Source: Liolophura sinensis (taxonomy: Eukaryota; Mollusca; Polyplacophora; Chitonida; Chitonidae). From it: a DNA stretch of 64,000 bases. Below the pieces are notes generated by a model that saw only the letters and a program-made list of their open reading frames with translations, had not been told where the DNA came from and made no database searches. Each line of letters opens with the position of its first letter. The stretch's first letter is position 1. The DNA is taken from positions 7,745,338 through 7,809,337 of the forward strand of contig NC_088302.1 in the NCBI RefSeq assembly GCF_032854445.1. The letters run 5' to 3'. The position numbers and the translations under genes were made by a program. Shown in pieces: positions 1-64,000 of this stretch.

Positions 1-158
1 CTAGAGTTTCCCCGTGGCAAAGTGCCATAGACATCATCAGAAATTATCTATAGAGGGTGACTGTTAAGAATTTGCTTGAACCCCCACCCTGTCCCCGGTC
101 TCGTCCACATCTGCATGAACTTGCAGTACTCATGAAATGCTGACAAGGCTTATTCCAG

Positions 159-3100
159 TCAGTAGTCAAACAGATCCGGAAAGGTTTGAGATCTCAGGTA
201 AGAATCTTCGTCATCACATCTCCTGAAGTTGCTAGCTAAGGTCAGGGCTAAAGCCCATATCCTTGCCCTCCTCCCCCCCCCTCCCCAACACTCACACAAA
301 GTTTTAGTTTTTCTTACAACCATATTCGTGCTCCAAGTATCCGATGTGCTTTTTTAAAAAGTAGACAGCTTTTGTTTTTCTATGATTTCTTTTCTTTCTC
401 TTCTCTTTTTTTTATTCTTTCTTTCTTTCTTCTTCTTCTTCTATTTTTGTTACTCCAAAAAATCTGGTTTCCTCCAGCTAAAATCATGATCAACATATGC
501 TGGAAAAGTTTTAAGTAATGTATTATACTGATGTGAATCAAATTCTATCTGTAGATAAAGTTTGAAGATCAAAGATTGGAAATCTGATGTAATATTGTAC
601 ACGTGTATTTCTTAGGTACTTGAGGAAACTGGCTTTAGTGTGGAGGACTTGGTGGACAAAAACGAATATTTAGAGAACCAGATGAATGATCAGTTAACCA
701 GGCTCTATATTGTACCGGGGGTGCCCATGACTACAAAGTTCCAGCCAAAGACAAGAAAAGAGATTAAGGTTTGTGTCAGTGTTTGCTCCTTCATGATAAA
801 ATTAAAGGATAATACGGGTTTTTATATTGTCTGTCTTTCTCATCTTCATTTTACGTATATCTACATGTTACAAGAATGATCTCCCTTTCAAACCCATGCA
901 GCTCTACCTCTAAACATGAACATATAGCATTACCAAGGACTATATTACTATCTTGAATTAAATCTGAGTAAATCTTTTTGTGGCTTACTTTAACATGTTT
1001 TGTATTGTTACATTCTGTTAGATGGCCCAAAAGGTGAAGGCCATGTGATCTCTTTAATGACAGACGATGTGGGCAAAAAAAAATTGTCCCCCTAATGTTA
1101 TATCATGAGAAAAGGCTTATTTTTGAATCACTGTCAGCAATAATGTCTTCATTGAATTCGTATAATTTTCAGCTTTCCAGATAGTCTTAGTATTTCTGAA
1201 CGGCTTATGTGATGTTTTTATCGTGCAACCAGGGCGAAATAGTCTCTGGTGAAGTGGAAAACTGTGCCTCAACATGGAGTGTCCATGTGAACTCCAGCTT
1301 CCAGGCTGTCTTACTGAATTCAGCTGACAAATTCATAACCATTACATCTTCTGTTTTAGGGGGTTATTATGGTGGGGTATGGATGGAGAGAGAATTGCCC
1401 AAAGTCTACAACTGCACAAATCACGATCAGGTTTCTCTTTGGTTTCAGAGTTTACAGTGGTTTAACATAGATTTGTTACCTGCACACAAACGTGACCAGA
1501 CACCTAAAACACAGCTTGGAATTAACCCTAACTATTTCTTCATGGTGATCCCTTTTGTCAAGTAAGTGTGTTGGCAAAATTATTGGTAGAAACACAGTGA
1601 TTTTAATGGCTGTAGCAGTTTTCTTTGCAAAAATAATTCTTTCATGAAAATATTCGCACTTGTGCTGTCTAATGTTGAACGTTAAATGTACATGACTTAT
1701 TCCCATTTCCTGTCAGAGTGTGATGACATTGTAGTGGTCATTCATTCGGGTTTCGAAGTATAAGGTATTAAGGTACAATTTTACCTATACAGCTGTACCG
1801 CATAGGTTGTCAACGTACTTGTAGCTTACTTTATAGATGTAAATGAGTGCACTCATGAAATGTGATATGAAATTTTGACTTAAAGTAGAACCACAGACCT
1901 GGACCGTCCAAACTGCACATAGATGATTCGATTCTGATGATTCATAACATCGAAAACAGAAGGAAAACAGTAGAATTTGGTGATCAGAAATGTCGTTCCT
2001 TGAAACCCGTAACGGGAACTCTGACAAATTTTAATTTGACAGTTCTATTTGTTACCAATCTCTGTTTCCATTCAATATAATTCAAGCCTTAATTATTTTT
2101 GCCGGTGATACTTTTTGGAAACCTGTAAGATTAGCTTGGTCGTTACTTTCACCGGTGTTGAGCGACACTGTTCTCCTCTCTGCAACTCATAATCAGCAGG
2201 CCCGACTGCATGGGTCCTTGTGTCGTGCCCGGTAGGCCTATCTCTCAACCTAGCTATGAAAAATGTGAAATGGCACCTAATTCTCTGCTGGTATTACCAT
2301 TATTCCATGGATGTCCAGTTTGTGTCAGACAAACCAGACAGGAGCATGTTTGCGTCATCTAAGGTGGTTGGTATGTGAGCGAAAATCGGCCATCATATCG
2401 CCCGGTCACTATGCTGTACACGCTTTTCCAGGATCTCATACAACACTAATATCTTTTGTGAAAATATTTGTTGTGTAACTGTTTCACTTATATGATTTTC
2501 AGGGTGCTAATTAAGACGTGTAGACGTAGGGGTAATTATAGATTTAGTCATATGATAGCTTCAGGAAAAGCTTAAGGCCTAACGCAAGGGTTTGTCAATG
2601 CTTTGCAGGGCTTTTCCTTACATAATCCTGGCAGGCCTTCATGACATGACAACCGACCAGGTCTCCACGGCCAACAACATAGGTAGACGGACCAACTTCT
2701 ATGGGGTTTTTAAAGCGGAATTACTTCAAATAATATTTTTTTAAAATTCAGTATACATACTAACACAGCAGAAATATTGTCTGTAGGGAACATTTAATAT
2801 GAAAATAAATGTGTTGGGATTCTCCTTTAAGTTTAAGATCGCTTCATGATCATGGACCCAGGACTATTATGACATCAGGAGTGTCCTGGCTGGCTCAGAT
2901 GGTCAAAACGCTGCCTCACTACAACCATCAGGCTCTCAACCAATTAGGTTGCGTGTTTTGAATCCAGCTCTACAATGTATCGGCTGGGTCAAATGTTTGA
3001 TATTTTGACCTCTTCAGAATGATGACCTTGACAAAAATTGAGGTCATCAGTATGATGTAAAGTGGTCACGTGACTGTGGCTGAACTGATCTCACAATGCA

Positions 3101-6100
3101 CTGACATGCCTAGCAGACAGAGCCACACTGACTTCTAGTATCACACAGGATGTCCAACATATCTGTGAGAATCGGCAGCTAAAGTTTAGGTTCTTAATGA
3201 TCTTATGTTGTCCTGTGTAAAACTAGTTTTCTGTGAATAAACAACACGTAAAAGGATGCTTGAAAACAAACACACACATACTCCCATATGGACAGCAAAA
3301 TCAAACAATTTCGCCACACAGGTTGTCTCCACTTCAATTGGTTGATCTTCATTTTCACCGTCACTTCACCCAGGATTCTGGTTGGAAACGTCACACTCTG
3401 TCAAGCTATAAAACCACAGGATTTCACGATGTCCCGTGACATGAAAGTGATTATTGTGTGAAATATTGAGTCCAAACATGGCGGAAGTATGTACTGAAGC
3501 AAAGACGTTTCGTCAAAACACCAAGGATTTACTCTTCTTGTTGGTCAGAAACATAAAACTGAAACTACAGTTGTATGCAGACATGATTTATCTGTTCATC
3601 AATGCATAAATCTACAAGGTCAGGGTTTAATACATAAGATTTAAGACCGCTGTTAAGGTAGAACAGCGAGCACATCTCGGATCGTTGCAGGAGAGTGTGA
3701 AGCTGACCTTGTAGCTTGGTACGGTAGTACATTGTTTAATCTGATGTGAGCTTCACTGGTGGAACTAAATTTAAAGGTGGGAAATGTATCAGATTCCAGT
3801 TTAGACAGTGTAAACAACAAGCAATCATTTAAGTGTGCAAATGATGAATATTGGCATCTTTTTGATGACCTGGCCTCAATTTGACGTCCTCATTTTTATT
3901 TTGAGCTATTAAAAATAAGTGAATGAGCAAACATTTTGACCCTGAGATTCCTCTAAGCAATGTTTATTTTATTTAGTGGTTAGACATAATTGTCATTATT
4001 TTTAATGATCTTTTGTAGGGGATTAAGGAAGTGGATATCAAACAGAAAGAACAGTGAAGAAAATAACACTACAGAAACAAAGTCGAAATCCAAGAGCAAA
4101 AAACAGGATATTGAGACAAAGCAGGTTTCAGAGAAACAGCGTTTAAAACAACAGCAGCATTTTGCACAACAGAATCAGAAAGAGTTCCAAGACTACCCGC
4201 AGTTGAAAGACTTGAAACCTGCCTCGTTGAAAAAAGGGAGGCTATCTGCAGGCTCTGTGGAGAAAGGCACCTCACCAGGGAAACAAAAAAAGGTGCAGAT
4301 ATTGGTGAGTAGGTTCATGCCTTGTATTGGAAGATTTCTGTAATATTTGGTGGGCTGTATTATGTAGGACTTAAAGCAAACCAGCCCTGTTGTTGTGTTT
4401 CCACTTTTGCATGGTGAACCTATCTTGGTGACAGGTCAGTCCTGATTGAATTCAGTTGAATGAAGGATATTGTGGTTTGTCTGCGTCTGATGGTAAATGG
4501 TGATAGCCTTCTTCTGTTTGGGGTGGGTATATCTGCTCCTATCTATAATTCTATAGACAGAAGTAATTCTATAATAGTTTGGATTTTCCTAGTACATGCA
4601 ACATTGAAACGTCAACGGGTCTAAAATCAGAGAGGAACACTTCGGAACATACCCACGTGAGGATCACAAAACTCCTCCTTGGACAACACCATTTCAAAGA
4701 AAAGGGTTATCACAGGTGTTCTGGCCACAAATTCATTAACACAGATGACCATAAACCCATGCTAATTGCTTTACCTCTCTTCTTTGTGCATGTGTATGGT
4801 CCATTCCGTGACACTCTAGAGCAGGTGTTGACAGCGAAGGAGAGACTGCAGCGAAATGGGGGAAGAAGGTTGCACAATTTTGCCTTGCATTTGCATCAGC
4901 TTGTGTCAAATAAATATGTGAAGGTTTAAAGTAGATATAAAAGAACAGAAATAATGACTCTTTCTGGAGTCATTGTCGTTTTTAGATCGGTAAATGTGGA
5001 AGAGTTGAAATTTTAGACCTCAGATGGCTGCTGCGCTTAGTTCTAAAATTTCAGCTATTCCACATTTACAAGTCTAAAATCAACAACAATAACTCGATAA
5101 AGGGTCATTATTTCTTGAAGGACCAATCAACGGATGACACCCACATGATCACACTAACCATACACAAGAGGTAACATTTTGTTATGCTTTTCAGCAAGCC
5201 ATTATTTTGCCGCCACACTACAGTACAAAAGAACAGCAAAAAAAAAAAAAAAAACAAGTGACTTGATATACTCAATGGAATTTAGTTTCTACCTAATATT
5301 TTAGTTTGAATTTCACTATAGAATGAATCTGAAATATACTTTGGTACAGGATAGCCCACGTCCAAAAGTCAGGACCATCATAGTTTTCCAGCTAGTTTCC
5401 ACCTTGATTAAACCCTCCACTTTTGAGAGATGTGAGAGCATATCTGGCCGATTATATGTGATATAACGTTATATATTGTTTATATTCATATGCTTCGGAG
5501 ATTGTAAAAAAGCGTACATACTTATCAACACCATACGTTATCTTCAGTAAGACTGCATTAATCTTAAAAAGAAAAATTAATAGGAATGTCTGACAGTGTA
5601 TATTTGTTTCTTAGATGTAAATAGTGCCAGTTTTACTTTATACATTGTTGTTAGTTACCTTGTTCTAGTCTCCTGGAAACTGCCAGCCCTGTAGAAGTAT
5701 ATGACTTAGTTTTCCATCTTCACTTCAGAATCGTGATGGTTCAGTTAGTGGAAACGTTCGCCGGTCACTCGCCAGTCAGTTGAATCATCTAGAAGGTAAG
5801 AGTATTATCTGATAGACAGCGATTATGTTTGATTTAGCATTTTCTGTTTCCCTCATTGATTGGTGACGCTAAGCAGTCAACAGTTTTAATCCTGTGGTCA
5901 CGTGTGCAGTCTTATGTCTGTTGAAGACCACTTGTCTTCCATCTATTCAGTGTGTATATCTAGACATCACATGTGAGAAAGTTTGTCAGTGACTTGCCAA
6001 AGGTTGGTGGTTTTCCCACTGATTTCCCTCACCCATTACACTGACAACCATCACATCAAAAATTCTGGTGACCAACATTGTGATGGGAAGAAACCGGGCA

Positions 6101-6460
6101 CAGCCTGGGGGAATGGCACGACCACCTGCAGGTTGCTGGCATATCTTCCCATTTACATTCAAATAAGTAAATAACTAAAGCACTTTAATCTGTACACTAA
6201 TCCTTTATTTTTGCGCAAGGTTAGAGAAGGAGAATACATTGACTCTTGTAACAATTATTCTGGATAGCAGCCCCAAAAGAAATAAATGAACAAAATTTTT
6301 AGTTTGCAAATGAATTCTTTGAATCCATAGTTTTGTTTTTGTTTTAGGTGATAAAGCTTCCTCAGCTGGACACAAGAAGACAAAGAAAAAGGATTTTGGT
6401 TCTGAGGCTTGGGCAAACTTCAGATTTGATGTATCGGCCATTATGGCCTGTTTACCGTAG
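159..6460 (+). CDS. 3' part of an unrecognised multi-exon gene with a basic, Lys-rich C-terminus
   Basis: Supported exons are 159-197, 616-768, 4019-4304, 5729-5795 and 6348-6460 (stop TAG at 6458-6460), each with AG before and GT after. The 616-768 exon reads as a compact folded segment (LYIVPGVP, then KTRKEIK). The 4019-4304 exon is Lys/Gln-rich and low complexity. The last exon ends in a hydrophobic-aromatic tail (FRFDVSAIMACLP) after a KKTKKK cluster that could be a nuclear signal. Phases agree except between 616-768 (ends in phase 0) and 4019-4304 (needs two bases from upstream), so an exon is probably missed between 769 and 4018. The 5' end lies outside the window. I do not recognise the family; a nuclear or nucleolar protein is only a guess from composition. 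Confidence 0.5.
2885..2995 (+). repeat. tRNA-like SINE fragment
   Basis: In the large intron after 768, a box-A-like TGGCTCAGATGG (about 2893) is followed about 60 bases later by a box-B-like stretch ending TTTGAATCCAG. This spacing is usual for a tRNA-derived SINE head. It is not clearly one of the two abundant families of this window. Confidence 0.35.
4948..5115. mobile_element. Foldback (palindromic) MITE-like element
   Basis: The two halves are imperfect reverse complements over almost the whole 168 bp. GAAATAATGACTCTTT at the left matches AAAGGGTCATTATTTC at the right, and TAAATGTGGAA and GAAATTTTAGA recur inverted nearer the centre. There is no ORF. It lies in the intron of the first gene. 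No convincing target duplication was seen, so the superfamily is unknown. Confidence 0.6.
6077..6160 (-). repeat. SINE-1 fragment (central part)
   Basis: Matches the central block of the main SINE family of this window: GGGAAGAAACCGGGCACAGC, then the GACCACCTGCAGGTTGCTGG part. It lacks both tail and tRNA head. It lies in the last intron of the 159-6460 gene. Confidence 0.6.
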
Positions 6461-7138
6461 CGAGGGATACAAAGTCAGGATACTTCCAAATGGTCTGTTG
6501 TTGTGAAACAATTCATCATGGGGCATTCCCCATACTACAACATTGCACAGAGTGTCATATTGCCACAATATGGCTGCAAATACTGCCAAAGTGGTGTTAA
6601 GCCATTATCATCCATCCAATCATCTTTCCATACACTCATCCTTCCATACACTCATTCTTCCATACACTCATATGTTCATTCATTCATTGTACCAGGTAGT
6701 ACATGTATACCTTTGTAGTTTGACATTTTTGTCCCATGCCATGCTGGGAGCAAGCATGTGTGGTACTGTATGCTATGTGATAATGTCCAAACTCATGACT
6801 CTGTTGAAATTGATTATTTTGGTGGTTTTGAATTTTGAACATTCAAAAAAATAAGGAAATTCTACTTATGACTCACCTTGAATTGATGAATGATATGAAT
6901 GTTTAAAGAAGATCAAGCAAGCCATTGAACATAGTGATGTTATATTGGAAAGAGAGATGACCTCTAGATAAGGTCATACTAAAAAATCATGCATTAGAAG
7001 CAAAAGGGGTCCTCACATCCTTGCCAAAGGGCCTAGCTGGGACTGCATTTACAGGGAATTTCAAGACCAATAGCTGTGAAAACCTGTGCCTTTTTCCAAA
7101 ATTACCAAGTTGTACCAGTCCCAAAAAGATAAGCTGCT

Positions 7139-7272
7139 GTTATTTATTTATTTATTTGATTGGTGTTTTACGCCGTACTCAACAATGTTTCACTTATACG
7201 ACAGTGGCCAGCATTATGGTGGGAGGAACCGGGCACAGCCCGGGGGGAAACCCATGACCATCTGCAGGTTGC
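7139..7272 (-). mobile_element. SINE-1 copy, head missing
   Basis: On the minus strand the copy ends in the (AAATA)n tail. On the plus strand it therefore starts with TTTATTTATTTGATTGG, continues with the GTGTTTTACGCCGTACTCAA block and stops after GCAGGTTGCTG. The tRNA-derived head is absent, as in a 5'-truncated retroposed copy. Confidence 0.8.
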
Positions 7273-9547
7273 TGCATGACCATAAGCTGCTGTTAAGCAG
7301 CATCTCACCAAACCAAAGCCCAGGAACAAACTCTGATTAACAAATTAGATTTTGCCACAAGGAAATAGTATTTTTGTTTGATACTAGGGTGTAGAGATTT
7401 TTATGAACAAACAAGGTGTGAGACAATAAATTGCAAAGCCCTTCTCCAAATCTCTTTTTTACGTTTAATATTATTGGGACTCAAAGCCCTTTTCACATCA
7501 TGCCAAAGTCTACTGACCCTTCCCCCCCCCCTCCATCACCCTCTCACCTGCCGCCTCCCCCCCACCCACCACCAACCTTCCATGGCAGCTTCAGCAAGAG
7601 CGATGTCACAGTGAGGACCATATACATAATGAATGAACTCACATTATGGGCAACAATAGAACTGTATGACTGACATTGATTGGTGCACACTTGCCTGAGT
7701 TGGGCACCTTAAATGTCAAGTGGTTTTAGGGATGTTAAGGAATGACAAATTTTAAGCTTTTACTGGTACGGCCACATGAATAGGTCATTTCAGCCATACG
7801 AACAACTTAGTTCAGCTATGTGAAGGGCAACATGGGATCAGGGTTTATGACATTTATAACAGTAAATAGTTTGTGGTATGTTTTTTTTTTTTCACTCCAA
7901 GTACAGTTTCATTCATTCATGTCCCTGTAGGCAGCACTGCATCTGTTGTATGTACATGTACACACATGTAGATCAACCTCATCTGTACTCATACTGGCAC
8001 TCTAGTATGGTAAATGGCTAGCCCAATTTTACTTTGGCACTTTTCATCAGCCATTATTCTGTAAAAACTGCAGTAGTGTGGCCCATTTCTCATAACAATC
8101 TTAAAGTAAGGTTGTGCTGACAACTACGATATTCACGAGTGCTAGTGAACCGGGTACTTGTTGTTCAGCTGATGTACCGTTGACATCATAAAAGACAGCC
8201 TCTGGGAGTGATTAACCAGGCGATCCTTGTCAAATATCCAAAGACTCATTTCTCACCTGCCGGAACATGGAAAGAGGATTCCAATGCTTTCCTTGGCTAG
8301 AATTTGATAATGGCCATGCATACCGCAATTATGTTTTACCCATAACCTCAACTTGTGATTCAGTAGTTTTCTACATTTTAGGGGATATATCAAGATTTAA
8401 CATGTCAGCAAGTATGACTTTGTATTGACACTTTCACGCACAATGCGAGTACATTTACATTTAGTTAAGACAAATGTATGTATTTTAATATATGAAAAAC
8501 ACTTATCATGTTAAATTATCATGGAACAGATTGTACCATTTGTACAGAGTGCATATCCGTTTGACACGATTCCCACTGCTGAAAATTCTTGAATTTTGTT
8601 AAAAGGTTTTCATCACCTTGAAAAAGAGTTGATTTTGTCTTTGAGAGTACCAGTAAATTATTTTTCAACGGTAAGTATCCTGTTACATTATGTTTTAAAT
8701 AAGCTATCAAAATAGTATCGATTGATGGTTTGTACCTAAACAAATTTGTCGTTAAACTGCTGGAAAACATATGGTATTATGTCCTTGAAAGTCATTTTTC
8801 TTTCATGGGTGTGAACCCTGTTTTAATGTTATATTATTGAAAGGAATGAATATTACAACTCACTTAGATCATGCATGGAATAGGAAGTGCTCCAGACTGG
8901 TCCCTTCCAAGTCACACTTGTTTATGATATTCACCACCATTTTGGTAAGAGATTACCTGTTTTAATCTGTTTTGTTATGAGATAAAAGTGACTCTTAGAT
9001 TAAAAGCTTTGACACTTAATACACACATTAATGTACTGGCTATGAACCCATTAAGTTAGTGATTTCTTGTACATTTAAATTACTGTGCCATGATTACATA
9101 TGTCTTTATGTAGTTCCCATTGTACGTAGTTACAATCAACTTACTTATTTCAAGTTCCCTGGGTAGTGCTCAGTTTCTCCCAGGCCTATAACAGGTCAGT
9201 TGGATAATTATGACAATACACACACTGCATCAAAATTTCTCACCCAGAAAATGTTAGTAAGCAATGCTTGTCAGTTTATTATGATTATTAACATCATGAA
9301 TGTACCTTCACTGACAAATTTGTCAAAGTCAGATTTAAGCAAGTTTTGGGGGTAATTGTGGCACCCTTGTGCTGTTTGTTGTGATAGATATGTTATTACG
9401 AAAACATCTTTTTTTTTTGAGCAAAAAATACATCTTCTGCATGAGTATTAGGTTACCACAAGTGAGGCCCATTTTATACCTAAATGTGGTAGTGTATACC
9501 AAATGGCCCTGGGTACCATCCTGGTAACACTTGATGACCATCCTGGT

Positions 9548-9852
9548 AATTCCTGGATACCACCTTGGCAAATGCTGAATACCACAGTAACCAGGGATAC
9601 CACCCCGGGTAATTATGGATACCACCTGGGTAAACCATAGGCACGACCTGTGTGAACCTTGGATACTACCGGGGTAAACCATGGATACCTCCTGGGTAAA
9701 CCATGGATACCACCCGGGTAAACCATGGATACTACCTGGGTAAACCATGGATACCACCTGAGTAAACCATGGATACCACATAGGTATACCATGGATACCA
9801 CCCGGGTAAACCATGAATACCACCTAGGTATACCGTGGATACCACCCAGGTT
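9548..9852. repeat. Minisatellite, unit about 20 bp
   Basis: Tandem copies of a unit like TAAACCATGGATACCACCYG. The best-preserved copies lie between 9660 and 9840, with decayed copies to about 9550. Short ORFs running through it on both strands (Tyr/Pro/Trp-rich or Asn/His-rich) are products of the repeat, not genes. Confidence 0.9.
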
Positions 9853-10360
9853 ACTTGTTTCATACATCAACAGGAGGAAATGCCCTGAAAAATGTCCAAG
9901 GAAAATGTCAGACATGGTTTTAATCCCTAAGGGTAACTTTTGTTGAACAGGGGACAGATTTTATATCTTTTGTATGGTTTACTAGATTTGATTTTAGCGT
10001 GTTACATGTACATGGATAATGTAAAATGATTAGTCATATTCAGCTGAAATCTGATTTTATGTAACCCTCAGAGTTTTGCAGTTTTTCATGTGCGATTTTA
10101 AGAATTAAACATATTTTCAATTTTTTAGAACCAGAGTTTGATATTTACTTCAATTCTTAATATGTTCACTTTATTCAGTTACTTGTCTTTAGAGGACACA
10201 CTGGGTGTGGGTTCAAACACAGCCTTGGAATTTGTGGATTCTCTAGTGATCATTCATAGAACCTTCAGTTGGTGACAACAAGCAGTTGATGAGCATCGTG
10301 TGGGAGTTTGTACTGTATATGTTCGTACTATGTTTGTACAGATCATTGTCTTCAACCAAT

Positions 10361-10541
10361 GTTTATTTATTTATTTATTTGATGGGCGGTTTACGCCGTA
10401 CTCAAGAATATATCACTTATACGACAGCGGCCAGCATTAGGGTGAGAAACCCACAACCATCCGCAGGTTGCTGGCAGACCTTCCCACTTAGGGCCGGAGA
10501 GAAAGCCAGCATGAGCTGGACTTGAACTGAGCCATGGAGGC
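10361..10541 (-). mobile_element. SINE-1 copy with internal deletion in the head
   Basis: Has the tail, the ACGCCGTACTCAAGAATAT block, the GCAGGTTGCTGGCAGACC block and AGCATGAGCTGGACTTGAAC. It then jumps to GAGCCATGGAGGCCCC, the 5' end of the tRNA head. The stretch between box B and box A is deleted. Confidence 0.8.
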
Positions 10542-11502
10542 CCCTCTTCAACCAATATGGTGTGCATGTACAACCAAAGCTGTAGCTGTGTAAGTCTGCA
10601 TGTGACAAGTGGGAAAGTTAGTAACTTCACTTGAGGCATTCCAGTTTCCTCCAAGTAAAAATCCCAGCTGAAAAAGTGCTACCCCCCTCCCCCCCACGTC
10701 AGTTCTACAGCGACACAGGCCCTACCAACCCCAACCCCCAACCAGGTTTGTCAGGCCAATCAGTCTGGTACAATGTATAGGCTGTTCAAATCCACCTCTC
10801 GCTACTTCTGCTTTGAAGCACCTGTCATAGGTTTACTGCAGTCACTCAAGGGTCCTCCAACCGTAAATTTTATGGTATTAATATGTGACAATTCTTGAGT
10901 TGAGCGTCCTAACACCACTCGCATAAAAAAAACCAAGAAGATATATTCTGGGATTGAGAGAATTTTCTGTACATGGTTTGGTTTCTCCAATAAATCTGAC
11001 TGTCACATGTGTAAATTACTTCAGCTATGTTAAGTGCAACACGGGATCAGACATATCAGTAAACAGTTTGTGGTATTTTCTTTCTACAAAGTAGACTTTC
11101 ATTCATGTCAGGTTACGAAAAAATTGTGGAGTAAGGCATGAGACACAAATCAAATGAATAAACTCTAGAAACTTTGGCGTTATTAGCACGATTAACATAA
11201 CGTTCCATACTTGTACTTTGGTGAGAAATATAGGCCTACAGCCCAGTCTCTATCTGGGAATACACAGTATTTACCTCTTGTGACATAAACATGGCTGGAC
11301 TTCAACCAAACCCGAGAGAAACTAAAAATTCCTATCTGAAGCTCAGATGTAAAAGCTCACAGCCTTAGACCAGGTTGTTTATTGTCTACAATACAGACCT
11401 GTAAAGTAAACAGTAACAGCCGCAGACAGTATGTGATTTTTACCGGTACTCTTGATTTATGTCAAGATTTGAAAACTGATCAGGTGGAATACCTTATTAT
11501 TA

Positions 11503-11740
11503 GTGAAATATCAGACACTCCATGAAGCAAAGTATCGGTCACCTCAAAGTATCAGACATCTCAAATATCAGGCACCTCATGAAAAATATCAGACACCTCA
11601 AGACGCAAAGAATCTGTCACTTCATAATGACGCAAAGTATCAGACACCTCATGAAGCAAAATATCAGACACTTCAAAGTATCAGGTACAGGATGTAACTC
11701 ATGAGCAGAGATATCAGATACTTCAAAGTATTGGAGAGCT
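11503..11740. repeat. Degenerate minisatellite, unit about 18-25 bp
   Basis: Repeated AAATATCAGACACCTCATGA-like units with variable inserts. A poly-G tract follows at about 11748-11770. The open frames across it arise from the repeat. Confidence 0.8.
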
Positions 11741-11984
11741 CAGAGTTGGGGGTGGGGGGGGGGGGGGGGGAGGCACTGAATCAAAGGCACAAAATAGGTG
11801 TTGAGCACCATATATAAGACTTTTAACTTACGTTTGTTCCAAGTTAAAAACAAGCACTGCCCTGTACTACTGTTATGCTATGCTGTAGGCAGTATTGATG
11901 TGTAGATGTACCTAATCTTACTTCTTCAGTGCAGATAAGTAGATGGCTTGAATATAACACAAGGTATGATTATTTACTTCAGTG

Positions 11985-12092
11985 ATATTCAACACCATAC
12001 TTAAGAATATTTCACTTTTACAAAGGCAGCCAGCATTATGGTGGGAGCAAACCGGCAGAGCCCAGGGGAAACCCATGGCCATCTGCAGGTTG
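11985..12092 (-). repeat. SINE-1 fragment
   Basis: Diverged central part: CACCATACTTAAGAATATTT, then CCAGCATTATGGTGGGAG and CCATCTGCAGGTTGAA. There is no tail and no head. Divergence is higher than in the copy at 12282, so it looks older. Confidence 0.7.
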
Positions 12093-12179
12093 AACACCCC
12101 CAAAGTGCCCTGTTGCTACAGTGTGGAAAAAATGACATGAATACAGATACTGTACGGCTTTTTCCGGCCAGCTTAGTGC

Positions 12180-12672
12180 CCCCTCCGTGCCCCTACCCTG
12201 CCCCCATTCGGTCTGTTCCCCACATCCCCGCCCCATTTCGGCCAGACCCGTTCAGTTTGCCACCCACAAAGTTCTTTTTAATTTATTTATTTATTTGATT
12301 GGTGTTTTACACTGTATTCAAGAATATTTCACTTATACGATGGCAGCCAGCATTATAGTGGGAGGAAACCGGGCATAGTCGAGGGGGAACCCACGACCAT
12401 CCGCAGGTGGCTGGCAGACATTCCCACGTACGACCGGAGAGGAAGTCAGCATGAGCTGGGCTTTACCTCACAGCGACCGCATTAGTGAGAGGCACCTGGA
12501 TCATTACGCTGCACTAGCGTGCTAACCGACTGAGCCACGGAGACCCGAAGTTCTTTTTAAAAAGGAATCATTGTTGACGTCACCCTGCAAGTTACTCAAT
12601 CTCAAAACGCACCACCAGGGCCTTAAGAAAAACTGTATTTCGAAGCCATTTTTACCCCCCCAAAGTGAAAGT
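12180..12672. repeat. Dispersed repeat (copy 1), interrupted by a SINE-1 insertion
   Basis: The flanks of the SINE at 12282-12547 match one continuous block at about 60138-60310: the CCCCCATTCGGTCTGTTCCC part, GTTCTTTTTAA, ATCATTGTTGACGTCACC, GGGCCTTAAGAAAA and GAAGCCATTTTTACCCC. The 60-kb copy has no SINE, so it is a paralogous empty site. Family unknown. Confidence 0.8.
12282..12547 (-). mobile_element. Full-length tRNA-derived SINE-1 with 13-bp target duplication
   Basis: Reading on the minus strand: a tRNA-like head with box A in GGCTCAGTCGGTTAGC, the GGTCGCTGTGAG box-B region, the central domain, the conserved GAGTACGGCGTAAAACACC-like 3' block (diverged in this copy) and a TAAATAAATAAAT tail. 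The 13-bp duplication AAGTTCTTTTTAA flanks it at 12269-12281 and 12548-12560. Such target duplications reflect LINE-dependent retroposition. The shared 3' block may belong to a described mollusc or metazoan SINE superfamily, but I cannot verify which. Confidence 0.92.
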
Positions 12673-13938
12673 TTCACGCATCCTTTAAGTTTCTGTATTA
12701 TTAGCATAAACACTGAAGATTTAGTCACCATTTACATGCCACAGTTATGTTTCACCTATCCTTTAACATCCTAGATTTGAGGCCTTTTATTTAATACTCC
12801 AAGGAGGCTTTAATTCGTAATTTCTGACATACAATATCTAACAGTCACTATTACAGTTGCAGTATAGACAAATAAGAATTCTTTATCAGTTAAGTACACT
12901 CACAATATACCATTACCTATTATATTATAATTCGGTACAACATTTAAATTTACCCCAATACATAGACATATACTTCCCTTTTTCCTTTCTAGGCACTTTT
13001 AGAAGCAATGGAATACATTTGCATTAATAGATGTGATGTAAACATATAAAAATACGACATGTACATATCTATATGAGAAGTGTGCAGAATTAGCAGGCAT
13101 TGTGTGGTTTTCTTACTGCCATGAGTTACTTCCGTCCTGAACTGGTCACCCGAGGCATTGTCATGGAATGAATTTGAAACAAGTTATTATGCCTTAATGT
13201 GCTTTAAATGTTACATTTTGAGTACACATGTAAAATGCAATATAACCATAAACATAAGCAGAATTTTTGGTAAGCATTCTTTTTAATGCATAATGGATTT
13301 CAATGTACACAACAAAATGGACATCAAGTGTTATGCACACAAGTATGTAGACTTAACGAGATATTTGCTTTTTTTTTTACCCTGCGTTTTACATGACTTG
13401 TGACATGCCACATACTTGTAATACACATGAACAATAAATGACTTTAGTTTTAGTGACCATAATAAGCCTAATGGGCGTTTCAGGGGTCTCACGAGTTCAT
13501 GCAGATATCGATGAGAGAAGTGGGGGGGGGGGAGGGGGGCAGCTAACGTAGATAAAATTATTTTATGGTTGCTCCCAAATTGAATCCACATCTGTCTGTC
13601 GATTTGATGGCGCCGTTGGCACCTAATGCAACACTGCGTCTTTTAACTGCTGCAGTTTGCCAGAACTCCCACCTGTTTCACCAATATCTGCGTGACCCCT
13701 GAAACGCTGATGGAGCTTATACTGTCAATATGGCCTTACACAATAATCCTTCCTTGAGTTTTAATGTCTTTTAAACAGTGATATTCACTACCCTGGTTCT
13801 TATAAAATTGCTTAAAACAAACTAACATTCAAATTTGCTCATTTTGTTTACATATTAAGAATAATAATAACCCTCAAGGACCAGAAAAGCCACAGCCGTA
13901 GCTCCAAAACCAGTTGTGAAGTAGCAGCTACACTTCCA

Positions 13939-16900
13939 TCACAGTTCTCCCTCTCCGTTAGGGGTCAAAACTTGCACACACTGCCCCTCGGCAGCCAGAG
14001 TGGTCAGGTCTGCGCACACACGCTCATACAACACATCCTGCTTTTCTGTTCCATCCACGTAAACTGAAAATTTCGAATTAAAAAGAAAGATTTACATGTA
14101 TTGTGCAAAAACTCTGCAATTTACACTGCATTGCAGAGTGAACAGAACTGATAATCTCATTTGTTGCAAGTGATAAAATATTAAGGTGCTTTCCAGTTTT
14201 AAGCCATTCTTAGCTTCAGAGATGTTTCTGCACTTTTATTTACAATAGTACAATAATGTATTACCATCAGACACATTTTGTTTTCTGTTATTTCTTGAAA
14301 AATATTTGAATTACATGTAGTGTAAAATGTGCTTTTGGGGGTTCATACACTATTCATTTGTAACAGGCCCATCAATCAAATTAAAACACTAGTACTTAGA
14401 GCACTTACTTTGTTGTGTGTCTTCATAGACTATGGCCAAAATTTGCTACGGTGATACAATTAACCTGGGCAGGAATAAAGCTCAATACCTATATCATGTT
14501 GGTCTTGCAATTCCTCCTTGTGTTTCTCGTACATTGGCCACACAAACTTGTCAAAGTATCCTGGAACATCAGCTGGCTCATAGTGTCTGTGGCTGAAATA
14601 GAAAAGAAATCCATTCAATTCAAAAAGGGAAACACTGGATTTAATGCAAGCCAGTACCGGTATATAATTTGGTAAACACTTTCTGTAATTTCGAAAATTA
14701 TTGCTTTGCTAAGACTGAGACTTTTGTTTATTGTCCTATATAATAGCAGTCAGCAAATCAAAGGCTCCTTTATATAAATGAACGTATAAGCCTACTTTTC
14801 TTTCTTTTACAAGTGCAAAAATATTATTAGGGATCCTGTTCTAATACAGTAGAATGGCTACCTACTGTATTCGTTTTGTTTTTTCTTATTAATTTTTTTT
14901 CACCGACATTGTGAGCAGGATTTCTCCAATACTGTTCAACATACAAGTCCCACACTTCACTCATATCATCTGTCTGATATTCTTCAGGTCCATTTTTTTC
15001 ATTTTTTTTTCTATGTCATGTGATATGGCCACCATATTGTATTTTGTTTGAAACCTTTAAAGATCTTCTTCTCAAGAACTACTAAACCAATTGTTTTGAA
15101 ATTTGATATGCAGGTAGACCGTTGGCAGTTACAATAAGTTTGCAAAAATTGTTGACTTCCGGTGAAAACTTTGGAAGTTGGCTATTGGTCGAATATGTCC
15201 CTTGACAACATTTGCAGTGTTTTGAAGCCTAAATTATATTCGTAGGTGATTTTTAATGGCATGTTTTATAATGTACTTCTACAAGAGGAATCCAAAAATG
15301 TAATCAAAATCAACCAGTTGATAGCTTTCGAAAGGAAAAATTATATGGAAAAATCATGAAATTTTGTGTATTATTCCCAAATATTGTGAGCCAGCTAGAG
15401 CCGATGCCGTTAACAGTAGTCAACTGAAACTCCTTTTTTTCACTTCTACAACAGCAGCCAGTTTATAGGAATGGGAAAGTGCTGTGCACAGAGTAAACGA
15501 TGGTCTTTCATCCCTATCCCACACAAAAGCTGCATATCACCATCCGACAATATGATATTGACATGTCATCTGTTCATCCAGCGTACTGGCTTTGAAACCA
15601 TAACAACACGAATTCAATATAACATAACTACTGCAATACGAATACTCTACAACAGCCACAAATAAGATGTGAAAATAGATGTGACAGGCTAAGCATTTTC
15701 TTTAAAATCAACTTTCAGTGAAGCTTTATTTTAGGTCTGTGCATGAACACTGTTACCTTCTCCTCTCCTTGGCCACTTCTCTGTTCAGTGTTATGAAGTA
15801 TTTTTTGGACCACAAAGGTTGAAATGGACTGGAAACAAGGAATATCAAACTGAAAATGGTGGGTCTGTCAAACAATACCAGATAAATACAATACGTACAT
15901 GACTGTTTCTATGCATAATTCATTTATGGTGAAGAGCGCTTTAATCTTTTAAAATTCATTTACTGGGCTCAATTTCATTAAAGTTTTAAACAACATTGTA
16001 TAACCTAAAATCCTCAAACTATTCGCATGTGTTTATTTTGTCATATTTTGCTGGCTCAGTTTAGTTAATCATCTTTTATTTCTTTTCAATAATCAAATTA
16101 TTTAGAGATTAATGTTTCACAAAAACATGCATGTTCGCATTCACTACCAATACATGTAATATGAAAGTACTAACTGTATTAGACTAATATTCACAATATT
16201 CTTGACAATATATTCACTGACACTGGCTGGTACTTGATTGCTATTTTGTTCTCACCGCTTGACATGACAAGCAATGAACAGGGACATGCAACAAAACATC
16301 ACACATTTAACACATGTTCAACTACACAGTTTTGTTTGACATTAATTTCAATCCTACATACATGTTTGATTTTATTTTGTAATTAAGTCTCATTACCATT
16401 TCATGTAACATAAGATTGCACATGTTAATTACTCTAACATTAGAGTACAAACCAGCAACACCAAGCGATGAAGCTGAAGCAATGAACACTACATGTAGCA
16501 TGCGGTCATCCTTAAAATTATGTTTACTTCGCATAACCCACCCCTATCTGGAAAATTAGGCTTGGCCAGTATTTTTTTTTTCTTTTTTTTTTTTCACTTT
16601 TTCAATAAAATGTTATATTTAATGGCAAATTTAAATTAAAAAATTGGAAGATTTCCTCCACAAAATTTCAGTAAAAACAGTAAAGCACTAGGGCCGTATT
16701 TGTTGAGTATATAGGCTAACCTTTAAAACAGCCTAGTTTTTAAAGCCTGGCATTTACCTAAATATGTGCCATGTGTACTTTAAACCACACTCAATTCACA
16801 TAAATAAAATCACCATGATCATACATGTTCCTTTGGTGGAGTTTAATAGGTTATTCTTAATACTGAAACACATTACGCACCGGCTTCTTAATCCTGCCGT

Positions 16901-19900
16901 CATGACACCTGTGTAGGTGTTTGAGGCAGCCAGTCATTGTCACAGCTGTTCATACCAGATTGGTTACTGTACACGTACGTGCATTTTTTTCTCTGAAAGT
17001 TATTTAGGATAAACAAATATGGCTTGCTCTACACACCTAAATAAATACAAAGCATACTAAAACAGCCATGCAGCATAAACTCCAGTGACACACCATCCAT
17101 AGTAGGTCGGGATAATAATGTGCATCAGGATGTGCAAAGAGTGACACGGACAAAACATTTAGATGCCCTATGATGAGTCAAAGACTTAACAAGAAAAAAT
17201 GGGATTACAAGATCTTACCGATAATTGAAGATTGTGAATCCATCAACAAAGACAAAGTGCGGAGCTTTGCTGGGGTCTTTTGTTAAAGTTTCCTGTTTGG
17301 TTTGAAGATGGGACGTCAAGTCAGACATCATTTGGTCCATGTCAAGAGCATTTAAGCCTGAACAAACCGGTATGACAAAGATTCAACTAATGATTACAAC
17401 AAACAGGCAGATTCATAGACATATGTCATAAAGTAGTCAAAATATGTTAGCAAACAGAAATCACAATCAAAATTAAACATATATAGAAATTTACTTCTTA
17501 GTAACAAAACACTCTGCTAAACCAAAACAGCTGAAACTTTACATGGTCAGAAGAAGTGCATATCAAAAAAAGCAATGACCGTGATGTGAAAATAAAAAAC
17601 TACTTAATATAATTACTAATTAATATGAAAATATGCAAATTAGACTCAAGCTGACAAATAAAAGTAGCTAAAATGTAGGTCACCTCTAAATACCATCCAA
17701 ACTGATTCTAGATTTTCTTTAGGCATACGGTAGGTCCCATAAGGTAAATATTAACCTTGACTCTGATGACGTAATGAACTGACTCGCTCATTATGTAATA
17801 CCTAAGCTATTCTGTGAATAAAAGTTAATATTTACTACAGCTGTTTCTAATTATCAAAATGAGGGGCTACATGTTTAAAATTGGATTCCCACAGATTCCA
17901 GTGAAAATATGTTACAAGAATCCGTTTGGATTCTGGCAAAATTCTGGCAAAATGCAACGAAAAATGAGCCCTGAAACTAATTACTAGTATCTATTTCTAC
18001 CTGTATATACATAAGAAATGAACAAATTACAACATGGAAGGAACACTTTGTGGTTAAAAAGAAATTCTGGAAATCTCCTCACTTTCCCAGTTAGCATGGT
18101 TCAGCTCTGGATCAATCACCAGCTTGTCACTGCCTTCATCCTGTCATCAAAACAAAGAGAACTGTTTATTTATTTAATTGCTGCAATACTGTTTTACCCC
18201 TTTAAAAAGACATACAAACACATGTAAAAAATAAAACATTTGGCATCAAAATTTACATTTTCTAGTAGGATATCAGCTAACCTCAAAACACTTTTCAAAG
18301 ATCAATAAAACTCTCAGAATCAGGAAGATGAACAAATTTTATGTCCTTGACAGTATTTCCCTTACATGACAGCAGTTAGTTTCATGGGTGAGGGAAACCA
18401 GAGTGCCCAAAGAATTAAAACCATTGGCTTCTGAGAATTAATACATGAATTTCCCTCATAAAACACACACATTCCCCGCTGCAGAGCAAGCTCTACACGA
18501 ATGCCACCTTGGTGGAAGGACAATGATCTCAAATGAGCTTCATGCAAGATCACACGAATGCCACACTGGTGGAAGGACAGTGATCTCAAATGGACTTCAT
18601 GCAAGATCACACGAATGCCACACTGGTGGAAGGACAGTGATCTCAAATGAGCTTCATGCAAGATCACACGAATGCCACACTGGTGGAAGGACAGTGATCT
18701 CAAATGGACTTCATGCAAGATCACACGAATGCCACACTGGTGGAAGGACAGTGATCTCAAATGGACTTCATGCAAGATCACACGAATGCCACACTGGTGG
18801 AAGGACAGTGATCTCAAATGGACTTCATGCAAGATCACACGAATGCCACACTGGTGGAAGGACAATGATCTCAAATGGACTTCATGCAAGATCACACGAA
18901 TGCCACACTGGTGGAAGGACAGTGATCTCAAATGGACTTCATGCAAGATCACACGAATGCCACACTGGTGGAAGGACAGTGATCTCAAATGAGCTTCACT
19001 CAAGATCACATAAATCAACCTGCAACCACAGTTAATCACAAGAAAATGTATTACTGACATGCACATAAATTCTTGATCGAAACGGATGAAAAATAGAACT
19101 AAAAAATATATACAAGTTTGTAAACATTTTCTTTTTTTTTAACAAAATCTGTTTTTAAAAGATAACGGTTTCCTACCAAGCTCTGCATTGCACAGTACTT
19201 GAAACCATCTGTACTACATTTGCAACTTGGTGATGAGATATTTCTCTCAAAAGCACGTTCCTGTAAAACAGAAATTTTCGTATGCAAATAAAAAATAAAC
19301 ATGGTTAGAAGTGGCCAGGTCCCCGACACAGTGCTAGTGAAGGAAGGAAGGTAGGTAAGTTGGTGCTGCAGGTAGGCTTCTCCTTTGACTTTCTCCACAT
19401 CTGATTGGCTTCATAATTGGTAGGTTTATTGCTGGGGACCATGAAAAGGCAATGTCAAATGTTTGAAAACTGTGAAGTACATAATTAGGAAATAATGACG
19501 TCACAAACAGGAACAGCATTAGTTATGAGATAAACTGCCATTTTCTGTATCTGTTAGTCATCCTTAAAAAGAAAATGTCCCACAGCCATGAAATACAAAA
19601 TGGCAAAAATGGATTATGTAAAATGGCAAAACCCACCATTTTTTTGTTGACCGTTAGCCTCTATGTAAGTATGAACTTGACTGGTTGAAAACTGTTATAG
19701 ATATCTTGTTGACAAGGACATACAGTGTGACAGTCAAGAAATCCAAGATGGCCAACAGCAGCCATACTGGATTACATAAGAGTGACAAAATTCAATCCCA
19801 CCTCCCCTCTTACTGCCCTCAAGCCACTGTGTAGACATGAACGTGATTGGTTGAAAACTGTTATAGATATCTCATTTACAATATCAGGTGTGACGGATGG

Positions 19901-20152
19901 ACGGACACAAAGAGAGCGTTTCTAATTCCTTTCTGCCTCACCAGAGCTATGAGAACAACAGACTCAAACCAGATACTTTATTATGGTCTTGTACATGCAA
20001 ATTCAGGAGAAAAAGTGCACATATTTTCACATGTCTATTAACAGATATACTTTCCACTTACACGGAAGTAGGTGTCCTGGCAGATATAATGAGAGCCGGG
20101 AAAAGCCTTAATAAGTCGCTGAGCGAGCGAGGTTTTCCCTCCATTACTGATT
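13939..20152 (-). CDS. NMRK: Nicotinamide riboside kinase (NMRK family), six exons seen, first short exon not found
   Basis: Phosphorylates nicotinamide riboside to NMN in the cytosol (NAD salvage). Exons from the 5' end are 20062-20152, 18083-18140, 17219-17357, 15757-15828, 14489-14592 and 13939-14063 (stop 13939-13941). All phases agree and give 195 residues, against about 199 in human NMRK1. The first seen exon carries the P-loop (ISNGGKTSLAQRL) and QDTYF, where the Asp aligns with the catalytic Asp36 of human NMRK1. Later exons give the DPELNHANW motif, FVFVDGFTIFNY (the Walker-B-like region), a lid-type AKERRSHRHYEP, and PGYFDKFVWPMY. Only about eight residues before the P-loop (expected M...GIGG) are missing; they should lie upstream of 20152, and I could not place them. 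A 57-bp minisatellite sits in the intron between 18140 and 20062. Confidence 0.92.
18485..19012. repeat. 57-bp minisatellite, about nine copies, in an NMRK intron
   Basis: The unit begins GATCACACGAATGCCACACT and contains GGTGGAAGGACAGTGATCTC. The period is exactly 57 bp (for example CATGCAAG at 18541 and 18598). Copies differ at only one or two positions, mainly TGGACTT/TGAGCTT and AGTGAT/AATGAT. Because 57 is a multiple of three and the unit lacks stops in several frames, ORFs of about 200 codons run through it on both strands. They cross no exon boundary and are rejected as genes. Confidence 0.97.
19640..19900. repeat. Two related copies of an unclassified repeat
   Basis: GGTTGAAAACTGTTATAGAT recurs at about 19683 and 19849, each preceded by a TGTA(A/G)...ATGAAC(T/G)TGA context. 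They are diverged duplicates with no ORF, inside an NMRK intron. Confidence 0.5.
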
Positions 20153-22674
20153 CTGCAACAAAATACATACAGGAACTGAAGTATAACTCATCAATCAATT
20201 CAATTCTCATTGGTTATTTAAACCGCTTTCCGCATGGCAGCGAGGAGCTGGCTATGTATCATTTATGCTCTGGTATTTGCTAATGAACAAGCCCCGAGAT
20301 TTTTAACACCGTTAGTGAAACTGCAGAGATGAAAAGTTAGCTTGAAGATTCTGACTTAGAAATGAACTAAGGTCAGCTTGAATGTAGTAAGTGCCAGGAA
20401 TTATGAAGCAGAAGTTTGAATTTCATGCCATGTTTCTTACCAGATACCATGAACCTACATGTATGCCTAATGTACGGATTCAAACCAGCACACTCAGTCC
20501 TTATTATGGCTAATAATTAAAAGATTCAGTTTCCACTAAGGTCATGAGTTGCATGTCATTAACTGTTCAATTTCCTGTTAAAGAGACTACAGTATGGAAG
20601 AGAGTTTCTAAATCATGGTTTGTATATATTTTGTATGATAAAGCAGCCTTGTATACTGTAGACTTGAATGCAAGTATTTGAGAATGAATTAGGCCAGAAA
20701 ATCGTGCTTCTCTGTATTTTTTGTGCAATTTGATTGATAATACCATAATACTGGCTCAGAAATGTTCTACTTTTAGGCAAACCTAAGGGATCTCAATGAA
20801 CAACATTCTCAAAACTCAAGAACACACATACATGTTATCATTTCAATAGAGTTGCAATACTGGTAGATTAACTCAATGTCCCATACACTCCGTACATAAA
20901 ATGACATCATGCCAATATATCACAATTCCTTTTACTGAGAGTGGATTAGCTGGGGGACATTTGCACAAAATTTGCTGAACAGTCTTCTACATCTAGCAAT
21001 ATTCATGAATATTCAGTTTGATATATGAACTGCCATGCATGTAATTTGGACTGGATTTGCTTCTAGCAGTAACCCAAATTCTGTTCTAGAATATGTACAT
21101 TCTACCTAAGCTGAAAAATATCGCCTTCACTTCAGATCTCAAAATTGTCTGTGACTCTTCAAGGCTGATATCATGTTTGTTTCACATTCTGTTGTCCAGA
21201 AAATATTGGTCACTGACGTGACAGAACCTATATACTGCAGGTTTCACGAGGTGAACTTCCACTTCTCGTAGTTTCAGGCCTCAAAAAGTAATCTCTCGTT
21301 ACATCACAGTCATTGTCATGTAACAAGGGAGGTAATTCAGAGCAGGCCTATTAAAGCTACCCAAAAAAACCCAAGTGATTATAGCTTAACGCCACACAGG
21401 CAATATAAAGGGAAAATATGAAAAATTCTCCGAATGGCTCAAACTGAAAATTTATGATTAATCTCTGCTATCATCTTGATAGATTCTGGGGTTTGATCTA
21501 TTTATTTATTTCACACTTGTTTAATGAACTATTCAAGAGATTTCTTAAAATTATATAATCACAGTATAACACTGCCGATACACTTTATGAGCAATGAAAA
21601 CCAGAGTAAACTATTAACATATGGTGAGTTACTGCAAACTCTCTTAGGTGTGATATATGCCTCATTATCAATGAAAGGCTAGTGATCTGCTGCAAACTTC
21701 ATGAATGACCACACGACTGCACAGTCAACAGTGGCCCTGAGACCTATGAGAACTATTAAAGCCATGGAATCTAGAAAAATGCCAATCCGAGAATGTGACT
21801 GAACCAACCCCTGGTTAAAAGGTTTGGTCAGATTTTGAAATCAGGTTGTCTCATTTCCAAAGTTTCACTGTGTTACGTAATCAATTCCACCAGAATAGAG
21901 CATTTGTCTCAAAGCACTGAGATCCCCCCACACCATACTAAACCTTAGTCCACACAATATGACTCTTTGTTTTATCATTCTAACAGTACACAAAGAGTCA
22001 TATTTCCTGGTCTTTAGTAGCTGGGTGAAAACTACCTGTCTTGGATGCATGTAACTATTGCTGAGAGGCAGGTAATTTTCGACTATCTACAAACAAGAAC
22101 TCATTGGCAAGTTAGAACTAGACAACACAGATTGTTACCTAGTGATCAAAAGTTTTGTTTGTTTTCATTTGTTTGAATGGGGTTGTAAACGTCCCCTGAA
22201 AACTTGTTTTAGTCACATTGTGACAGTGGCTCTTCATAGAAGTTCTGACCAAATGCCTACATATTTATAGTGCTGCCTCAGTGGAGCATCATATCGAAGA
22301 CACCAGACACAACACTCCAACAAGTCACCTCATACTGACACCAGGTCTATCAGAAGGCATATTTAGTCAACTCTGCTCATGCTCAGCACCTAGCCATGTA
22401 GTACCAAGATTACCGATGTTAACGTTTTTGGTATGACTGGATTCGGGATTGAACCCTGGTACTGCAGCCCACTGCAACTGATAGGCAAGCATGTTCAGAC
22501 TTGATCTAAAAACCTCCCACATACCCACTTATTCCAACAACGTAAATAGCCTTCTGCATTCTGAGTGAAATTTGCTCCTAAGACAGTATTCGCCGATTCC
22601 CACAAACTATAGACGGCCTGGACCATGTCATTCACACTCGATCCTATTGGCCGTTATCGTTCACTTGACTTCAA

Positions 22675-22968
22675 TCAGTGTTCTGGCACTTCGTCCTCAA
22701 ATTCGTCGTTCACCGAGTTGTCTGAAGACTGTGCTGTTGAAGTGAAATTGTCACTGTTGATTCGATCCAAAAAAGCCCCTAATAATTTGCGATTTAAATG
22801 ATCAGTCTGAGTTATTTCGCGCTTTGCCTGCTCTTCTTCTGGTGGTTGTTGTATCAGATTAGCTCGTTCTACCTGGTTGGTCAAATTCTCCACCAAATTC
22901 CGCTCATTGTTCACTTCTATTTTCGATTTCTCCATGGAGTAATCACCTCGTTGTTGCTTGTCCGCCAT
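22675..22968 (-). CDS. Small intronless ORF (97 aa), conserved-looking, unrecognised
   Basis: The ATG at 22968 sits in a strong Kozak context (ATCATGGCGG); an in-frame ATG 30 bases upstream (22998) would give 107 aa. The product is hydrophilic and acidic at the C-terminus (DEFEDEVPEH). A helical stretch NERNLVENLTNQVERANLI is followed by HLNRKLLGAFLDRIN, an amphipathic motif that reads like an interaction helix. There is no signal peptide and no membrane segment. It lies head-to-head with CCDC124. I do not recognise the family. It could also be a first exon, but it has its own stop and no good donor was needed. Confidence 0.55.
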   Translation of the reverse strand: MADKQQRGDYSMEKSKIEVNNERNLVENLTNQVERANLIQQPPEEEQAKREITQTDHLNRKLLGAFLDRINSDNFTSTAQSSDNSVNDEFEDEVPEH

Positions 22969-23254
22969 GATGCGGAAGTTGCTACTTCGCATAGGCAAAG
23001 TACGAGTTGGTGAAGGTCAGCCGATCTCCGTGCAGCGGGATTTGATAATGTTGCTACTTTGAAACCTACATGTGATATGCATACGAGAAAGGTTTGCGTT
23101 TCGGCTGGCTGACAAGCAGGCGCCAGAAAGCAGTGTGTTGTCGCAAGTTGTGCAATTTCTTCCTCAAAACTCATGACTATCGCCGTGGACTAGACATGTG
23201 GCAAGTCTTCTAACTAAGGACAAGTTGAACAGACATATGTTCGAGCTAGGAAAG
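22969..23254. promoter_or_regulatory. Probable bidirectional promoter and non-coding first exon of CCDC124
   Basis: GC and CpG content rises here between the minus-strand 97-aa ORF and CCDC124. A plus-strand segment ends in a good donor, AGGAAAG|GTATGT at 23254/23255. CCDC124's coding exon begins right after an acceptor (GACTAAGCAG|CC at 24384). A 5' UTR exon near 23180-23254 spliced to 24385 is therefore the simplest model. Inference from sequence signals only. Confidence 0.45.
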
Positions 23255-23567
23255 GTATGTTATTTTCTAGAATCATAATTTTATCGTCAATGACAGCAAT
23301 CATTTTGACAGTGTTGTTGTTGCTGTTGTTTTGACTATTTCGGTACCGGTACTTGTGTCACAGCATCAGAGATAGTGATATGTTTAACCCTTTAACCGAA
23401 AAGGTGGAAAAATAAATTTTTGCTAGATACATTACAAGTAATTACAAGGGTTTCAGGACACTGGGTAATATCTCCCAGTCTGCAGCATAGTAATATTTAA
23501 TCAGCTAACTAAATGATCCCTCTCTTTACAAACTGAAGTTTAACGTTAGCCCTAAAAGACTCCAACT

Positions 23568-23921
23568 CTTTTTCTTATATTGGCCTAGCGTTGTTGGAGT
23601 CTTGATACTAACAGTATTAATTTCGTGCTCAAGGAATGTCCAAGCCGATTCTCTTTGTTATCCGCCATGTCCTGCAACATAGTGTAGCAGTAGGAAGATG
23701 GTTGCCATGGCGGAGGAGCGTGTGCCGTGGAAGCCTTCATGGCTATAATGAATTTATTCTAAAATGAGTAGTGACATATGGTGGCAGTGTGGTGGGTGCA
23801 GAAAGCAGGTCTTTAGGTCATCCGTTCAATAACAAAAGAATCGGTCTGAAACTTCGTTGAGTAGGAAACCAATACCTTTCGTGTCGAGACTCCAACAAAG
23901 CTAGGCCAATATAAGAAAAGG
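23568..23921. mobile_element. MITE-like element with terminal inverted repeats (copy 1)
   Basis: The left end CTTTTTCTTATATTGGCCTA and the following GTTGTTGGAGTCTTGA are mirrored at the right end (23887-23921) as TCGAGACTCCAACAAAGCTA and GGCCAATATAAGAAAAGG. The interior carries GTGGAAGCCTTCATGGCTA and GCAGAAAGCAGGTCTTTAGG. It has no ORF. A related copy lies at 58955-59245 and an inverted partial one follows immediately. Confidence 0.75.
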
Positions 23922-23927
23922 ACCAGG

Positions 23928-24072
23928 CCAATTTTCTTTGTTATTAAATAAGTCACATGTAAATAAAAGGCACCAACCTAAAGACTTGCTTTCTGCACCC
24001 ACCACACCGCCTGGCCATTACTTGCTCTAGTATAGATTTATTGTAGCCATGAAGGCTTCCATGGCGTACACT
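23928..24072 (-). mobile_element. Inverted partial copy of the same MITE family
   Basis: Reverse complement of the interior of the preceding element: CCTAAAGACTTGCTTTCTGC and TAGCCATGAAGGCTTCCA. It also contains AAGTCACATGTAAATAAAAG, which matches the 59150 region of the third copy. Together with copy 1 it makes a potential large hairpin. Confidence 0.7.
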
Positions 24073-24077
24073 GCTCC

Positions 24078-24212
24078 ACTGGTTGTGGGTTTCACCTGTA
24101 TTCTGCCCATGCAGTTTCCTCCCACCACAATGCTGGCCACTCGTATACATCAAATAGTCTTGAGTACAGCATAAAACACCAGTCAGATATGTAAATAAAC
24201 AAATAAATTTTC
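24078..24212 (+). mobile_element. SINE-1 copy, head missing, plus orientation
   Basis: GTTTCCTCCCACCACAATGC, TCTTGAGTACAGCATAAAAC, then a tail of AATAAACAAATAAA. The order is that of the family read in sense. It lies in the 5' intron of CCDC124. Confidence 0.7.
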
Positions 24213-24386
24213 ATTTAATGAGAATAACCGCAGCACAGTTAAATGTCATGTGTAAGTGTGGTCATGATCTTATACTATCCTTGAGCCCTTCCACACATAC
24301 TGTAAAGCAGTGTGTATATATGTGTATTCTGTTTGTAGTGATATTAATATATACGTGTTTGTGGACAGTTACTTGACTAAGCAGCC

Positions 24387-27325
24387 ATGCCCAAGAAATT
24401 CAAGGGAGAGAACTCCAAAGCAGTAGAAGCAAGAGCCCGCAAAGACGCCCAAAAGCAGGCTGAGAAAGATCAGAAGGAAAGAGAGAAAGAAGATGCCCTG
24501 TGGCAAGATGATGACAAACACATTGCAAGGAAACAGCAGAGGAAGGTATATGTGGCTATATATTGCCTTAGCATAGTTTGAAAAACAAAAGCAATATTTT
24601 AACATATAAGCTTAACTGGAGGACAGTTGAAGCACTAGCTCGCTGTAAGTTTCAGTTCCTATACCAAGTCACTAGGTCGTATGTTTGAATCAAGCTGTAG
24701 CTGTTTTGTCTTGGACTTTTAAGTGAGAAGGTTTGTCAAACCCCAGGATCCCCTTGGACTTAAGTCATATAAGTACATATATTTACTTGAATACATAGAA
24801 TTCTCCTTTAAAGGGATACAGAATCGATTCTGATCGGAGATTCTGTGTGAGAGATAGGCAAGTCCCAGGCTATGTCTTGCTCAAGTTGAATTTAGTTGTG
24901 ATTCTTTTATTCAAAGTTGACCACGGCTGCTAGATTTAACCCAGGAAAACCGATCTCCACTGTCAGCCATTCAGCTTCAATTCCATATCCCTTTAAGACA
25001 AACTTGAAAATGAATGTTTAAGTTTAAATCTAAGGTCAGGAATAATATCACAAGTTAAGACTAAGTTTGACTAAAGTCTAAGACAGCTCTGTGATCCTGG
25101 GGCTTAGTGAACGTTGGCGATTTCCTCTGGACGCTCTGGTTTCCTCCACCCATAATCCTGGCTTCCCATCATGGAAATCCTTCAGAACTATATATTATTC
25201 ATGCATTTTATATTTTTTAATGAAATTTTGCCTTGAATAATTTATTTTTGTAATGCAGGCTTCCAATATTTTATTTTTTGAAAGTTTACTGTTTTACTGT
25301 TCATCATGTTGTACATGAACATGTTTATTTATTTGATTGGTGTTTTATGTCGTTCTCAATAATAATTCATTTGTAAATTACGTCACCTTATGGCACTGTA
25401 ACCCAGACAGCATCTTGTCTGAAGATGTAGGAGGAAGCCGTGCAAAGCCTGTACATATACATCCAGATATGGAGACCAAAGTTTCCTGATGTTTGCCTTA
25501 CCAAACCTTACCAAACATGTGACGTTGGTTGAACATTGGCTTCTCACATTTATTTTGTTGACAATGTGTTACCGCGGACAAGAACAAAGTAAGTGAAAGG
25601 TATTATTCTGAATTTTTATTACAGGACGAGAAAGAGAAGAAACGTCTAGAGCAACAGGAGAAGAAGCAGCAGTTAAAACAACTGTATGATGATGAAATGT
25701 CACAGATAAAGAGCAAGACCCTCACCCAGACCAGGCTGACGCGGGCGGAAATTGAGGCCAACAGGCAGGCTGCAGCGGCTGCAGGTCTGCTCCACATACT
25801 GCTTGTTATATAACCTAACACTTTCTGGAAAGAAATGGAAGCTATAGATTCAATGAAGACAGCCCAAATTAAGGATTTAGAATGAAACTTCACTAATGTG
25901 TATATTCTGTAGCTTCCTACAGTGTAGTTTATTACAGGAATGTCACTGAGATGTAAAAGCCCAACATTAAGGTAGCCATTGAAGTTGGAAAGAGTCGTGA
26001 TGTCACAAATAGCGCACATCCTAACACACATGCAGTTCTGTCACTTAGAATGAAATAACTTCAGTTGTTTAGCAGTCTGCAACGTTGATGTCTTCAGACT
26101 GATACTAATAACGGAAGTTAAAAGCAGTCATGTGATTGCCCTCAAAAGCTGCGATATTTGTAGACATTTACAGGGAGATAATCATAATTGTTAGGATAAC
26201 TAATAGACATTCTAATGGTTTGAAATACTTTTGGCTCAATTCTTACTGCTTTTCAGCAGGTACTGCTTCAAAACCCACACCTAGCCATGATGAACTGCCC
26301 CTAGAGGAAAATGTGAACAGACTAGTGACAGAGGGAGATGAGGCGAGGTCAGTGGAAGAGGCCATTTCACTATTAAGGTGAGTTTGTGATCAAAGGTTCA
26401 AAATAACACAGATATGATATTACAAAGTGTGTGACATAACACTTTTATATTTAAAGGGCATTTTGATATTTATATAAACCAATCTTTAAAATGAGCAAAC
26501 TCTCTTTCCTGATTTTCTTATTTTCTTGGGAGGATGGGAGGCCAGACTGACCGTGATGCTTAATGAGTTCTGCGCATACAAATATAAGTTTGGCTAATGC
26601 TTTAGATGAGGAGAGTTGTCTGCAGACTGCTGAGGTACAGTGGTTTCCCTCAGGCACTGGTTATAAACCTGACTGAGATCATAGGGGTGGAATATTCTTG
26701 AGTCATGACAGTAACATTGAAACACTGATCTAGTATAATTAGCCAAATCGTCTGTTATCTGGAAGTTATTTTAAAGCCACTTTTACAGGTGGAATTGAGA
26801 AAGGAAATACATTTTTTGGATTGCATAGTTTTTGTATGCTAAGAACATAGTGTAGAGATGAATCTTTGCACACATTGGGCTTTTATGAGATAAAATACTC
26901 TAAGGCAACAACATAGGTGTAGCCTGGGGTTTCTCAGTGTCTTTGAGACGCCCTATTCTGACAAAATTAACATAAGAGAGATAAAGGAAATAGGACAAAA
27001 TTTGAAATGAGAAGGCCTGATTTCCTAGTCTGGCTAAATCTATGGGCATCAAAGGAAATCAGGATCAAGAAGATATTTAATTTGAGATCTCCTAACGATT
27101 TTCCTGTTTTTATTTCACAGCACAAGAGACCCTGAATTAGAAAAGCATCCAGAGAAGCGAGTGAAGGCAGCCTATCAAAAGTTTGAGGAGGAAAACTTAC
27201 CACGGCTAAAACAGGAAAACCCAAATATGAGGCTTTCCCAGCTGAAACAGCTACTGAAGAAAGATTGGATGAAGTCCCCGGAGAATCCACTCAACCAGAG
27301 ACACATCGCTTACAATGCCAAATGA
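24387..27325 (+). CDS. CCDC124: CCDC124, coiled-coil domain-containing protein 124
   Basis: Coding exons are 24387-24545, 25625-25784, 26257-26377 (or 26260-26377) and 27121-27325, with consistent phases, giving about 219 aa (human about 223). The N-terminus MPKKFKGEN and the DDDKHIARK motif match the family start. The first two exons are charged coiled coil. PLEENVNRLV and the C-terminal block LPRLKQENPNMRLSQLKQLL, ending PLNQRHIAYNAK, are the conserved domain. The family is known from human work as a centrosome/midbody factor and as a binder of idle ribosomes. The first AUG follows a splice acceptor by two bases, so the 5' UTR is in a separate exon. A NAGNAG acceptor before exon 3 can add or drop one Ala. 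Confidence 0.97.
25321..25381 (-). repeat. SINE-1 3'-end fragment
   Basis: TTTATTTATTTGATTGGTG then TTTTATGTCGTTCTCAATAA. Only the tail and conserved 3' block are present, within CCDC124 intron 1. Confidence 0.65.
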
Positions 27326-27929
27326 ACGGCTTAGTCAGAGACACAGCGTTTTAATTCGGTTCTACAAACTGTCTATAAATGGTTCGTGGAAGTAATCGGG
27401 AGAATTCCAAGAACCGGAGTTATGTACTCTTGACACTCGTTTCTTGCTATTTGGTCAGGGAAGCATGTAACTACCATGCACGTAATTACCATGACGACGT
27501 AATGCCTCCACTACTGGTCTCCGTGATAGTTACGTGCAAGTATGAACACCATAACACCTTTGTGAAACTGAAAATGGAGATTCTCATTGTTAAGACTGTT
27601 AGTTAGGCGATGTGATGAGAAATGTGTATGCACAGCTTTAATACATGAATTAAAACTGTACACACGCCATACTGAAAGTCTACTAGTGGCCCCGTACAAG
27701 GTCAGGATTAAAGAATGATTGAGTGGACCAATCCCAAGAGTTTCTGGAAAAATCTTTCGTTTTTGTATCTGGTATGGGGTGGGGATTGTGATATTTTTTA
27801 TGACAAAGTAAATTCATGTTTACATGTCAATTTATTAGACCCTTATCTTGCTCATTATGTTATGGGGCCAATCCCAAAATCGTAAATTTGATGCATAGTT
27901 TGTTTGACATCTACTGGAGACTTTTGTGG

Positions 27930-29060
27930 CAGTAAATAGCTATGAGCATTGCTGGTAAGGTCGACCAGGCAATGTAAAGCTGTAAGCATTACTAAGGTCA
28001 GTCAGGCACAATAAAGCTATCAGCATTACTCTTAGGCTCTTTAAACCTATCAGCATTACTCTTAAGGTCAGTCAGGCACAATAAAGCTATCAGCATTACT
28101 CTTAGGCTCTTTAAACCTATCAGCATTACTCTTAAGGTCAGTCAGGCACAATAAAGCTATCAGCATTACACATAAGGTCTTTAACCCTATCAACATTACT
28201 CTTAAGGTCAATCTAAAGCTGTTGGCATTGCTCCTAAGGGTGCTCCGCAATATAAAGCTGTCAGCATTACTCTTAAGGTCAGTCAGGCAATATAAAGCTG
28301 CCAGCATTGCTCTGAAGGTTGATCAGCCAATATAAAGGTGTCAGCATGGCTCTGAAGGTAGGTCAGGCAATATAAAGATGTCAGCATTGCTCTGAAGGTA
28401 GGTCAGGCAATATAAAGGTGTCAGCATTGCTCTGAAGGTAGGTCAGCCAATATAAAGGTGTCAGCATGGCTCTGAAGGTAGGTCAGGCAATATAAAGGTG
28501 TCAGCATTGCTCTGAAGGTAGGTCAGGCAATATAAAGGTGTCAGCATTGCTCTGAAGGTAGGTCAGGCAATATAAAGCTGTCCGCATTGCTCTGAAGGTC
28601 GACCAAGTACTGTAAATCTCTCAGCATTGCTCTTATGGTCGATCAGGCAATATGAAGCTATCAGCATTTCTCTTAACATCGGCCAGGCAATGCAAACTTA
28701 TCAGTGTTACATCTAAGGTACCTCAGTTAATATAAAACTATCAGCATTGCTCTGAAGGGTGCTCTGGCAATGTAAAGCTGGCAGCAATGCTCTGGTCGAT
28801 CAGGCAATGTAAAGCAGTTCGCATTTCTCTTGAGGTAGGTCAGGTAATGCAAAGCTATCAGCATTGCTATTCAGGTCAGTCAGGGAATGCAAAGTCATCA
28901 GCATTGCTCTTAATGTTTGTCAGGCAATGTAAAGCTTGCAGCATTTCTCTTAAGGTCAGTTAGGCAATGTAAAGCTGCATGTATCAGCATTAATCTTAAG
29001 GTTGGACATTCAATGCAGAGCTGTCAGCATTGTTCTTAAGGTGTCAGTAGTACTGACATT
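27930..29060. repeat. Minisatellite, unit about 39-60 bp, downstream of CCDC124
   Basis: Well over 20 units carrying GGCAATATAAAG(C/G)TGTCAG and CATTGCTCTGAAGGT. The 28340-28580 block is most homogeneous. Near 28020-28160 a longer, about 60-bp higher-order unit (including CTTAGGCTCTTTAAACC) is repeated. Both edges are decayed, as expected where unequal exchange is confined to the centre. Confidence 0.95.
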
Positions 29061-30305
29061 GACTGTGCCAAGGCTAACAGGTGTCTGTTGGAGGTGTAAA
29101 AGTGGAATTTTTCAGCGACCTGGACAAAAGCTGATCCAACACTACCAGATGTGTTGACATTTGCATTTTGCCAGTGACACACATCAGGTAAAGACAACCA
29201 GATGGCTATTGAGGTGTACAATTTGAGCACCTGAACAGACACTTACTAAGCTAAGGCTATCCAGTCTATTGAGGTTTGAGTCTTACAGACATTAAGACAG
29301 TGAACACTACCAGATGTCTGTTGAAATGTGCAAATTGTCAGTGGTTCAGAAATTCAAACATCTAACAAGTAGCAGATGTGTGCATCTTGTCAGTGACATG
29401 GGCAATAACTGAGTTAGATTTATGCAGTTTATTAGTGGCGTATTGATGAATTGCGTGCATGCAAACAATTTGAACAGGTAAGAAAGGAACATAATGTTTA
29501 CAGTCCTGTGTAAATAGATAAGAGTAGAGGACACACGAATTGGTGGAAAGAAAAAAAATTTTTCCAATCGACAGACGTCCACCGCTATAATTGTATCGAT
29601 GATATCGCGGACGATGTGCAAGCGCGGTTTAACCGGCGGAGATTTGAATTGCGTTTACTTGTACACATCTCCGGAAAACAATCAAGCAAAAAATCAATGT
29701 TCTTTATGATAACTGATGATTCTTTGCATTGCCTGTTGGATATTCCACTGGGTGGTTATTTACCACAAACACGCGAGAAAATTATGCGTTCATTGAACTC
29801 TAAGTTTGCACAAACTTCAGTGTTGTTCTCCCCGTTTGCAATTCTATAGGCGTATATAGGTGCAAGTGCATTGAATTCATACATAGGTCAGTTGTCATGT
29901 TTATTTGAAGGTAAAACCACATAGGCCTTAGGTTATGAGCGCAAGTGATAGTAACAGTCAGGCATTATGTCACCAAAACTAAGTAAACTGTTTATTTATT
30001 CAGTGCTTTTCAACCTAGACCTAAAATCATCATGTCCAAGCATTTAATTTATATCTTGACAACACCAATTTAGTTCCTTTTGCTTTAGTTCCGGCAGTGG
30101 CATAGCCGAAGAAAATAAATAAACGATAATATTATGATATACAAATACATGCAAATCAGAAGACTGTTTTTACATGGACTCCTATTGCCTGTTCTCTAAC
30201 GCCTTGCCAGTGAACATCATGAAAAAGTAAGCAACGGGATATTCTGTCACCCGGGTACAGTTAACGGGGACAGCAGTTGGTTATGTGCGAGGGAAATGAA
30301 TTTGG
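29061..30305. other. Non-coding stretch
   Basis: Degenerate copies of an ACAGACATT/CAGATGTCTGTTG-like motif between 29060 and 29410, then unique AT-rich sequence. No exon-like segment with motif content was found. Confidence 0.5.
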
Positions 30306-30490
30306 ATGGTTTGATTTATTTATTTACTTATTTATTTATTTATTTATTTGATTGGTGTTTTATGCCGTACTCAAGAATATTTCACTTATACGACGGCGGC
30401 CAACATTATGGTGGGTGGAAACCGGGCAGAGCCCGGGGGAAACCCACGACCATCCGCGGGTTGCTGCAAGACCTTCCCACGTACGACCGG
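30306..30490 (-). mobile_element. SINE-1, left half, split by the 17.4-kb insertion
   Basis: The long (TTTA)n tail, GTGTTTTATGCCGTACTCAA, AACCGGGCAGAGCCCGGGGG and the GACCTTCCCACGTACGACCGG part stop at 30490, where the TIR begins. The remainder (GACCGGAGAGGTAGCCAGC and the rest) resumes at 47931. Confidence 0.93.
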
Positions 30491-30952
30491 AGTAGTATAG
30501 AATGTGACTTAGGTGTCGCTTTGGGGAGCCGTTTTTTGTGGTTTTGGGGAGTCGTTTTTTGTGGTGATGTGGTGGTGACGTCACACCTGCCAGCCCGAAG
30601 GGCTGGTAGGTGTGACGTCACCCCTCAGTTGTGGGTTTTTCCCTCACCGCGGGGCGTATGTGTATAGACGAGTGTGATATGTTGTATAGTATAACAGTAT
30701 AGGGAAAAAAAGAGCGAAAAAAAAGAGGCAAAACGTCGGCTTGTAAAGTCGAGTGGGACAGCTCGAAAAGAGCTCCCGGGCGCCAAAACGAGCCAATGGG
30801 TGAGCTGGATTTGCCCCAAAACTGCCCAATGGGGGGCCCGCAAAACGGACCAATCAGCGTGCGAGAAGAGGTTACGTAAGAAAAAAACGAACCAATCAGC
30901 GCGTGGTGAATTTCCGCGTGGATAGGTAGTATAACCGTATAACAGTATAGGG
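30491..30952 (+). repeat. Left terminal inverted repeat
   Basis: Matches the reverse complement of 47468-47930 with roughly ten differences. From the tip inward: GTGACTTAGGTGTCGCTTTG, a CRE-bearing hairpin (30573-30622), a TATA-like TATAGTATAACAGTATA, a purine-rich run, AAAACGTCGGCTTGTAAAGT, then four CCAAT boxes (about 30793, 30826, 30850, 30892) and TTACGTAA (about 30872). Short ORFs across it are artefacts of GC-rich sequence. Confidence 0.93.
30573..30622. promoter_or_regulatory. Hairpin with two CRE (TGACGTCA) sites near the left tip
   Basis: Two arms of about 23 bases, GGTGACGTCACACCT...CCAGCCC and GGGCTGG...AGGTGTGACGTCACC, with one mismatch and a three-base loop. Each arm holds a full TGACGTCA palindrome, the site class bound by CREB/ATF factors. 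The same hairpin is at about 47801-47850. Confidence 0.8.
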
Positions 30953-32368
30953 CATGTAGGTGACATGTATAAGGGTGTACTCCCCAGCTCGCTGGCGCAG
31001 TGGCTGACGCAGTGGCTGGTTGACTGACTGGCAACAATGTATACAATGTACTCAAGGCGCAGCCGATCAAAAACCACGTGTCCAAACAAAAACCACGTGT
31101 CAAAACAAAGCACAGCTGACAACAGTGTTGGCCGGACTGCAGGCTGACTGGTGGGTAGGATCGCTCAGCGTGTCTTTGCAACACTGTTCGCCCAGGAAGG
31201 CTCACTGCTGCAGGCAGAGGGTCGGTGTTATGAACCGTAGACCCGGTCGGTGGGATTTTTTTTTGGGTGATCTGCCTGTCTGTCTACCTGCTGGTTGTGG
31301 TAGGGATGGATGGATCGACACCACACCCAAACATGCACGTACACTGGAGACTCTACTATACTATACTCTACTCTACTCTATACTATATATAGGCGGTGTA
31401 GTGGAATAGAGCACAGTAGAGTATAGGGGGAAAAAAAAAGAGAAAAAACTTGGATCAGAAAATCTCGAAGCTTATAAGAAACTTGGAGGAGATCAATGTG
31501 ATGGTATTTCACACATATTTTCAGCATCTATATTTTCACCAACATCCACATATTTAAGCAAGATATGTAACAGCCATTTCTTAAACGGTTAAATTCAATT
31601 ATTCTTTATCCACTAATCTTAACACACATATACACAAGACAACCAAATGACCATGAAGGAGAAAACAACTACCAGGTTATATTAAAAAAATTCTTTTTTC
31701 AATGTTTTATTCTTTTCTATCAAAAATCTGAAATACAAAAGGATATACCGAAACATAAACTTGCAGTACTTGCTATGGGGAACCTAACAAAGCCCATACG
31801 TGTAAATGATAAAAATGATATTGAAAATAAATGATAAATGGGTGTGCTGAACAGCTAATTTGACTTTGAAAAGACCGGTCAAAGCAGGTGTCAAAATGTC
31901 TGGCTCTATTAGTAGAGATTGCCAAATGACCATCGAAGAGACCTAGCCTCTGTATAAAGTTAAGTTCCTACAATAGCAGAAGGTATACATTCGAAAAATT
32001 AATCTGTTATTTTTAACAGAAAATCTGTGATCTGAATGATGCTGGAATGTATTGTGTTATTACAATATAATATTCTGCCATATTCAACATAATATACTGT
32101 TAGTCTAATGCTAATTTTATGTGGGATTAATAGAATACGTGTTTTATATTCATCTGATATTCATCAGTTTTCATCTGATATTTTACATCACATGTGACCC
32201 GTTACAACTCCGGGAACAAGAAGATTCGAAGAAGGAAGAAGTCATTTAACAAGTCCACTCTGATACGGGCATCTCGTCCAAGGTCACGCCCCTTTCTAGC
32301 CCAGGGTCATATTGGTTATCAGAAATGAGAGAAAAAAAACAGAAAAAAACCAGGTCATCCATGGCTTT
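30953..32368. other. Interior left flank of the element, no gene recognised
   Basis: The first 480 bp are GC-richer and element-like. Near 31345-31440 there is a TATAC/TACTC-rich run and TATAGGGGGAAAAAAAAAG, which resembles the inner TIR. From about 31440 the sequence becomes AT-rich, like host intergenic DNA, up to the RNA-binding gene. The change of composition may mark the cargo boundary. Confidence 0.5.
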
Positions 32369-35300
32369 TCACAGGATCTGTTGGAAGCGTTCCACAGGTG
32401 GGTCGGGGTGGTTGGCATAGCTCGGCTGGGTGTAAGGACATGGTGGGCTAATGAACTCTAGGGCTGCAGCACAAAACAATAAACTCTGACAATTCTAGTT
32501 ATGCAAATAGTTACTTTCCTGGCTAATATTCATTCAAAATATACTTGGGTAACCGCATGCGTGTATGTATGTGAGTATTTAACCATTCATTCTTCAAACG
32601 AGTTGCTAACACACACAATACCTGATGCATGTCACAAGTGCTTACATAACGGCAAACAGCTCAGCTATGAATAGTAATTTCCAGCAATTAAGTTTTTTGC
32701 AGCATGTCTTATTACATATGATCCAGTAAAGAAGTTTTTTTTATACTTTTCATATACTGTTACAAACATGTAACATGAGATAGCTCTTACTTTCTTAAAT
32801 CAAGAAGCAAAGCTGGTTCAGGAAAGAAACAAGACATCAAAGCATACAATGGCCACTTATTCAATGAGGTATCATAAGTGAAAAAGGGTAGAGCTTGGGC
32901 GGTGAAGCATTTGTTTGTCTTTCCTTTCTTATCTGGACACTAACTTTACCTTCAAGAGGCACACCTAACTGCATCAAAGTGTACTCTGCTGCAAAAACCT
33001 TTGCCCCCTCAACAGTAGGACACAGTTTATTTGGGGTAAATGGATTACGATTTGGAAACTGAGTACCGAGAGCTGGTATGGTGATCTGAAAGACAAATGT
33101 ACTTTACCATAGATTAACAATGTAAATGCCTAACATCAACTTCTACATATACTTATACATGTATAAACCCCAACCACGACATTCTTTTTTCGATTTACTT
33201 CAGATCAATTATTTTTATAAGATAATTTACTTCTTATTCTTTCTGGTACACATGGACATGATTAATTGTATAAATAAATAATAAAAAAAGTTACATTCCA
33301 GCAAAAAGAACTTGATTCTTATCTCTTCAAACAAGTTTCTTATCAACATTTTGTTGAAACCTATGGTAGTACCTTGTACAAAAAGAGCTCTAAGAGCTGT
33401 TGGGCACCACTTCCACCCCTTCCCATGAGAGAATGAAGCTGGTATACAGGACTTCCCCATCCATTCTTCTGACAAAGGTCATCGAGCACCTATAGTGAAC
33501 ATCGTTACATGCATGACATTCTTGATTTACTGAAGCCTCACTAGGGCAATCGGGCTATAAATTAAAGGTAATTAGTAAAACAAAAAATTCTTCCACAAAA
33601 CAAAATCATGGTCAAAGGTTCAACACAGAGCCTTGCATTATGACAACTTTCAATGATAACAAAACAGCCAATTTTTTAGCTATTAACACACCTGATTAAC
33701 GAAATTTAATTCAAAACTCATTACATGTATAGGAAATATTAGATAAGAATTAGTTTCTAAGTATGTTCCCTGTTACTTCAAAGTTTAAACAAACACCCAT
33801 CTTCAACGAAACTGAACTAACTCACCTTCTGGTTAATTGCACAATCGGTTCATGTCTTTTAGTACGGCGTAGGCAGATTATAGATTTTAAGACTGCGTAA
33901 TCCTTTAAGCATGCTTCAGAATAAGTTGCAATGCGCAACTTTTTAATGGGATATGGGACCGGAAACCTTCTGCATTGACAACGATACACACCTCCGCTGG
34001 ATGTTTCCTAAAGCCACACCCCCTCAGCATCATCCCTCGGCCTCGCACAGGGCTTCTGATGCCCATGGGACCTCGCCCTGCCAACGCCCTGCTAACAGTA
34101 CAAAAAAGCACAAATATTCCAGCTATTTCATGGTAAAAATTATGTGACTGAGCCTTCTTAAAGTTTCTTCTTCCTGCTTTTCCTCCTGAGATGTTCACAT
34201 AAAATCAAATATATTGAGCTATTCAGGTTTGGTTGATGAAACTTAATGCTTCTTTGTATACTTACATGTAAGAAGCTCATAAAACGTTTTTTTTGAGGAC
34301 ATTGCATGGATAACACATAAATGCAACTTCTTTCACGTCAAATGACTCTATCAACCACAATGGTAAAACCACTAATATGGTAGTGTACCTTTCCTACATG
34401 TATGCTGTTGAATGGAAAGCTACAGAGTGACAATTAAAGAATATAGGTCACAGGTGGTACGAAGTTCACATTAATTCTTGGCAAAAAGCAAGCCCCTACC
34501 ATTCAATAAAATCGCCTGTTTTTCAATAAAGCTATGCCTTGCACAGTCTTGCAAATATTTCTGCTCCGTGTGAAGCACCTTCCAACTGAAATCCGTCATT
34601 ACCTCATTTTGGATTTCAGTTGCCAAAGTAGACTTACCCATGTCATTTTTCTAGTTCTCACTCTGTACTCTGTATCCATTAGCATATCAGCAGGAGAGCT
34701 ACAATACTGTACTTTGTAAAAACCACTTGCATATGCTTATTTACAGTTACAGTTATTACAGACAAATCATAAGGTAAAATTTAATCTTAGGTTATCTAAG
34801 ATTTCATCATAGATGATCACAACTGAAATGATTTAAAACCAAAGACAAATATCCTGTTCCTGGTCTGAAGCACACAAATGACAGAGCATCTGACACTTCT
34901 GAGAACCCTGATATTAAACAGACAAACTGGACACACACGGTGGAATATGACAACCTATGCTCTTAATTCCGCAAATATTGTTCTAAGCTAACTGATTTTT
35001 ATAAAAATTCCAAGAATACAAGTCTATTCTGACTGCCAGATCATCTGCTGTGCTGGATTCTCATCTGTATTCTTATATCGGGTGAACAGAGTTGTGGATT
35101 TCAGGCCAAAATAGTTCTTACCTTGCGGGTGGTGGAGACATCGGGTTGTAATACAATGGAGGCGAGTAACTAGGATCATAGCCATAGCCCTGAAAAATTT
35201 GTCACAGTATCAAGTACACTTGTCATACAACCAAAGCATGCATAACCCCCCTACCTTAACATACGAGGAACTCTTACCCTAACATAACAGAGCCCATGAC

Positions 35301-38300
35301 CTATAAATTCATGTACAAATCCAGGTCTTACTCCAATTTCCTCCATCCATAAACCTGATCGTGGTGGAATAATGTGACAATTCTTGAATATAGTATTATA
35401 CACTGATTAAAAAAAAAGTTATTATTAAAGATTTTTAGCATGTAGTTCTAATCATTTTTTAATCAACGGCCTGAAAGGCTAAGGCATTATACTACACATA
35501 TGAGGCCTTCAATATTTCTACACACTGGAAAATTTCAACATCATAAGCCATCAGTGGCATTCCCTACCCTTGCATACCGGATTGGAAACCCCTATGCTTA
35601 CATACCAGAAACTCTTATGCTGACATATGAGAACCCCTTACCCTTCCACTCGTGGCCCAGGTGAGTATAATTACTTGTGTAGTTCTGAGTGGATTGTCTC
35701 CCTAATAGTTAGTTTCTCTACATTGTGAAGGGGAATATACCTTCAATGGTTGACACAACAAATAATGTTATCCTACCACATGAGGAACTCTTACCCTGAC
35801 AGGTGATACTTCTTTCTGCTTCCAAGATTCCAACGCTTCCGGGCCTCTGTTGTATGCTCTATCAACCTCACCCAAGTGGCAGTCCTGATTAGCCTGCAAT
35901 AAAGAATTTTCATCAGTAGTAAAATTCAATTATTTACCTGATATAAATATATATAAATAATTTGGTTTTTATATGCAAAGCTTTACCCAGATATATGAGA
36001 ACCCCCTACCTTAACATATGAGGAACTCTTACCCTGACGTAACAGAGCCCACTACCCTAACATGCGAGGAACTCTTACCCTGACATAACAGAGCCCACTA
36101 CCCCGACATATGAGGAACTCTTACCCTGACATATGAGAACCTCCTACCCAGATATATGAGAACCCCCTACAGATATATGAGAACAACCTACCTTAACATA
36201 CGAGGAACTCTTACCCTGACATAACAGAACCCCCTAGCCTACCACATGAGGAACTCTTACCCTGACAGATGATACTTCTTTCTGCTTCCAAGATTCCAAC
36301 GCTTCCTGGCCTCTGTTGTATGCTCTATCAACCTCACCCAAGTGGCAGTCCAAGGCCTTCAATATTTCTACACACTGGAAAATTTCAACATCATAAGCCA
36401 TCAGTGGCATTCCCTACCCTTGCATACCGGATCTGAAACCCCTATGCTTACATACCAGAAACTCTTATGCTGACATATGAGAACCCCTTACCCTTCCACT
36501 CGTGGCCCAGGTGAGTATAATTACTTGTGTAGTTCTGAGTGGATTGTCTCCCTAATAGTTAGTTTCTCTTCATTGTGAAGGGGAATATACCTTCAATGGT
36601 TGACACAACAAATAATGTTATCCTACCACATGAGGAACTCTTACCCTGACAGATGATACTTCTTTCTGCTTCCAAGATTTCAACGCTTCCGAGCCTCTGT
36701 TGTATGCTCTATCAACCTCACCCAAGTGTCGGTTCTGATTAACCCGCAATAAAGAATTTTCATCAGTAGTAAAATTCAATTATTTACCTGATATAAATAT
36801 ATATAAATAATTTGGTTTTTATATGCAAAGCTTACTTCACACATACACGACAGATGAGTTTACAATGGTGAAAGAAAGCTGATGGGGGAAAAATGTGGAC
36901 AGGTCCCGGTTTCCGACCAAATACCTTCCACAAACTCTCAATTTGAAAACATTTGAACTCTTCCAACTTAACACAGTTTACTCCACATACTATGTTGCAA
37001 ACAAACTTAACCTATGGAAGAGGATGATCGCTGGGCTGTCCTGAATTACACATTTGAGACGATTTTCACGATGTGGCAGCAACATTGACCAAATGATTTC
37101 TTACCTGCTCTCTTCCTTTTGCCCATGCAACCTCAATGTAAGCACCTTCAACATTCATTCCTAGAGAGAAATATACATGACTTATTATATAACGCCTTCT
37201 CACCTTGATCTTCCTTTAATTTTATTTCTTGAAAGAATGAGGACGTAGTACAAATGCTACACATCAGTTAAAAAAGTGTTCCAGATACAGTCTACCTAGA
37301 GTTTCTCCCAAAGAAAACTTCTTATTTTCTCAAAAAATTCCCGGCAAAATGGTCCCGGGATCTTGGGTTCAATATTCAGCCTATTACATGTAACTGTTGA
37401 AACAACTTCCCTCTTTTAAACATTTGATCATTTAATGTTCAACAGCTTCTTTTCATGCTGAATGATTTATTGATTGGCCCGTTTTTACGCTGTACTCAAG
37501 AATATTTCACTTATACGACGGTGATCAGCATTATAGCATGAGTAAACCAGGCAGAGCCTGGTGGAAACCCACAACCATTCACAGGTTGCTGGCAGACCTT
37601 CCCATCCATGTTGAATGAGGGGTGATATTAAGTTAATAATAAGCTACCATAAAAGCCAATTTATACAGAAATTTATCCAAACAAATATTCTAGAGAATGC
37701 CCACACCTTATGTTTTGAAGTGTGAATTTATACTGTATGTGCTCTTCTGTAAATATATGTAAGTCTGTCCCATAAATGTGAGCCATTTCCTGTACGTAGT
37801 TGGAGTATCAAACATCCTATAGGCAAGCGATGCGTCAGTTATTCACTGTTTCATCTTAATTACTTGAGTTAGCATGTTTTCCCAATATTCTCCCTTAGAT
37901 GTTGGTGGATATTCTATCATGTAATTTTCTGTAAACATCAATCAAGTGGAAAAACTAGTTAAAACATACTAATGTGCCACACGCGACTGACAAACGAAAA
38001 TGAACTTTTACTTATCAGAAACAGAACTATCCGAATGGAAATATATCACACTCTATAAATGCACACAAAAACTACATTCGCCTACCGATAGAAAAAATAT
38101 ACTTCCGTTAATGCATTTGTATTTATCCAAAACCAATCAACACAACTCCAAAATAAATAATTTTTCTCACCATTAAGTTTAGCCATGGCCTTGATAGCAG
38201 CATCTTTGTCGCTAAAACGAATGAATGCATAATCTCTTATCTTCTTTACTCTTCCCACAGCGTTGTCTCTTCCCACAACTTGACTGCACAGCTTTCTAAT

Positions 38301-39294
38301 TTTGTCTTCTGTAGTTGTCGACATAAGGTTCCCCACGTGCAAAACCACCTTCTGTAATACAAATATGCACAACATAAATATTATTCCAGTCATACAAATA
38401 TGCACAATATTAATGTAAAAGATGACGACGCATCAGTGCTTTTCAGCCATAAGTGACTATATTAATTATCACCACAGCCTCCCATACAAAAGAAATCACT
38501 TGTTGCAAGAAATGTTGCGTGCGCGCGCGCACACCACCCTCTCATGACAGAAAATGCAACAAATGCTGCACGCGCGCACACCACCTTCTCGTGACGGAAA
38601 ATGAAAGAGCAGACGATAAGAAATTGCAAGAAGTTACGCGACATTTTACACATATCCACCCACACAAAATGCCCCTCTGATACAAAAAATTTTAGTTCAA
38701 TTATAACTTTTCAAATAACGGCTTACATAAAGGTCAAATTTGTTTGGACTGTGGTACCTACTCGTGAATTTTACAACTAACCAACCGATATTTCCGACGT
38801 CTGGTGCCGTCTACATTGGCAATTAAATGTGTTTTAATTTGCAACGAAGAGACAACCAAAAAAGTTTCTATAGTGGAAATTACATGACTTACAGAAGAGT
38901 TGCGAACACACAAGAGCTGGCCTTTACGAATTTCGTAGTTGTGAAGCTCCTTTACCGCTTGATTCGCGTGTTCTTTGTTAGTGTATGTAACGAATCCATA
39001 TCCTCTATGGGGTCCAAAGCGGCGGTTCGTTACGAGTTTCAGTTCGTAAATCTTTCCTATCTTCTCAAATACTGGAACGAGCTCGTCTTCGTAACAGTCT
39101 TTTGGAATACCTCCGACGAAAATTCCACAATCCTTTAAAGGAGCCCGGCTTTCCCAGTCGGGAGGTGGACCGCCGTACTTTCTTTCCCGTTTTTCTCGCC
39201 GTATGGTGTATCCTGTTCTCGCCGTAAGGTTCAGCAAGGCTTCGTTTGGCTCCCGGGTCACACGACGTGGCAAAGCCTCCTCCGCGGACGCCAT
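32369..39294 (-). CDS. RNA-binding protein of the A1CF/RBM46/RBM47/DND1 family lacking RRM2 (nine exons, 417 aa)
   Basis: Exons from the 5' end: 38893-39294, 38171-38351, 37105-37160, 35795-35893, 35122-35189, 33992-34091, 33373-33489, 32950-33085 and 32369-32463 (stop 32369-32371). All phases agree. Residues 36-50 carry the family signature RKYGGPPPDW. RRM1 is at about 56-131 (IFVGGI; HRGYGFVTY). A second RRM at about 135-212 (VVLHVGNLMSTTTED; RDYAFIRF) aligns with RRM3 of RBM46, not RRM2. Then come a linker, an RG-rich exon (SPVRGRGMMLRG) and a DND1-type double-stranded-RNA-binding domain at about 303-387 (LCQKNGWGSPVYQL; NKLCPTVEGAKVFAAEYTL). Family members bind mRNAs and recruit editing or decay machinery, RBM46 and DND1 in germ cells. 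Which paralog this is cannot be settled by eye. It lies wholly between the two TIRs. Confidence 0.88.
35503..36833. repeat. Duplicated intron-exon segment (481 bp, offset 850 bp) creating extra exon-4 copies
   Basis: 35503-35983 and 36353-36833 are nearly identical and each contains exon 4 of the RNA-binding gene (35795-35893 and 36645-36743). A third, truncated exon copy lies at about 36258-36351. Only the first copy keeps the acceptor (TTGCAG on the minus strand). The second has GCGG instead of GCAG and a few missense changes. The third runs directly into the next duplicate and has no acceptor. Confidence 0.85.
35984..36260. repeat. Intronic minisatellite, about 44 bp, whose unit contains the exon-4 donor
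   Basis: Units such as CATATGAGGAACTCTTACCC followed by TGACATAACAGAGCCCACTA. On the minus strand each unit reads CAGGGTAAGAGTTCCTC-like, the same as the real exon-4 donor at 35794/35795. Related units occur near 35225-35300. Seven or eight donor-like motifs therefore lie in or beside this intron. Confidence 0.8.
37462..37605 (-). mobile_element. SINE-1 copy, head missing
   Basis: GATTTATTGATTGGCCCGTT, ACGCTGTACTCAAGAATATT, then CACAGGTTGCTGGCAGACC. Diverged. It lies in the intron between exons 3 and 4 of the RNA-binding gene, showing that the cargo carries ordinary host repeats. Confidence 0.8.
38511..38612. repeat. Two-copy CG-rich repeat in intron 1 of the RNA-binding gene
   Basis: CGCGCGCACACCACC..CTC(A/G)TGAC(A/G)GAAAATG occurs twice, at about 38523 and 38571. 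The intron (38352-38892) is where the exon(s) for RRM2 would be expected, and no RRM2-like coding sequence is present in it. Confidence 0.7.
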
Positions 39295-39381
39295 ACCTAC
39301 ACCCTACTCCACCCTGCTGGTCCCACTGCTGACGAACTAGAAGTAGGCAAACTGGACTTTGCCACGCACGTGCGTGGACTT
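39295..39381 (-). promoter_or_regulatory. 5' region of the RNA-binding gene with a 16-bp palindromic E-box
   Basis: CCACGCACGTGCGTGG at 39362-39377 is a perfect palindrome containing CACGTG flanked by GC. It lies about 70-85 bases upstream of the ATG at 39294 in a GC-rich patch. This is a plausible core-promoter or bHLH/HIF-type site. Function is inferred from motif and position. Confidence 0.5.
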
Positions 39382-39863
39382 AGAAGAGCCCTACAGCGCC
39401 ATCTATGATGTCCAATAATTATTGTTTTATTCAAATTTACATAGAAAAGGCATCAAATCCAGAGAATATGACCGCACAAACGTGTAAGGCAACATATAGG
39501 TAAAAAAATAAGCTGATAACTTGGAGGGGCACGGTTATGTAGCACTCGCTGTGCCACTGCGAAAGCAGTTCACCCGTGAGTCTCAAGTATCGAAAATTGA
39601 ACTGTTCATAGTACGAAATGTGAGAAGAGCCCTACAGCGCCATCTATGATGTCCAATAATTATTGTTTTATTCCATTGTACATAGAAAAGACACCAAATC
39701 CAAAGAATATGACCACAGAAACGTGTAAGGCAACATATAGGTGAAAAAATAAGCTGATAACTTGGAGGCATACGGTTATGCAGCACTCGCTGTGCCACTG
39801 CGAAAAGCAGTTCACCTGCGAGTCTCAAGTATCGAAAATTGAACCATTCATAGTACGAAATAT
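39382..39863. repeat. 241-bp tandem duplication upstream of the RNA-binding gene
   Basis: AGAAGAGCCCTACAGCGCCA starts both copies, at 39382 and 39623, and each ends in TCATAGTACGAAAT. Identity is high. It begins directly beside the palindromic E-box, so one copy may contain promoter sequence. Confidence 0.88.
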
Positions 39864-40086
39864 GGCATGTGTTTATACTTCAGTGAGTGTTCGGCTATAC
39901 CAACTATCTGGGTGATTGAAAATGACCCGAATCCAATCTACTATCGCTGACATCGATTTGACAACAGGCATTGTCCTGTGTAATATTCAAAAATAGAAAA
40001 AACAAATTTTGTTTTCGCGTGGTTCTAGCTTCTGCATTGTCTTCTAGAACAGCTTATCATGTTCCAGGCAAACTTTCGCACTGCGA

Positions 40087-40165
40087 CGTCCAAGACAGAC
40101 CAATGAGCGCGACAAGGAGTAAAACGTCGGCTTGTAAAGTCGAGTGGAGCAGCTCCAACAGCTCC
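40087..40165 (+). repeat. Small TIR-like block
   Basis: AGACCAATGAGCG, then TAAAACGTCGGCTTGTAAAG and TCGAGTGGAGCAGCTC match the inner part of the element's TIR, in the orientation of the left TIR. It directly precedes the transplanted last-exon copy at 40180. Confidence 0.7.
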
Positions 40166-40177
40166 ATGCTATGCCAG

Positions 40178-40251
40178 CTATGCCGACCACCCCGACCCAC
40201 CTGTGGAACGCTTCCAACAGATCATGTGATCAACCATGGATGACCTACGGT
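40178..40251 (+). pseudogene. Copy of the last exon and 3' UTR start of the RNA-binding gene, opposite orientation
   Basis: CAGCTATGCCGACCACCCCG and ACCTGTGGAACGCTTCCAAC, then CAGATCATGTGA and CCATGGATGACCT, match minus-strand 32345-32420 with few differences, including the stop region and some bases beyond it. There is no intron sequence in the match, but the piece lies within a single exon, so it does not prove an mRNA origin. Confidence 0.85.
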
Positions 40252-41158
40252 ACATATATATTGATCCGGCATTTCAATCTTTCAGACATGGATATACATG
40301 TATAACTTAGATTAGGGCCTGGAAACTAAACACCTGCCTAAACATGGCTTGCATGAGAAAGGTTTGTATTATAATGTGTTATAATAAAGACCGTATATTT
40401 TGACAAATAGAGTTAATTTTTTTTCTTTTTTTCATTTTGAAATTTCAGTTTAATTTTCTATCATCTGTATCGATCAATTATACTGCTGGTTTAATATACA
40501 GAACCTGTTAAGTATACATGACACGTCTGAGTAAAAGTCAGACTTACCTGGTGACCACACCCGCCTTGATTACTATAGGCTTGATTCTGGGATCGACCAT
40601 GGCTGTAAGGAATCAGTGACAAATCCGAACGCTATCTGAAGACGCCGCGTTTGGGCTTACTCTTCAGGAGATGCACTTACAATTTCTGCTTTTCTGACTG
40701 CTGTTGTTGTAGCGATGAAAGCGGCTCCTGCAAGATGGCAACAGTACCGAACAGCAGACGTTCATGATAAGACCGGAAGTACATCAACAACAGACGGAGC
40801 AGTTACCTCCCGTATTCCATATTATACTGATAGAGTAAAGCGTCCGCAGAGGCCCACTGCATCCACACGTGAACAAATACATATACATGGGGAATGAAAA
40901 CCATTACTGAAAACAGAGCTAAAAAAATACTGATTTCTGGACTTCTGATAACGTTTGTTTCACCCATAGAGCACACATAAAAGTGTACTTGTTTGGGTGT
41001 TTATTAAGTCTCGGATTAAGGCAGTCTATCTTAATCCCAGATTGAACTCACTTGAACTCTTTGATAATTCCTGGTACAAATTATCCAGTTTCTGAGTTAA
41101 GAAAACAAGTTTTTAGAACTATAATCTATATGTTAATCTACTACATGTATATGACATG
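40252..41158. other. Element interior without a recognised gene
   Basis: AT-rich, with one 60-codon ORF (40715-40897, Arg/Thr-rich) that has no recognisable motif. I see no repeats I can name. Confidence 0.4.
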
Positions 41159-41383
41159 TGACCCAGGAACCTCTCCACACTGGGGTCGCTGTGAGTCCAG
41201 TTCATGCTGGCTTCCTTTCGTGCCGTACATGGGAAGGTCTGTCAGCAACCTGCCCATGGTTGTGGGTGTCCTCTGGGTTATGCACAAATTCCTCCCACCA
41301 AAATGTTGGTCGCCTTTGTATAAGTAAACATTTCTTGAGTATGACGTACACCACCATTGCCCAATCAAATCAATAAATGAATA
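41159..41383 (+). mobile_element. SINE-1 copy, plus orientation
   Basis: GTCGCTGTGAGTCCAGTTCA (box-B side of the head), TTCCTCCCACCAAAATGTTG, TTCTTGAGTATGACGTACAC, and a CAATCAAATCAATAAATGAA tail. The tip of the head is missing. Confidence 0.8.
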
Positions 41384-41516
41384 GTAAGCAAGGCAGGGAT
41401 GTCCATACCACGACCATGTTAAAACTTCCAAAGATAATTTGTTCATTCCTGTAATGTTGTGTTGGTGTTAAAAAAGTGTTCATAATAATAAAATAAAAAA
41501 TAAAAAAAGCACTTAC

Positions 41517-41927
41517 CTGGCCCTGTTCCCCACGTTGATGGACACGCCAGTCCCACAATCGGTAAAAAGTTTTACCACAGGCAATCGCACACACGCTCGT
41601 TGTTTTTTTCCATGCTCCCGCTGGCAGCGCACCAAATGCTCCCGTCGGGAAAACGCCCGCCCGCAGGTTGGGCAGGTGAACCCTTTTTTCTGGGGTTGGT
41701 GGTGTGCATGGTGGTGAGGGGTGGTGGTGCGTCTGCTGGTGACGCAGCCAGTCGTCCCACCGACTGAAGTCCCTGGCGCACATCATGCAGGTAAACGGCT
41801 TCTTCTTCTTCCCTTCACCTGTATGATTTCCATCTCCATCTCCATCTCCAACCATTCTCGCGCGCGGATAGGTCCGTTTTGGGGGCCGTCCATTGGTCCG
41901 TTTTGGGGGCAAATCCCGCTCACCCAT
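41517..41927 (-). pseudogene. C2H2 zinc-finger ORF of the element, broken
   Basis: A clear C2H2 finger reads FTCMMCARDFSRWDDWLRH and continues QQTHH (Cys-x2-Cys, twelve residues, His-x3-His). It is preceded by a basic KKKKP stretch and followed by Pro/His-rich spacer and a further Cys/His-bearing segment near the end of the ORF. The open frame ends at a donor-like CAG|GTAAGT. The N-terminal part overlaps a TIR-like block. The gene looks broken, so it is given as a fossil of the element rather than an active gene. Confidence 0.55.
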
Positions 41928-42152
41928 TGGTTCGTTTTGGGCGACAAAGAGCTCTTTTCGAGCTGTCCCACTCGACTTTACAAGCCGACGTTTTGCCTCT
42001 TTTTTTTCACTCCCACTACCACCACTGCCCCTATACTATACTCTATTATACTACACTCCACTCTAGTATACACACCCCGTCGTGGAAAAAACCCACCACC
42101 ACCACTACCTGACACACACCTGACACGTCACAGGTGTGACGTCACTCCCAGC
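41866..42152. repeat. Diverged TIR-like block inside the element
   Basis: Same order as the right TIR: GGTCCGTTTTGG and CACCCATTGGTTCG, GACTTTACAAGCCGACGTTT, a TATACTATACTCTATTATAC tract, GGAAAAAACCCACCACC and GTGTGACGTCACTCCC. Divergence is much higher than between the two outer TIRs. It may be the end of an older related element. Confidence 0.75.
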
Positions 42153-43374
42153 CATGCGCAAATAAGGCAAACACAGCAGAGCAGATTAAAATGACTGCAT
42201 CTTGGGAAGGACAGTCCAAATTACCGAAAAGCTCCTGATTAACCTTTGAATGACGAAGGCAATTCAAGAATGAATAACCATTTATGCGCATGTCTCATAA
42301 ATTCTTGAATAATGTTGAGTCGTACATGTAGCGATTGGACCATATGTGATATAGGGGACAACAACAATAAATCTGTACTTCCACTTCACTGCCAAATGTT
42401 AACAAGAATGTGAAATAACCCACCTTCCAGCTACAGGTTTTCAAATGACTTAATGCTTGAATTAAAAAGTATACATATGCAAAAATAAAACAAGCATCAT
42501 TACGTTGTCTTTTTTACCTGAGACACGCGTAGTGATATCACCCATGACCTAACCACTCCCATCACCATCCGCCCACGCTAAATAGTCCCCCTTACATAAC
42601 TCGTTCTCGCGCACTTATCTACATGGAGTAGAAAAAAACACATCCACATGTCACCTACATAATTACACGCAGTAGACCATATCACTTCAACGAGTCGTCT
42701 ATAACCTAAAAATTTTTTTATACATAATACATAGGAACCATCCAGATAGGTAGGTAGCCGTGGCTTGTCAGCTGTGGTTGATCATGCGTGGTTAATCACA
42801 GCCCGACTGGTTGGTAACACTGTATACAAGACCGTCTACGGTGAACAGCACGGTCGGTTGGATGCTATGCCTGCCTGGCTGACAACAATGTTTAGGCAGG
42901 CTGGCAGGCTGGTCGTCGCTCAACAACCGTGCGGCTCGCCGGACCGATTTCGTTGACGTCCGCGCTCCGCCACAGGCCAGGTGGCACGTTTGCCGGATTC
43001 TCTGGTCGGGGGAGACCCCTAACATATACACTACAACGTGTGCGTTACACTGAATCCTTATCCATTAAAATCCATATCACTGCTTTGATATAGGATATAC
43101 TCCTACTGTGGCTTGTTGCAAGCAAAAGTGTAAGTATATCTGTCAAAAAAAATATCTATTTCCCAGCAACCCTTATCAAGGCTAAAACCCAACAGCTCTT
43201 GTCAGGGCTAATCATTTACCTATCATTTACCACCATGTATCGGAGTAGGCGGGGGCCTGGGAATGTGGTGTGAATGTCTGTGGTGAAGTTTGGAGCAGCT
43301 TGTCGTCTATGGCTAATAAAAAAAAAAAATGCACCAACCTGTATGGGTTCTCAAAAAATACGACGCGCCATTTT
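42153..43374. other. Element interior, no gene recognised
   Basis: 42750-43000 is GC-richer and resembles 31000-31200 in style (CTGGCTGACAACAATGT versus CTGACTGGCAACAATGT). It may be a further shared piece of the element. No ORF with motif content. Confidence 0.4.
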
Positions 43375-43640
43375 TTTTTGTACCTGAGACACGCGTAGTG
43401 ATACGTAACCTCACCACTCCCATCTCCATCGCGCACGCGAAATAGTCCCCTTACAAAAGCGAAAATAGTCCCCTTACATAACCGATTGGTCCATTTTTTT
43501 CTTACGTAACCCCCTTCTCGCGCCGATTGGTCTGTTTTGCGGGCCCTCCATTGGTTCGTTATGGGGTAAATCCCGTTCACCCATTGGTCCGTTTTTGGCG
43601 ACCAAGAGCTGGCCCACTCAACTTTACAAGCCTATTAGTG
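43375..43640. repeat. Second diverged TIR-like block
   Basis: GCGCCGATTGGTCTGTTTTG, CACCCATTGGTCCG and CAACTTTACAAGCC follow the CCAAT-box half of the TIR in the right-TIR orientation, preceded by CTTACGTAACCCCCTTCTCG. ACCTGAGACACGCGTAGTGATA occurs here (43383) and at about 42519, so a longer unit is duplicated. Confidence 0.7.
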
Positions 43641-43699
43641 TGCGAGCCAAACATATGATGTCTGACAGTGTGCTGATATAACACAAAACTTGTTTAGAT

Positions 43700-43765
43700 T
43701 TCGACCGCGGCCGGACAGGAAGCAGCATGAGCTGGACTTGAACTCTCAGTGATTGCATTCGATAT
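43700..43765 (-). repeat. SINE-1 head-side fragment
   Basis: GACAGGAAGCAGCATGAGCT then GGACTTGAACTCTCAGTGAT matches the box-B side of SINE-1 on the minus strand. No tail. Confidence 0.55.
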
Positions 43766-44419
43766 CTATTTAACAAATGTTTTCTGTATTGTTTTATTTT
43801 CACGTGACAATTGCGTTAGATAGTCCATTTGCTTTTTTTGTTTCAGATTTAATGCCGAACGCAACAATACTGTACATATGTACGATGTTGGGTTGGAAGT
43901 AAACCACCGGCGTTCGTTAAGTCACCCACAGGCTTTCCCGCACACGACCGGCAGATATTGGTAAAAGGCTAGTGATCCATACGGTCATACATCATTTGAA
44001 GAACACAAGTCATAAGTAGAAAACTATTCGAAATTTTACGTGTAAATATGTCCCTTCACCTGGTTGCAGTTAGCTATACAAGACATATCATTATAAAATA
44101 AGTTTCGAAATAATAAATTCACTTTAATAATATACTACTACAGTAAAATCTGCACACTCATAACCTGATATTAAAACAAATGGAATTCATATGAAGAATT
44201 TTACTAATGCGACTTATCTGCATGCATCATTCAAAAGCCAGTTTAAAGACTTAAGAGTCTAATAACCGTTAACACTCTTTGTGTGACTGAAAAGAGTGGA
44301 AATGTGGGATAAACTGTGCCTTTTTGTCCTGTTGTTAAACATTTTCATGGCAGAAAATGACCCTGAACAAAATAAGGTATCTACTCTAATAAAACCGAAT
44401 TGAGATACATGTGAAAAGT

Positions 44420-44945
44420 TGAATTACGCCCAAACTAATCTTGTTGTCAGTCACTTCTTCATTGCCACGGTTGTCAGTCACTTCTTCATTGTCACGGCTA
44501 TAACCCTTGTTTCCAGTTACTTCCTTATTGTCACGGTCATAACCCTTCTGATCAGACAACTTTTCTTGACGGGAGTTATAACCCTTGTGGTCAGGCAATT
44601 CTTTCTGCCTGCTTTCATAACTCATGTGATTAGACAACTCTTCTTGGCGTGGGGTTATAACCCTTGTGGTCAGGCAATTCTTTCTGCCTGCTTTCATAAC
44701 CCTTCTGATCAGACAACTCTTCTTGGCGGTGGTTATAAACCTTGTGGTCAGGCAATTCTTTTTGCCTGGTATCATAACCATTCTTGGCGGTGATCATAAC
44801 GATTGCGATCAGGCAGTTCGTTATACCCGCAGTTTTAATCCTTGTCATCACATAAATCTTCCTGGTCATGGTTATAACCCGCATGATGACGCAGATCTTC
44901 TTGGCGGTGGTTACAATCCTTGTAATCAGGCAATTCCTTATAACC
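44420..44945. repeat. Minisatellite, unit about 39 bp (paired into about 78 bp)
   Basis: Alternating units with GGTTATAACCCTTGTGGTCA and CATAACCCTTCTGATCAGAC. On the minus strand they translate as a repeated 13-residue pattern like GYNSRQEELSDQK, which gives open frames of 110-130 codons. Repeat-derived ORFs of this kind are usually not genes, and no independent support is seen. Confidence 0.85.
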
Positions 44946-45015
44946 ATGATTAAAAGAAAACACAAAAAAACCGGGGATGGATTCCATAGTAAGGGAACAG
45001 TATTATTAGTATTCT

Positions 45016-45283
45016 TTACAGCAATGTACAGGTCTGTAACACGGAGCGTTGATAGACCTCTGTTAACGTGGGACGAGCAATCTCTACGTAATACGCTTGA
45101 ATAGGTCGGGAATCCTCGACATGCTGACAGACGTCTTCAGTGTACGCTTGCAGCACCTGCAGTCGTCCCCCGTTCACCCTACCATCCGCAAACATACTAT
45201 GAAGTACACTTGTGTAGCTTTGCAGGTCGGTGACGACAGCGACCCAGTCTTTCCATTGCGGTGTTGTACGGAGCTTCGCCAGG
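45016..45283 (-). other. Coding-like open segment without its own ATG near the start (89 codons)
   Basis: An open frame runs from an acceptor-like TTTTCTAG at 45284-45291 to a TAA at 45016-45018. The residues look protein-like (PQWKDWVAVVTDLQSY, EDVCQHVEDSRPIQAYYVEI). Composition is GC-rich like the 45747-47045 ORF and unlike the neighbouring AT-rich DNA. Probably a fossil piece of an element gene. Family not recognised. Confidence 0.4.
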
Positions 45284-45360
45284 CTAGAAAAGACATAAAG
45301 AAGACACCGTCGTCATTCTAATGCCGTCACCGACCGAACCCTAGCCACATCAATCAAAAC

Positions 45361-45391
45361 GATAGATAGATAGATAGATAGATAGATAGAC
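45361..45391. repeat. GATA microsatellite
   Basis: About eight tandem GATA units. Confidence 0.98.
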
Positions 45392-45541
45392 TATCCCTTC
45401 ACCAACAGGTAAAGACAATAACCAACACCAAAGACCAGGGTCGTCAACCTGAAAACTTTTTTTATTTATTTTTTCGAACTCGAACAGTGAACAAACGAAT
45501 GAACGAATAAATACATGCTGTAAGTGTCCATTATTTTGGTG

Positions 45542-45638
45542 TTACGGTGAGAAATGTCTCGTGATGACGATTGTATCGCCAATATGAAAGTCCTGACACT
45601 GGTCAATGTTTATAACGTGCACCACCCTAGTCATCTCC
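45542..45638 (-). other. Short coding-like open segment (about 32 codons)
   Basis: Open from an acceptor-like TTTTTTTACAG (45639-45649) to a TAA at 45542-45544. The residues include VVHVINIDQCQDFHIGDTIV, which is protein-like. It lies just downstream, on the same strand, of the PC4-like ORF, which has a donor-like GTGAGT overlapping its stop. Alternative 3' ends by splicing are conceivable but not shown. Confidence 0.35.
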
Positions 45639-45746
45639 CTGTAAAAAAACACACATAGGTAAAAACAAAACGAGAATGTATGAAGGGAAAAAAAACAAAC
45701 AAAAAAAAAGCTGGGTAAGGGTGGTGCAGTTAAAACAAAAACACAC

Positions 45747-47045
45747 TCACTCGGTCATCGTAGCCTGGGTGGTCTGGGTAGCCTGGGTAGGCTGGTTGGC
45801 TTGGTTGTTAGGCCGGATTGTAGGCTGCTCGTCAGGTGCTGAGAGGTTGTTGGCTGTCGTCAAATACTCCACGTACATCTGGGCGAATGCTGGGTTCGAT
45901 TTGTTGATCGGTGTCTCATTTAAAAACTGCCGCAGTTGGTCTTTCACACTCTTCTCCACAGCCCACGGGAGGGAGGCTGCCTTACGAGCCTGGCGCATGA
46001 ACTTGACCAACACAGGTCCCTCTTTCAGGTAACGCATACGGGCCTCGTCCGCGATACTCAGGGTCAGCTCTCGGTTCTCCAGCAAGGGAGGCCGGGGAGG
46101 AGATGGATCACTCGCGGTGTTGGTGGATTGTCGACCGTACACATCGCGCTGTAACTTGCGGAGGTGGGGTTGGAGAGCTACATCGTAAGCTTGCCACAGC
46201 AAGGCTGTTAGCGCCGTCTCAAGCTCAGGGTTTAACGGGTCCGCCTTTTCCACCTTTTCCACTGGGATGTCGGGGATGGTGGGGGTTGCAGTAGCAGTCT
46301 CCTCATCAGCAGTCGTCACAGCAGCCGTCACAGCAGCGGTTAAAGCAGCACTCATAGCAGCATTCACCTCACCTCCAGTCCCTCCAGTTTCTCCAGTCTC
46401 TCCAGTCTCTTCAGTCTTCCCCTCCTCTGTTTCCATCATCTCCATCCCCGGCTCTTGGGGCTCTTGGGGGTCTTGGGGCTCTTGGATGTCGTCGTTATCG
46501 CCAGCCTCGATCACCATCAGCACCAAGGCGTCGATGTCGGGGATGGCCTGGACTAGTTTTTGCCAGTAAGTCCAGTACTTGAGCGTGATACCCTCACTCG
46601 TCGGGTAGAGTCGACCGTTCGGCTGGTAGGGTCGCCATTTCTTCACATGAACGTACAGGGCACCCTCCGAGTTCCTCAGCGTGGACAGAAAGTACCCGTT
46701 GGAGAGTGGCTCCCGCACAGGTAAACCGACCTCAGGTAGATCAGCAGCCAGGGTCTTGAGCCGAGTCCACCCCACCCCGTCAAGCCTGACGCGTTTGGGT
46801 GGAGCGTTCGGGTCTGTCGGTGATTGGCAAATCTCAATCGTCTCGTCTCTACACACCCCCACCCACAGCCAGGAGGCCAGCTGTAATTTGGCGAGAACCT
46901 CGCTGGGTAAGGGCAGGCATACCTTCCTCTTCTTCTCGGGAGGTTGTTGTTGTTCGGCTATGGTGGATAGCCGGGCAGGTACAGACGCTGAGCGTTTCAT
47001 CCTGATGGCAGCATGCAGGGGGTTCACGGTGGTGGAGCGTTTCAT
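45747..47045 (-). CDS. Element ORF (432 aa) with two PC4-like ssDNA-binding domains
   Basis: Open throughout. Residues 36-42 (PEKKRKV) are an SV40-type nuclear signal. Residues about 115-176 match the PC4/SUB1 C-terminal domain well: GALYVHVKKW, GRLYPTSEGITL and WQKLVQAIPDID line up with the strand-strand-helix plan VLIDIREYW, KPGRKGISL and WSQLKEQISDID. Residues about 57-106 (WVGVCRDETIEIC; KRVRLDGVGWTRLKTL) read as a second, more diverged copy. A Glu/Gly/Ala-rich low-complexity linker and a helical C-terminal third follow. PC4 proteins bind single-stranded DNA and act in transcription and replication; a replication or late-transcription role here is inference. It starts about 200 bp inside the right TIR repeat, in the inward direction, so the TIR is its likely promoter. 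Confidence 0.65.
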   Translation of the reverse strand: MKRSTTVNPLHAAIRMKRSASVPARLSTIAEQQQPPEKKRKVCLPLPSEVLAKLQLASWLWVGVCRDETIEICQSPTDPNAPPKRVRLDGVGWTRLKTLAADLPEVGLPVREPLSNGYFLSTLRNSEGALYVHVKKWRPYQPNGRLYPTSEGITLKYWTYWQKLVQAIPDIDALVLMVIEAGDNDDIQEPQDPQEPQEPGMEMMETEEGKTEETGETGETGGTGGEVNAAMSAALTAAVTAAVTTADEETATATPTIPDIPVEKVEKADPLNPELETALTALLWQAYDVALQPHLRKLQRDVYGRQSTNTASDPSPPRPPLLENRELTLSIADEARMRYLKEGPVLVKFMRQARKAASLPWAVEKSVKDQLRQFLNETPINKSNPAFAQMYVEYLTTANNLSAPDEQPTIRPNNQANQPTQATQTTQATMTE

Positions 47046-47051
47046 CTCGCC

Positions 47052-47105
47052 AGGTAGGTAGGTAGGTAGGCAGGTAGGTAGGTAGGTACAGGCAGGTAGG
47101 TAGGT
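47052..47105. repeat. GGTA/GGCA microsatellite
   Basis: Tandem GTAGGTAGGTAGGCAGGTAG-like units just upstream of the PC4-like ORF, in what would be its 5' UTR. Confidence 0.9.
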
Positions 47106-47250
47106 CGTGTAGCAGTCTCTTCTCTTCTCTTCTCGTCTCTCGGCAGGTCAGTAGGTCGGGTCGTCAGCAAGCAGGTCGGCAGGCAGTCAGGCCGGTAGAG
47201 CGTCAGGTGCGTCTGAGGCTGCCGGTCGCTGTCTTCACCGGCTTTTATCC

Positions 47251-47495
47251 TATCCACGCGGAAATTCACCACGCGCTGATTGGTTCGTTTTTTCTTACGT
47301 AACCTCTTCTCGCGCGCTGATTGGTCCGTTTTGCGGGCCTCCCATTGGGCCGTTTTGGGGCAAATCCGGCTCACCCATTGGTCCGTTTTGGCGCCAGGGA
47401 GCTCTTTTCGAGCTGTTTCACTCGACTTTACAAGCCGACGTTTTGCCTCTTTTTTTCTCTCTTTTTTCCCTATACTGTTATACGGTTATACTACC
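47251..47495. repeat. Extra copy of the inner TIR half (245-bp unit)
   Basis: TATCCACGCGGAAATTCACC starts at 47251 and again at 47496. The intervening 245 bp (CCAAT boxes, TTACGTAA, TACAAGCCGACGTTTTGCCT, CCCTATACTGTTATACGG) is repeated almost exactly. The left end has a single copy, so the duplication is right-end specific. Confidence 0.9.
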
Positions 47496-47930
47496 TATCC
47501 ACGCGGAAATTCACCACACGCTGATTGGTTCGTTTTTTTCTTACGTAACCTCTTCTCGCACGCTGATTGGTCCGTTTTGCGGGTCCCCCATTGGGCAGTT
47601 TGGGGGCAAATCCGGCTCACCCATTGGTCCGTTTTGGCGCCCGGGAGCTCTTTTCGAGCTGTCCCACTCGACTTTACAAGCCGACGTTTTGCCTCTTTTT
47701 TTCTCTCTTTTTTCCCTATACTGTTATACGGTTATACTATATCACACTCGTCTATACACACATACGCCCCGCGGTGAGGGAAAAACCCACAACTGAGAGG
47801 TGACGTCACACCTACCAGCCCTTCGGGCTGGCAGGTGTGACGTCACCACCACATCACCACAAAAAACGACTCCCCAAAACCACAAAAAACGGCTCCCCAA
47901 AGCGACACCTAAGTCACATTCTATACTACT
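47468..47930 (-). repeat. Right terminal inverted repeat
   Basis: Reverse complement of 30491-30952, ending CACATTCTATACTACT, followed by the target duplicate GACCGG. It contains the same CRE hairpin (47801-47850) and CCAAT-box array. Confidence 0.93.
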
Positions 47931-47993
47931 GACCGGAGAGGTAGCCAGCATGAGCGACCGCATTGGTGAGAGACTCCTGGGTCATGTATGGTT
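47931..47993 (-). mobile_element. SINE-1, right half of the split copy
   Basis: GACCGGAGAGGTAGCCAGCA and GACCGCATTGGTGAGAGACT followed by CCTGGGTCAT resume the SINE where 30490 stopped. A short internal deletion and loss of the head tip pre-date or follow the insertion. Confidence 0.88.
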
Positions 47994-49690
47994 TGATTGC
48001 TGAATTGGGGCACAACGTCGTGTCCAACATTTTGTCAATTAGGTCTATATGTCGGCAGTCAAGTTTATGAATGGAGGAAACCGGAATGGCCGTGGTGTGA
48101 ACCACTGACCATCGCCATGTTCCTGACAAAAAGCTGAAAAAAAGCCAAAAAGTGTTATATTTCCTGTTAGCCTTATGCTCTTAGAAGACATGAACATCAC
48201 AAATCTGTGGATGTTTGAAGTAAAGAATTAAAGGCCGACTAGACTAGAAACAATGATATAGTGGTGCAGATCGACAAATGGGCATTTGGTATTCTTCCCA
48301 ACTCACTCTCAGTTAAGCCTAGCTCTTATTTTAGTATAAATCTCTTCTGTGCTCTAAAAAAAATTATTGTTTGCATTAGCAACAGGGTATATATACAGGG
48401 TATATATTACTACTGACATCTGAAACCAAGTATAGTTGTTGTTACTAAGTCTGAATAAATATCAAACACTAAGAGATCAAACATTCGAGTATAATTTTGT
48501 ACAGTGATTTTAATGGCATTTGACAAATTTTTAGACACAAATGTATATTAAGAAATCATGGATTCAAATTAAATAATTTATGGTAACTGGTACATTGCCG
48601 TTATATAACACATGTCATGTATATCAGTCAATTTGCTATATAACACAAACTACAACTACACTTGTGAAATTAGTAAGAAACCACACCACTACCGTTTTAA
48701 TTGTTCTTTTTTTTTTAAATTACCTACGCAAGCATAGTTGAAGCCATGTGAGGCTTTTAACCGTCAACAACTGACAGCAAAAGAAAATGATATGGCCAAA
48801 TTTTTTTTTTGTTTTTTTTTTTTTGGCCAAACCTAATGTTGGACTACATTCATAAAGAAACAGAAATAGAACGGGTTAATGTATCGATCGAGAGGCTATA
48901 TATTACACACTGTGCTGAACATTTCATATTGTGACATGATGTGAAAATGACAACGCAAATACCATTCAGCGTGCATTACTCGATATACATGTTATGAGTC
49001 GGAGCAGTTGAGAAAATTAATTCGTGCACTGTATATCATATTTTGTAAATCACCTAAATTCATATGACAAGCAGGTTTAGAGAATATCAAAATGGATTGC
49101 CAACAGCAGATATTTATATATACATGAGAGTCTCGCACACACCTTCGACTTATATCAGATGTGAAAACTACAAGAAATACAACATATAGCAACTATGCGT
49201 TTATGGAAAGTTGTCGTATTTTACAGTATAAGGATGTTTATACAATCCACAACAAACAAGCCTATGTGACAAACAATAAAAACACGATCAATTTCCTGGT
49301 ATTTGAAGGTTATTACACAGAGCAGTTCTTGGCTGAGTGGTTTTTGGTGAATGGGTCGGATTTTGTTCCGTTTCGGTCAAAGGAATTCTGCCGCACATAA
49401 AATATGCAGAAAATTGCCGAATTGAGCTATAGTCCGGGAGATCAATTAGGAAGGCAACCGTGTGTTATATAGCCATCCATATACAGCTTTGCTTTTGAAT
49501 ATGAAACGGTGTTGCAAATTGACTGATGATTCATTCCTGCGCATACGTGCACGAGGACCCCGATTTCACATACCACATCGTTATTTTTGAATAATACAGA
49601 TATCCATAATCTTTCGCTTGTCTTTTGCTTTAACACTTATAGTATACAAGTTTACATATAGTTGCATCGTTGAAACAAAGCGCAGATTAT
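47994..49690. other. Non-coding AT-rich stretch
   Basis: Unique AT-rich DNA with T-runs at about 48705 and 48800-48825. No exon or recognised repeat. Confidence 0.5.
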
Positions 49691-50330
49691 TGTAATTCAA
49701 CAATATTACAGTCAGACAGCAAGCAAATAATCAGTTACTTAAATTATCAGAAATGCAACAATGTAACGGACAGTAAGCAAATAATCAGTTACTTACCCTG
49801 AAGTGCAACAATGTAACGGATAGTAAGCAATAATCAGTTACTCACCCTGGAATATAACAATCTTACAGCCAGACAGTAAGCAAAAAATCAGTTACTTACC
49901 CGGGAATATAACACCGTTACAGTCATAGAGTAGGAAATAACTAGTTACTGTGGAAATATAATGCTGAATGATACTGTCAGACCGTAAAGAAATAATGATT
50001 TACTGTGGAAATGTAATGCTGAATAGCACTGTCAGACAGTAAGGAAATAATGATTTACTATGGAGGTATAATGCTGAATGGTACTGTCAGACAGTAAGGA
50101 AATAATGATTTACTATGGAAGTATAATGCTGAATGGTACTGTCAGACAGTAACGAAAAAACGACTTACTGTGAAAATATAATGTTGAATGGTACTGTCAG
50201 ACAGTAAGGAAATAACAATTTACCATGGAAATATAATGTTCAACGCTACAGTCATACAGTAAGAAATAATGACTGACTCTGGGAACATAGCATTGCTATA
50301 GTCGGAGAGTAAGCAAATAATTAATGATTT
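49690..50330. repeat. Minisatellite, 55-bp unit
   Basis: GTCAGACAGTAAGGAAATAA and TATAATGCTGAATGGTACT recur every 55 bp (for example 49976, 50031, 50086). The left flank holds a diverged set (AAGCAAATAATCAGTTACTT). Homogeneous centre, decayed edges. Confidence 0.95.
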
Positions 50331-50534
50331 AATTCCCTTGGTATATAGCAGTATATTACAGTCATAGAGTAGGGAACAGTAAGGGAACAATGATTAACTG
50401 TGAACATTTATGATATAAGAAAAATATTCTTTAATGCGTTACAAATCAAATCAAATAAATCCAATACAGTGAGACATTAGGGAAATGGTGATTTACAGTG
50501 GAAATATAATTGTTAATGGTACTCACAGAGAGAG

Positions 50535-50592
50535 AGTATCCTGTGTCATTGCTCCGCGCTGGCGCGCTAACCACTCGGCCATTGATACCCCA
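50535..50592 (-). repeat. tRNA-like SINE head fragment
   Basis: On the minus strand, GGCCGAGTGGTTAGCGCGCC resembles a Leu/Ser-type tRNA box A. No cloverleaf can be completed over 75 bases, so it is a SINE head remnant rather than a tRNA gene. Confidence 0.5.
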
Positions 50593-51383
50593 ATATGGAT
50601 TTACATTGAAAATATAGTCCCTGACACCGTCTAGAAGCTCCTCGTGTCTCACATCTTGTTTGTTAACCTTACTAGAATACAATATTTATACAACGTTACT
50701 TTAGTAACCTGTCTACCATCGTCACAACAGTTCGTAAGTATCACAATTTACATTAGGGGCTCCTTCAGTCTTTAAGTTTGTCATCCATATAGCTAAAGCT
50801 GTTTGTTTTTTCTGTGCGGCCAACTTTTATATATGTATGTGCAGATGGCGAATTTTAAAAGATAATGACATTTTCGTATTCAGAACACCTTATCCATGTA
50901 TGTAATTATCGGATACCTCATACCGTTTTTGCCAAATTATAACGGCATAGTGTGTATAAATATGTATTTACAAAAAGTAGTGGTCTTAACTTCTGCAGTG
51001 ATGCTTATCCGGGGCGACGTTAACCACAAAGACGTTTAATCTCGCCGAATAAGCTAAACTTGAAAATATAAATAAGCCAAATGGCTATTCCTCAATGTCT
51101 TGTTTGTTTCACTCTTTTCGATGTGGTTATATTCCCACATTTTATGTTTACAGCTACTTGACTGGAAGGAAATTTACAAATCACTCCAGAGTTTTTCATA
51201 TTTTCCAGCAGCAAGGTTCATGCTGCGCTATAGGTTTCGTACAGAGGATGTTTGACATCAGTAACTTAATCAAATGAAGCTGATTCTTTAGACCAGGTCA
51301 TAAATGTGCAGGCCTATATATTTATATCTGCCATTCTACAAGAGGCAGGGCGTCGATCGCTGGCAAAGAAGATGACCTGTGAT

Positions 51384-51642
51384 TTATTTATTTATTTATT
51401 TGTTTGATTGGTGTTTTACGCCGTACTCAAGAATATTTCACTTACGACGTCGACGGGAGGAAACCGGGCAGAGTTGGGGGAAACCCACGACCATTCGCAG
51501 GTTGCTGGAAGACCTTCCCACGTACGGCCGGAGAGGAAGCCGGTATGAGCTGGACTTGAACTCACAGCCACCGCATTGGTGGGAGGCTCCTGGGTCATTA
51601 CGCTGCGCTAGCGCGCTAACCAACTGAGACACGCAGGCCCCC
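51384..51642 (-). mobile_element. Full-length SINE-1 with 9-bp target duplication
   Basis: Complete from the tRNA head (GTCTCAGTTGGTTAGCGCGC on the minus strand) to a long (AAATA)n tail. ACCTGTGAT flanks it at 51375-51383 and 51643-51651. Close to the consensus of the other copies apart from a short deletion in the central part, so relatively young. Confidence 0.93.
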
Positions 51643-52179
51643 ACCTGTGATAAAGGTTGTGTGATAGAACCCAGTTCGTGTTGTTTTGCTTTAGGCTTTG
51701 TGTCAAGAGGTTTGTCAGGTTACAGGTGAAGGTCGGGGATTTTCCTTCACCTGTAAACTTGACCACTATCATATCAGCTAAAATTCTTGACCAAGACCTT
51801 AAAAAAACCCTCGACCAATAAGTCAATCAATCTACAAGACGATGGATAATATTGATATTATTGGTAAGAATTGTTTTATGGCACATATAAGTCTATACAC
51901 TTAAATTTTCTTTCAACGTAGAAAATAAAAAATGGATCATCAAATGTAAATACTGACTGACATGTCTCGTATAATATCACTCCACGGATTACTCCTTGTA
52001 ATCCTACTGGTTGACTAATTCAACTGAGCAGCAATGAGAAGCATGATATGGTTCAGATTTACGGGTATATATTTGCAGCTAGGGGTTTAAGTGTTAATTG
52101 TTACTAGGATAACTCTTGGTTGGACCTTTTATGTTAAGCAGTAATAAAAAAAACATTGTCAACATAGGCTTATCTAATT

Positions 52180-53313
52180 TCAGTGTCGACCACCTTGTGT
52201 GGTTTTCTCCGTGACGAAGCTGGCGGTTTGCTCAACGACTGTCCTGTGGCCAGTTCTCAGTAACTTGTGAGTGACTTCTCTGACGAATGGAATTTTCCAG
52301 GCGTACACTACTGGGTTAATCACACTTTTAGCCAGGAACAGTGTCAGGAGAGACAATTTTAGCAGGAAGTGTCCCACAGTCAGCAATTCTTCCTGGTCCG
52401 TGAATGACACAATAAGTAGGTAGATGACGAGCGGGGTGTACATGATGACAAATGACGCTACGATCAGACTGACAGTCTTCAAGGCCTTAGCTTGAAGTGA
52501 TAAGTTGATGGCGCACTTCTGATCTGCGTGTGTGTCGCTTACAATCTTACAGATGTGGCTGCGGGCTAAGGCGTAGAGCTTCCAGAAAACACTCATCATG
52601 ATGACCATACAGATTAGGTAGATGCCCGAGAAAGCGCGCAGAGGCACAGAAGTGTACACCAACAGTAGATCGCAGGCTTGGAATGGAGGCAATGACGGCT
52701 GACCCATGACGGCGATGCTTACCAAAACAACACTCACGGTCCAAACCAAGAAAGAGACGAAGGCCACCTTAAGCGGGCCCATCACCCCTCGGTACTGGAA
52801 AGGTATCAGTTGAGAAAGGTAAGCATTGACCGGGAACAAGGTGGAGAGGAAAATGGACACGAACGCTAAACTGGCCTGAATTCCCATACCCGCGGTACAC
52901 TGACCGATGGATGTGCTGTCTGGCCGAATTAACAAAACACCATTGACTATCATGGAAATTGCCGAGAGACAATCGCAGCAGGCCATGTTCATGAGAAGGG
53001 TTCGGCATGGACGTGGTAGGTCCTTGGCTAACACAAGGCCCCGCAGAATCAGCGAGTTGATGACCATGGTGGGCAGTCCCAAACCAAACCATATCACAGT
53101 CCTAAAAATTGAAAACGCAAAAATAACATCGCTTTTGAAGAAGGTCGCGACCGTTTCTTCTTGCAGAGCTAGAGACGAAGAATTGGTTTGATTCATTTCA
53201 TACAGTTGTACTGCATGTACAACTCTCTCAGCCGAAACCCCGAACGACAATTCCGCCAGGAAATGTAGCGCTTGCTTTATAAATGACGGGAGAGACGATA
53301 GCGATCGCTGCAT
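52180..53313 (-). CDS. Class A (rhodopsin-like) GPCR, single exon, DRY motif replaced
   Basis: 377 aa with seven hydrophobic segments at about 68-94, 105-129, 139-165, 182-203, 218-248, 278-303 and 313-340. Class A marks are Asn in TM1 (VINSL), Asp in TM2 (ACCDCLS), Cys139 at the top of TM3 with Cys214 in loop 2, Trp in TM4, Pro in TM6 (MYTP in place of CWxP) and NPVVY in TM7. The DRY position at the end of TM3 reads NAY (PVNAYLSQLIPFQY). N-glycosylation sites are in NQTNSSS. The second Met, 39 residues in (53196), just before NQTNSSS, is a plausible alternative start since no signal peptide is needed. Ligand unknown. It is intronless, as in many lineage-expanded mollusc receptors. Confidence 0.9.
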   Translation of the reverse strand: MQRSLSSLPSFIKQALHFLAELSFGVSAERVVHAVQLYEMNQTNSSSLALQEETVATFFKSDVIFAFSIFRTVIWFGLGLPTMVINSLILRGLVLAKDLPRPCRTLLMNMACCDCLSAISMIVNGVLLIRPDSTSIGQCTAGMGIQASLAFVSIFLSTLFPVNAYLSQLIPFQYRGVMGPLKVAFVSFLVWTVSVVLVSIAVMGQPSLPPFQACDLLLVYTSVPLRAFSGIYLICMVIMMSVFWKLYALARSHICKIVSDTHADQKCAINLSLQAKALKTVSLIVASFVIMYTPLVIYLLIVSFTDQEELLTVGHFLLKLSLLTLFLAKSVINPVVYAWKIPFVREVTHKLLRTGHRTVVEQTASFVTEKTTQGGRH

Positions 53314-53356
53314 GTGGCCCTGTGAGATGACGTGTGCAAACCGCTGCCCGCTTTAT

Positions 53357-53412
53357 TTGGCGGTGTGTGTGCTTAGAGTTTTACGTTGTACTTAACAGAA
53401 ATGGGAAATTAC
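53357..53412 (-). repeat. SINE-2 tail-side fragment
   Basis: GTGTGCTTAGAGTTTTACGT then TGTACTTAACA resembles the GAGTGCTTGGGGTTTAACGT and CGTACTTAAC end of SINE-2. Just upstream of the receptor gene. Confidence 0.5.
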
Positions 53413-54404
53413 CCATCCATTACACGGTTAATAGGTTATCGGATGACCACCTGAGCTTTTAACAGCATCCGGACACTGTGGTTGTTTAAACCAATAAGAT
53501 TAGAATTGCCTTTCGTAACTACCCATTCGTTGGACAATGGTCCATCAATGAGGCGGACAGCAGCGAGATAGGATCTGTATGGTCGGGTGACCAGATGTAG
53601 ATTTGGTGCACGGTCAAGTCGTTGTCGTCATGTGTGCGAACTCACTCGTGTAAAGACCAATGGCACCACTCAGTAGTAAAATGAGCGATCCAAATGCATA
53701 TAGGTTAAATAAATTTCCCCGCAAGGCTTTGCAAGCTGTTGTCCGTTGCGTGGTCTTTGTGAACTGGCCAAATAATGCATGCTTGGTGATAACACTCGGG
53801 CGGATATATGACTATCTTGATGTAAATATTTCCCTGCGTTTTTTTGCTGGCTGTTTTAGTAGATTATTCAGGATAAAAGCTTAAATTCTATCCTCAACAA
53901 AGCGTTTTATTCCCACCTACTCTGGTTTTATACGCACTGCTGTGGTCTGTCATACTGTATACCATCATAGCTCAGGATTCTGATGGTGGACTAAATACTG
54001 CCGAGGCTTTATTCATTTCCACTCGTTTCATACAAATTGGTACATTGTTCTGCAGTCAGGAATCAGTGTGTAAACCTTAAACTACTCAGGGCAAAACATT
54101 TTACTTGTAGCTGTATTTGAATTTATGACTTAAATCGTAAAACAGTTGATAAATGCGGGCCCCGTTTTTTAAACTGATTTGATCCGATGTTACAGAAAAT
54201 TAATCTACATACAAAACTGTGTGAAAATCGGAGAATATTTAGTTGTTACACTCATGGAAAGCAACGGCCAATCAGAATCAAGGAAATCGTAAAGTATATG
54301 CAAAACTTAGGCATGGATCCCACTGGTGTTTGCACAAAATAAACCAGCAAACAAAATAATTATAGAAATTGGACATTATTTGAATCAGTTGTTGCACGGA
54401 CACC
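53413..54404. other. Non-coding stretch upstream of the receptor
   Basis: No recognised repeats or exons. The ORF at 53660-53884 has no recognisable features. Confidence 0.45.
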
Positions 54405-54592
54405 AATGACCAATGAGAAGTGAGTTCAAGTCCAGCTCATTCTGGCTCCCTCTCCGACCGTACGTGGGAAGGCCTGCCGGAAACCTGTGGCTCTGCCCGG
54501 TTTCCTCCCACCATAATGCTGGCCGCCGTTGTATTCTTGAGTGCGGCGTAAAACACTAATCAAATAAATAAAATGAATAAATGAATATGTAT
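54405..54592 (+). mobile_element. SINE-1 copy, plus orientation
   Basis: GAGTTCAAGTCCAGCTCATT (box B), TCTCCGACCGTACGTGGGAA, GTTTCCTCCCACCATAATGC, TTCTTGAGTGCGGCGTAAAA, CAAATAAATAAAATGAATAA tail. Box-A tip missing. Confidence 0.85.
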
Positions 54593-55796
54593 GAAGGTTA
54601 AATGCACCGATCTTGCTCGTTTTGGAAGTTTCCGTAAAGGCTCACATACATGTATGCAATGTGTTATGAGTCTTGTTTCTTTAGAAACAGCCTGACTAAC
54701 GGACCAATCAGAATCAAGGGAATGTTTCAATGAGCAAAATCTATGAATCTATTCAGGTTTTTAGACTTGGTTTTCCCCCTGGTTTTCAGACTTGATCAGA
54801 AGTTATACAAAATAAACCTGCTCACAAAATGTCGGAAATGTCGGACATCAGAGAAGTTACGAAAATCAACGACAGACCAATGGGAATCGCGGGAAATGGA
54901 AATTAAATGTGCAAAACCATGGAGGTACATATGTGTATGCACGAAGCGTATTGTAACCTGGGATTTTCATGACTCTTCTAAATAATTAGTTTTCAAGATA
55001 AGTGTCTTTTCTTTTCAAGAATGCTCCACAGACCAGTTATAACAAGCACTTTAGGGTTTAATTTGTAGCCGTCATTAACCCATGCGGAAAAAGGTTAGGT
55101 ATGCTCTTTGTATATATGGCTTCACGCATTGTCAGGATTTCTTTTTCTGTGAAATGCATTTTCCACACAGAACCCGGGGGGCATGCGTGTCCGACCACAT
55201 GCATTAAATCCACTAATGGATATTGAATCCACTATAGTAACGTGTGAAATCATAGAAGAAAAAGAAACATTGGATAATAGGCTACAAAGGTAATAATAAA
55301 ACGAACACATACAGATTTTCACCTACAACACAAAAAATGCAAATATGAAATATATATCACCATTAATGGATAAATGCTGAAATCCGGCATTGAACCCTGG
55401 TCACAGATTAACCGCGTTCACTCTGTTCACCGGACCTAGATGACAATAAGCTGTCGACGCCGTTTACAGTCGTTGAACGTTTTCAGAGAAAGACCATTTG
55501 TCTTGCCTAGACCTATATGTACGTCACACAGGCTAAAGCAACTTGCCCAAGGCCAGTGGTTCAGTATTTCTGTTTCATCCACTCAAACTGCACGCCCTGA
55601 TGGCATTATATAACAAGAAGAAATGGAAAGCATATACATTATGTTTGTAACAGTTTCTTTGGGCTAATTCAAGATTTAATCAAGGATAAGCTATAATTAA
55701 AGTGGGAATGAAGATTGTATTTGGATTCCAGATTTTGCTCCCAGCCCAACGGCATTCAAATCAACCCGTACACCGACATTCGTATCAAACAGCATT

Positions 55797-56420
55797 AGTG
55801 AGTGAGTGCTTGGAGTTTAACATCGTACTTAACCATTTTTCAGTCACATGACGATGAAGGAGTCCAAAGAGTGCATTTAATGTGCCTCTTTGTTGCTGGA
55901 CGGATTTTTGCCGCTCTAATGCTGTTTCACTAAGAGTGAGTGAGTGAGTGAGTGCTTGGGGGTTAACGTCGTACTCAACAATTTTTCAGTCATATGACGA
56001 CGAAGGAATCATTAGGGTGCATGTACGTATAATGTGCCTCCTTGTTGCAGGACGGATTTCCACCGCTCTTTTATTTAGTGCTGTTTCACTGAGACGACTT
56101 ACCGAAGGCAAGTAAGCCGCCCCGCCCGAGTTATTATACTGATACGGGTCAACCAGTCGTTGCACTATCCCCTTCATGCTGAACGCCAAGCGAGGAAGTT
56201 ACAACTTCCTCTTTTAAAGTCTTAGGTGTGACTCGATCAAGGATTGATCCTGGATCTACCGGTCCTGAAGCGGACGCTCTACCAACTGTTTCACTAAGAA
56301 GACTTATCTGAGGCAAGTAAGCTGCCATTATACTGATACACTGCTGCTCCCAACCCAGAATTTACCCTGTATCCACCGCTCCCGAAAAGGACGCTCTACC
56401 AACTGAGCTAGCGGGGCCGG
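55797..56420 (-). mobile_element. SINE-2 (older copy), split by a nested SINE-2
   Basis: The outer copy comprises 55797-55935 (tail side, GTGAGTGAGTGCTTGGAG...) and 56289-56420 (head side). On the minus strand the head reads CCGGCCCCGCTAGCTCAGTT then GGTAGAGCGTCC, a good tRNA-like box A. Its two halves rejoin at CTGTTTCACTAAGA. Confidence 0.85.
55936..56288 (-). mobile_element. SINE-2 (younger copy) nested in the older one
   Basis: Nearly full family sequence: GAGTGAGTGCTTGGGGGTTA, GTCATATGACGACGAAGGAA, ACGGATTTCCACCGCTCTTT, GGAAGTTACAACTTCCTCTT, ending at CGGACGCTCTACCAACTG. The head tip is missing. CTGTTTCACTAAGA or its last 11 bases (55922-55935 and 56286-56299) is the target duplication. 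Confidence 0.88.
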
Positions 56421-56439
56421 TAACTGGCATTCAGTTTAA

Positions 56440-57285
56440 CCATTGGAGCATTCTGATCAACTGGTCAACTGATATTCCGATCAACCAGAACACCGACAAT
56501 CAGATCAATCAGTTCACTAGCATTCAGACCAACCATTCCACTTACATTTAGATCAACCAACCCACCGACATTCAGATCAACCAGTATATCGACATTCAGA
56601 TCAACCAGCATACCAACATTCCAATCAATAGTGCACTGACATTTCCATAAACCAGCACACTTAGATTCAGATCAACCAGTACATTGACATTCAGATCAAC
56701 TAGTACACCATCATTCATATTAACCAGTCTACCCGCATTCAGATCAACCAGTACACCAACATTCAGATCAACCAGTACACCGGAATTTAGAGCAACCTTT
56801 AATCCGGTAGTCAAATCAATCAGCCCACCAGCACTCAGATGAACTAATACACCGACACACAGATCAACCAGTCCACCAATATTCAGACCAACCAGTCCAC
56901 CAGCATTCAGATCAACCAAAACACTGGCTTTAAGATGTCGGCCATTGCATCGACACCCATTCCACCAGCTTTCAGATTAACCAGTCCAACGACGTTCCAA
57001 TCAACCAGTACACCGATTTTCAGATGTCAGCTATTCAACCGGAATTTATTCTACGGGAATTCAGGTCAACCAGTCACCCAGTATTTATATCAACCATTCC
57101 ACGAGCACTCAGATCAACCAGTACACCGGCATTCAGATATATAAGCTATTCCAAAGGCAACCATTCCACTGGCAACCGTTCCGCAGGCATTAATAACAAC
57201 CATGCATTCCACTGGCCTTCAGACAAACCAGTCCACCGGCTCTCAGATCACCCACTCCCCTGACAATCAGATTCACCAGATATAT
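56440..57285. repeat. Minisatellite, unit about 24 bp, decayed
   Basis: Roughly 35 units like CATTCAGATCAACCAGTACA and CCGA, with many point differences and spacers. The minus-strand Leu/Val/Asp-rich ORF here (56596-56919) is a translation of the repeat. Confidence 0.92.
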
Positions 57286-57900
57286 TTGAATATTTGGCGT
57301 TCAACATTGATTTAAAAAAAAAAAACTTTTTTGAGGATAACTTATGGTCAACAGTTGCATGGTAATCGGTTCCATATGCAGATTCCGCGCACCTGCAAGT
57401 GTGTACATATGGTCTATATTTCGCTGGTATAACATGGGATAGTTAAATTACCTCCCCGGCAGTTTAAAAATTCGGCCACATAATGACCACAGCTATAGGT
57501 TAATACCCGAGGCATATATACAGAAATCGGACAAGGCAGGTCATCACGACCAACCGCCTACAGGTCTATAAATACAGTACATATAGGCTAGTATTTAATA
57601 GTATGTATTTAATAGGGCATAATAATTAGGTCACACAATTAATGTCCACGAAAATAGATTGTTATTAATTGCCTCATTGGGATCGTGACTAGTGCCATCG
57701 CGCTTAACTGCAAAATCTCATAACGAATCATACTGGACACTGGTGGAGTATTAATTCCGGATTCCAGAATCAAAGATTCGGTATGCGTCACTGAGTGGCT
57801 CTCAGCGTGATAGCGAGTGGTTTAAATAATTTTATTACACGACGTCTGACGGTTTAATGAGCTATATATTGATCGTATAATATATGTAGCAAAATATCTA
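57286..57900. other. Non-coding AT-rich stretch
   Basis: Poly-A run at 57313-57326. No recognised feature otherwise. Confidence 0.5.
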
Positions 57901-57904
57901 GTTT

Positions 57905-58148
57905 TAGAGACCGGTCCCGATGAATTCGCTGGTAAAGCGCCCGCTGAGGGAGCGACAGATCCAAGGTCAATCCTGGGTCGGGTGACATAAAGGAGGAAGT
58001 TGTAGCTTCCTCGCTTGGCGTTCAGAATTAAGGGGATCTGAGTGAAGCAGCGCTAGATAAAGGAGTGGTGGAAGGAGGCACATTAGGCCTACATGCACTC
58101 TAAGGACTCCTTTGTGACTGAAACCCTAAGCACTCATTCATTCAGGAA
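57905..58148 (+). mobile_element. SINE-2 copy, plus orientation, internally deleted
   Basis: Head GTCCCGATGAATTCGCTGGT then AAAGCGCCCGCTGAGG, box-B side CAAGGTCAATCCTGGGTCG, AGGAAGTTGTAGCTTCCTCG, and the tail end CTAAGCACTCATTCATTC. The middle is shortened relative to 55936-56288. Confidence 0.8.
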
Positions 58149-58954
58149 AAAAAAAGGTCTAGCGACGGGAAGGATCAGACATTCAAATATTCATTCGAAA
58201 TTTACATGGGAAGCCAAGTTATAAAATTTTGGGATTTCTTATGTACTGGTAGCGGCCTATACATGTACACACATGTATGCATATATATGCCTATATATAA
58301 TGTACAATGTACGTATCCGGTACGTGCGATTTTTAATTTATAAATATTAAATTAAATTGCTTAGCCTAAATACTGGAAAAGATTTAATTAAATCTCTAAA
58401 TGTTACAGAGTGGCAGACAAGGGGAAAATAAAGATCGGAGACAGCGCCCTTGGCGGCCTAAACTCGCATGTACGATTCAAATCATACACAATGGTGAAGT
58501 CCCTTGAGCGAAAAATGTGGTTTGTTTACAGTGGTCTCTAGTAGGTGTTACCGCACCGTAAGTAGAGGACAGGGAAGTGTACACAAAGGTCTTGTAAGTT
58601 TTATGTTTGTTCGCAGTAGTGTGGGAATGTTGTTATGAGATGTTATCGATCACAGCGTGTTGTTTGTATGTGTGCTGCTCTAGATGTTTTGCATACAAAT
58701 GTATTTTAATGGATACGCCGTCGCGTGTAATTCACGAAAGAGAAAGTGAAAGGACGAAATTTGGACCCTGATTAAACCTGTCGTTGATTTTTTAAATTTT
58801 TTATTATTGGGGTCGGGTTCATGGGTGGAGGAAACGCTTGTCTTCGACTACCAAACACCACAGGGCATTGAATCAAATCAGTAGATCGCCCGTACTTATG
58901 CCAATAGATGGCTTACGTGGACCGTTTGACGTGCTGGACTATAGGTCTAATGCC

Positions 58955-59245
58955 TTGGCCCGAAAGACTCCAACTCGCAGTGTTGAGCTGGTGCAATTGG
59001 AGCAGTAAGAATATGGCGGCCACGGCTGAGGAGCGCGTGTCGTGGAAGCCTTCATGGCTACAATAAATCTATTCTAAAGAGTAGGGGCATGTGGTGGTGT
59101 TGGTGCGGTTGGTGCGGAAAGCAGGTCTTTAGGTTGGTATCTTTTATTTGTAAGAGACTTGTTCGATAACAAAGAGACCTTGTTGAGTACGAAATTAATA
59201 CTGTTAGCGTCGAGATTGCAACGATGTTAGGCCAGAAAAGGAGTT
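58955..59245. mobile_element. MITE-like element (copy 3)
   Basis: Shares GTGGAAGCCTTCATGGCTA, GGAAAGCAGGTCTTTAGG, AACAAAGAGA and GCGTCGAGATTGCAACGATG plus TTAGGCCAGAAAAGG with the copy at 23568-23921. Terminal repeats are more diverged than in copy 1. Confidence 0.7.
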
Positions 59246-60137
59246 GGAGCTTTTCGGGGCTAGCCTAATGCCATGCGGCATAATCGAAACCGCACACATC
59301 TGGGTACTTCTCTCGCATGAGGCCACGGCGGCAAGCCAGTGTTTTATATTTGCAACTTTTGTAGAGACAAACAAAAAATATAACCAAAGTTATCTCAGAA
59401 GAGAGGTCCATACAGACCTAAACAGGCAAGGTCATTTTTTATTACCTGCTTGGTAACTCTATAAATCACCGTTTAATCTGGAATTCTTAGGAAACCATAA
59501 GATACACCATTTTAAAGAAAGCGGGAATATGTTGTCACGTCTTCTGTTACTTACACTTTTCAGCATTACAAGAGTGACACTATTTTGTCATGCGAAACAA
59601 TGTCCCCCTTATTATTACAACTGAAGACCACGCACTTTACATGGCCTCCTGGTTGAGACCTTTGGAATAACGCCAGACATACTACATGCCCAATTTTTCG
59701 TTGAAAATGACTTTGTAATACGTCAGAATTGTCTCGCAATCAGAAGGAAAACAGCTGATTTAACACAACTTCAGATGAAGTAGGAACGAAGCGACGTCAC
59801 AGGGATGCATTTTCGGGTGGTAGAAATATCTCGCTCATGATTGGTTAAAACTGAAAGCATGTCAACCAATTCTATTTTCCCTACGTGAGCATTTTTACTT
59901 ACTTTGAACTGCGATATCTCGGTTATCTTACATCACAAAAATAAAAAAAATGACCTTCTTGAACTTGAAGCATACGTGAAAAAGAACTTTAAAACAAAGG
60001 TTATGTTTCTGTGCCAGATGAAGAAAATTATGTTTGGAATTTTTGTTTAAAAACTTTCCGTTTGGCAGTATTTTTATATGTTAATTACCCTTCTGTATTA
60101 TGGATATTTTTGTCAACAGTCAGATTCTTTTCAGAAA
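59246..60137. other. Non-coding stretch
   Basis: No exon or named repeat. ORFs at 59244-59456 and 60011-60229 lack motifs, and the second runs into the dispersed repeat. Confidence 0.45.
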
Positions 60138-60310
60138 TTACCTGCCCCCATTCGTTCTGTTCCCCACATTCCTGCCCCCATTTGGTCTGGCCCCCCACAG
60201 AATTCTTTTTAAACATGGATCATTGTTGACGTCACCACTGCAAACTACTTAATTTCCAGACTGACCACTGGGGCCTTAAGAAAACTGTACTTTGAAGCCA
60301 TTTTTACCCC
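60138..60310. repeat. Dispersed repeat (copy 2, SINE-free)
   Basis: Matches both flanks of the SINE at 12282-12547 as one continuous block, including AATTCTTTTTAAACATGGAT across the empty target site. Confidence 0.82.
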
Positions 60311-60337
60311 ACAAAGCAAAACTTTGTGGGGTAAAAA
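60301..60337. other. Perfect 16-bp hairpin
   Basis: TTTTTACCCCACAAAG and its exact reverse complement CTTTGTGGGGTAAAAA are separated by five bases. A T-rich 5' arm and A-rich 3' arm argue against a bacterial-type terminator, and the context is a eukaryotic repeat edge. Confidence 0.85.
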
Positions 60338-60991
60338 TTTGTTTGTACTGTTATATGTTATTACACATGATAATCTGCACATTAAGAAATAAAACCAAAC
60401 AATTCCATGTATCCTTTATATAGGATGCTTTTTGGATACATGTATACATTTGGTCTAGTGTTGTCCTTTCTTTTAAACATTGTTTTCACGTGGTGTTGAT
60501 AACTCAAGATTGCTGTCAGACATAAGGTTTGGCAAAATTCTGTGCAGCCAAGGATGGCCTCAAAGGAACGTCAGAGCGTAATATATAGATATAGTATCTG
60601 TTAGATAGGCCTCAGGTAAGGCCTTGGGTATAGGGTATGGTGGGCTCTAAGCATTCATGTATGGTCTATAGATTTGATATAAGGCCCTGTGCTGACAAAC
60701 ACCCTGGCGTGAAGCCTCAGCTCAACATACATGTACATGTAGACTTGACGATTACAAGATGTTACAAAAAAAGCAGTTGAGCATCAAAATGTGACATTGG
60801 AGTAATTTGTTCTGCAGTGTAAAATATCACGTTCATAAAATAACAAGTCTCACATTCTGTTTCATTATCCCTGAACCCAGGTAGGTGAAAGGGTCCCGCG
60901 GTCCTGTTAAAATAATATAGATCTAATGTTGTTATCAGTCTCGTGGCAAACCCAAATTGTAAAACTAGTTGCTACTACAGGGTACATAATC

Positions 60992-63900
60992 ATGGGTGTG
61001 AAGGGATTGTGGGAGCTGCTATCTGATGCGAAGACGGATGTCAACCTGGCAGAGCTACGAGGACTGACACTTGCTGTGGACCTGAGTGGGTGGATATGTC
61101 AGCTAAAGTCTGTCCCTGGACTGCCAAATGTACAACCCCTCCGGTAAGTCATTCTTGTCTCTTATCAGGTTCCTCTGCCTACATTACTCTTGAGGCCTTG
61201 TGGCAATGCTTGTGCAGGCCAAACATGGAGATTATTCATTTAGCTTATACATATACATTGAACTCACTACTAGGATTGGAAGTCTATGATTTATTTGTTT
61301 ATTTGATTAGTTGTTTTATGCTGTACTCAAGAATATTTCACTTATACGACAACGGACAGCATTATAGCAGGATGCTGACAGACCTTCTCACTTATGGCCG
61401 AAGAGGAAGCCAGCATGAGCTGGACTTGAACTCACAGTGTCTGCATTGGTGAGAGGCTTCTGGGTCATTAGGCTGCGCTAGCGGGCTAACCAACTGGAAA
61501 TCTTTCAGTGACAAAGTCTGTGAGTTGCTGGCCAAAGGCAGGTGGTTTACTAGCAGTTCTCTACTCATGAAAGTGACCTCTGACAAGTACATGTAACTGA
61601 GATATTGTTGATGAATAAAATGAGTACAATATTATTTATTTATTTATTTGACTGATGCATTACACAGTACTCATGAATATTTCACTTATATGACAGTGGC
61701 CAGCATTATGGTGGGAGGAAACCAGGGAGTACAATATTATACACCACTCACCAAATCAAGAACTCTAGACTACAGCCAAGCAAAACCAGCTCACATGTTT
61801 CTTACGTGTTGGACAGGTCGTTATTTTATCGCACAACTCATCTGATGAACCTGGGAGTGAAACTGGTGTTTGTCATGGATGGAGTGCCTCCAGAACTGAA
61901 GAGAGATGCCATGGAACAACGACAAGCAAGTCGAGGATCATTATCCAAGGAAAGACAGTCCTTCAGCATCAGCCAATCAGTAATGAAGGTATTCAATTAA
62001 CATAGCTTTATGTCATGATTGATGTCTTATTCGATGTGCTAAATGTGCTATTTCACTAAAATGTTGTAAGTCATAAGACTTGTCCTAAGTTAAAACTCGC
62101 AACATATGACCATTTCTACCATCTGACAAGCTATGTGTGTCTTAATTTTTGGACTTACGACTTAAGATTTTCATGGAACAATTAACTGACAGATGGCTTT
62201 AAACAGCTAGTTTGTACATTTATGATTTAAAAATTAATAATTCATTATTATGAGTCAGTAATGGATCCATAGATGCCCAGATATAACCCAAACTCTGTTA
62301 TCATCCTGTCATGGTTCACCCCTGCTACTGATGAAATTCTAATTTGGTAATTTACTGGATCTGTTGCATCAGAAGCCTAGTTAGATGGGTTTCTGATTAT
62401 ATGGATGGATTGTTGGCAAATGAAATGTCATTGTGGCCACGTCACCATTTTCACAGGCCCGTCAGTTACTGGAGAGTCTGGGGTTGCCCTGTTTAGATGC
62501 CCCAGGGGAGGCTGAAGCTCTGTGTGCCCATCTTTCACAGCTGCAGGTAAGTTCAGGAACACTGTATGTCAGTGTGTGGTTATTGAAGTTCAAACCTGAC
62601 TTCCTTATATGTGTAACGGTTATGGTGAGGCACAAAAGTTTGCTCCTAACTTGTGCCTTGTCCATGTATTCTATTTTTTGTCATCATGACATCATTGTAC
62701 CACATGGGAGTAAAGTGCTGGGAAAATCAGCCAATCATACATATTGCATACATTTTTCATGAATGTGTTTGGTTAGAAGCTGACCTTTTGTGGTACATGC
62801 CTCTGTGTTTGTGTGTGATCAGCAACTGATATTGGAATATATTCACTGTCTGTTGTGAAAAGTTATCATTTGGAATGTTTGCAATTCTGCTTCTAACAAT
62901 TTGTTTGTAAGCTAACAGGTCCAATTCTAAAGGTCACACACTTTAATATGAATTCATGCATTGAGAGTGGTAATGAGTTTTAAAGTTTTGTGTAGGAAAA
63001 TATACAACATGCCTGGGAGGCTGCAGATCTCCTACCTACATTCTTAAATCTGCTTTATCCTGTGTGGTGTACTTGCAGGTTTCAAGCTTGTAGGGAGCTG
63101 TAAGAGTTAAAGAGCAGCTGTAAGGCTTGCAAAAGTAACCTTAAGGCATGCAAGAGTAGTTGAAAGGCTGACAAGAGAAACTGTAAGGCGTGCAAGATTA
63201 GTTATAAGGTTGACAAGAGAAACTGTAGGGCATGCAAGAATAGTTATAAGGTTGACAAGAGAAACTGTAAGGCATGCAGGAGTAGTTATAAGGCTGATAA
63301 GAGTAACTGTAAGGTGAGCAAGAGTAATTATAAGGCTTGCAAGAGCAGTTATAATTTAGGCATGCAAGAGTAGTTATTAGGCTGACAAAAGAAAATGTAA
63401 GGCATGCAAGAATAGTTATAAGGCTGACAAGAGTAACTGTAAGGCATGCAAGAGTAGTTATAAGGCTGACAAGAGCAACCAAGGTATGCAAGAGTAATTA
63501 TAAGGCTTGCAAGAGTAACTAAGGTATGCAAGAGTAATTATAAGGCTTGCAAGAGCAGTTACAATTTAGGCATGGAAGAGTAGTTATAAGGCTGACAAGA
63601 GAAACTGTGACATATGCAAGAGTAGTTATAAGCCTGGCAAGAGTAACAAGACATGCAAGAGTAGTTACGCCTGTAAGGCTTGCGAGAGCAGATGTAAGGC
63701 TGACAAGAGCAACTGTAAGGCATGCAAGAGTAGTTATAAGGCTGACAAGAGAAACTGTAGGGCATGCAAGAGTAGTTATAAGGCTGATAAGAGTAACTGT
63801 AAGGTGAGCAACAGTAATTGTAAGGCTTGCAAGGGCCGTTATAAATTAGGCATGCAAGAGTAGTTATAAGGCTGATAAGAGTACCTAAGGTATGCAAGAG

Positions 63901-64000
63901 TAATTATAAGACTTGTAAGAGCAATTAAGGTATGCAAGAGTAATTATAAAGCTTGCAAGAGCAGTTATAATTTAGGGATGGAAGAGTAGTTATAAGGCTG
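60992..64000 (+). CDS. GEN1: GEN1, Holliday-junction resolvase (5' part, continues past the window)
   Basis: Exons 60992-61143, 61817-61988 and 62457-62546 with matching phases encode the first 138 residues. MGVKGLWELL and LTLAVDLSGWICQ form the XPG-N domain, with the metal-binding Asp at residue 30 as in human GEN1. NLGVKLVFVMDGVPPELK follows. Exon 3 (LGLPCLDAPGEAEALCAHL) starts XPG-I with Glu126 and Glu128 of the PGEAEA motif. The rad2/XPG family cuts branched DNA, and GEN1 resolves four-way junctions after homologous recombination. Intron 1 carries two SINE-1 insertions. Intron 3 carries a minisatellite reaching the window edge. FEN1 and XPG were considered, but the MGV(K)xLW start and spacing fit GEN1 better. 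Confidence 0.93.
61287..61498 (-). mobile_element. SINE-1 copy in GEN1 intron 1
   Basis: GATTTATTTGTTTATTTGAT tail, ATGCTGTACTCAAGAATATT, AGCATGAGCTGGACTTGAAC, ATTAGGCTGCGCTAGCGGGC. An internal deletion removes part of the central block, and the head tip is truncated. Confidence 0.85.
61636..61727 (-). mobile_element. 5'-truncated SINE-1 with 13-bp target duplication
   Basis: AGTACAATATTAT flanks it at 61623-61635 and 61728-61740. Only the tail and 3' domain (to GTGGGAGGAAACCAGGG) were inserted, a classic 5'-truncated retroposition. Confidence 0.92.
63100..64000. repeat. Minisatellite in GEN1 intron 3, units about 20-24 bp in a higher-order pattern
   Basis: Repeats of GCATGCAAGAGTAGTTATAA and GGCTGACAAGAGAAACTGTA. 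A longer block starting GTAAGGTGAGCAAGAGTAAT recurs at about 63311 and 63799, roughly 490 bp apart, showing a higher-order duplication. It runs past the window end. Cys/Tyr/Ser-rich ORFs on the minus strand are repeat artefacts. Confidence 0.93.

What the first reader, a model, noticed from the sequence alone, without database searches (positions are those of the whole stretch)
30491..47930. A Polinton-bounded segment that carries an intact, intron-containing host gene
One SINE is cut into 30306-30490 and 47931-47993. Between the halves lie 17.44 kb with matching TIRs, AG...CT tips and a 6-bp duplication GACCGG. Such ends are known for Polintons/Mavericks. In place of a recognisable polymerase, integrase or capsid set, the interior holds a nine-exon RNA-binding gene with its introns, SINEs and 5' region, plus element ORFs. 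If real, a very large virus-like DNA element has moved a whole host gene, introns included, which would be gene transduction at the DNA level. The competing reading is that host DNA entered an existing Polinton later.
Basis: partly seen in the sequence, partly recalled or inferred. Interest (0 to 1): 0.92.

Follow-up and report, generated by a model that had tools for sequence, protein, structure and literature searches.

The report
Virus-like transposon carrying a host gene
In a chiton genome, a 17.4 kb mobile element with Polinton-type ends sits inside a repeat it has split and carries a complete multi-exon RNA-binding gene whose relatives lie on several other chromosome scaffolds, so a virus-like element has probably moved a host gene together with its introns.

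Summary
The window matches scaffold_4 of the chiton Liolophura (GCA_032854445.1). Element 30491-47930 has ~460-bp terminal inverted repeats (TIRs), AG...CT tips and a 6-bp duplication GACCGG that splits one SINE exactly. Its middle, 31450-40113, has host-like GC (38.5%; flank 38.7%; arms 49.9% and 46.4%) and holds an A1CF/RBM46-like gene identical to NCBI protein P0003: 11 coding exons (not nine), ten GT-AG introns, open frame. It lacks RRM2, which the scaffold_2 paralogue keeps. Twelve Liolophura proteins (window's included) form one clade spread over five scaffolds and an unplaced contig; the tree needs at least seven scaffold changes. One on scaffold_9 matches 484 of 485 residues. Five of the eleven others contain residues from introns of the window gene, so those are DNA-level copies; the two closest show none. 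The arms carry CCAAT-rich modules, a 417-aa ORF weakly like PC4, a C2H2 zinc-finger ORF and a weakly Bcl-2-like ORF; no polymerase, integrase or capsid matched in 48 ORFs. Most likely this is a non-autonomous Polinton-type element that acquired the gene and moved with it. Whether other copies lie between these TIRs was not testable: the genome search did not complete.

The parts
30327..30490 (+). 5' part of the interrupted SINE, ending in TSD copy 1 GACCGG (30485-30490)
47931..47985 (+). TSD copy 2 GACCGG (47931-47936) and 3' part of the same SINE
30491..30952 (+). left terminal inverted repeat, tip AGTAGTATAG
47468..47930 (-). right terminal inverted repeat
47249..47739 (-). two tandem 246-bp CCAAT-rich modules in and next to the right TIR, upstream of the PC4-like ORF; TATA-like GATAAAA at 47243-47249 (minus strand, read by eye)
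31450..40113 (.). segment of host composition (GC 38.5%) between element arms; left edge abuts a TIR-like A-rich motif (31420-31449), right edge a TIR-type module (40114)
32369..39294 (-). A1CF/RBM46-like gene, 11 coding exons: 39294-38893, 38351-38171, 37160-37105, 36734-36645, 36374-36261, 35893-35795, 35189-35122, 34091-33992, 33489-33373, 33085-32950, 32463-32369; RRM1, RRM3 and DND1-type dsRBD, no RRM2
35503..36833 (-). tandem-duplicated units, with three exons of 30-38 codons (HLGEVDRAYNRG repeat)
40114..40166 (+). fragment of the TIR-type module (AAAACGTCGGCTTGTAAAGTCGAGTGG)
40173..40247 (+). second, separate fragment of the last exon and start of the 3' UTR of an A1CF-like copy (92%), in opposite orientation
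41855..42099 (-). internal copy of the TIR module, upstream of the zinc-finger ORF
41373..41850 (-). C2H2 zinc-finger ORF; fingers fall in two frames, so frameshifted in this copy or in this assembly
43484..43632 (-). internal copy of the TIR module
45019..45312 (-). ORF with a weak Bcl-2/Mcl-1-like match (BH1 region, by recall)
45750..47000 (-). 417-aa element ORF with a weak PC4-like stretch; relatives P0001 (L. sinensis, 92%) and P0002 (source 'lgn', 46%)

Best explanation
A Polinton-type element that does not encode a recognisable polymerase or integrase took up an 8.7 kb piece of chiton DNA carrying an RRM2-less A1CF/RBM46-like gene, between its element arms and next to TIR-type modules. 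An integrase supplied in trans then moved the whole 17.4 kb unit into a SINE, making the 6-bp GACCGG duplication. Repeated moves of this kind have helped spread the gene family over several chromosome scaffolds. Shown: the single insertion with TIRs and TSD, the gene and its introns, the compositional mosaic, the dispersed family, and shared introns in five of its members. Inferred: that the gene was inside before the insertion, that integrase acted in trans, and that other copies travelled the same way.
For: TIRs, tips, 6-bp TSD and repaired SINE. 6 bp is the TSD length reported for Polintons (PMC10045372, passages). GC: left arm 49.9%, gene segment 38.5%, right arm 46.4%, flank 1-30490 38.7%. 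Gene identical to NCBI P0003 of Liolophura sinensis on a 58,388,612-bp contig, the length of scaffold_4. Twelve proteins form one clade (100/100) apart from RRM2-bearing P0009; RRM2 is absent in 11 of 11 testable models, P0013 starting too late to test. P0004 on scaffold_9 is identical at 484 of 485 aligned residues and P0006 on scaffold_7 at 458 of 464. At least seven scaffold changes are needed on the tree. Intron-derived 6-residue words occur in 5 of the 11 other members, with 0 in both controls. A second A1CF-like fragment lies next to a TIR-type module in the right arm. Another copy of the element ORF exists on a contig of scaffold_4's length (P0001).
Against: No flank of any other gene copy could be read: the genome search gave no answer in 16 tries, so it is not shown that other copies lie between these TIRs. 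The two closest copies, P0004 and P0006, show no intron-derived residues, so introns there are not shown; P0004 has three further repeat units. No integrase or polymerase was found. Only one annotated relative of the element ORF was found in L. sinensis. Five of the 12 sit on scaffold_11 and could be ordinary local duplicates. Several models are truncated. HiFi reads averaged 8,347 bp at 14x (PMC11068029), so an average read does not span the element.
Confidence: 0.7

Rival explanations
1. An ordinary Polinton-type element inserted into the SINE, and the gene segment entered it later at this site by duplication, ectopic recombination or gene conversion. The element never carried the gene.
For: The gene segment keeps host GC and lies as a block between element arms whose module sequence looks interrupted. 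No flank of another copy was read.
Against: The gene family is dispersed over five scaffolds and an unplaced contig, with DNA-level copying shown for five members, which needs a mover anyway. A second A1CF-like fragment in the same element suggests a longer association. No short inverted or direct repeat was found at the edges of the gene segment in the stretches compared.
Confidence: 0.2
2. The arrangement is an assembly chimera: two element copies were joined through shared TIR or module sequence.
For: Mean HiFi read 8,347 bp, 14x; the modules are repeated.
Against: Both SINE halves with matching TSDs lie in one scaffold in the right order, and the gene with all its introns is one contiguous annotated model.
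Confidence: 0.05
3. The gene did move with the element, but the element is not Polinton-type; it is another TIR element with 6-bp duplications. (This overlaps with the main reading; only the label differs.)
For: No Polinton hallmark gene matched in the 48 ORFs scanned.
Against: Long TIRs, a 17 kb unit, a 6-bp TSD and module-driven ORFs fit Polintons. The AG...CT tip rule is recalled, not looked up.
Confidence: 0.12

Closest known systems
Polinton/Maverick elements, including polinton-like viruses
   Same: TIRs of several hundred bp, 6-bp TSD, size in the 14-40 kb range given for polinton-like viruses (passages of PMC12220804; PMC10045372)
   Different: No PolB, rve integrase, ATPase, protease or capsid match in the ORFs scanned; half of the element is of host composition
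Nematode Mavericks carrying wosp and krma cargo genes (Widen et al.; seen only as a passage of meeting report PMC10680173)
   Same: Virus-like transposon with host-derived genes as cargo
   Different: There the cargo moved between nematode species; here the case is movement within one chiton genome of an RNA-binding gene, in an element where no core viral gene was found
Pack-MULEs and Helitrons that capture genes (passages of PMC6431247)
   Same: DNA transposons moving host sequence
   Different: That review calls acquisition of full-length genes by Helitrons, as by Pack-MULEs, exceptionally rare; here the whole coding region of an 11-exon gene is carried and the ends are Polinton-type

Membership tests
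Polinton/Maverick | long terminal inverted repeats | tested here: met
   ~460 bp, 96.1%
Polinton/Maverick | 6-bp target site duplication | tested here: met
   GACCGG within one SINE
Polinton/Maverick | 5'-AG ... CT-3' tips | tested here: met
   AGTAGT...ACTACT; that this marks the family is recalled
[quoted passage not shown]
   none by Pfam in 48 of 48 ORFs of 80 aa or more overlapping the element; shorter remnants not scanned
Polinton/Maverick | retroviral-type integrase | tested here: not met
   same scans
Polinton/Maverick | capsid, protease, packaging ATPase | tested here: not met
   same scans
Polinton/Maverick | autonomous relative with the same TIRs | not tested
   The genome search did not answer in 16 tries
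A1CF/RBM46/RBM47 (hnRNP R-like) gene family | RRM1, RRM2, RRM3 and DND1-type dsRBD | tested here: inconclusive
   two RRM_1 stretches and DND1_DSRM in P0003, three RRM_1 stretches in P0009; RRM2 lost

The most novel reading that the evidence does not exclude
The RRM2-less A1CF/RBM46-like gene has become a resident gene of a virus-like element lineage and has been kept open in several copies through at least seven moves between scaffolds. The element would be using a host RNA-binding protein, by recall of a germline kind, for its own expression or germline spread, while seeding a gene family so far seen only in Liolophura among the 120 best hits listed.
Probability: 0.3. Interest if true: 0.82.

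Novelty: new variant of a known kind. Interest (0 to 1): 0.65.

Why it matters
How whole host genes with introns are spread by DNA transposons is poorly documented; a review seen here calls acquisition of full-length genes by Helitrons, as by Pack-MULEs, exceptionally rare (PMC6431247, passages). A clean insertion of a complete 11-exon gene between Polinton-type TIRs, with near-identical protein copies on other scaffolds, makes gene transduction by virus-like elements directly testable in one published genome.

Tried and rejected
Retrocopy origin: rejected for the window gene (ten introns) and for five of the eleven other members, which contain intron-derived residues (P0007, P0012, P0013, P0015, P0016). 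The other six, P0004 and P0006 among them, showed none, so it is untested for them; both controls gave 0.

A separate transposon bringing the gene segment into the element was looked for at its edges: no shared exact word of 10 bases (31350-31650 against 39870-40260) or of 8 bases (31400-31500 against 40060-40180), direct or inverted, words of one or two letters left out.

Relatives of the element ORF in viral contigs: none by protein. An exact 27-base TIR module word gave none either. A protein search with residues 245-400 found only P0001; it did not list P0002, which one search had.

PC4 identity of the element ORF: Pfam found nothing at E up to 1. A two-sequence PC4 profile gave E 1.3e-5 in a database of two sequences, and hhalign gave probability 50. 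The shuffled control timed out with nothing printed. No PDB chain matched the ORF at E up to 10. It stays a weak hint. Bcl-2: Pfam E 0.0031, under the curated cut-off, and Mcl-1 chains from E 0.03; also weak. For scale, unrelated ORFs gave Pfam hits down to 0.012 and 0.036. No structure was predicted.

Literature: ten paper searches listed no paper whose title reports this case. None of them used the gene's name, so this is no proof of absence. Only listings and the passages cited were seen.

Full report
What was checked. The element ends are as described: inverted repeats 30491-30952 and 47468-47930, 96.1% identical, 8 substitutions in 457 aligned columns plus 11 gap columns. Each is flanked by GACCGG. 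Removing the element and one GACCGG restores a SINE that aligns straight through the junction with other copies in the window. This is one insertion event of a 17.44 kb unit.

Where it is. The gene in the window translates exactly to P0003, an NCBI protein of Liolophura sinensis on a contig of 58,388,612 bp. That is the length of scaffold_4 of the published chiton assembly, named L. japonica in the paper (PMC11068029, Table 3, seen as a passage). The paper reports a mean HiFi read of 8,347 bp at 14x (passages), so an average read does not span the element.

The gene. It has 11 coding exons on the minus strand, 39294 to 32369, ten GT-AG introns and an open frame of 485 codons. Pfam finds two RRM_1 stretches and a DND1-type dsRBD. 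P0009, on a contig of scaffold_2's length (82,493,220 bp), has three RRM_1 stretches. The window gene lacks RRM2 and has three tandem 30-38-codon exons that the P0009 model lacks.

The family. Among the 120 best of 1710 homologues listed, 14 rows are from L. sinensis: P0003-P0016. P0003 is the window's own, P0009 keeps RRM2, and P0014 was dropped as an isoform on the same scaffold as P0013. The other twelve rows (P0003-P0008, P0010-P0013, P0015, P0016) form one clade (100/100) sister to P0009; 4 of 13 inner branches of that tree reach the tool's star. Further copies below the listing cannot be excluded. RRM2 is absent in 11 of 11 testable models; P0013 begins too late to test. Parsimony, with the unplaced copy left free, needs at least seven scaffold changes. 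P0004 (scaffold_9) matches at 484 of 485 aligned residues and is 99 residues longer; P0006 (scaffold_7) matches at 458 of 464; the other nine at 78-91%. A systematic search for 6-residue words of the window's introns, absent from its exons, found them in 5 of the 11 other members (P0007, P0012, P0013, P0015, P0016) and none in P0004, P0005, P0006, P0008, P0010 or P0011; controls with reversed and opposite-strand introns gave 0. So DNA-level copying is shown for five members on scaffolds 5, 9 and 11, and not directly for the two closest copies.

The element. The arms have GC 49.9% and 46.4% and the gene segment 38.5%, like the flank at 38.7%. CCAAT/ATTGG density is 8.7 per kb in the left TIR and 11.7 in 47249-47930, against 1.5 in the gene segment and 2.1 in the window. 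Modules like the TIR recur at 41855-42099, 43484-43632 and 40114-40161. Element ORFs are a 417-aa ORF with a weak PC4-like stretch, a C2H2 zinc-finger ORF split over two frames and an ORF weakly like Bcl-2/Mcl-1; the first two lie directly downstream of such modules. A close relative of the 417-aa ORF is annotated on a contig of scaffold_4's length (P0001, 95% over residues 245-400); it differs in sequence, so it is another locus. A distant one comes from a 2,317-bp contig of source 'lgn' without organism name (P0002; that lgn means Logan is recalled). No polymerase, integrase or capsid family matched in the 48 ORFs of 80 aa or more.

Junctions. On the left the gene segment follows a TIR-like A-rich motif ending at 31449, a weak match in low-complexity sequence. 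On the right it meets a TIR-type module at 40114, followed at 40173-40247 by a second last-exon fragment of an A1CF-like gene in the opposite orientation. So A1CF-derived DNA entered this element lineage at least twice, or was rearranged inside it.

Interpretation. The simplest account is that a non-autonomous Polinton-type element carries the gene and moved with it into the SINE, and that this element family helped spread the gene. The step not shown is that other copies share the TIRs: the genome search did not complete. Precedent exists for host-derived cargo in nematode Mavericks (PMC10680173, passage), so this is a new variant of a known kind.

Noticed in passing
window 52180-53352 (-): Uninterrupted 390-aa ORF matching rhodopsin-type 7TM receptors (Pfam 7tm_1 E 7.9e-16).
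   Followed up: partly
window 18362-19138: Repetitive stretch open on both strands (ORFs of 258 and 197 aa); probably a satellite, not a gene.
   Followed up: no
window 35503-36833 and proteins P0003, P0004, P0006, P0010: Exons encoding a ~33-residue HLGEVDRAYNRG repeat are tandem-duplicated inside the gene and vary in number between copies.
   Followed up: partly
window 40173-40247: A second fragment of the last exon of an A1CF-like copy, ending in FQQIM like P0010 and P0013 rather than FQQIL, next to a TIR-type module.
   Followed up: partly
window 30574-30622 and 47799-47847: 49-bp near-palindrome with TGACGTCA towards both ends, close to each element tip.
   Followed up: no
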